From Candidatus Haladaptatiplasma halalkaliphilum (GTDB lineage: Archaea > Thermoplasmatota > Thermoplasmata > Halarchaeoplasmatales > Halarchaeoplasmataceae), in contig JAFDTY010000010.1 in assembly GCA_019594055.1 (NCBI GenBank), positions 1 through 35,365 of the forward strand: DNA of 35,365 nucleotides, given 5' to 3'. Below, in pieces: positions 1 through 35,365 of the stretch. Made by a program: the position numbers and the translations under genes. The first letter of the stretch is position 1; each line of letters starts with the position of its first letter. The notes under the pieces are model-generated. The model did no database searches. It saw only the letters and a list, made by a program, of their open reading frames with translations, and had not been told where the DNA came from.

Positions 1-125
1 ACCGACATAGGATTCACCGATCACTTCTCCTTCCAGTAGACCTACTCCACTGACCGTACCCTGGGAACCGATGGTTCCGAACAGACCTATTTGATCGGTT
101 TCGGGTCTGTTGATGTACAGCCCGC
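1..125. repeat. Inter-gene near-identical repeat, copy 1 (partner 4635-4759)
   Basis: Bases 1-125 match 4635-4759 with a single difference (position 115 versus 4749). The match stops abruptly at 126/4760, where the two paralogous genes diverge strongly. The left limit is outside the window. It encodes the same stretch of the GLUG module (IGLFGTIGSQGTVSGVG) in both genes. Recent gene conversion or unequal recombination between the two genes is the likely cause. Confidence 0.9.
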
Positions 126-3100
126 GGATTGTGTAACCTCGGCCGTCCAGGGAACCGATGAACCTGCTCGAATCAGTACCGATGGGGGCGAAACCCGCAC
201 CATAGTTCCATGTGCTCGTTTCGTTAGCATCTATGTGGGTTGCCAACATATAATGTGCACTCAAGTCCGAGTTCACGTTCTGCAGATCGTGCACATCGTA
301 TATGATATAAGGGTCATCCGGTGTCCCTTCACCAGATGGAAGATCTTGCCATGTGAACAGAGGATATGTTACGTCTTCCATCATATACCATATATCATGG
401 AAATCCCAGCCCACGAACGTGCTCTGGGTCTTCATCTCGGCGGTGGTCTTACCTTCACCACCGTTACTTTCGGTTATACCGGAGGTTTCCACATCCCAGA
501 AAGATGAGACGATGGGTCCACCATCGTTCCTACCAACCAGACCTCCCTCCAGATCAGCTCCGTTTGGGGCACCCGTTGAATAACTGTTGTTTATACTTCC
601 CATATCATTATGCCCAACCAAGCCGCCGATGTTCTCACCAGTGCCTGTAACATCACCCGTGGCATAGGAATTTGCTATGACACCATTATGGTTGTATCCT
701 ACCAAACCACCACAGTTGCCATCACCGGTGACATCCCCCTTTGCATAGGAGTTAGAGATTTGTCCACTGTTGTATCCTGCAAATCCGCCGGCGTTCCAAG
801 CTCCGGTTTTGGTAACAGTGCTTGTGGAAGAACAATTTAGTACCACCCCTTCTTGGACCCCTATCAAACCACCGACATGTAATCTTCCGTTCACGGTCCC
901 AGATGTATGGGAATTTTCTACCAAACCCAAATTCCATCCCACGAGCACGCCTACAAAGTAATCTCCGAAAATATGGGCCTCCGCCACCTCCACGTTTCTA
1001 ACCTCACCATCTTCGTGAACATATCCAAACAATCCAACATTATTCGTGGAACCTCTAATAATTGTCAGTTCGGATATGGTAAAACCATTACCCCAAAAGC
1101 TACCAGAGAAGCGAACCGAAGTTGTACCGATTGGTACGAAGCCCGCACCATAGTTCCATCCTGCGGTTTCAGAAGCATCTATGTCGTTCATGAGAATGTA
1201 GTGTGCATCCAAGTCATCGTTGATACTCTGTAATTCATTCACATCGAATATCAGATAAGGGTTTCCGGGAGTACCATCAGGTATCTGCCATGTGAACAAA
1301 GGATATGTTAAGCCTTCGTAGATCATCCAGATGTCATCGAAATCCCAACCTGCATCGGTGAAGGTGCTCTGGGTCTTCATCTCTACGGTGGTCTTACCTT
1401 CACCACCATTACTTTCTGTTATACCTGAGGTTTCCACATTCCAGAAAGATGAGACTATGAGTCCATCAACGTTCCTACCAACCAGACCGCCAACTGAAAC
1501 ATCTCCGTTTGGGGCACCGGTTGAATAACTGTTGTTTATAGCCCCCATCTCATTATATCCAACCAAGCCACCGATGTTCTCACCAGTGCCTGTAACATCA
1601 CCCGTGGCATAGGAATTTGCTATGACACTGTTATGATTGAATCCTACCAAACCTCCACAGTGGCCATCACCGGTGACATCCCCCTTTGCATAGGAGTTAG
1701 AGATGTGTCCACTGTTGTATCCTGCAAGTCCACCTGCGTTCCAAGCTCCGGTTTTGGTAACTGTGCTTGTGGAAGAACAATTTAGTACCACCCCTTCTTG
1801 GACCCCTACCAAACCACCGACATGTGATTTTCCGTTCACGGTCCCTGAGGTATGCGAATTTTCTACCAATCCTAAGTTCCGTCCCGCAAGCACACCTACA
1901 TATAGATCTCCAATAATACGGGCATCCGATACCTCCACGTTTCTAACCTCACCATCTTCGTGAACATATCCAAACAATCCAACGTGATACGCGGAACCCC
2001 GAATAATATTCAGTTCGGATATGGTGAAACCATTACCCCAAAATCTACCTGCGAAGCGATCCAAAGTAGTACCGATGGGTACGAAGCCCCTACCTGCGTT
2101 CCATTCCAAGGTCTCCGATGCATCTATGTCGTTCATCAGAACGTAGTGTGCATCCAAGTCATCGTTGATACTCTGTAATTCGTCCACATCGAATATCTGA
2201 TAAGGGTTTCCGGGAGTACCATCAGGTATAAGCCATTCGAACAAAGGGTATGTGAAGCCTTCGTAGATCATCCAGATGTCATCGAAATCCCAGCCCGCAT
2301 CGGTGAAGGTGCTCTGGGTCTTCATCTCGGCGGTTGTTAGTCCTGCTGCATTGCCGACAGAGGAAGATTGACCGCTGGTTTCAATATCCCAGAAGTTGCC
2401 TGTCATCTCGTAGTTTCCCCCGTCGTCAACACGTCCGCAGAAGCCTTTGTCCATGGGATCATCGACCCCTTGGAAATGCACGCTAGCTGTGGAGTAGCAA
2501 TTGATCAACGTTTCTTGATAGTGATAGCCCACGAATCCGCCTATCTCGTTGATGGCACCATCTATACCCGTTACGGATCCTAGGGAGTAGGAATCATAGA
2601 TGAAGCCCCGGTTGAAACCCACGAAACCACCGATCCGGTCTTTACCGTACACATGGACGTCGGCGTAGCACTCTTTTATGACCCCATACATATGACTGGC
2701 GATGAATCCTCCAACGTTAGTATCACCTTCTCCTCTCACGGTCCCGGTTACGAATGATTTGGAGACATTGCCATACCAAGTGCGTCCCACAAGAGTTCCC
2801 ACCCAGTTACGGCTACTGGTTATGTTCACATCCACAAGACCCACGTTCCGTACATCACCTCTATTTACATACCCAAATAACCCGATATCGGGTTCATCTC
2901 TGTTAATGTACAGACCGGTTATATTGAATCCGTTACCGTCAAAGCTACCTGTAAATTCATCAGAAAAAGTGCCTATGGGTACGAAACCCGCTCCATCGTT
3001 CCATCCCACGGTAGCCGAAGCATCTATGTCGTTCATCAGAATGTAGTGTGCATCCAAGTCATCATTGATGCTCTGTAATTCATACAGATCGTATATCATC

Positions 3101-3252
3101 ACAGGATCATCACGTGTACCACTACCTCTGTTCATCCCTTCCTCTCTCATTTCCACTTCCGAACTGAAGTCGATACCTACGGCCACGAAGGCCACGCTCC
3201 CTATCAACAACATCAGCGCCAGACTGAATACTAACATCTTTTCTTTTTTCAT
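1..3252 (-). CDS. GLUG-repeat exported surface protein, C-terminus beyond window
   Basis: An open frame of 1084 codons runs without a stop from ATG 3250-3252 to the left edge, so the C-terminus is missing. Residues 1-25 (MKKEKMLVFSLALML, then a hydrophobic run ending SVAFVAVG) are a signal peptide nearly the same as those of the next two paralogs. At about residues 49, 347, 666 and 979 new modules begin with a (D/E)LQ(S/N) motif, followed by DIDAS/WN.GAGF, then GLUG motifs of the type VGGLVG..., then FWD.ETSG and a closing TTAEMKTQSTF...GWDF block. Modules 2 and 3 are a 945-bp (315 aa) tandem duplication at DNA level. GLUG modules (Pfam GLUG family) form repetitive beta structures in secreted proteins; adhesion or surface-layer function is inference. 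GGAG lies 8 nt before the ATG. The conserved C-terminal module of the paralogs is presumably outside the window. Confidence 0.9.
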   Translation of the reverse strand, partial: MKKEKMLVFSLALMLLIGSVAFVAVGIDFSSEVEMREEGMNRGSGTRDDPVMIYDLYELQSINDDLDAHYILMNDIDASATVGWNDGAGFVPIGTFSDEFTGSFDGNGFNITGLYINRDEPDIGLFGYVNRGDVRNVGLVDVNITSSRNWVGTLVGRTWYGNVSKSFVTGTVRGEGDTNVGGFIASHMYGVIKECYADVHVYGKDRIGGFVGFNRGFIYDSYSLGSVTGIDGAINEIGGFVGYHYQETLINCYSTASVHFQGVDDPMDKGFCGRVDDGGNYEMTGNFWDIETSGQSSSVGNAAGLTTAEMKTQSTFTDAGWDFDDIWMIYEGFTYPLFEWLIPDGTPGNPYQIFDVDELQSINDDLDAHYVLMNDIDASETLEWNAGRGFVPIGTTLDRFAGRFWGNGFTISELNIIRGSAYHVGLFGYVHEDGEVRNVEVSDARIIGDLYVGVLAGRNLGLVENSHTSGTVNGKSHVGGLVGVQEGVVLNCSSTSTVTKTGAWNAGGLAGYNSGHISNSYAKGDVTGDGHCGGLVGFNHNSVIANSYATGDVTGTGENIGGLVGYNEMGAINNSYSTGAPNGDVSVGGLVGRNVDGLIVSSFWNVETSGITESNGGEGKTTVEMKTQSTFTDAGWDFDDIWMIYEGLTYPLFTWQIPDGTPGNPYLIFDVNELQSINDDLDAHYILMNDIDASETAGWNYGAGFVPIGTTSVRFSGSFWGNGFTISELTIIRGSTNNVGLFGYVHEDGEVRNVEVAEAHIFGDYFVGVLVGWNLGLVENSHTSGTVNGRLHVGGLIGVQEGVVLNCSSTSTVTKTGAWNAGGFAGYNSGQISNSYAKGDVTGDGNCGGLVGYNHNGVIANSYATGDVTGTGENIGGLVGHNDMGSINNSYSTGAPNGADLEGGLVGRNDGGPIVSSFWDVETSGITESNGGEGKTTAEMKTQSTFVGWDFHDIWYMMEDVTYPLFTWQDLPSGEGTPDDPYIIYDVHDLQNVNSDLSAHYMLATHIDANETSTWNYGAGFAPIGTDSSRFIGSLDGRGYTIRGLYINRPETDQIGLFGTIGSQGTVSGVGLLEGEVIGESYVG
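566..2210. repeat. Two-unit tandem repeat, 945-bp period, inside the GLUG gene
   Basis: Anchors such as GGGGCACC at 566 and 1511, and TCATCGTTGATACTCTG at 1214 and 2159, are each exactly 945 bp apart. The intervening DNA aligns with scattered substitutions over nearly the whole period. The period is 315 codons, so the reading frame is preserved and the protein gains or loses a full module. This is a duplicated GLUG module with recent common origin. Confidence 0.85.
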
Positions 3253-3569
3253 TATTTCCGCTCCATTTCTTTTTATGGATGTGAATTGACTCAATGATTC
3301 ACCTTTAACCGTATTATAGAGGGTTATAAAACTTTTTCTAGTAATGAACCTATTATGCATATCAAAAAATGTAGAGGAATTTGGTTCACGGTGATCTCGG
3401 ATATACCTCCTTTTGATTGACTATACATCAAGGTGTTCCATCGGGTGACCTTCCGCCAGATAAAGTCAGTCAGCTGGCCCACCGTCGGTGATGGTCCAGC
3501 CGATTTCGTCTATGATATGCTGTCGAGCACCGAGCTCTGTGTTACATGGGGATATGGAAATGGGTTGTA
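3253..3569 (-). promoter_or_regulatory. Intergenic region with TATA box and dyad for the partial GLUG gene
   Basis: A TATA-like element sits at 3324-3332 (minus strand GTTTTATAA). It gives a leader of roughly 45-50 nt before the ATG at 3252. Inside that leader is a dyad at 3281-3302 with arms GTGAAT/ATTCAC, and within it ATTGA-C-TCAAT (3285-3295), which could be an operator. Of the remaining stretch, 3340-3569 holds no gene I can support. Its half nearer the upstream gene's stop codon may carry that gene's terminator, but no clear T-run is visible. Confidence 0.5.
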
Positions 3570-6500
3570 TCAATACTCCACGGTCCAGACCACGCTGTGG
3601 TCCGCACCGTTGTAGATCCAGTAACCCTGACCAGGTTCGAAGACGAAGTTTTCCGGATCGTAGTCGTATACAAGATTGTACTCGTCGGAAGCGTCGAAGT
3701 AACCTATCCGGGTCACTTCCACCGGCAGATCATGATTGCCCGCACTCTGACTGGGCAGCCCCACCATGTTCCATCCGGGGTGGAGTGTGATGTCCGTACT
3801 CACTGGCGCATATCCCTCTACTGTAAGGGTAACATCCTCGGTTACGCGTATCCAGACGCCCATGGAGTGGTCCCACGTTTGAAGAGTATTGTAGTGATCC
3901 GGCCTGCCGGGTACATACGTGAACCACTCGTCATGGGATGCATCGTACCACATCAGCTGATCGTAGCTACCATCTATACCCGCCAACAGGATATCCAAGG
4001 ACGTGTCATCCGGAAATAGATTGAAGGAAACGAAGTTCCAGCCGTCGTTATCCGCTGTTACGGTCAGATCGATGGCGAAGTCATATACATCCGGTAGATC
4101 CTGCCACTGGAACAGGGGATAGGTGAATCCCTCTATCATGTGCCATGTATCATCGAAGTCCCAGTCCACATCTGTGAAGGTGCTCTGGGTCATCATCTCA
4201 GCAGTTGTCTTGGGTTCGCCCTTGCCAGTGTCAGACTGGCCTGTGGTTTCCAGATCGTAAAAACTTTGCACAACTGAGCCTTCAAAAATCCCTCCGGAAA
4301 GTCCACCTACCGAACCGACACCGCTCACGTTTCCCGTGGCATATGAACGAGTTATGCTTGCTCGATAGTTGTTACCGGACAACCCGCCAACCAAACTTGC
4401 TCCGGTCACGTCACCGTGTGCATAGCTATTGGCGATAAAACCTGCGGCGATGTTCATACCCACAAGCCCGCCAGCCACATTATCTGCTCCGGTCACATCC
4501 GCGGTAGAATAACATCTCCTTACTATGCCACCTTCGTTGTTACCGATCAAGCCGCCGGTCCTGCGATAATTACCTATCACGCTTCCCGTGGAGTACGAAT
4601 CTTCCACAGTACCGAAGTTGGATCCTGCAAGCAAACCGACATAGGATTCACCGATCACTTCTCCTTCCAGTAGACCTACTCCACTGACCGTACCCTGGGA
4701 ACCGATGGTTCCGAACAGACCTATTTGATCGGTTTCGGGTCTGTTGATATACAGCCCGCTTACTGTGTTACCGTGGCCTTCCAGAGAACCCGTGAACCTG
4801 TTGGAACTCGTACCGATGGGAACGAAACCCATGCCTTCATCAGCATCGGTACCCCACATGCTGGCCCGATTGTTCATGCCCGCGGTGAGGTCGATGTCCG
4901 CTACAAGTGTGTAATCTGCTCCTAAGTCCATGGTCATGAGTTGTAACTGGTGGCTGTTATGTATCTCGGTTGAATATTCCGACCGCAAGAAAGGCCTTGT
5001 TTCGCCGTCCATCATCCACCATGTATCTGTGAAGTCCCAGCCTGAGAAGGTGCTCTGGGTCATCATCTGGGCGGTGTTCCTGCCTTCCACCTCGCCCGGG
5101 CCTTCTCCTGTAGAGCTTGTCTGTCCGCTTGTTTCGACATCCCAGAAGTTCCCGGTCATCTCGTAGTTTCCACCGGTCTCCACTGTCCCAAGGAAACCTC
5201 TATCGCTAGGTTGTGTGGAATCTTGCCAATACACAGGACCGGTAGAGTAACAGTTGATTATCTTCGATCTGTAATTACGGCCACAGAAACCCGCTAAACT
5301 CGTCTGAGTTCCCGTTGTTCGTGTTACGGCACCCGTTGAATAGCAGTTGTATATATCACCGTTCGAACTGGTGAATCCCATGAATCCACCCACGGTACTA
5401 CTACCGAAAACGTTACCTGTCGCGTAAGAATATCTAATGGTCTGTCCCGAGTTACGTCCCACGAGTCCGCCTACACTGGAAGTCCCGGATACATCTCCCG
5501 TTGCATAACAGCGTTCGATTATCCCATAGGTTTTAGTGCCGACAAGACCACCTACATGGGAAGAAGAACCTGTGGTATCGACTGTGGAATATGAATCTGT
5601 AAGCCTGGATTCGATACTAACGAAAGAACCTAGGAGACCCCCTACAAATGCATTGCCTGATACCACGCCGGTGGAATATACATTGTCGATTATTCCACGA
5701 TCTCTGCATTCACCGATCAAACTTCCCGTATGATCAACACCGGTTATATCAACGTCCGTAAGTCCGAGATTTTTTATCTCTGCTCCTGATACGTACCCGA
5801 ATAGACCTACATGATTGGTTTCGTCCCGGTGGATATACAGATTTGAGATAGTAAAGTTGTTGCCATCCAGCGACCCCGTGAAATGGTGGTCTGATGTTCC
5901 CACTGGCTCGAATCCCGCACCACCGTTCCATCCTACGGTGGCCGAAGCATCTATGTCGTTTGCAAGCATGTAATGAGCGCTAAGGTCGTTATTCATGTTC
6001 TGCAGACCTTCCACGTCGAATATGATGTAAGGGTATTCCTCGGTTCCGTGTCCTTGTCCTGCTATCCCCCTTAGCAGTGGATAAGTCTGACCTTCCATGA
6101 TCATCCAGACATCGTCGAAGTCCCAGCCCACGAAGGTATCCTGGCTCATCATCTCGGAGGTTGTTTTACCCTCTACTTCTCCCGCACCCTCTCCTGCAGA
6201 GTTAGTCTGTCCACTTGTTTCAATGTCCCAGAAGTTTCGGATCATCTCGAAGTTGCCCCCAGTATAAATGATACCTACAAAACCTTTGTCCGTCGGATCA
6301 TCGGTTCCTTCGTAATGCACGCTACCGGTAGAGTAGCAGTTTATAATCGTTGTCTGAAAGTTCATTCCTATGAATCCACCTATATTTTCGCTAGCACCGG
6401 TGGCACGGGTAACTGTACCTGTGGCGTAAGAGTTCATTATTACCCCTTCTATATTTTTTCTCCCTATGAATCCACCTACTTCGTCTGCTCCTGTTACGTC

Positions 6501-8336
6501 ACCGGAAGAGTACGAATTTAATATATCGATTGGAGCGGGCCCTGCTGGTTGGCGTGCATATCCAATCAAACCACCAACACTTTGACTATTGGGCGCATAA
6601 ACCTCTGCCGTCGAATAACAATCTATGATAGTTGTTCCCGTAACGGACTCTCTGATTATTCCGACCAGTCCGCCGACGCCGTAATCACCTATGGATTGAG
6701 TCACAGTACCTGAAGTTCCTACATTCTTTATAAAAGAATCTCCTTTAACTGTTCCGGCCAATATTCCAGTTCCTTGATTAAATGAATCTCCTGCACCGTC
6801 TATAGATGCGTCGAATATTCTCAGGTTCTCCACGACTGCACCGTACATCTGTCCAAATAAGCCAACTCTTGTGGTGCTCGGGCGGTTGATATGAAGGCCG
6901 TTTATGGTATAGTTATTACCGTCTAAACCACCCGTGAATGGATTTATGCCGTTGCCTATGGGCAAGAACCCGTCACCATCGTTCCATCCTACAGTTTCAG
7001 AAGCGTCTATGTCGTTGGCCAGTATGTAATGTGCGCTCAGGTCGTTCCTCATGTTCTGCAGATCATCCACGTTGAAAATTACATAAGGGTATTCCTCGGT
7101 TCCATGCCCTGCTATCGCCCTTAGCACAGGATACGTTTGACCTTCCGACATCCACCAGATATCATCGAAGTCCCAACCAGCATCGGTGAAGGTGCTCCGA
7201 GTCTTCATCTCGGCGGTTGTCATACCCGTAACATTACCTGCTCCTTCTGACGTGGAGCTAGTCTGTCCACTTGTTTCGACATCCCAGAAGTTGCCGGTCA
7301 TCTCGTAATTACCATCTGTATCCACTGTCGCAAGGAAACCTCTATCACTAGGTTGTGTGGAATCTTGCCAGTAAACAGGACCGGTAGAATAGCAGTTGAT
7401 TATCCTCGATCGAGAATTGCGAGCGGAGAAACCAGCTAGATCCGTCGCAGTTCCCGTTGTTCTTGTTACGGTACCAGTTGAATAGCAGTTGAATATATTT
7501 CCATTCGTAGAGGTTCTTCCCACGAATCCACCCACGTTACTTCTACCGAAAACGTTACCTGTTGCGTAAGAATATATAATAGATTGTCCCGAGTTACTTC
7601 CCACGAGTCCGCCTACCCCCCAATCGCCGCTCACGTCTCCCGTTGCATAACTGCGTTCAATTACCCCATAGGTTTTACTGCCGACAAGACCTCCTACATA
7701 TAAAGAAGAACCTGTGGTATCTACTGTGGAATGTGTATCTGTAATCCGGGTACCAACATCTCTGACCAGTCCTATGAGACCTCCCACATCTCGTTGGCCG
7801 GATACCACACCGGTGGAATATACATTTTCAATCATTCCTCCGTTTCTAAGTAAACCGACCAAACTTCCCGTATTCTCTCCACCGGTTATATCAACATCTA
7901 TAAGTCCGAGGTTTTTTATCTCTGCTTCAGATACGCATCCGAAGAGACCTATATAATCGGTTTCGTCCCGGTCGATATACAGATTCGAGATAGTAAAGTT
8001 GTTGCCATCCAGCGATCCGGTGAAATGGTTCTCAATTTCGTTAAAAGGCCCTGTCCCCACAGGCTCGAATCCCGCACCACCGTTCCATCCTACGGTCTCC
8101 GAGGCATCTATGTCGTTAGCCAGTGCATAATTCCCGCCGAGATCCAAATTCATATCCTGCAGGTCGTCCACATCGTAGATCATCACAGGATCATCACGGG
8201 TACCGCTATCCCTGATCATCCTTTCCTCTCTAATCTCGGTTTCCGAACTGAAGTCAAATCCCATGGCAACGAAGGCCACACTTCCTATCACCAGCATCAC
8301 TGCCAGACTGAATACCAGCATCTTTTCTATTTTCAT
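3570..8336 (-). CDS. GLUG-repeat exported surface protein, 1588 aa
   Basis: The start is ATG 8334-8336, preceded by GGAG with a 7-nt spacer, and gives a signal peptide (MKIEKMLVFSLAVML...). Four modules follow, beginning at about residues 49, 417, 767 and 1127, each opening with DLQ(D/N)M or LQLM. Each runs through DIDASETVGWN..GF and many GLUG motifs (VGGLVG, YATGDV, YSTG) to FWD(V/I)ETSGQT and a TTAEMMTQSTF..WDFDD closing block. Modules 1 and 3 are much more alike, in DNA too, than either is to module 2. Residues 1423-1588 form the C-terminal two-repeat GWN module shared with the next two paralogs. There is no C-terminal transmembrane helix or sorting motif. It is probably a secreted or S-layer-associated repeat protein; the ligand is unknown. 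Confidence 0.93.
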   Translation of the reverse strand: MKIEKMLVFSLAVMLVIGSVAFVAMGFDFSSETEIREERMIRDSGTRDDPVMIYDVDDLQDMNLDLGGNYALANDIDASETVGWNGGAGFEPVGTGPFNEIENHFTGSLDGNNFTISNLYIDRDETDYIGLFGCVSEAEIKNLGLIDVDITGGENTGSLVGLLRNGGMIENVYSTGVVSGQRDVGGLIGLVRDVGTRITDTHSTVDTTGSSLYVGGLVGSKTYGVIERSYATGDVSGDWGVGGLVGSNSGQSIIYSYATGNVFGRSNVGGFVGRTSTNGNIFNCYSTGTVTRTTGTATDLAGFSARNSRSRIINCYSTGPVYWQDSTQPSDRGFLATVDTDGNYEMTGNFWDVETSGQTSSTSEGAGNVTGMTTAEMKTRSTFTDAGWDFDDIWWMSEGQTYPVLRAIAGHGTEEYPYVIFNVDDLQNMRNDLSAHYILANDIDASETVGWNDGDGFLPIGNGINPFTGGLDGNNYTINGLHINRPSTTRVGLFGQMYGAVVENLRIFDASIDGAGDSFNQGTGILAGTVKGDSFIKNVGTSGTVTQSIGDYGVGGLVGIIRESVTGTTIIDCYSTAEVYAPNSQSVGGLIGYARQPAGPAPIDILNSYSSGDVTGADEVGGFIGRKNIEGVIMNSYATGTVTRATGASENIGGFIGMNFQTTIINCYSTGSVHYEGTDDPTDKGFVGIIYTGGNFEMIRNFWDIETSGQTNSAGEGAGEVEGKTTSEMMSQDTFVGWDFDDVWMIMEGQTYPLLRGIAGQGHGTEEYPYIIFDVEGLQNMNNDLSAHYMLANDIDASATVGWNGGAGFEPVGTSDHHFTGSLDGNNFTISNLYIHRDETNHVGLFGYVSGAEIKNLGLTDVDITGVDHTGSLIGECRDRGIIDNVYSTGVVSGNAFVGGLLGSFVSIESRLTDSYSTVDTTGSSSHVGGLVGTKTYGIIERCYATGDVSGTSSVGGLVGRNSGQTIRYSYATGNVFGSSTVGGFMGFTSSNGDIYNCYSTGAVTRTTGTQTSLAGFCGRNYRSKIINCYSTGPVYWQDSTQPSDRGFLGTVETGGNYEMTGNFWDVETSGQTSSTGEGPGEVEGRNTAQMMTQSTFSGWDFTDTWWMMDGETRPFLRSEYSTEIHNSHQLQLMTMDLGADYTLVADIDLTAGMNNRASMWGTDADEGMGFVPIGTSSNRFTGSLEGHGNTVSGLYINRPETDQIGLFGTIGSQGTVSGVGLLEGEVIGESYVGLLAGSNFGTVEDSYSTGSVIGNYRRTGGLIGNNEGGIVRRCYSTADVTGADNVAGGLVGMNIAAGFIANSYAHGDVTGASLVGGLSGNNYRASITRSYATGNVSGVGSVGGLSGGIFEGSVVQSFYDLETTGQSDTGKGEPKTTAEMMTQSTFTDVDWDFDDTWHMIEGFTYPLFQWQDLPDVYDFAIDLTVTADNDGWNFVSFNLFPDDTSLDILLAGIDGSYDQLMWYDASHDEWFTYVPGRPDHYNTLQTWDHSMGVWIRVTEDVTLTVEGYAPVSTDITLHPGWNMVGLPSQSAGNHDLPVEVTRIGYFDASDEYNLVYDYDPENFVFEPGQGYWIYNGADHSVVWTVEY
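3573..4070 (-). repeat. Conserved C-terminal GWN module, copy 1
   Basis: This encodes the last 166 residues of the 1588 aa protein. Two subrepeats are visible: DGWNFVSFNL...GVWIRVTEDVTL and PGWNMVGLPS...GQGYWIYNGA, ending VEY-stop. Copies with the same length and the same end are at 11561-12058 and 16930-17427. The GWN..V..P pattern followed by GYW(V/I) is common at the ends of secreted proteins. A surface-attachment or assembly role is inferred from its fixed terminal position. Confidence 0.85.
4635..4759. repeat. Inter-gene near-identical repeat, copy 2 (partner 1-125)
   Basis: This 125-bp block lies inside module 4 of the 1588 aa gene and differs from window bases 1-125 at one site. The right boundary of identity is sharp. 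Synonymous positions are also conserved, so protein-level constraint alone does not explain it. Confidence 0.9.
5140..8140. repeat. Duplicated GLUG module pair (modules 1 and 3) spaced ~2.14 kb
   Basis: The block AAGGAAACCTCTATC near 5190 recurs near 7332, 2142 bp (714 codons) away, within long flanking similarity. The module starts near 5924 and 8081 also match. The unrelated-looking module 2 lies between them, so the current order suggests duplication of a module and later replacement or insertion of another. Confidence 0.75.
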
Positions 8337-8410
8337 CTTAAAAACTCCAAAGTCAATATATTTTTACATCTGTATTTCGTCCTTGAGATAAGGAAGCAGC
8401 CTATAAAGAT
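8337..8410 (-). promoter_or_regulatory. Promoter of the 1588 aa GLUG gene
   Basis: A TATA-like element at 8400-8408 (CTTTATAGG read on the minus strand) lies ~65 nt upstream of ATG 8336. The Shine-Dalgarno GGAG is within TTGGAGTTTTAAG just before the start. The sequence next to the TATA box (TATAAA.A.TTTTTCTA on the plus strand) resembles that at 3325-3340 upstream of the partial paralog, which suggests co-duplicated regulation. Confidence 0.55.
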
Positions 8411-8504
8411 TTTTCTAAAGGTAATAATGTATATATTATAAAATCCAGCACCTTTAATATTATTATATACCTGATTAAATCTTAGAATTACATGGAGATA
8501 AATG

Positions 8505-8538
8505 AAAAAAAGCCGCGCAACCTGAACTGATTCCGCTT
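8505..8538. repeat. 34-bp direct repeat, copy 1
   Basis: Seven A's are followed by GCCGCGCAACCTGAACTGAT and TCCGCTT. An exact second copy is at 8619-8652 (114-bp spacing). Read on the minus strand, each copy ends in a T7 run preceded by a GC-rich stretch, as expected for a termination signal. That reading is tentative because the possible stem is imperfect. Confidence 0.85.
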
Positions 8539-8539
8539 A

Positions 8540-8561
8540 GCTTTCATTTTTCAAAATGAAA
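8540..8561. repeat. Perfect 10-bp inverted repeat with 2-nt loop
   Basis: Arms CTTTCATTTT and AAAATGAAAG flank the dinucleotide TC. It lies between the two 34-bp direct repeats. It could be a terminator hairpin or part of a small non-autonomous element. Confidence 0.75.
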
Positions 8562-8618
8562 GACCGAAAAAAATCTTCATTTTGTGAAAGGGTTTTCGTT
8601 ACAAGTGTGGCAAGTAAT

Positions 8619-8652
8619 AAAAAAAGCCGCGCAACCTGAACTGATTCCGCTT
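8619..8652. repeat. 34-bp direct repeat, copy 2
   Basis: An exact copy of 8505-8538, followed by TTTGTTTTT. The pair brackets an AT-rich 80-bp segment containing the 10-bp hairpin. No coding sequence is visible from 8410 to 8700. Confidence 0.85.
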
Positions 8653-8704
8653 TTTGTTTTTCATCTCTTACTTCGTCAATATAAATTTACAATACCTTCT
8701 ATGT

Positions 8705-9054
8705 AAAATCACAGAATTCAATTGTTTTTGGAGAAGGATTTGGCAGTGTTCTGGCGGTGATATGTTTTTGATCTGTTGGGCGTGATGGTGGCATGTGGTC
8801 GATCTTTCGGAAATCATTTCCAAAGACATTTGAAACTCCGTTCCAAAAATGTCTACTGGAATTTTCTTCCAAAATTCCTTCGATTAGAGGAATTAGTTCC
8901 TCTATTTTTGGAATCTTAGATTCCGAAACTTTCGGGAACTCGTTCCCGATAATGCCAACCGAAGCACGTGTCTACTGGAATTTTAACCTAAAATTCCATC
9001 GAGTATCTGAATTTTCAGGGAAAATACTGAAATACACGAACCACCAACCGAATA
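8705..9054. repeat. Island-flanking repeat, left copy (with 150-bp extra segment)
   Basis: Bases 8705-8866 align without gaps to 10941-11102 with about five differences. Bases 9009-9054 then align to 11095-11140 with one difference. The left copy therefore carries about 150 bp of extra hairpin-rich sequence between the two matching blocks. The duplicated GTCTACTGGAATTTT (8851 and 8970) borders part of this extra segment. The two copies bracket the AbiE-type gene pair in direct orientation. No transposase is present. Confidence 0.9.
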
Positions 9055-9073
9055 TTGGAATACGGTTGGTGGT
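8809..9073. repeat. Hairpin array A (about nine consecutive inverted repeats)
   Basis: Inverted repeats follow one another almost without gaps. They are at 8809-8821 (6-bp arms), 8824-8854 (AGACATTT/AAATGTCT), 8858-8878 (GGAATTTT/AAAATTCC), 8885-8904 (TAGAGGAA/TTCCTCTA), 8910-8924 (GGAATC/GATTCC), 8932-8949 (TCGGGAAC/GTTCCCGA), 8976-8998 (10-bp arms, TGGAATTTTA), 9007-9018 (CTGAA/TTCAG) and 9040-9073 (11-bp arms, ACCACCAACCG). Arms are typically 8 bp with loops of 2-5 nt. The array lies downstream of the toxin gene on the same transcribed strand. Function unknown. Confidence 0.85.
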
Positions 9074-9190
9074 GATGGCGTTGGAGGCGGTTGTGATGGT
9101 GTTGGTGGTGGGGGGTTTGACCTCCCGAACGTGTTTAAGACTTGAAGATGTTTTCAACGTGTTTAAGATTTGAGATGATTTTAAGGCGTC
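9060..9190. other. GT-rich low-complexity stretch and 28-bp-spaced direct repeat
   Basis: Bases 9063-9118 are strongly G/T-biased on the plus strand (GGTTGGTGGT, GGTGTTGGTGGTGGGGGG), with several GG tracts. Next, ACGTGTTTAAGA occurs at 9129 and 9157. No gene is supported. An open frame across this region on the plus strand has no homology I recognise and is made of the hairpin repeats. Confidence 0.6.
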
Positions 9191-9191
9191 T

Positions 9192-9959
9192 TCAGAAGTG
9201 CAATATTTCGTTAAGTTCTTCTTTAACTTCCTCGAATTCCGGAACCCGGTCTAAGAAACTTTCTAGATCTCTTTTCCATGTATTTTTCAAAGTTTTTAAT
9301 CGGTTTTGGTATTCTTCTTTATCCCATTTTTCCCAGTACCCCTCATGTTTTCTTTTTACCAGATCTAAATCGAAGTCGATTCCTTGTTTAATCAAAAACC
9401 AGATATCAAATAGGTCTTTACTTTCCGCTCTCATCATCAATGCTCTACACTTTTCAGCTAATATGCCCTTTATCGACATAGAGGGTATCTTGACTTTACC
9501 CCTGTTTTTCAGGTTTTTATAGTCGTGTAATATCTCTCCTTCATACATTGGTTCAAGAAGTTTTTCTCTTCCAGAAAAGTCCAGTTTTATAGAGTTTTTG
9601 TGTTGTAAAAGGCCTATGTATCCGATTCTAAAAGTTAGACCAGTATCAGAACAATTCAAATCTTTCGTACCCGTAAATTCAATACCTGATTCTTTGATAC
9701 TGTGGTTAAGGTTATCTTTTATCTGTTGAAAAATTTCTTCTCTACCGATCTCATAATAGTTGAAATCTAAATCCTCAGAGAATCTGGTTTTTGAATAATA
9801 TATCTTTTTGATGGCGGTGCCACCTTTGAAAACTAGATAGTCTAGAATACCTAAATCTTTTAGATGGATAAGAATGACGGATAAAACGTAATCTTTTTCC
9901 AAAATACCTACAGGGATATTTTCTCTGCCTGCTATCCTCCTGAGTTCATTTTCATCCAT
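9192..9959 (-). CDS. AbiEii-type nucleotidyltransferase toxin
   Basis: This is a 255-residue protein of the AbiEii/AbiGii toxin (DUF1814) family, nucleotidyltransferase fold. The core motif FKGGTAIKK lies at residues 44-52, and SEDLDF, with the two carboxylates expected at the active site, at 61-66. The family's helical motif with conserved K/R and D (LAEKCRALMMRAESKDLFD) lies at about 167-185. Characterised members are toxins that inactivate translation by modifying tRNA or binding nucleotide. I chose ATG 9957-9959, preceded by GGTGA, over a TTG 12 bases upstream. It overlaps the antitoxin stop by 8 bp, indicating translational coupling. Codon usage is clearly more AT-rich than that of the flanking surface genes, consistent with horizontal acquisition. 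Confidence 0.9.
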   Translation of the reverse strand: MDENELRRIAGRENIPVGILEKDYVLSVILIHLKDLGILDYLVFKGGTAIKKIYYSKTRFSEDLDFNYYEIGREEIFQQIKDNLNHSIKESGIEFTGTKDLNCSDTGLTFRIGYIGLLQHKNSIKLDFSGREKLLEPMYEGEILHDYKNLKNRGKVKIPSMSIKGILAEKCRALMMRAESKDLFDIWFLIKQGIDFDLDLVKRKHEGYWEKWDKEEYQNRLKTLKNTWKRDLESFLDRVPEFEEVKEELNEILHF

Positions 9960-10755
9960 GTATTTCACCAACCGTTGTATTCACTTTTAAACCCCATTTC
10001 TTGTCATACTCAAAATCGTCTTCGCTCTCTGTATAATCCAACCATCTATAACCTTTGAAGTCTTCTAACAGAGATCTTTCTAGATCTAGCGTTAATAGGT
10101 TTGACTCATCTAACAAGTAACCTAATCTCCTCTTCACCGCTTGGTTTGGAAATTTATTGGTCAATTCGACTAACTTTTCAAAGTCGATGTCGTCCTTCTT
10201 GCTTTTCAATCCTTTGACTACCGTTTTGATCCCTCCTGCGTAATCTGGTTTGTCTAAAGAATCGATTATCGTTTTTTCCATTGTGGCTATATTGAATCGC
10301 TTTTCATCCATCCTTTCTTCAGTGTATCCATAAAATTTCTTGTTGTGAATCTTGATAAATTTGATCCTTTGACCTTTCACTTCTATCGGATCTTTTGACC
10401 TTTTACAAGCTACATAAGTGATCGTCGGTAACTGGTCGGTAAATTCCCAATAGTTCAATGCCGACCAATACGAGATATAATATTCTTCCATGAGCACGGG
10501 AACTATCTTGTAGGGATGTTCTGACCAGAATCCCTCTACACCGGCTCTAGCAGGTGAAAGTATGTATTTCCCTCTTTCTATCTGGGTGATCCTGTTTTTA
10601 TTTTTCAATCTATAGATCACCTTTTTGACCGCGGGCCCTTTATCCTCCAAGATCTCCTTCGCTTCCTGTATAGTGAATACTATTTTATTTTCCTTTTCTA
10701 GGCCCATGATGAGCTCTGTTTCCCGGGGACCTAAATTTATATTTTTATTGCTCAT
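9952..10755 (-). CDS. AbiEi-type antitoxin / winged-helix regulator
   Basis: This 267-residue protein lies directly upstream of the AbiEii-like toxin and overlaps it. Residues ~10-70 form a winged helix (PRETELIMGLEKENKI ... RLKNKNRITQIERGKYIL). The middle has the AbiEi hallmark YYISYWSALNYW, and the sequence ATMEKTIIDSLDKPDYAGG is typical of the C-terminal antitoxin domain. Family members neutralise the toxin and repress the operon by binding inverted repeats at the promoter. A dyad covering its own start codon fits this. AT-rich like its partner. The cognate pairing is inferred from overlap and family. Confidence 0.88.
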   Translation of the reverse strand: MSNKNINLGPRETELIMGLEKENKIVFTIQEAKEILEDKGPAVKKVIYRLKNKNRITQIERGKYILSPARAGVEGFWSEHPYKIVPVLMEEYYISYWSALNYWEFTDQLPTITYVACKRSKDPIEVKGQRIKFIKIHNKKFYGYTEERMDEKRFNIATMEKTIIDSLDKPDYAGGIKTVVKGLKSKKDDIDFEKLVELTNKFPNQAVKRRLGYLLDESNLLTLDLERSLLEDFKGYRWLDYTESEDDFEYDKKWGLKVNTTVGEIHG

Positions 10756-10794
10756 AGTCCTTTGTCACGGGACTATATGTTATTAAAATATATA
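10754..10794 (-). promoter_or_regulatory. abiE promoter with candidate operator
   Basis: On the minus strand a TATA box (TATATTTTAATA, complement of 10781-10792) is centred ~32 nt before ATG 10755, implying an almost leaderless transcript. Inverted arms ATAGTCC (10754-10760) and GGACTAT (10770-10776), 9 nt apart, overlap the expected transcription start and the start codon. This is a good position for autorepression by the AbiEi protein. Confidence 0.6.
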
Positions 10795-10940
10795 AGATTT
10801 GTGGTGGGTTGTGAGTGTTATAATTCTAACGAGGCTAAAGACCGCTTCTATCTTTACGGGTATTTTAACATGAGTCGGCGTATATGGGGGATTTTGAAAG
10901 GGCTCACATATAAGATTATCGCACTTACCGTAATTTTTTT
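10795..10940. other. Gene-free stretch upstream of the abiE promoter
   Basis: No coding sequence is supported here. At its right end a perfect hairpin (GTAATTTT/AAAATTAC, 10930-10948, 3-nt loop) runs into the right copy of the island-flanking repeat. The left copy lacks this hairpin partner arm, so the repeat boundary falls inside the hairpin. Confidence 0.5.
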
Positions 10941-11140
10941 AAAATTACAGAATTCAATAGTTTTTGGAGAAGGATTTGGCAGTGTTCTGGCGGTGATATG
11001 TTTTTGATCTGTTGGGCGTGATGGTGGCATGTGGTTGATCTTTCGGAAATCATTTCCAAAGACATTTGAAACTCCGTTCCAAAAATGTCTACAGGAATTT
11101 TCAGGGAAAATACTGAAATACACGGACCACCAACCGAATA
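10941..11140. repeat. Island-flanking repeat, right copy
   Basis: Ungapped match of 10941-11102 to 8705-8866 (offset 2236), continuing as 11095-11140 to 9009-9054 (offset 2086). It keeps the hairpins equivalent to 8809-8821 and 8824-8854 at 11045-11057 and 11060-11090. A shorter echo of its end (ACCAACCG.ATATT) recurs at 11299-11310. Confidence 0.9.
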
Positions 11141-11144
11141 TTTC

Positions 11145-11501
11145 ACAGGAATAAACAGATTCCTGTTCTTCGACGAAACTTGCTTTTGTCGTAAGTTAGA
11201 TAAGTGTTTCCGACACTCAATAGATCATAGACTCCGTGAAGGACACATTTTCAGGGGGAGTGTGAGTGGAATTTATGGTTACTGGACAGGGTGAACACCA
11301 ACCGCATATTGGATTCCACCGGAACTAGTTCCGCTTCTTTAGCAGGAACCATGTTCCTGCAATTATCAGAATTTCCTCTTAGAAATTCTAATCATAGAGG
11401 AATGCATTCCTCTACTCTAATGAATACATCGTATTCATGTCGACACTCGGTGTTCGCAGGAAAGCAATGTGCTTTCCGAAGAAAAGGAGGACAATAGTCC
11501 T
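11145..11501. repeat. Hairpin array B (about ten consecutive inverted repeats)
   Basis: Inverted repeats are at 11145-11166 (ACAGGAAT/ATTCCTGT), 11203-11217 (5-bp arms), 11320-11333 (palindrome CGGAACTAGTTCCG), 11342-11360 (GCAGGAAC/GTTCCTGC), 11368-11389 (AGAATTTC/GAAATTCT), 11395-11414 (20-bp palindrome with arms TAGAGGAA/TTCCTCTA), 11420-11438 (ATGAATAC/GTATTCAT), 11443-11453 (ACAC/GTGT), 11459-11477 (GGAAAGCA/TGCTTTCC) and 11488-11501 (AGGAC/GTCCT). From 11320 on they are spaced about 25 nt start to start, with only 4-10 nt between them. The array lies 3' of the 1694 aa gene (stop at 11558) on its transcribed strand. Confidence 0.88.
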
Positions 11502-11557
11502 GCGTTAGTGAACCTCGTGATACAATGTGTTGGTGGAAGGTGGACGGATCACCGTCA

Positions 11558-14500
11558 TCAATATTCAACTGTCCATATGGTTGGAGTATCCGCACCGTTG
11601 TAAACCCAGTAACCTCTACCCGGCTCGAAGACGAAGGCGGCCACATCGTAGTTGTACGCAACGTTGTATTCCATGGACGCATCGAAGTAACCTATCCGTG
11701 TCACTTCAGTGGGTAGACCGTGGTTGCCCGCACTCTCACTCGGCAGACCCACCATGTTCCAGCCGGGGTACAGTGTGATATCCGTGCTCTCCGGTATGCT
11801 GCCGAAAACCGTGAGGATAACATCCTCGGTTACACTTATCCAGACACCCATGGTGTTGTCCCACGACTGCAGATTGTTGAAGTGGGCCGCTCTTCCCGGT
11901 ACGTGGCTGAACCATTCACCGGTCAAAGTGTCGTAGTACATCAACCGGTCGTAACTTCCGTAAATATTGTGCAGTATCGCTTTCGGTGACGTGTCATCGG
12001 GAAGCAGGTTGAAGGAGACGAAATTCCATCCGTCACTATCCTCTGTTACGGTCAGGTGAACACTGTGTTGGTCGACCTCCGGAAGAGGCTGCCAATGCAG
12101 TAACGGGTAGGTGAAACCCTCCACCATGTGCCATGTATCATCGAAGTCCCAGCCTTCTTCCGTAAAGGTGTTCTCGGTCTTCATCTGGGCGGTGGGCAAT
12201 CCGGTAGCATTTCCCCCGGTACTGGTCTGACCACTTGTTTGAACATCCCAGAAATTTCCTTCCATATTGTAGTTACCGCCGGTATCCACCGTACCTAAAA
12301 AGCCCCTATCGTTCGGCTGGGTAGAATCTTGCCAATAAACGGCCCCGGTAGAATAAGAGTTGAAGATCCGGGCTTGAAAATTTCGTCCGCAGAAACCGGC
12401 TAAACTGGTCTGAGAATAGAGTGTTCGTGTAACAGTGCCGGTGGAATAGCAGTCGTAGATGCTTCCTCCGCTTAAGATACCGATGAAGCCGCCGACCGTA
12501 CTTCTTCCCGACACATCGCCTGTTGAAAAGGAATACCATATCATTCCCTGGGGTTTAGTTCCGATGAGACCGCCGATATTGCCGGTTCCCGTAACATCTC
12601 CCGTGGCATGACAACGTATGATGCTACCGTCTCCCCTGCCAACGAGACCTCCGACATTGTACGAGGAACCAGTGGCGTTAGCGGTGGAATATGAATCTGA
12701 TAGTGTTGATGAGATACTGCTAAAAAATCCTATGAGACCACCCACATGATGACCTCCGGACACCTCACCGGTGGAATATAGGTTCGAAAATACTCCGTCG
12801 CCCCTACCGTACAAACTTCCCGTGAAATTAGCACCAGTTATATCAACACCCGTAAGTCCGAGGTTCCTGATCTCCGCATCATCGACATACCCGAACAACC
12901 CGACATTGTCTGTTTTGTTACGGTATATGAACAGGTGGGATACCGTGAAATCTTTACCATCCAATGAACCCGTGAACCGGTGGTCTACAGTTCCCACGGG
13001 TTCGAAACCAGCACCGTCGTTCCATGTGCTGGTCTCCGAAGCGTCTATGTCATTGGCCAGGGCGTAGTGGGCGTTCAGGTTTGCATCCATATCCTGCAGG
13101 TCATATACGTTGAATATCCAGTAGGGATCTTCGGGGGTTCCCTGACCTGTGCCCCATATGTGCAAGGGGTAAGTTATACCTTCTATCATCCACCAGATAT
13201 CTTCGAAGTCCCAGCCGATGAAGGTGCCCTGGGTCTTCATCTCGATGGTTGTTTTCCCCTCACCGCCAGCGCTCACTGCTTGCTGTGAGGTTTCAGTATC
13301 CCAGTATGAGTTGATTACCTGTGCGTCCGCGTGTTTGAAGCCGATGAGTCCTCCCACATCAGTGCCGGGAGCACCGCCGTTTGCCAGTCCCGTGGAGTAG
13401 GAATTTTCGATTATGACATCAGCGCTAAAGATCCTTCCCACCAGACCTCCGATGCTGGCACCGGCAGGTCCGTCAACGGACCCATGGGAGGCGCTGTTAC
13501 GTATGCGGTTTCCGGAATGAAGGATACCCACAAGCCCGCCTGTCCTATCGTAGGTATGAGTGTTCACGTTTGCAACGTCAACGTACATCATCACACTCTC
13601 GATGATTACCGAACCTGTAGCGGAATAGCCGACCAGTCCGCCAACCCACCCGTTCCCGGTTACGGAACCGGTCACCTTCAGCATCTCTATGGTCGCAAAA
13701 CCATCGACCCGGCCGAACATCCCTACATAGAGCTCGTCAGGCCTGTTTATGTACAGGTCACCGATCACGTGGCCGTTGCCGTACAGAGAACCAGTGAACG
13801 GGTTACCCGATGTTCCTACGGACTCGAACCCGGCACCGTCGTTCCACATGGATGTTGAGGATGCGTCTATATCGTTTAGCAGTGTGTAATCCGCGTTAAG
13901 ATCCAGTTTCATGAGCTGCAGTTCCACCACAGTCGTTATCTCGGTGGTATGCACCCATTGCAGGTGTGGATACCCGGCCATGGCCCATTTACCGGGTATG
14001 GTAAAGTCCCAGCCGGTGAAGGTGCTCCGGGTCATCATCTGGTTGGTGGTCTTACCTTCACCGCCGTCGCTCACGGTTTGCCCGGAGGTTTCGGTATTCC
14101 AGTATGAGCTGATGACCTGTGCGCTCGCGTGTTTGAAGCCCACGAGACCGCCTACATTATCACCGGGAAGGCTCCCGTTCACCAGTCCGGTGGAGTAGGA
14201 ATTTTCTATGATGACATCAGGACTATGTATCCTTCCCACCAGACCGCCTATGGTGGCACCGGCACGTCCGTCAACTGACCCATGAGAAACACAGTTACGG
14301 ATGCGGTTTCCGTCATGAAGGATACCTACTAGTCCGCCAACTCTTTCCCAGGAATAAACGTTCACATTCTCAACATCAACGTTGGTCACAACGCCTTCAA
14401 CCAGGAGTGAACCCGAGTGCGAATAGCCGATAAGGCCACCCACCCAACCGTTTCCGGTGACGGAACCGGTCAATTTCAGGTTTTCCACAGTTGCACCCTC

Positions 14501-16642
14501 GACCCGGCCGAAAAGACCCACATTTACCGCATTTGGCCTGTTGATGTACAGATACCTGATCTCGAATCCATTTCCGTACAAAGCGCCCGTGAACGTGCTA
14601 TCCGCTGTTCCTACGGGAACGAAACCCGCACCACTGTTCCATGTGCTGGTTTCCGAGGCGTCTATGTGGTTGACCAGTGCATAATGCCCGTTGAGGTCAT
14701 CCCACATGTCCTGCAGGTCGTGCACATCCGATATGGGATAAGGGTGTTCCGGAGTTCCGTGACCCGGTGCCCACCTGTGCAGAGGATATGTTTGATCCTG
14801 TATCATCCACCATACGTCTTGAAAATCCCAGCCCGTGAAGGTGCTCCGGGTCATCATCTGGGCAGTGGTCCTCGGCTCTCCCTTACCCACGTCACCCTGG
14901 CCTGTGGTTTGCAGATCGTAATAACTGTTTGACACCGTGCCGGTGTTGTCTCCGACAAGTCCGCCTACTATGTTTGAGCCGGTCACTGCGCCAGCCGCAT
15001 ACGAGTTGGATATCTGTCCCAGGTTCGTCCCCACAAGGCCACCCACACGATCAACAGCAGCACTGCTGGCGGTGGCGTATGAATCCGATATGATACCCAG
15101 TCTGTTGTAACCCACGAGACCTCCCACATAACTAGGGCCGGAAACGGCACCCGTGGCGTGGGAGTTATGGACGGTTCCTTCGTTGTTGTACCCCAGCACA
15201 CCCCCGATATACCAGCTGCTGCCCACCGTGCCTGAGATGATCCCGGTGGTGTAACAGTTTGCGATGGTTCCATGGTGGTTCCGCCCTGCTATCCCGCCCA
15301 CCGTCCTATAGGCAGTTGCGTGCCCCGTACTGTAGGAGTATATGATGGTGCCCCGGTTTACACCTACTATCCCACCAACACCCGTGTATCCCACGATCTC
15401 GTTATCTATCATCCCCAAATATTTTAAGGAGCCGGTGGTGCCCAGGTGACCGAACAGTCCGATGGAGGAGGTGTCCGGTCTGTCGATGTACAGCCCGGTT
15501 ATGGTATGATTATTACCATCAAAAACGCCGGAAAAATGGTTCCCGGGTTCGTCCCATGGCCCCGGTGCTACGGGCTCGAAGCCCGCACCACCGTTCCACA
15601 TGGATGTTGAGGATGCGTCTATATCGTTCATGAGGGTATAATCCGCGGTGAAATCCAGCTTCATGAGCTGAAGTTCCTCCACCGTGGTTATCTCTGTGGT
15701 ATGCTCCCACTGAAGCCTGGGATAGCCGGCCATGGCCCACATTCCCGGAATGTCGAAATCCCAGCCCGCGAAAGTGCTCTGGGTCATCATCTCGGCGGTG
15801 GTTTTACCCTCGCCGCCTGCGCTCACACCTTGTCCCGAGGTTACGGTATCCCAGTATGAACTGATGACCTGGGCATCCACGTGTTTGGAGCCCACGAGTC
15901 CTCCCACTTCAGCGCCGGGAACACCCCCGTTCACCAGACCGGTGGAGTAGGAATTTTCCACGATGACATCGGCAAGATGGATCCTACCCACCAGACCGCC
16001 GATGCTGGCGCTCGCGGGTCCGTCAACGGACCCATGAGAAGTACAGTTACGTATGCGGTTTCCATTATGGAGTACACCCACAAGCCCGCCGACCCTCTCT
16101 ATGGTATAAGTGTTCACGTTTGCAACATCCACTTCCATCACAACCCCTTGGATGGTGAGCGGACCAGACACAGAATAACCGACCAGTCCGCCGACCCAAC
16201 CGTTGCCGGACACGGAACCGGTCACCTTCAGATTTTCTATGGTCGCACCATTAACTTGGCCGAACATACCAACATTGAGTTCACCCGGCCGGTTTATGTA
16301 CAGATCCCTGATCTCGTATCCGTTTCCGTCCAAAGTACCGGTGAACGGGTTAGTTCCGGTTCCCACCGGCGCGAATCCCGCACCTCCGTTCCATGTGCTG
16401 GTTTCCGATGCGTCTATGTGGTTCGCCAACACGTAATTCCCGTTCATATCCAGACTCATGTCCTGCAGGTCGTGGACGTCGTATATCATCACCGGGTCCT
16501 GCCGGGTATCGTTACCTCTGATGACCTCTTCTTCTTTCAGCTCGGTTTCCGAACTGAAGTCAAATCCCACGGCAACGAAGGCCACGCTACCCATCACAAG
16601 CATCAGCGTCAGGCTGAACACCATCATCTTTTCCATATCCAT
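11558..16642 (-). CDS. GLUG-repeat exported surface protein, 1694 aa
   Basis: The start is ATG 16640-16642 with GGAG 8 nt upstream, giving a signal peptide (MDMEKMMVFSLTLML) like the two left-hand paralogs and the same following motif (DFSSETE...R.DPVMIYD). Five modules begin near residues 52, 314, 636, 899 and 1174, alternating between a DLQDM type and an ELQLM type. Modules 1, 3 and 4 share a distinctive block (NGWVGGL(V/I)GYS, GNRIRNC.SHGSVDG, ENSYSTGLVNG), whereas module 5 resembles those of the 1588 aa protein (VYWQDSTQP.DRGFLGTV). Residues 1529-1694 are the shared C-terminal GWN module. Extracellular; adhesive or structural role inferred. It appears to be a mosaic assembled from at least two module lineages. 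Confidence 0.93.
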   Translation of the reverse strand: MDMEKMMVFSLTLMLVMGSVAFVAVGFDFSSETELKEEEVIRGNDTRQDPVMIYDVHDLQDMSLDMNGNYVLANHIDASETSTWNGGAGFAPVGTGTNPFTGTLDGNGYEIRDLYINRPGELNVGMFGQVNGATIENLKVTGSVSGNGWVGGLVGYSVSGPLTIQGVVMEVDVANVNTYTIERVGGLVGVLHNGNRIRNCTSHGSVDGPASASIGGLVGRIHLADVIVENSYSTGLVNGGVPGAEVGGLVGSKHVDAQVISSYWDTVTSGQGVSAGGEGKTTAEMMTQSTFAGWDFDIPGMWAMAGYPRLQWEHTTEITTVEELQLMKLDFTADYTLMNDIDASSTSMWNGGAGFEPVAPGPWDEPGNHFSGVFDGNNHTITGLYIDRPDTSSIGLFGHLGTTGSLKYLGMIDNEIVGYTGVGGIVGVNRGTIIYSYSTGHATAYRTVGGIAGRNHHGTIANCYTTGIISGTVGSSWYIGGVLGYNNEGTVHNSHATGAVSGPSYVGGLVGYNRLGIISDSYATASSAAVDRVGGLVGTNLGQISNSYAAGAVTGSNIVGGLVGDNTGTVSNSYYDLQTTGQGDVGKGEPRTTAQMMTRSTFTGWDFQDVWWMIQDQTYPLHRWAPGHGTPEHPYPISDVHDLQDMWDDLNGHYALVNHIDASETSTWNSGAGFVPVGTADSTFTGALYGNGFEIRYLYINRPNAVNVGLFGRVEGATVENLKLTGSVTGNGWVGGLIGYSHSGSLLVEGVVTNVDVENVNVYSWERVGGLVGILHDGNRIRNCVSHGSVDGRAGATIGGLVGRIHSPDVIIENSYSTGLVNGSLPGDNVGGLVGFKHASAQVISSYWNTETSGQTVSDGGEGKTTNQMMTRSTFTGWDFTIPGKWAMAGYPHLQWVHTTEITTVVELQLMKLDLNADYTLLNDIDASSTSMWNDGAGFESVGTSGNPFTGSLYGNGHVIGDLYINRPDELYVGMFGRVDGFATIEMLKVTGSVTGNGWVGGLVGYSATGSVIIESVMMYVDVANVNTHTYDRTGGLVGILHSGNRIRNSASHGSVDGPAGASIGGLVGRIFSADVIIENSYSTGLANGGAPGTDVGGLIGFKHADAQVINSYWDTETSQQAVSAGGEGKTTIEMKTQGTFIGWDFEDIWWMIEGITYPLHIWGTGQGTPEDPYWIFNVYDLQDMDANLNAHYALANDIDASETSTWNDGAGFEPVGTVDHRFTGSLDGKDFTVSHLFIYRNKTDNVGLFGYVDDAEIRNLGLTGVDITGANFTGSLYGRGDGVFSNLYSTGEVSGGHHVGGLIGFFSSISSTLSDSYSTANATGSSYNVGGLVGRGDGSIIRCHATGDVTGTGNIGGLIGTKPQGMIWYSFSTGDVSGRSTVGGFIGILSGGSIYDCYSTGTVTRTLYSQTSLAGFCGRNFQARIFNSYSTGAVYWQDSTQPNDRGFLGTVDTGGNYNMEGNFWDVQTSGQTSTGGNATGLPTAQMKTENTFTEEGWDFDDTWHMVEGFTYPLLHWQPLPEVDQHSVHLTVTEDSDGWNFVSFNLLPDDTSPKAILHNIYGSYDRLMYYDTLTGEWFSHVPGRAAHFNNLQSWDNTMGVWISVTEDVILTVFGSIPESTDITLYPGWNMVGLPSESAGNHGLPTEVTRIGYFDASMEYNVAYNYDVAAFVFEPGRGYWVYNGADTPTIWTVEY
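11561..12058 (-). repeat. Conserved C-terminal GWN module, copy 2
   Basis: Last 166 residues of the 1694 aa protein, aligned end to end and without gaps with the copies in the 1588 and 1373 aa proteins. Invariant elements include DGWNFVSF, the VPGR block, MG(V/I)WI.VTE, ITL.PGWNMVGLPS and GYW(V/I)YNGAD. There are no cysteines and no hydrophobic tail. Confidence 0.85.
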
Positions 16643-16684
16643 TTTATCGGCTCCTAAAGGTCTCTTATTTCGCTTATATAGTCA
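16643..16684 (-). promoter_or_regulatory. Promoter of the 1694 aa GLUG gene
   Basis: A TATA box (ACTATATAAG on the minus strand, 16674-16683) is centred ~36 nt before the ATG, leaving a leader of ~10 nt plus the GGAG ribosome-binding site. It abuts the first of two long hairpins immediately upstream. Confidence 0.6.
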
Positions 16685-16769
16685 AGGACACAACTTTTAA
16701 TCAATTTAATTGTGTCTTTGACTAGCAGTGGAGGACATAACGAATTACAAATAAGTTATGTCTTCCACT
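16681..16769. repeat. Two tandem long imperfect hairpins upstream of the promoter
   Basis: Hairpin 1 has 13-bp arms at 16681-16693 (GTCAAGGACACAA) and 16710-16722. Hairpin 2 has 15-bp arms at 16727-16741 (AGTGGAGGACATAAC) and 16755-16769. Each stem has exactly one non-Watson-Crick pair. In both, this is a G opposite T at the same place relative to the shared GGACA core, which would be a G-U wobble in a plus-strand RNA. They may be operators, a terminator, or a structured RNA. Confidence 0.75.
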
Positions 16770-16798
16770 ATAATCTATTCCACCTGACCATCGATTGA

Positions 16799-16926
16799 AC
16801 TATAAAACCCTTTCTCCATGTTACGGAACACATATTTATATCTATTTATCTTTATTATCCTGTGATGATGATTTAACTCTCGCAGATGTGAGGGGTGTTG
16901 GCACTTTAGAAAAAAGGGGAAAGGGG
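16799..16926 (-). terminator. Probable T-rich terminator after the 1373 aa gene
   Basis: Read on the minus strand, the stop codon at 16927 is followed by CCCCTTTCCCCTTTTTTC within 20 nt, a T-run typical of archaeal intrinsic termination. The rest of the interval up to 16926 holds no gene. A TATAAAA at 16801-16807 has no obvious gene to serve. Confidence 0.45.
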
Positions 16927-19900
16927 TTAGTAGTCCACGGCCCATATGACTGGAGTATCCGCACCGTTGTAAACCCAGTAACCTCTACCGGGCTCGAACT
17001 CGAAGGCGGCCACATCGTCGGTGTACGCAACGTTGTATTCCATTGATGCGTCGAAGTAGCCTACCATGGTCACCTCGGCCGGTAAACCGTGGTTTCCCGG
17101 GCTGTTACTCGGCAGCCCAACCATGTTCCATCCGGGGTAGAGTGTTATATCCGTAGTATCGGGGAGCTCTCCTACCAGGGAGATGGTGACATTCTCGGTT
17201 ACCCTGATCCATATGCCCATGGTATGGTCCCACGTTTGAAGAGTATTGAAATGATCCGCTCTTCCTGGGACATAGGTCTGCCATTCTCCTTGGAAAGCGC
17301 CGTACCACATGACCCTGTCGTAGTTGCCTTCGATATCAGCGAGTATGCTCTCCAGGTCTGTGTTGTCAAGTATCAGATCGAAGGAGACAAAGTTCCAGCC
17401 ATCGGCTTCCTCGTTCATCATCAGGGATACATGGGTTATCGGCACCACGGTAACGTTGACGGGACCCGAGGAGATGCCGTTGTATTCAGCCGTGACTACG
17501 TACTCGCCCGGAACCGTCTCGGAGAACAGTCCTTCAGAAGTCGTGTTCGCCCACTGGAAGTCCGAGGACACATCGGTGATGAGGTTGTCGAAGGGGTCGT
17601 ATGCACGGGTCGAGAACTGTATGGTATCCCCGGATATGATGGTCTGATCTTCATCCGGGTCTGTCTCGACGTAAGATACGCCGGCAGCCGTAACCGTGAG
17701 ACTGGTTTCGTTGCTCCACACTCTATAAGTACCTCTTACTGTCCACGTACCAGCCTTTGCAGATGTGTAGTCAAAGGCAATCCACGAACCTTCCGCGTCC
17801 AGGTCTATGGACCATGTCGTGCCGTAGGGGATGGAAATGAGCAAATTCCCGTCAGCGTCGTATGCATGGGCGGAATAAGAGACTGTCTCTCCCGCAGTCA
17901 CGGTTACATCCATGGGCACGATCACTATATGATCCACTTCCACACTTCTTTCCCACCACAAACGAGGATAGTCGTTGTTCTGGTGGATGAACCACATCTC
18001 ACTGAAATGGCTAAGTATCTCAGCTATATCCCAGCTGGCATCGGCGAAAATGGTTATATCCATCATCTCGGCGGTGGTCTTCCCGATTGCTTCACCGGCA
18101 GTAGAGGTTTGGCCGCTGGTCTCCATATCCCAGAAGTTGCCGGTCATCTCGTAGTTGCCACCGGTGCTCACATCTCCGGCGAAACCTTTATCGGTGGGGT
18201 CAACGGCGTTTGCATAGGTGACTTTCCCGGTGGAGTAGCTGTTAACGATGGATCCTTCGTTGTTGTTTCCCACAAATCCGCCGCATCTTATATCGCTGCC
18301 CACCCCAGTCCTTCGGACATCACCATGTGCATAGCAATCGGCGATTGTCCCTCCGTCGTTTTGACCCGCAAGGCCGCCTATCCTGCCATTTCCGGTAACA
18401 TCACCGGTAGCAAAGGATCGCTCTATTGCCCCATAATTTCTACCTACAAGCCCACCCATATATTCCCTGTTTCCTCCGGCCACATCCATGGAAGACCGGG
18501 AGTCTATGATATTCCCGGTAGCTGCATTCGATCCCACAAGCCCGCCAGCCACATTTTGACTTGAAGATACCCCTTCTCCTGAAGAGCTCGAACTGCTGAT
18601 CAAACCGCTATTGGATCCAACCAGTCCGCCCACTATCTGGGAAGAAGAAACGACCTCTCCGTTTACATGGCAGTTAATTATCGAACCCGTATTCTGTCCT
18701 GCCAATCCCCCTGTAAACTGTCTTCCGCGCACATAGAGGTCTTCAAGCTTTATGTTCTCTATTGTTCCGTCCGATCTTCCAAATAATCCAATTCGATCAG
18801 TAGTTCTCCTCATGTGTAGGTTGCTGATCACATACCCCTGCCCGTCAAGGTGGCCCGTGAAGATGGAACCCAGTGTTCCAACGGGGAAAAACCCTCTACC
18901 ACTGGTTTCTGTTGATCCCCACATGCTGGCAGCGTTGGTTATGTCTGAGCAGTCTACATCATTCACCAGCACATAGTCGGCATCCAGGTCCATGGCCATC
19001 ATCTGAAGCTGGTGACTGTTACTTATCTCGGTACGGTATTCCATCTGCAAGAACGGGCGGGTATCGCCGTCCACCATCCACCAGTTGTCTTCAAAATTCC
19101 ACACCGAACCGGAAAAGGTCTCCTGCATCATCATCTCCGCAGTGGTCTTTCCGATGCCCAACCAACTTGTTTCCGTACCTGACGTTTCAACGTCCCAGTA
19201 ACACCCCGCGGTGTTCGTTCCCATGCTCTGGCCTGCGAAGCCACCTACGTTAAGATACCCTGTCACCTGACCCGTGGAGTAGGATGCATAGATCACCTCT
19301 GAAGATGAATAGCCAACAAAACCGCCGACCCTCTGACCGACCCCCACATCGCCGGTGGCATAGCAATATCTGATCCTCCCGTAACTTCGTCCCACCAGAC
19401 CTCCGACCTCAAAGCTGCCTTGGACGCTGCCCGTGGCATAACATCTTATGATATTGTAATAGAAGGGGTGACTATCATCCATACCTACCAATCCCCCCAC
19501 ATGCGCGCTACCGGTCACATCCACAGCGGCATAGGATCTGTATATCTTGCCACCGTTCTTTCCCACCAGCCCCCCGACATTGTTTGTTCCGTCCACCTGG
19601 CCGGAAGCGTGGCTGTTATCCACGGTGCCTTTGTGGTTCATTCCCACCAGCGCACCTACGGAATTGTTGCCCCTCACGTCCGCGTCGAGCATTCCCGCGT
19701 TGCTGACCACCCCGTCCTCTCCCAAGTATCCGAACAATCCCACATCGTTCGTATCGGGCCTGTTGATGTACAGTCCCTTGATGGTATGGTTCCGGCCGTG
19801 AAAACTTCCGGTGAACCTGTTGGCATCCGTCCCCACAGGCACGAACCCGGCTCCATCGTTCCATTCCATGGTCATGCTCGCGTCTATGTCCTTCATGAGG

Positions 19901-21048
19901 GTGTAATCTCCATGGAGGTCGAAGCGCATACTTTGGAGGTCCCAGACATCGTATATATGATATACCGGGCTCGGAGGAACGCGGGGTTCCATCAGGGGAT
20001 AATCATCCAGTACGTTACCATCCTCATATGGCGTATCCCATATACCCGGGGCATCCTCCCTCTCTTCTGCATCGGGATACTTGTCCTGGTAATCGTCCCA
20101 GTAATTTCCTCCGGAACCGCCCTCTGCCGGATTTCCATCACCCCACAGGTCATCGGCATGGGTACTGATGGTGTGTGCGGTATTGTTGATGAAGTTGTTG
20201 TTGTAGAATATGTTGGGTCCGGCACCGTGGGTGTAGTATATCCCCCTTGTATTGTTCACCACAGTGTTACCTCGGATGATGTTGTCCGCAATACCGGATG
20301 CTCTGAAGTGAAGGCCGTTTATGTTGTTATCGCAAAAGTTGTTCTCTATCAGATTGTTTTTGGAGTAACCCCCCCACAGGTTGATACTCCCTTCGTGAGC
20401 CACGTGATCCGCGGCGAATGAGTTGCCAACCACCGTATTGTTGTGCACCCGGTTCCCGCCCTGGGTTCCCGCATTGGCCATGAAGATACCTGCAAATCCG
20501 TTGTTTGAGATGTGGTTGTGTCCCATCTGATTGGAATAGGGATAATCGTTGGGATGCTCGTGGTCCATATAGATACCTACTTCCGAATTTTCCGTGATCG
20601 TGTTATGGTTCACGGTGCAGTCCTTTGAACAGTAAAGAGTTATCCCGTTCCTGTTACCGGTGATAATGTTGCCGAGTATTTTTCCGTTCTGTACTTTATA
20701 TAGATAAATACCTGATTCCGCATAGTAGGGTGGTTGATGGTTGCCGCTGGCATTCGACACCCTGTTGTTTCTCACCTCAAAATGTGCCGTTGTATTGCCG
20801 ATGTAGATACCGTAACCATATCCCGTACCGTCTATATCGTAGCCTTCTATCACAAAGGGGTCCGCCTCTGTCCCGCTTCCCGAGCTGGCCATCTCCTCGA
20901 GCTCTGAGTCGGAATCCATGCGCAGGGGTGCATCCCCCATCATACCCGATGAATCATCCGGGTGTCCGGTGTATGCATAGGTCGCACCTATGACACTCAC
21001 TACGAGCATCCCCACCAGACATAAAACTAAAATATCTTGCGTTTTCAT
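16927..21048 (-). CDS. Beta-helix plus GLUG exported surface protein, 1373 aa
   Basis: It starts at ATG 21048 with GGAGAGG upstream and a signal peptide (MKTQDILVLCLVGMLVVSV) unlike that of the other GLUG proteins. Residues ~60-330 form a NosD-like right-handed beta-helix with repeats of the type NNRVSN, GNIITGNRNGI, NHNTITENSEVGIYM. Two GLUG modules start near residues 363 and 670, with closing TTAEMM motifs. Residues ~1037-1205 are two Ig/Big-like domains (VTVTAGETVSYSAHAYDADGN; IISGDTIQFSTRAYDPFDN). Residues 1208-1373 are the shared GWN module. The beta-helix family often binds or cleaves carbohydrate; no catalytic residues can be assigned. Function inferred as extracellular binding. Confidence 0.92.
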   Translation of the reverse strand: MKTQDILVLCLVGMLVVSVIGATYAYTGHPDDSSGMMGDAPLRMDSDSELEEMASSGSGTEADPFVIEGYDIDGTGYGYGIYIGNTTAHFEVRNNRVSNASGNHQPPYYAESGIYLYKVQNGKILGNIITGNRNGITLYCSKDCTVNHNTITENSEVGIYMDHEHPNDYPYSNQMGHNHISNNGFAGIFMANAGTQGGNRVHNNTVVGNSFAADHVAHEGSINLWGGYSKNNLIENNFCDNNINGLHFRASGIADNIIRGNTVVNNTRGIYYTHGAGPNIFYNNNFINNTAHTISTHADDLWGDGNPAEGGSGGNYWDDYQDKYPDAEEREDAPGIWDTPYEDGNVLDDYPLMEPRVPPSPVYHIYDVWDLQSMRFDLHGDYTLMKDIDASMTMEWNDGAGFVPVGTDANRFTGSFHGRNHTIKGLYINRPDTNDVGLFGYLGEDGVVSNAGMLDADVRGNNSVGALVGMNHKGTVDNSHASGQVDGTNNVGGLVGKNGGKIYRSYAAVDVTGSAHVGGLVGMDDSHPFYYNIIRCYATGSVQGSFEVGGLVGRSYGRIRYCYATGDVGVGQRVGGFVGYSSSEVIYASYSTGQVTGYLNVGGFAGQSMGTNTAGCYWDVETSGTETSWLGIGKTTAEMMMQETFSGSVWNFEDNWWMVDGDTRPFLQMEYRTEISNSHQLQMMAMDLDADYVLVNDVDCSDITNAASMWGSTETSGRGFFPVGTLGSIFTGHLDGQGYVISNLHMRRTTDRIGLFGRSDGTIENIKLEDLYVRGRQFTGGLAGQNTGSIINCHVNGEVVSSSQIVGGLVGSNSGLISSSSSSGEGVSSSQNVAGGLVGSNAATGNIIDSRSSMDVAGGNREYMGGLVGRNYGAIERSFATGDVTGNGRIGGLAGQNDGGTIADCYAHGDVRRTGVGSDIRCGGFVGNNNEGSIVNSYSTGKVTYANAVDPTDKGFAGDVSTGGNYEMTGNFWDMETSGQTSTAGEAIGKTTAEMMDITIFADASWDIAEILSHFSEMWFIHQNNDYPRLWWERSVEVDHIVIVPMDVTVTAGETVSYSAHAYDADGNLLISIPYGTTWSIDLDAEGSWIAFDYTSAKAGTWTVRGTYRVWSNETSLTVTAAGVSYVETDPDEDQTIISGDTIQFSTRAYDPFDNLITDVSSDFQWANTTSEGLFSETVPGEYVVTAEYNGISSGPVNVTVVPITHVSLMMNEEADGWNFVSFDLILDNTDLESILADIEGNYDRVMWYGAFQGEWQTYVPGRADHFNTLQTWDHTMGIWIRVTENVTISLVGELPDTTDITLYPGWNMVGLPSNSPGNHGLPAEVTMVGYFDASMEYNVAYTDDVAAFEFEPGRGYWVYNGADTPVIWAVDY
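16930..17427 (-). repeat. Conserved C-terminal GWN module, copy 3
   Basis: Last 166 residues of the 1373 aa protein, ending WAVDY-stop. It shares the fixed length and all core motifs of the other two copies although the N-terminal half of the protein is unrelated. This supports an independently inherited terminal domain. Confidence 0.85.
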
Positions 21049-21136
21049 ATATTTCCTCTCCGAACCGATCTTCCGTTTTTAAAATTCATCTAATGGTCCT
21101 TTTGCCATCGAGGACAGTAGATAGGACTATAAAACA
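21049..21136 (-). promoter_or_regulatory. Promoter of the 1373 aa gene
   Basis: On the minus strand a TATA element CTGTTTTATAGTCC (complement of 21123-21136) lies ~80 nt before the ATG, and GGAGAGGAAATAT precedes the start. The GTTTTATA core is also seen at 3324-3332. Confidence 0.5.
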
Positions 21137-21203
21137 GCCACCCATATTCATAATTACACCCTTATCAAAATAAAAGGAAAGGGTTTTGGTTCGGGTGGTC
21201 AAC

Positions 21204-24200
21204 TTACTTTTTGACCTTCTTGACCGTTTTTGTTACCTTTGTCGGTCGTTTTTTAACCTTTTTGACCACCTTATCCTCAGTTTGCTCCTCGAAGAGTTCT
21301 TCGTCGAGTTCATCCAGATCAAGTTCGTCCGCATCCGTGGGCTTCTTCTTGCGACGCAGAGGAACATCCCGTTTGAGTGTGGGATCTATTTTTACCAGGC
21401 TTGAGCCACACTTCTGGCAGATGGCTTCATCCATGGGGTTTATGGATCCGCATTCCTTGCATTCGATTCCGCCTCTACGGCGTCTCTCTTCTTCCTGGTC
21501 CAACCACTCGTCGAATGTCATGTATCCAGGCTGTGTCATCCACCAGTTCATGAACTCATCTTCGCTGACATCACTTCCCAGTACCTGCCTCGCCTTCGCT
21601 CGATGTCTATTCACGTATTCTTCGTACTGTCTTTCCATGGTCTCCTTGTACTCTTCTATGGCCTTACCGGTGGTTATGAATTCAGCTCCGCAACTCGGGC
21701 AGTCGAAGGAGTCCGTGGGTATCCACTCGCCGCATTCGCTGCACTTGACGGTGTCCATCTCGAACGCCGTACCGCACATGGGACAGGCATCGGAATCAAC
21801 CGGTATGGTTGCACCGCAGGCGCCGCATTCGACCCATTCTCCCTCACCCTTGTACTTGATGAAGAGGATGATACCACCGACACTTCCAACCGCGGCTACA
21901 ACGATGATCAACAATAGCCACCACGGTATGGCGGATACCTCGCCAGCCACGTTGAACGAGCCGACCCTGTGGTATTCTCCGTTGGGATGTTCGGGTATAA
22001 TCCATACGGTGAACGAACCGGCCCTTTCCGGTGTGATCAGCGTTCCTTCGAATCTACCGTTCTGATCGGTGGTGACTACGGTACTTGTGATGTTGTTGTC
22101 TCCGTCTCTGAGTGAAATCGTGACATCCATGTTACCGAGGGTCTTTCCGTCGGTTCTCTCGAGTATCCCCTCAACCAGTATGGTGGCACCCATATCCTGG
22201 TCGGTGAGTGGCATCGAAAGACCGCTGAATGTCATCTCCATTCCCACTATATCCAGATCACGGCGTATGGAAACGGAGTACAGGGGATCTTCACGGGACG
22301 AGTTCACCCATATGGTTATGGTCTGCTCTCCTCGTATGTCTATCTCCCACGGGGTGGTTATGTTCACGACCTCATCCAGGGGCATATCGACCAGGTAGCT
22401 CGCTATCAAACCACCTGAATAGGTGATCTCCACACTGGCATTGACCACATCCGTACCGCCGTCGTTGACGGCTTGCATGAAGATGTGCAGGTCGTCCCTT
22501 TCAATCACACTATCATCCACTATAGCACTACCGCCGACCTCCAGGATTATCTCCGGAAGAAGGAAACGTAGGTTTGGTGGTGCTCTGACATTGATTATCG
22601 TAGATGCAATGTTATTTGCCACATTATGGTCGGAAAGGGGGTCGACATCGGGGTCGATCCGGACCAAGATAGTCCTTTCCTCGAGCCTCAGTTCAAAGTC
22701 TGTCATGTTAGATATCCATGTTACAGCGGCTACACCGCTCCTGTCCACTCTAATTGTTTCGATGGTATCGGTACCGATAAGTGTGAACTCATCCTCGCCT
22801 ACCACCAGATAAAATTCCACGGTCACATTGATGGCATCCTGGTATCCGATGTTGTTTACCCTTGCCGTAATCACCACTGTATCACCTGCTGAGACCACAG
22901 AAACATCGGTACTAACCCGGTCATCGGTGATGGACAAGTCGGGTAGCAACAGGTCAGAGAAGGTCAAAGTCGTGGTCACATCGTGCTGTCCCGATGGATA
23001 TGCGGGAAGTGACACTTGGGACGTGGGAACCTGGAAAGTTTGCCCCTTTTCGCTGTAGGTGGCACTTATCTCGTAATTGCCCACGAAGTTGTTCACCGTC
23101 GGTGTGAGTATGTCCGTCCGTGCGTGTATATATACCATACCTCCCGCACCGGTCACTCCCGAATCGGAGTAACCGTCTATTAGTCCCGATATGGATACCA
23201 CGCTGCCACCTATGTGTATATTGCCATGAGCAACCGTTGTGATCCTCCACCAGCGATATACTTCGATCACTGAGGTCCCCGTCATCTCGATGGCCGGGGT
23301 GACCACCTTTGTGAATCTGCCCGTGGTATCGTGCAGGTCATCGAGTCTACCGGTGAAGGTTGAATTCACACCTATTATGTTACTGGGTCTCACGTAAATA
23401 TTGTTGGATCTAAAGTAGGATTCGTAGAAATTGAAATCATTGCCCGTTATCAACAGGGTTCCTTCGACTTCGCTGTTACGAACGGTTAGGGCAGAGTTAC
23501 CCGAGGTGTGGACCTCCACCATGTCATAGACGATGCTGCTGTCCGTTATATTTACCGAACCGGAATCACTTACTTCAATGGATGTGTGGTAACCGGAATG
23601 TATCAGCGCACGGTTTATTTCCAGGGTTCCCTGGTTCATCACGATAAAGCCGAACTGATGGTCTCTGTCCTGGGAGATCTGGAAATTCGCTTTCGTGGCA
23701 CCACCCTGTATGGACAATCTGCCGCTTTCCATCACCACCACGAAGCCCGAACATACGAAGGTACCCCTCGTTACCGGTGAATTTGCGTTGTTGACTATAA
23801 GATCGAACTGGTAGTTATCGCTGAAGATGGGCTGTAAAACACTGGCTATGTTGTTATCCCTGATCAATTCATATTCCTCTTCGTAGGGGTCCACATGTAC
23901 GGTAACCTCCCGGTAACCTCTTATATCCGGGGTCCAGGTGATGGTGACGTCCTCCCATTCCTGTGAAGCCAGGGTTACCGGTACATCACCGATTATGATA
24001 TCTTCGTCAAGGAACCTCACGATGGTGGAGACCTCCTCACCTCCGATGTTCCATACCCGGGCGGTTATCACCACAGGCCTGCCCACCTGGGGAAGTACTT
24101 CCGAGAAGTGGATATGATCGGGTGATACCACCAGATCCGCAGGGTTCATCACCTCTATCGACCGGTTATCCCAATTGTTGCTCACGTTCTCCTCGTTTTG

Positions 24201-26696
24201 CTCGAGCATCGGGTAGTTGACCCTGACGGTTATGGTCCTTGTTTCATTCAAAGGCGACTCCACCAGTGCCGCCCTCCAGGTGGCCTCTATAGGTCCGCTG
24301 GTCTGTCCGCTACCCAGTGCAGGAATGTTTAGCGTGTTGATGATCTCCTCGTTATCGGTGCCGTGATCGACGTAGAAGGTCACCCTGGTTGCCACGGATT
24401 CCCACAGGCCGATGTTCTGCACCCTTGTGGTGATGGTCAGGTATTCCCCTGCGTAGATATCATCATGGCTGATGCCGAATTCCACGGGTATGAGGTCGGG
24501 TTTCTCGGTAACGTATATGTAACTAAATGCTTCGTTATTTTCATAATCACGTTCGATGGGGTTCTGATACGGATTTACGTGCACTCGGATGACGAATCCT
24601 TCTCCACCATAAGGATGCATATACGATGTCCAGAATACGCTGGTTTCCGTGCTTCCACCAGGGCCCACGGATATTGTGGTTTGGTCGATGAGTTCGAACT
24701 CTTCTTCGATATAATCGAAGATGTAAAAGTGTACCGGTACGTCAGTGGCAGCGAGATTTCCGATATTTCCTATGGTTGCTTGGATCTCGACCTCGATGTT
24801 GTTCCGTACGGTATCAACTTCCGCCCCATCCACAAGGAACAGTATATCGTCCTCCGTAATATCCAGGTTCGGGAGGGGTATCTCATCCTGGTAGATGATC
24901 TCCTCTAAAATGTTACTTTTCGTCCTGTTCATTTGGGGGAAGGGAGGTAGGCTGAGATCCCTTGACGTAAATCCCAGATCGTCATCGGTCACATTTACGT
25001 AGTAATCTCCCACGAAACGGCTGTTGGGCCAGTCTATGGGATAGTTTAACCTGTCACTTATCAGGAACATGAGGGCAAGACCCTGGGAGTTGGTAACGTA
25101 ATATCCGTCGGGGTGGAAGGTACCCATGCCGCTCCTGTCCACATAGTCCCATGCTTCCGGGTTGTTGTAGGGGTCTATGTACATCATAACGTTATCGTAA
25201 AGGTCTTCACTCACATCCTTGTATTTTATGTCCAATTCGCCTGTTACACGGGCATTCGCCAGGGGCGCCTCGCTGCTGTCCATGGGTTTTACCGTGACCC
25301 ATCGGTACAGCCATATACGATCATGAGAAGCTTCATCACCGATGATCGGGGGGTCACCGTCGGGTTGAGGTACGTACTCGGCTTCGGCACCCATGGGGTA
25401 CAGACCGTAGGCCTTCATATCCGAGTTGAAAAGTTTTATCACACGGTGTTCCGGGTTGTAATCCATCATGTAGGTGGTCTGGTCCGTCTGTACTCCGGGG
25501 ATGAGACTGGGTTGAGCTCTTCTATAATCTACATCTATCTCGCTGTTGATCACAATCAATTCCGAATCGATGATGAGTATGGAGTTATCGTATGCGGACA
25601 CGAGGTTTATCTTGTCCACTGATATGTTACCTGTGGAGGCCGGATTATATAAACTCAATGTCAGGTCCTTTAGGAATAATGAGCCGCTCCTGTGGAACGT
25701 ACTTAGGTCGAACTCCCAGATACCCGTGTATCGATAATCCTTCTGGCCCGTGGTGTCTCTGATGGACATGGCCTGCTTCATCACGGTGGAGTTGGAATAT
25801 TCAACGCTAGCTCCTACTCCATCGTATCCCTCGTCCGTTTTGTATATTATCTCGATATGTAGGTTCTTCAGCCTGTCCCTGGGATTAACATGGTCTATGG
25901 CCTGTGCCAGTGTGGGGGCGGTGAACCATTCTATGATCTCCATGGTCCGCCCGGGTGCTATCTCGTAGAAGTCGTTGTCGTTCGCGTAAAGGCTGACTCT
26001 CGATTGACCCACGGTGGTGTCCCCCGGTCCTATCTGTGAAGGCGTCCACTCCTCGTACCTTATGTCATTGTTGATGTAATAACTCGATATCTTGGAGTCC
26101 TCTATCAGAACGTACGAATCGTTTACCGCCATCAACATGGGGCAGTCGTTGTTGTCATTGACGGGTAAAGTGGGGGGAATATTTCCCGAAGGTATTCCCC
26201 TGAACTCGGAGTTCGTCAGGATCAGTTCGGAATTATCTATGTATACCCACCCCGGGAACGCAAAGGCAGAATTCTCCCTCAAGATGATCGAGGAGCCTGA
26301 ACGTGCGGTTATGTTTGTCTTCAAAAAGGGCCTCAGAACGGTTTCATCAGTCAGCTGAGTCTCGACGATACTGTTCCACAATACCAATCTACCACCGGAT
26401 TCAACGGTGATCCTGTGGGGATTGTACCCATCGATCATGAGCGTCAGTGTGGCATTGTTTATATGCAACGCACCGTTATTCCGTATTATTATGTTATGAT
26501 CTTCGGATCCGGACACATTGATGTATTCGGTCACACCGTCGATTATCCAGTCTTCCCCGTGTATTACGTATTCATCCGGGAAAATAGCATCCGTATTTTC
26601 ACTGGTGACAATCATCGGCGTTAAAAGGCTCAATGCCAATAACACAACAGCCATCAGTCCGAGCATCCGTCCAAGAGAATTTTGCTTATCTACCAT
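21204..26696 (-). CDS. Membrane-anchored CARDB-like surface protein with cytoplasmic zinc ribbons, 1830 aa
   Basis: A signal peptide (MVDKQNSLGRMLGLMAVVLLA) is followed by a beta-helix-like region. CARDB-like adhesion domains follow, recognised by repeated (L/A)DL.(V/I)..D...., ITARV.NIG and DxxNNxxS patterns, with a second beta-helix-like stretch between them. A last Ig-like domain precedes the single transmembrane helix at about residues 1588-1612. The cytoplasmic part has three CxxC...CxxC zinc ribbons, near residues 1624-1643 (CGACGATIPVDSDACPMCG), 1650-1669 and 1749-1764, an acidic segment, and a lysine-rich tail (VKKVKKRPTKVTKTVKKVKK). Zinc ribbons fused to such ectodomains are seen in other archaeal surface proteins. 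Their role here is unknown; nucleic-acid or protein contact on the inner face is inference. GGTGAG precedes the start. Confidence 0.92.
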   Translation of the reverse strand: MVDKQNSLGRMLGLMAVVLLALSLLTPMIVTSENTDAIFPDEYVIHGEDWIIDGVTEYINVSGSEDHNIIIRNNGALHINNATLTLMIDGYNPHRITVESGGRLVLWNSIVETQLTDETVLRPFLKTNITARSGSSIILRENSAFAFPGWVYIDNSELILTNSEFRGIPSGNIPPTLPVNDNNDCPMLMAVNDSYVLIEDSKISSYYINNDIRYEEWTPSQIGPGDTTVGQSRVSLYANDNDFYEIAPGRTMEIIEWFTAPTLAQAIDHVNPRDRLKNLHIEIIYKTDEGYDGVGASVEYSNSTVMKQAMSIRDTTGQKDYRYTGIWEFDLSTFHRSGSLFLKDLTLSLYNPASTGNISVDKINLVSAYDNSILIIDSELIVINSEIDVDYRRAQPSLIPGVQTDQTTYMMDYNPEHRVIKLFNSDMKAYGLYPMGAEAEYVPQPDGDPPIIGDEASHDRIWLYRWVTVKPMDSSEAPLANARVTGELDIKYKDVSEDLYDNVMMYIDPYNNPEAWDYVDRSGMGTFHPDGYYVTNSQGLALMFLISDRLNYPIDWPNSRFVGDYYVNVTDDDLGFTSRDLSLPPFPQMNRTKSNILEEIIYQDEIPLPNLDITEDDILFLVDGAEVDTVRNNIEVEIQATIGNIGNLAATDVPVHFYIFDYIEEEFELIDQTTISVGPGGSTETSVFWTSYMHPYGGEGFVIRVHVNPYQNPIERDYENNEAFSYIYVTEKPDLIPVEFGISHDDIYAGEYLTITTRVQNIGLWESVATRVTFYVDHGTDNEEIINTLNIPALGSGQTSGPIEATWRAALVESPLNETRTITVRVNYPMLEQNEENVSNNWDNRSIEVMNPADLVVSPDHIHFSEVLPQVGRPVVITARVWNIGGEEVSTIVRFLDEDIIIGDVPVTLASQEWEDVTITWTPDIRGYREVTVHVDPYEEEYELIRDNNIASVLQPIFSDNYQFDLIVNNANSPVTRGTFVCSGFVVVMESGRLSIQGGATKANFQISQDRDHQFGFIVMNQGTLEINRALIHSGYHTSIEVSDSGSVNITDSSIVYDMVEVHTSGNSALTVRNSEVEGTLLITGNDFNFYESYFRSNNIYVRPSNIIGVNSTFTGRLDDLHDTTGRFTKVVTPAIEMTGTSVIEVYRWWRITTVAHGNIHIGGSVVSISGLIDGYSDSGVTGAGGMVYIHARTDILTPTVNNFVGNYEISATYSEKGQTFQVPTSQVSLPAYPSGQHDVTTTLTFSDLLLPDLSITDDRVSTDVSVVSAGDTVVITARVNNIGYQDAINVTVEFYLVVGEDEFTLIGTDTIETIRVDRSGVAAVTWISNMTDFELRLEERTILVRIDPDVDPLSDHNVANNIASTIINVRAPPNLRFLLPEIILEVGGSAIVDDSVIERDDLHIFMQAVNDGGTDVVNASVEITYSGGLIASYLVDMPLDEVVNITTPWEIDIRGEQTITIWVNSSREDPLYSVSIRRDLDIVGMEMTFSGLSMPLTDQDMGATILVEGILERTDGKTLGNMDVTISLRDGDNNITSTVVTTDQNGRFEGTLITPERAGSFTVWIIPEHPNGEYHRVGSFNVAGEVSAIPWWLLLIIVVAAVGSVGGIILFIKYKGEGEWVECGACGATIPVDSDACPMCGTAFEMDTVKCSECGEWIPTDSFDCPSCGAEFITTGKAIEEYKETMERQYEEYVNRHRAKARQVLGSDVSEDEFMNWWMTQPGYMTFDEWLDQEEERRRRGGIECKECGSINPMDEAICQKCGSSLVKIDPTLKRDVPLRRKKKPTDADELDLDELDEELFEEQTEDKVVKKVKKRPTKVTKTVKKVKK

Positions 26697-26845
26697 GGTT
26701 ACTCACCGTAATTTACTGAGAAGATAAATGTTACACATGTATTAAATATTTCGCCTCTTTTCTCCCGATTACCACCATTTTCATGCGATTTTTTGAAAGT
26801 AAAAAAGACTTAATAGTTCAACCACTATGACCTCATAAGATTGGG
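26697..26845. promoter_or_regulatory. Divergent promoter region (surface protein / DNA polymerase D small subunit)
   Basis: Minus strand: a TATA-like CGAAATATTTAATAC (complement of 26732-26746) lies ~42 nt before ATG 26696. Plus strand: CTTAATAG at 26809-26816 is centred ~33 nt before ATG 26846. The latter predicts a leader under 10 nt, and no Shine-Dalgarno is seen before that ATG. The two promoters do not overlap. Confidence 0.5.
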
Positions 26846-28288
26846 ATGCGCAGAGAGATCCTTAGAATATTTGCCGAACACAATACCGTGTTATCACCCG
26901 ATGCGTGGGAGTATTTGAGCCGGTGTGAGAACGCCAGGACAAAGGTGGAAGAGATAGTGTGTTCTTGTGATACATTACCGTTCCCGATAGATGTTGAGTG
27001 GCTCGAATCCTTCAATACGGTCAGGGAGGGCAGACCCGCAACCAATGGCTCACATCACGGCGAATTGCCCACGGAGGATGAGATCACCGTCCTCCACGAT
27101 ATAACGGGCAATTCAACTTGCACGGGGGAGTTGAACGACTTCGTCTCGTATTTTACCCATCGTTTCAGGTCCCTGAAGGCTATACTGTCGAAACGTAGGG
27201 AGGCCAGCGGCTGCATGGACATAGCGAGGGTTAAAAAACGAGGGGGAAAGGCAAAGGTGATCGCCATGGTGGGGGACATAGGTGAAAACCGCGGCGGGTA
27301 CAAGATACTCAACATGGAAGATGAGAGCGGAAAGATAAGAGGTTTGATGAACCCCGAAAGTCCCGCTTACGGTAAGAGCATCCTCGAGGACGAGGTGCTC
27401 ATCGTCACCGGTGAGGTGGCCAGGAAGAAGAGCGGATACGAAGCCTCATTCTTCATCGATGATGTAGTAAGGCCCGGCATACCGAAGCTCCGGGAAAACG
27501 GTAACGGTAAGGCTGTTAAGGGCAAGATAGCCTTTACCGGAGATATACACGTGGGAAGCACATCCTTCATGAGGGAAAACTGGGACCGTTTTGTCTCATG
27601 GATCAATTCGGACGACGAGCTTGCGATGGACATAAGATACTTGGTTATACCCGGAGATATCATCGACGGTATCGGTATATACCCAAATCAGAGGGAGGAC
27701 CTGGAGATACATGACATATACGAGCAGTACAGGGCTGCCGCAAGTATGCTGGCGCAGATACCCCCTAGGATAACCATCATCTGCATACCCGGTAACCATG
27801 ATATGGTTAGGAACCCCGAGCCACAGCCGTCTCTACCCCCGGAGATACAGGCTATGTTCCCTTCAAACACGAGATTCTACGGTAACCCGTCCTTCCTCAA
27901 CATATGCGGTCTCAAGATACTCATCTACCACGGGTCGAGCATAACCGACCTGTCTGACATGCTCACCCATGTGGAGGCAAAAAAGCCCACAACAGCCATG
28001 ATCGAGATGCTGGAGATGAGACACCTCGTACCCGTTTACGGGAAGAACACGCCCATAGCTCCGGAAAAGCAGGACCATCTGGTAATAGGTGAGATACCGG
28101 ACATATTCGTAACAGGTCATATCCACCGCACCGAGGTGAACGAGTACAACGGTGTGATACTTATCAACTCGTCCACATGGCAGGACCAGACGGAGTACCA
28201 GAAGATGAGGGATATCAAGCCGGACCCCGGGAAGATAGTGATACTCGATTCCGGCTCTCAAAAGGCGTATGTAAAAAGTTTTGCATGA
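26846..28288 (+). CDS. polB: DNA polymerase D (Pol II) small subunit DP1
   Basis: This 480-residue protein is the exonuclease subunit of the archaeal replicative family D polymerase, partner of the large subunit DP2 (not in this window). Residues ~125-210 form the OB fold. Residues ~226 onward are the Mre11-like calcineurin phosphoesterase domain with all metal-binding motifs intact: D233-x-H235 (TGDIHVG), GD at 270-271, GNHD at 316-319, H362 (YHGSS) and GHIH at 424-427. It is therefore predicted to be an active 3'-5' proofreading nuclease, unlike the degenerate eukaryotic B subunits. The C-terminal INSSTWQDQTEYQKM stretch is typical of DP1. Its presence supports a euryarchaeal-type host. Transcribed alone from a near-leaderless promoter. 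Confidence 0.95.
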   Translation: MRREILRIFAEHNTVLSPDAWEYLSRCENARTKVEEIVCSCDTLPFPIDVEWLESFNTVREGRPATNGSHHGELPTEDEITVLHDITGNSTCTGELNDFVSYFTHRFRSLKAILSKRREASGCMDIARVKKRGGKAKVIAMVGDIGENRGGYKILNMEDESGKIRGLMNPESPAYGKSILEDEVLIVTGEVARKKSGYEASFFIDDVVRPGIPKLRENGNGKAVKGKIAFTGDIHVGSTSFMRENWDRFVSWINSDDELAMDIRYLVIPGDIIDGIGIYPNQREDLEIHDIYEQYRAAASMLAQIPPRITIICIPGNHDMVRNPEPQPSLPPEIQAMFPSNTRFYGNPSFLNICGLKILIYHGSSITDLSDMLTHVEAKKPTTAMIEMLEMRHLVPVYGKNTPIAPEKQDHLVIGEIPDIFVTGHIHRTEVNEYNGVILINSSTWQDQTEYQKMRDIKPDPGKIVILDSGSQKAYVKSFA

Positions 28289-28309
28289 CTCCGCTCCATC
28301 TTTCATCAT

Positions 28310-28327
28310 GGTAAAAGTTAAAATATG
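28310..28327 (+). promoter_or_regulatory. Promoter of the ABC exporter operon
   Basis: TTAAAATATG (28318-28327) is a TATA-like box about 27 nt before ATG 28349. That is the expected distance for a leaderless start at that codon, and is why 28349 is preferred over the in-frame ATG at 28325. Confidence 0.45.
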
Positions 28328-28348
28328 CAGAAGACGGATTATGCGGAC

Positions 28349-28480
28349 ATGAGTAAAAGCCCGGGAAGAGTCATGATCCGGGAAACAAGACCCGGTGAGG
28401 TGACGATAGCCACCGAGACACTCTTCTCGCGGAAGGGTTACCACAAGATATCGGTCAGAAAAACACAGGCGGTATTCTAG
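28349..28480 (+). pseudogene. TetR-like N-terminal fragment (43 aa), possibly a remnant
   Basis: The small frame ends in TAG immediately followed by the ATG of the ABC ATPase (no intervening base), so the two are coupled. Its residues RPGEVTIATETLFSRKGYHK and the following ISVRKTQ match the first helices of the TetR DNA-binding domain (usual pattern I..AA..LF..KGYH.TSVR.IA). The protein stops where the recognition helix should begin, and the ~150-residue ligand domain is absent. Full-length TetR genes often sit before ABC-2 exporter operons, so a deletion that fused the truncated regulator to the ATPase start is plausible. An alternative start at 28325 adds 8 residues. It could also be only a translated leader. 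Confidence 0.5.
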
Positions 28481-29386
28481 ATGAAGAAAAAGAAACTTGT
28501 GATGGACATACGCGGGCTGACCAAGTACTATGGGAAGGTGGTGGGCATCGAGGGCCTCGACCTTAAGGTGTACGAAGGGGAGATAATGGGCTTTTTGGGA
28601 CCAAACGGCGCCGGTAAAACAACCACCATACGGGCATGTCTGGACCTTATACACAAGAGCGACGGCGTGGTCAATATATTCGGCCTCGACTCTCACCGGG
28701 ATTCCCTGGAGATACGCAGACGCACGGGCTATCTACCAGGCGACTTCGGGATGTATCCCGACCTGAAGGTCAGGACCATACTGAAGTATCTGCTTTCACA
28801 GAATGGCATATCCGATACCACCAGGATGGAGGAACTGGCCCGTAGTTTCGAGCTGGATCTGGACAGGAAGTACGGTGAACTGTCAAAGGGTAACAGGCAG
28901 AAGGCCGGCATAGTCCAGGCGTTCATGGCGGACCAGGACCTCATAATGCTGGACGAGCCAACATCGGGATTGGATCCCTTGATGCAGAAGAAATTCTACG
29001 GATTCCTCAGGGAGGAAAGGGAGAACGGCAAGACCATATTCATGTCATCGCATATACTGGCCGAGGTGGAGGAGGTGTGCGATCGAGTGGCCATCATCAG
29101 GAACGGGCATCTCCAGGTGGTGGAGAACATACACTCGCTGAAGGAGAAGATGGGTAAGAAGCTGGTGGTGGAGTTCGAGAACAGCGTGGATACCGGTCTG
29201 TTCGAGATGGAGGGTGTCAACGATTTCAGTATAGACGGACGGATGGTGACCATGATAGTCACCAGCAATCTTGACGAGGTCATCAAAACGGTGTCCCGAC
29301 AGAACATAATCAACATGTCCCTGGAAACCTTCAGCCTGGAACATCTGTTCCTGACCTATTACTCCCGGGGAGGAAGGGATCCGTGA
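28481..29386 (+). CDS. ABC-2 type exporter ATP-binding protein
   Basis: This 301-residue ATPase energises the two downstream permeases. Walker A GPNGAGKTT is at 40-48, the signature LSKGNRQKAG at 134-143, Walker B LIMLDEPTSGLDP at 154-166, and the H-loop histidine in SSH at 191. The usual Q-loop region reads GYLPGD, as in many multidrug/CcmA-like ATPases of this type. A C-terminal ~80-residue regulatory extension (KLVVEFENSVDTG onward) is typical of the class. The stop overlaps the next start in GTGA (4 bp). The substrate is unknown. Confidence 0.93.
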   Translation: MKKKKLVMDIRGLTKYYGKVVGIEGLDLKVYEGEIMGFLGPNGAGKTTTIRACLDLIHKSDGVVNIFGLDSHRDSLEIRRRTGYLPGDFGMYPDLKVRTILKYLLSQNGISDTTRMEELARSFELDLDRKYGELSKGNRQKAGIVQAFMADQDLIMLDEPTSGLDPLMQKKFYGFLREERENGKTIFMSSHILAEVEEVCDRVAIIRNGHLQVVENIHSLKEKMGKKLVVEFENSVDTGLFEMEGVNDFSIDGRMVTMIVTSNLDEVIKTVSRQNIINMSLETFSLEHLFLTYYSRGGRDP

Positions 29387-30450
29387 AGCTCGGAAGAACC
29401 ATGCTCATGGAATTGAGGTGCAGCTGGAGAGGATACCTCATATTCACACTGGTGGTGGTACTGATCCTCGCTGGGATGGTGGAGATATTTCCGTCGGTGA
29501 GCGAGGCATGGCAACACGAGCTTGATGGAGCGGAGAACATAGACATCGTTACCGTCATGGAGGGAGATCTGGCCGTCATCGAGCTTACCTGGGTGGAGCA
29601 TCCCGGTGCTGACAATTATACCGTAATGGTGGGTAACAGCCCTTACATGATAGTTCCCATGGACAGGGTAGATGGTATAGAGGGTAGAACATACACATAT
29701 CAGGCACCACCGGAGGACGGTACACCTCCCGAACTGTACTTTTCCGTGTCGGCAATGGTGGATGGTGAGAGAAAGTTCGTGGGTGCGGAGAGTACCATGG
29801 AGAGGTTGAATCCCCTGGAGGAGACCTTGGGTTTGGATTACGGGGACATACGGGGATTCATGTCGGTGATCTGGGGCATGTGGTTCGTCCTGCTAATCGG
29901 TCTTTACATCGCCCTGGCTGCGGTGAACAGCGTCTCCAGGGATTTCGAGGAAGGGCGTATGGATATCCTCCTGTCACAACCCGTATCCAGGAGGCAGTAC
30001 ATGCTGGAAAAATTCTCCCTTGTCGCCCTGGTCACCATGGTTTTACTGGTGATATCAGGTGTTGTGAGCGTGGCTTCCGTGAACGCGGTGGGAGAACTGG
30101 AGACCATATCGGCTTCCGCCATTCTCCTGACGACGATACTATCGTGGCCTTTATTTTTGGTCATCATCGCATTTTCAGTACTGATGGCGGTTTATCTCGA
30201 TAACTCGAAAAAGGCCCTGGGGATCACCTTTCTGTTCGTTCTCGTGCAGTACGGCATCCATCTTGTCGGTGACATGGCCGAAGCTCTCGAGTACGTAAAA
30301 CCATTTTCCGTGATCTCCTACTGGAATCACGATTCCCTACTGCACGGAGAGGCGGTTGCATGGGGTGATACGGTGTTCCTTCTGGTACTCGCCATCGCCT
30401 TCGTACTCTCTGCACTTTACATATTCGAAAGGAGGGATGTACCTGCTTGA
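29383..30450 (+). CDS. ABC-2 permease with FN3-like extracellular insertion, 355 aa
   Basis: GTG start overlapping the ATPase stop. The first transmembrane helix (YLIFTLVVVLILAGMV) is near residues 18-35. It is followed by an extracellular stretch of ~120 residues whose pattern (IELTWVEHPGADNYTVMVG ... ELYFSVSAMVDGERKFVGAES) matches a fibronectin type III fold. Five more helices lie near 163-185, 211-233, 246-271, 278-298 and 328-350. The cytoplasmic loop RDFEEGRMDILLSQPVSRRQYMLEKF is characteristic of ABC-2 permeases. It is paralogous to the next gene and probably forms a heterodimer with it. Confidence 0.9.
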   Translation: MKLGRTMLMELRCSWRGYLIFTLVVVLILAGMVEIFPSVSEAWQHELDGAENIDIVTVMEGDLAVIELTWVEHPGADNYTVMVGNSPYMIVPMDRVDGIEGRTYTYQAPPEDGTPPELYFSVSAMVDGERKFVGAESTMERLNPLEETLGLDYGDIRGFMSVIWGMWFVLLIGLYIALAAVNSVSRDFEEGRMDILLSQPVSRRQYMLEKFSLVALVTMVLLVISGVVSVASVNAVGELETISASAILLTTILSWPLFLVIIAFSVLMAVYLDNSKKALGITFLFVLVQYGIHLVGDMAEALEYVKPFSVISYWNHDSLLHGEAVAWGDTVFLLVLAIAFVLSALYIFERRDVPA

Positions 30451-31522
30451 AGCCTTGGGGGGGAAAACCTTCCTGATGGAGCTGAGGAAGGGTTTGAAGG
30501 GTTTTACAGTATTCACACTGGTGGTGGTATTGATCGCCGGAGGTATGACCCAGCTCTACCCTGTGGTCCAGGAGGCCATGGAACCCGACGAAATGGAAGG
30601 GGCGGAATTCGTGATTCTGGAGGTGGGAGACGAGGGTATATATCTGCGATGGGTGACCGTACCCGAGGCGGTGGAGTACGTGGTTATGGAGGACAGCCAC
30701 CCCTATATGGTCACTTCATATGAGATCGAAAGGACCCCCGAGAACCATACCATGGTCGTGCATGCAGAGGGTGAACGGTATTTTGCCGTGATCTACGTGA
30801 CCGATGAGGGTGAATTCCCCCTGGGGATGGTGTCCGCCCAGGAGACCAAGGACCCCCTGGAGGTATTGATGGAAACCCCTTTCTACCGCATGTTCACCGC
30901 TGGCAGGCCGGACCTCACCTTCGATGAGATGGAGGGCTTTTTGTCCGTGGAACTCTACAGCTGGTGGATACTCCTGGTCGGTGTGTATCTATCATACCTA
31001 TCGGTAAAGAGCATAACCGATGATTACCAGGAGAAAAGGATGGACATAATATTCTCCACCCCTCTTTCCAGAGAAAGGTACATGGTGGAAAAGTTCTCGG
31101 CTCTGGGGGTGGTGGTACTAGTGATGATAGTTCTCTCCGGTGTCTTCGTGATGCTGGCGGCAGGAACGGTGAGTGACGGAGGCGGAACCAACCTCCTGGT
31201 GGCCCTTGTGATATCGTGGCCCATGTTCCTGGTGATCATCGCGGTGTCCATGTTCCTTGCGGTGGTGACCGGTAGTTCAAGGAAGGCCGTGGGCCTCTCA
31301 TTCGCCTTCATAATGTTGAACTACGGGGTCTTCATGGCGGGGCACATGGTAGACAGCCTTTCGGTGGTACACCCCTTCACCATATGCCACTACTGGGATT
31401 ACAACTCCGTACTCCTGGATGGTGTGGTGTATCCGTGGCATCTCGTATTATTAACAGCGATCGCCCTGGTGGTTTTGGTACTTTCCACTTTATTTTTCCG
31501 TAAAAAAGACATACCGTCTTGA
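30437..31522 (+). CDS. ABC-2 permease with FN3-like extracellular insertion, second subunit, 361 aa
   Basis: The same architecture as the preceding permease: helix 1 (FTVFTLVVVLIAGGM), an extracellular FN3-like domain (IYLRWVTVPEAVEYVVME ... YFAVIYVTDEGEFPLG), then five helices and the loop DDYQEKRMDIIFSTPLSRERY. The frame is open further upstream, but alignment of MELR(K/C) after the start with the paralog places the true start near the previous stop. I chose ATG 30437, which overlaps the previous gene by 14 bp. A TTG at 30455 is an alternative. Likely co-translated with its partner. Confidence 0.87.
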   Translation: MYLLEALGGKTFLMELRKGLKGFTVFTLVVVLIAGGMTQLYPVVQEAMEPDEMEGAEFVILEVGDEGIYLRWVTVPEAVEYVVMEDSHPYMVTSYEIERTPENHTMVVHAEGERYFAVIYVTDEGEFPLGMVSAQETKDPLEVLMETPFYRMFTAGRPDLTFDEMEGFLSVELYSWWILLVGVYLSYLSVKSITDDYQEKRMDIIFSTPLSRERYMVEKFSALGVVVLVMIVLSGVFVMLAAGTVSDGGGTNLLVALVISWPMFLVIIAVSMFLAVVTGSSRKAVGLSFAFIMLNYGVFMAGHMVDSLSVVHPFTICHYWDYNSVLLDGVVYPWHLVLLTAIALVVLVLSTLFFRKKDIPS

Positions 31523-31537
31523 CACAACACCACGAAA

Positions 31538-31585
31538 AAGGATAAATACTACCTACCTAATATATCCGGTACAAAGTGAACTAAC
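31538..31585 (+). promoter_or_regulatory. Promoter of the winged-helix regulator
   Basis: A TATA-like GGATAAATACT (31540-31550) is centred ~40 nt before ATG 31586, and a weak GTGA lies 6 nt before the start. This suggests the regulator is transcribed separately from the exporter operon. Confidence 0.45.
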
Positions 31586-31957
31586 ATGAACAAGAACAAC
31601 TTAAGTAAAAATCAAAAATCCTTGATAAACGGCCTGATCAACACAGGGGTCAACAAGCATGTGGCAAAGGTCCTAGCCTTTGTGGCGGTTAACGAAGGTA
31701 CCAAGAGCATCGATATTCAAATGGCCACCGAGTTGAAACAACCGGAGGTATCTATCGCCGTTCGCAAACTGGAGGATATGGGATGGGTACACAAGGACAG
31801 TATAAAACTGGGCAAATCCGGAAGACCCTTCTACGAATACAGTTTGAACAAGGGGCTGGACGAGATAATCGCGGAGATAGAGACCCGGGAAAGGGCGAAG
31901 GTAAAGGTGATCGAAGATAATCTGAAGGATATCAAGGATTACGCCGGCAAATTATGA
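31586..31957 (+). CDS. Winged-helix transcriptional regulator, 123 aa
   Basis: A small DNA-binding protein. Residues ~20-65 read as a helix-turn-helix (HVAKVLAFVAVNEGTKSIDI, then TELKQPEVSIAVRKLEDMGWV), and residues ~66-90 form the wing (KDSIKLGKSGRPFYEYSL). The C-terminal ~30 residues are a charged helix likely to dimerise. The arrangement resembles archaeal MarR/TrmB-like predicted regulators lacking a sensor domain. It lies 63 bp after the exporter operon on the same strand, so control of that operon is plausible but unproven. Confidence 0.8.
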   Translation: MNKNNLSKNQKSLINGLINTGVNKHVAKVLAFVAVNEGTKSIDIQMATELKQPEVSIAVRKLEDMGWVHKDSIKLGKSGRPFYEYSLNKGLDEIIAEIETRERAKVKVIEDNLKDIKDYAGKL

Positions 31958-32001
31958 TCGACTCGTATCCATACAATGATGTTCGTTGTAACTAGAGTGC
32001 T

Positions 32002-35000
32002 TCATTCACGTTTCTTCCTCACGTAGGTCATGGCGGCAACGATAGCGCTGATGGCTAAGGCTGCGAACAGGAACCCGGGTGTCTCCGGTTCATCCCGTAC
32101 GATGACCCGTACCGATTCGGGGCCGAACTCGATAAGGTACGTACCCGGTTCTTCGAGTTTTAAGGTAAGTTCGTGGCTTGCAGTCTCTCCCGCGGGTACC
32201 TCCAGTGTGTACCTTACCACGCCGTTAACGTAAAGGTGTTCACTACCTGCCAGTTCACCGGCGTTCTCCGCACTCATGTATACGGTTACGCTCAGCGGTT
32301 TTTTACCGGAACTAGGCGATACACTCAACTCGTGGTTCACTATTTCTGGTTCTGGCTCGATTGGTTTGCCCTCTACCGTTACTACTTCGGTCAGATCGCC
32401 CCAGGAGATCAGGTATTGGCCCGGGGTGGCGAATTCGTGCTCGTAAGTTTCAGTCACAGTTTCGCCAGCAGGTACCACTACTTCGTAGATATTCATTCCG
32501 TTTATCTTCACCCAGTCACTTTCAGCGTTACCGTCGATGTTGGTCACGCTTACGGTGATATTTACCTGTAGAGGTGCATCGCCACTGGTTGGGGTTACCT
32601 CGAGCGCGTAGTTCACAAGACCCTCAGGTGGAATGTAAGGAGTTACATATACTGCTTCCGTCCTTGGCCCGAAGTAAACGGTATAATTTCCGACGATGTG
32701 GAAAGTGTAGTTGAAGGTTTTAACGGTACTTTCTAAGGGAGGTACCGCAAGGGAGCCGATCACCATGCCGTCGAGCAGTATAACCTCGATCTCGGTGGTA
32801 ACACCGGGATTGTATGCACCCACGGTTATCTCCACGTTCAGGGGTACCTGTCCCTGGGTTGGTTCGATGGTGAGTACGTGTTCCTCCAGGTTCCACTGAC
32901 GCTCGTATACAGTTACCATACTCACAGATATCGCAGGTCTATCTTGATACAACATCCGTGATTCGAGCACGAGTTTATACTGCCCTGCTTCCCAGTTGAA
33001 TGTCACATCCCAGGGTATGGTAACCGATAGATAAGAACCGGTGTTGTACACAAGTTCGGGTGTGAAGCTGATAACTTCGTCGTCGTTAGGGTCGTAAACA
33101 GTCAGGGTGGATTCGTATTCATCATCGGGTTGCAGATCCCGTATACGCCTGATGGGGTACCTCTCGAATACCCTTACCCGTGTGATGGTTTCCAACTCTT
33201 CGCCGGCGTGGATGTATTCGGGGGAGTTCATAATTCCGTGACGTATCTCTCTATCAGGCAATCTAGGTCTCCAGTAATCCTCGGGCCACGGGTAGCCATC
33301 GGCCTGGGTGTGCCTCTCCATCTCTACGACCAGGTTTAATGTGTCGTAATTGACTATCTTGAAGGGGCCCTCGGTTATCCATGAGAGCTCGTAAGTGTTT
33401 TGCCAATACATTATGGCCTGTATCTCGGCCACATGTTCCGTCGGCGTTATGGGTGTCGGTCCGTGGTCCAGGTACGGTGGTATCATGGCAGGAAGAGCTC
33501 CCAGCCCCGCAAGGTTGCGCAGTGTGTTCCTGAAGTCCACCGTTTGTTCCTTACTGATCCAGTCCACGTGATTCGTTCCCTCGGTTTTTGACCATTCATA
33601 ACGGTTGTGTGGAGTATTTCCCGAATCGGCGTAGTCGGTCTCACCCCTGAGGTGGGATACCGCCTCGTACAGCTGCCACGGGTGTAGTGGAAAGTCACCG
33701 TAATAACCGCATATCTCCGATCTGACAGGGAATGTGTAATCACCGTAGAATGTAACGATTCCCATTTCCGCGTCCACTATCTCCACGGCCTTTATGTTAT
33801 GGTGATAGTGTCTGTTGGTCGAGCTCCAGCCGGCATGGTAGTACTCGCCTCCGACGGCGCCGTGTTCTTCACCGTAGGCTAATTGTTTTGAAAATGCGTG
33901 CCATGCAAGGATGTCCCTGAGTGTAAGGTCGTGCCCGGAATGCCACGTCCCCAGATGGTAATTGTAGGTGACGGCGGTGGCCGCCTTGTTGACTGCCACC
34001 CGGTTCCATCCGGAGTCGTATTCGTAACCGCTGCCCTGGAACCATTCCTCATCCTGTACACAGTACCACCATATGTCGTCGTTGGAGGGGATATCGAGGT
34101 TTTTGACGAGATCACCGCTTTCATTGAAGTGGTAGTCCGTTCTGAGCATGTACTCGCCAGGAGATATGGCTTTACCGTAACGAGTGTTGAAGATGTCAGC
34201 GAGTTCTTCGTCTGCTACAAAATCAGCTCTCATGGAGATGGAAGTACCCCTTCTGGGATCCAGCAGTGTACCCGTGTCATAGCTCATCCTCTGCTGCATG
34301 GTACTGTAGTAATCCGACGAGCCTGCGATGTTGTTCCAGTTACCCATGTACAACACACCACCGGGTGAATACTGTGCTGCGACCAATTTACCCTCGTCCG
34401 TTTTTATCGTTCTGGGTGAGAAGAACTGCGACCACCCGGTCACCGCATCGATGGCGACTTCAGTTACCGAGTGCACGTTCAACGGTACGATGTTGGCCTT
34501 GAGCAGTAGGAATACCCTTGTTGAACGGTAGATACCCACGTCGGATATGTGTCTAACGTACTCCCAGTATGTTTCCTCGTCCGGTACCTGCCCCGTAGTG
34601 AGTGGGATGACGTAATCGTTGAGGAGATCCTGTGCATATTCTTCCCTGTCCCGATACCTGTATCTCGTGCCTGGCGGCATGAGATCCCCTGGCATGTAGG
34701 GATAATATATGGTGTATAACTTACATACTGTGGAATGCTGGTAGACTGACGCACCGGATGCGGTCCAACCGCCCGTGTAGATGCCCCACCGGTAATCAGC
34801 CGGATCTGTGAAGAGCCATACATTGATGAGTTCACGACCACCTTCGGTTCTTTTCATCTTAATATGGCACAGCTCGAACAGGTCTGCGAGTCGGTGACCG
34901 GTCTGACGCCGTACATCCTCACGGAGCAATATTTCCATCTCGATATCAGCCCAACTCCCTCCTTCTGGTCTGTACTGCCAGAAACCTGTGGGTGACGCTG

Positions 35001-35365
35001 CCGGGGTTCTCATCTCACCGGTTATCAACGGATCGTTCATCGCCGCCGTCATTGCTGCCTGTATCTCGTTGTACGCACGTGTGAAATCACCTGTGTAGGT
35101 AAGTTCCCATTTTTCTTCCAGTTCCTTGAGATATAGTTCATAAGCCGGTGTTATGGGTCCTATCGCCTGATACATGGCTAGAGCGTACCCGTCATACAGA
35201 ACCTCGGCGAATTCCTGCCTGCTCACCAGGTGGTTTGTTGCGTGTCGTATCTCTCTGATGGCGAGGGGGTTCATCCTGAGGTCCGCGGGATCTCCAGCTC
35301 CTAATCTATCAACCTCGAACCTGGAGGGTTCCGTCCAGGCGGTGTTGTATGACATCTCGTCGTAC
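32002..35365 (-). CDS. Oligopeptide-type substrate-binding protein with PKD/CARDB-like repeats and PGF-CTERM-like tail, N-terminus beyond window
   Basis: The frame is open to the right edge (codons for YDE precede the first Met at 35355), so the N-terminus with its export signal is missing. The first ~690 visible residues resemble family 5 extracellular solute-binding proteins (SBP_bac_5): NPLAIREIRHATNHLVSRQE matches the R.A....DR..I segment, followed by alternating lobes. Three ~85-residue beta domains then start with (V/E)(T/S)P(T/S)SG..PL.V. The end, PETPGFLFAALAISAIVAAM with a basic tail (RKKRE), has the PGF-hydrophobic-basic layout of archaeosortase-processed proteins. No transporter permease genes of this class are adjacent. 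Possible ligand: peptides; unproven. Confidence 0.87.
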   Translation of the reverse strand, partial: YDEMSYNTAWTEPSRFEVDRLGAGDPADLRMNPLAIREIRHATNHLVSRQEFAEVLYDGYALAMYQAIGPITPAYELYLKELEEKWELTYTGDFTRAYNEIQAAMTAAMNDPLITGEMRTPAASPTGFWQYRPEGGSWADIEMEILLREDVRRQTGHRLADLFELCHIKMKRTEGGRELINVWLFTDPADYRWGIYTGGWTASGASVYQHSTVCKLYTIYYPYMPGDLMPPGTRYRYRDREEYAQDLLNDYVIPLTTGQVPDEETYWEYVRHISDVGIYRSTRVFLLLKANIVPLNVHSVTEVAIDAVTGWSQFFSPRTIKTDEGKLVAAQYSPGGVLYMGNWNNIAGSSDYYSTMQQRMSYDTGTLLDPRRGTSISMRADFVADEELADIFNTRYGKAISPGEYMLRTDYHFNESGDLVKNLDIPSNDDIWWYCVQDEEWFQGSGYEYDSGWNRVAVNKAATAVTYNYHLGTWHSGHDLTLRDILAWHAFSKQLAYGEEHGAVGGEYYHAGWSSTNRHYHHNIKAVEIVDAEMGIVTFYGDYTFPVRSEICGYYGDFPLHPWQLYEAVSHLRGETDYADSGNTPHNRYEWSKTEGTNHVDWISKEQTVDFRNTLRNLAGLGALPAMIPPYLDHGPTPITPTEHVAEIQAIMYWQNTYELSWITEGPFKIVNYDTLNLVVEMERHTQADGYPWPEDYWRPRLPDREIRHGIMNSPEYIHAGEELETITRVRVFERYPIRRIRDLQPDDEYESTLTVYDPNDDEVISFTPELVYNTGSYLSVTIPWDVTFNWEAGQYKLVLESRMLYQDRPAISVSMVTVYERQWNLEEHVLTIEPTQGQVPLNVEITVGAYNPGVTTEIEVILLDGMVIGSLAVPPLESTVKTFNYTFHIVGNYTVYFGPRTEAVYVTPYIPPEGLVNYALEVTPTSGDAPLQVNITVSVTNIDGNAESDWVKINGMNIYEVVVPAGETVTETYEHEFATPGQYLISWGDLTEVVTVEGKPIEPEPEIVNHELSVSPSSGKKPLSVTVYMSAENAGELAGSEHLYVNGVVRYTLEVPAGETASHELTLKLEEPGTYLIEFGPESVRVIVRDEPETPGFLFAALAISAIVAAMTYVRKKRE

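Follow-up and report, generated by a model that had tools for sequence, protein, structure and literature searches.

The window analysed here, 35,365 nucleotides of Candidatus Haladaptatiplasma halalkaliphilum, contains two hairpin arrays, A and B, which are probably built up from copies of a dispersed palindromic DNA element that does not code for protein, resembles the REP and RPE repeats and is restricted to one archaeal family. The repeated unit is dispersed through the family and restricted to it, its paired arms covary, and it occurs within genes whose orthologues have no insertion.

Two hairpin arrays flank an AbiE toxin-antitoxin operon

The features of the window are given below with their coordinates and strand; R1 denotes the covariance model of the unit, described in the next section.

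8704-8866, plus: first copy of the head direct repeat, forming the upstream part of array A, 98% identical to 10940-11102
8799-8852, minus: twin-hairpin unit A3, orientation opposite to A1 (R1 47.8 bits, E 1.8e-12; seed member)
8849-8934, plus: twin-hairpin unit A1 (R1 52.6 bits, E 5.9e-14; seed member)
8900-8955, minus: lower-scoring unit that overlaps A1 at its end (R1 21.9 bits, E 2e-4)
8968-9038, plus: twin-hairpin unit A2 (R1 51.3 bits, E 1.5e-13; seed member)
9009-9056, plus: tail direct repeat, copy 1, 98% identical to 11095-11142
9040-9073, plus: closing inverted repeat ACCACCAACCGAAT/ATACGGTTGGTGGT, end of array A (14-bp arms, 93% complementary)
9192-9971, minus: AbiEii gene, encoding the nucleotidyltransferase toxin of a type IV toxin-antitoxin pair (Pfam PF08843, E 1.8e-30)
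9952-10755, minus: AbiEi antitoxin gene (Pfam PF09407, E 3.3e-6, above the cut-off)
10940-11102, plus: second copy of the head direct repeat, forming the upstream part of array B, 98% identical to 8704-8866
11035-11088, minus: twin-hairpin unit near-identical to A3 (R1 45.7 bits, E 8.6e-12)
11095-11142, plus: tail direct repeat, copy 2, 98% identical to 9009-9056
11241-11315, minus: piece of dispersed backbone sequence (77% identity, E 1.6e-8), recurring in the same genome at C43:116-191
11320-11477, plus: dense part of array B, six hairpins (hairpin search)
16677-16772, plus: MITE-like element of 96 bp with two hairpins and ends TATAGT...ACTATA, separate from the twin-hairpin unit

The sequence-only reading had placed arrays of about 9 and 10 hairpins at 8809-9073 and 11145-11501, and the coordinates and arm sequences that it gave for both were correct. 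The hairpins of array A comprise GGAATTTT/AAAATTCC (8858-8878), TAGAGGAA/TTCCTCTA with loop TTAG (8885-8904), GGAATCT/AGATTCC (8910-8924), TCGGGAAC/GTTCCCGA (8932-8949) and TGGAATTTTA/TAAAATTCCA (8976-8998); those of array B are CGGAACTAGTTCCG (11320-11333), GCAGGAAC/GTTCCTGC (11342-11360), AGAATTTC/GAAATTCT (11368-11389), TAGAGGAATG/CATTCCTCTA (11395-11414), ATGAATAC/GTATTCAT (11420-11438) and GGAAAGCA/TGCTTTCC (11459-11477). One hairpin had been described as common to both arrays, with the loop TTAG in A and TGCA in B; its arms and loops are as reported, with the addition that TGCA is itself palindromic.

Inverted repeats were counted against shuffled controls, a check which that reading had itself proposed, and hairpin density was far above chance in both arrays. 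With only perfect arms of at least 8 bp and loops of at most 6 nt admitted, and 2000 dinucleotide shuffles as the control, array A held 4 hairpins (shuffled mean 0.06, maximum 2 in 2000) and array B held 6 (shuffled mean 0.04, maximum 2), the remainder of the reported 9 and 10 being imperfect or shorter stems. None of the 320 other 300-bp tiles of the window held two or more strict hairpins. Seven genomes of the family, about 1.1 Mb in all, contained 52 hairpins with an 8-bp arm and a 3-nt loop, where shuffled sequence gave 6; clusters of at least three hairpins numbered 13 and 0, respectively.

Because long stretches common to A and B are 98% identical, the arrays are partly duplicates of one another, flanking the AbiE operon; these shared stretches (8704-8866 with 10940-11102, and 9009-9056 with 11095-11142) had been missed in the sequence-only reading. 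A general tie to AbiE operons was considered and rejected, since flanking units or hairpins occur at some AbiE loci (L319, L320, L329) and are absent from most.

A twin-hairpin unit is dispersed through one archaeal family

The unit is about 60-70 bp long and has the skeleton TCTAC-(hairpin 1, TGGAA..TTCCA)-TCGATnTTT-(hairpin 2, GGAA..TTCC)-GAAACAT. Several copies make up part of array A; array B has one clear copy and a degenerate one on the minus strand (11345-11390; R1, E 0.0012). Unit A1 reads TCTAC-(TGGAATTTT..AAAATTCC)-TTCGAT-(TAGAGGAA..TTCCTCTA), its hairpins stopping at 8904 while the R1 match extends to 8934, and A2 reads TCTAC-(TGGAATTTTA..TAAAATTCCA)-TCGAGTATC-(second hairpin); the weaker unit at 8900-8955 comprises the hairpins at 8910-8924 and 8932-8949.

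When the exact double-hairpin pattern was sought in 60 relatives and among GTDB and viral contigs, it was found only in the genome of the window, and a covariance model was therefore needed. R1 was built from 16 copies, A1, A2 and A3 among them. It recovered the unit in 16 of 16 genomes of the window's family (Thermoplasmata, salt-lake archaea related to Ca. Halarchaeoplasma), with every one of the six genera represented, 3 to 37 matches per genome and E-values down to about 1e-17; among 134 other genomes of the class, a single one gave a match, and a weak one (E 7.6e-4). The covariance search of archaeal genomes suggested in the sequence-only reading returned significant matches with compensatory changes across the family, and the arrays are not a private pair. 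The window's own genome has 30 R1 matches at E <= 0.01, some of which are both-strand matches to one copy, and tandem clusters of the unit are present. A short motif, GGAAYNNNRTTCC, was tried as a genome-wide marker and proved enriched in the family but found elsewhere too, and hence not decisive.

Every genome is a fragmented draft, with many copies located at the ends of contigs, as might be seen if the hairpins were chance or assembly artefacts of AT-rich sequence; copies at contig ends are, for their part, expected of a repeat. The probability of such an origin is close to nil: dinucleotide shuffles yield 0.04-0.06 such hairpins per array, 16 separate assemblies each contain the unit, which is also present within open reading frames, and the family-wide matches, the covariation and the shuffles already refute it.

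The placement of units is without link to transcription: they lie between divergent (11), convergent (9) and tandem (19) genes, and also within coding sequence. This distribution does not support a feature of 3' untranslated regions. An element of the 3' UTRs of secreted GLUG-type proteins was likewise rejected: secreted-protein genes adjoin the arrays, but among 83 3' flanks of genes related to them only 3 hold an array, all in the window's own genome.

Copies of the unit occur in frame within genes that have uninserted orthologues

An AAA-ATPase/TPR gene (L346, genome G002) carries an in-frame insert of 22-24 residues that matches the unit, and its orthologues L025, from the same genus, and L125 are without it. 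In RHS-repeat genes of G003 (L334/L102) and G007 (L337) the unit contributes 20 in-frame residues; in G011 the RHS gene (L344) is empty at that position and carries a unit elsewhere. The filled sites in both comparisons are bordered by 3-bp direct repeats (GAT..GAT and GAC..GAC), and a permutation test on 50 copies found no general target-site duplication. In-frame copies are few; two units near the AbiEii frames L336 and L351 were not counted among them because the start codon of the AbiEii frame is unclear. The in-frame entry of palindromic repeats into genes is a bacterial curiosity (RPE, REP), and an archaeal palindrome family now offers uninserted orthologues for comparison.

Paired arms change together and are almost purely Watson-Crick

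Covariation was assessed on 50 distinct copies from other genomes, giving 745 paired cells. Changes on both sides of a pair were seen in 101 cells, against 26.8 in shuffles, and the covariation score was 0.381 against 0.113; the two matched arm changes between A and B that the sequence-only reading had picked out are one instance of this family-wide pattern. Pairing was Watson-Crick in 705 of the 745 cells (about 95%), with 15 G.T and 8 A.C cells, and 66 of the 101 double changes cannot pass through G.U.

A structured RNA (a 3'-UTR stabiliser, a terminator or a small RNA), with its stems kept by selection on the transcript, would account for the strong covariation of stems whose arrangement is fixed and whose unpaired flanks (TCTAC, TCGAT and GAAACAT) are conserved, and some copies do lie 3' of genes, the window's arrays being 3' of minus-strand genes. 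We consider it unlikely. The wobble tolerance expected of such an RNA was not seen: G.U makes up 2% of cells, hardly above A.C on the modelled strand (15 versus 8), single mismatches in the tRNA-flank hairpins described below are about equally G.T and A.C (38 versus 33), and a G.U intermediate is not available to two thirds of the double changes. Units show no preference for 3' ends or for orientation, 80 of the 83 3' flanks of related secreted-protein genes have no arrays, copies lie in frame within proteins, and Rfam 15 has no match to the unit. The sequence-only reading had left a choice between selection on pairs and copying of both arms; pairs do change together, and copying fits better than ordinary RNA selection, given the near-pure Watson-Crick pairing, G.T hardly commoner than A.C, and the double changes that bypass G.U. 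Copies with their own arms but a common skeleton make it possible to separate two often-confused causes of covariation, RNA selection and DNA-level copying, which bears on the rule that covariation proves functional RNA.

Palindromes might also be made and kept perfect on the spot, in AT-rich spacer DNA, by template switching or fold-back synthesis, with no mobile element involved. This is a known mechanism that both creates and restores perfect stems and gives multibase compensatory change (PMC8794818), and it accounts for both the Watson-Crick strictness and the replacement of whole arms, as in L367 and L361, in which the 5' flank is identical and the arms of hairpin 2 are new. We nevertheless regard it as quite improbable as the sole explanation; it leaves unexplained why unrelated loci share a conserved skeleton, why the unit is confined to one family, why its geometry of 8-bp arm and 3-nt loop is fixed (52 versus 6) and why some genes have a segment that is missing from their orthologues. 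Such synthesis may act on the arms in addition to mobility.

A mobile palindromic element is proposed

On the preferred reading, a mobile palindromic DNA element, copies would be inserted at new places, including in frame within genes, and the arrays would be built by tandem or nested insertion. Insertion would probably depend on a trans-acting enzyme that recognises the DNA hairpin and acts on the folded single strand. Active movement of the unit is inferred. Both arms would be rewritten together by fold-back or template-switch synthesis, and/or kept by selection for a perfect DNA stem; mobility alone is not sufficient, as strong stems in old copies require continued maintenance. As to the putative mobilising enzyme, a scan for Y1 (HUH) transposase motifs in about 0.9 Mb (half) of the window's own genome gave nothing convincing, and no RAYT gene was found in that half; in G014, a single case, one decayed IS200-type TnpA lies between two units.

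Hairpin units also flank tRNA genes

The tRNA genes of the family are flanked by hairpin units that bear copies of that tRNA's own ends, and between two species of one genus a whole 62-nt unit has been gained or lost at a tRNA 5' end. It is possible, if rather doubtful, that all of these belong to one general palindrome-cassette system, in which a putative hairpin-acting enzyme would insert short folded-DNA units in spacers, within genes without breaking the frame, and precisely at the ends of tRNA genes. Each tRNA unit would carry a duplicate of the terminal 8-16 bases together with the complementary sequence. The tRNA would thereby be regenerated, and sequences resembling its acceptor stem would accumulate in a row on either side. 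If they are products of the same system, the tRNA-end copies would constitute a new class of tRNA-gene-associated element. Integron attC sites were considered because of the layout of outer stem, internal loop and inner stem beside tRNA ends, and were provisionally set aside, as RYYYAAC/GTTRRRY boxes were not seen by eye.

Comparison with known palindromic systems

Like the REP, BIME and REPIN palindromes (RAYT/TnpAREP), the unit is a short palindrome with many dispersed copies, often paired or clustered in mosaic arrays, and some REP/BIME palindromes likewise lie inside genes (PMC3733652). A GTAG/CTAC tetranucleotide adjoins hairpin 1; in REPs, however, GTAG stands at the hairpin's 5' foot (PMC6006769), whereas here the strand reads TCGA-hairpin-GTAG, with the tag on the opposite side. 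CTAC 5' of hairpin 1 is GTAG 3' on the other strand, and a GTAG-tagged REP was therefore rejected on tag polarity. The unit differs further in being a pair of different hairpins, whose arms vary freely with complementarity kept.

Archaeal MITEs are, like the unit, non-coding, dispersed and 50-500 bp long, but the unit has neither terminal inverted repeats nor a general target-site duplication; such terminal repeats were found only in the separate TATAGT elements, and some units are contained in longer elements bounded by TATAGT..ACTATA terminal inverted repeats. Template-switch hairpins share perfect stems and multibase compensatory changes (PMC8794818), but are the outcome of a mutation process, whereas the unit is a dispersed family with a conserved skeleton.

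The Rickettsia palindromic elements are palindromic, dispersed in many copies and found in frame within protein genes (PMC10969869, PMC3733652), and the unit resembles them in its in-frame insertion into AAA-ATPase and RHS genes that have uninserted orthologues. RPEs are about 150 bp long with a CGTC end (PMC10969869, PMC3733652), whereas the unit is about 60-70 bp long, has TCTAC/GAAACAT ends and is archaeal; the relation to RPEs is one of likeness.

Two hairpin arrays are partial copies of each other

The window derives from contig C87 (35,365 bp) of a 1.82-Mb draft genome of a Thermoplasmata archaeon, and its secreted proteins have their closest named relatives in Ca. Halarchaeoplasma halalkaliphilum and in MAGs of hypersaline sediments. 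Two arrays of hairpins had been placed by a sequence-only reading at 8809-9073 (array A) and 11145-11501 (array B), and both positions were confirmed. The hairpins also exceeded shuffled controls; when perfect hairpins were counted (arms of at least 8 bp, loops of at most 6 nt), arrays A and B held 4 and 6, respectively, versus 0.06 and 0.04 in 2000 dinucleotide shuffles (maximum 2). Elsewhere in the window, not one 300-bp tile contained two such hairpins. Across ~1.1 Mb from seven genomes of the family, hairpins with an 8-bp arm and a 3-nt loop numbered 52, versus 6 in shuffled sequence.

Arrays A and B are partial copies of each other: positions 8704-8866 match 10940-11102, and 9009-9056 match 11095-11142, both at 98% identity. 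These direct repeats flank an AbiEii/AbiEi toxin-antitoxin operon (9192-10755), which could therefore be lost by recombination between them. A separate direct repeat, AAAAAAGCCGCGCAACCTGAACTGATTCCGCTT, lies immediately upstream of array A, at 8507-8541 and 8621-8652. The window also encodes a run of very large secreted proteins (3570-8336, 11558-16642 and 16927-21048), which are rich in GG-V-GLxG (GLUG-like) repeats and have in common a C-terminal domain of ~160 aa that occurs 17-18 times in the genome.

A dispersed twin-hairpin unit with covarying arms

Alignment of array sequences from this genome and its relatives yielded a recurring skeleton, 5'-TCTAC-[hp1 TGGAA(N)..(N')TTCCA]-TCGATnTTT-[hp2 (N)GGAA(N)..(N')TTCC(N')]-GAAACAT-3'. 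In the seed alignment of 16 copies, 93% of paired cells held standard pairs, and both sides had changed at 10 of 16 pairs (27 cells, versus 7.2 in shuffles). The covariance model built from this seed, R1, matched the window as follows; three of the four clear units belong to the seed, and the fourth is nearly identical to one of these, so that their high scores arise by construction.

Twin-hairpin units in the window (R1 matches)
8849-8934, plus strand, clear unit
8968-9038, plus strand, clear unit
8799-8852, minus strand, clear unit
11035-11088, minus strand, clear unit
8900-8955, minus strand, weaker unit
11345-11390, minus strand, weaker unit

The sequence-only reading had proposed a covariance-model search of archaeal genomes. 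A search with R1 gave matches in all 16 family genomes examined (16 of 16, all drafts), including genomes that contributed nothing to the seed (G001, G002, G007, G012, G014 and others). Outside the family, one of 134 further genomes of the class gave a match, at E 7.6e-4. The window's own genome gave 30 matches at E <= 0.01 in ~0.9 Mb searched, several of which represent both strands of one palindromic copy. The unit is dispersed, restricted to the family and accumulated in tandem.

The arms of the unit covary. In 50 distinct copies, all from genomes other than the window's and three of which (both L335 copies and L334, from relatives) coincide with seed sequences, standard pairs occupied 96.6% of cells, both-side changes 101 cells (versus 26.8 in shuffles), and the covariation score was 0.381 (versus 0.113), although this alignment was fitted to R1 and its pair counts lean towards the structure. 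The signal was abolished by a one-column shift of partners, and pairing is still visible by eye in unaligned copies. Watson-Crick pairs made up 705 of 745 cells, with 15 G.T and 8 A.C; 66 of the 101 double changes are unreachable via a G.U intermediate. When rRNA genes were surveyed, the reachable kind made up 61% of the instantaneous compensatory changes (PMC8794818). These observations point to pairing as DNA, or to joint rewriting of the arms by copying, more than to stepwise selection on RNA.

Units within genes

Units are present in frame in genes, and two copies lie within long open frames. At L346, a locus of G002, the unit encodes ~22-24 residues of an AAA-ATPase/TPR protein, and alignments with two orthologues, L025 (same genus) and L125, span the whole region but are gapped at the unit. 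In G003 and G007, an RHS gene gains 20 residues from the unit (DVSKFLWNSKDRWNCTAIPV) between ..RFIS and D.MGM.DG..; a stop codon lies upstream in the matched stretch of the G007 frame, so that this copy may be a gene remnant. The G011 RHS gene is uninterrupted at that site and carries another unit in frame elsewhere. The filled in-gene sites are bordered by GAT..GAT and GAC..GAC; no general target duplication was detectable over 50 copies, and copies outside genes favoured neither gene ends nor a particular orientation.

Hairpin units at tRNA genes and related repeats

The tRNA genes of the family have hairpin units on their flanks, in which the 5' or 3' end of the tRNA itself is copied.

tRNA flanks with such units (loci of the family)
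L044:8400-9060, tRNA-Leu
L046:6600-6934
L251, L083 and L136
L078 and L238, tRNA-Gln leader, tRNA-Arg trailer

Within 300 bp on each side of 99 tRNA genes, part of which were chosen by similarity to one tRNA-Leu flank, there were 96 perfect hairpins with 8-bp arms (versus ~6 in shuffles). The terminal 8-mer of the tRNA itself recurred in 17 leaders and 22 trailers, versus 0.8 and 0.7 expected from the 8-mers of other tRNAs, a count that may include copies from neighbouring tRNA genes (e.g. the cluster on contig C10, 2 trailers). In two sets obtained from tRNA search alone, 10 leaders and 14 trailers of 56 held such a copy (versus 0.8 and 0.6). Three other families of the class, represented by 31 tRNA genes, showed no such copy, and hairpins numbered 9 versus 4. 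Mini-stems occur in the leaders; for example, GCGAGGGTTAC[ACAGGAACcctGTTCCTGT]TCACTCCTCGC stands upstream of a tRNA-Leu that begins GCGAGGG, and GCGGGGG..CCCCGC upstream of one that begins GCGGGGG. Two species of the same genus differ by a 62-nt unit that one has and the other lacks, precisely at the first base of the tRNA. The tRNA-flank units may descend from the twin-hairpin unit, with which they share both clade and layout (an outer stem, then an internal loop and an inner GGAA/TTCC hairpin). The trailers at L238, L240, L242, L251, L261, L278 and L024 contain a conserved module, GATGAGAACC..GGTTCGTGAGC-[hp]-GAGC-[hp]-AATCCC, after which the tRNA 3' end appears a second time.

Inverted TATAGT..ACTATA termini bound longer elements that contain units, as well as two families of MITE-like elements of ~93-96 bp with two hairpins.

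Elements with TATAGT..ACTATA ends
L043:9445-9649, 205 bp, longer element containing units
L342:977-1391, 415 bp, longer element containing units
Window 16677-16772, 96 bp, MITE-like, two hairpins
L009:851-943, L010:302-394, L017:4951-5043 and L073:2367-2459, other MITE-like sites

Possible origin and known counterparts

Folded single strands of the unit may be moved or copied by a putative enzyme acting in trans; the arrays would grow as units insert in tandem or within one another. Perfect arms might be kept because a broken stem goes unrecognised, because one arm is rewritten from the other by fold-back copying, or both. In genome G014, a decayed IS200/IS605-type TnpA gene, recognised by motif, lies between two hairpin units (L379:1962-2430); this single case recalls the RAYT/REP partnership. 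In their insertion within genes, the units behave like Rickettsia palindromic elements (PMC10969869) and some REPs (PMC3733652).
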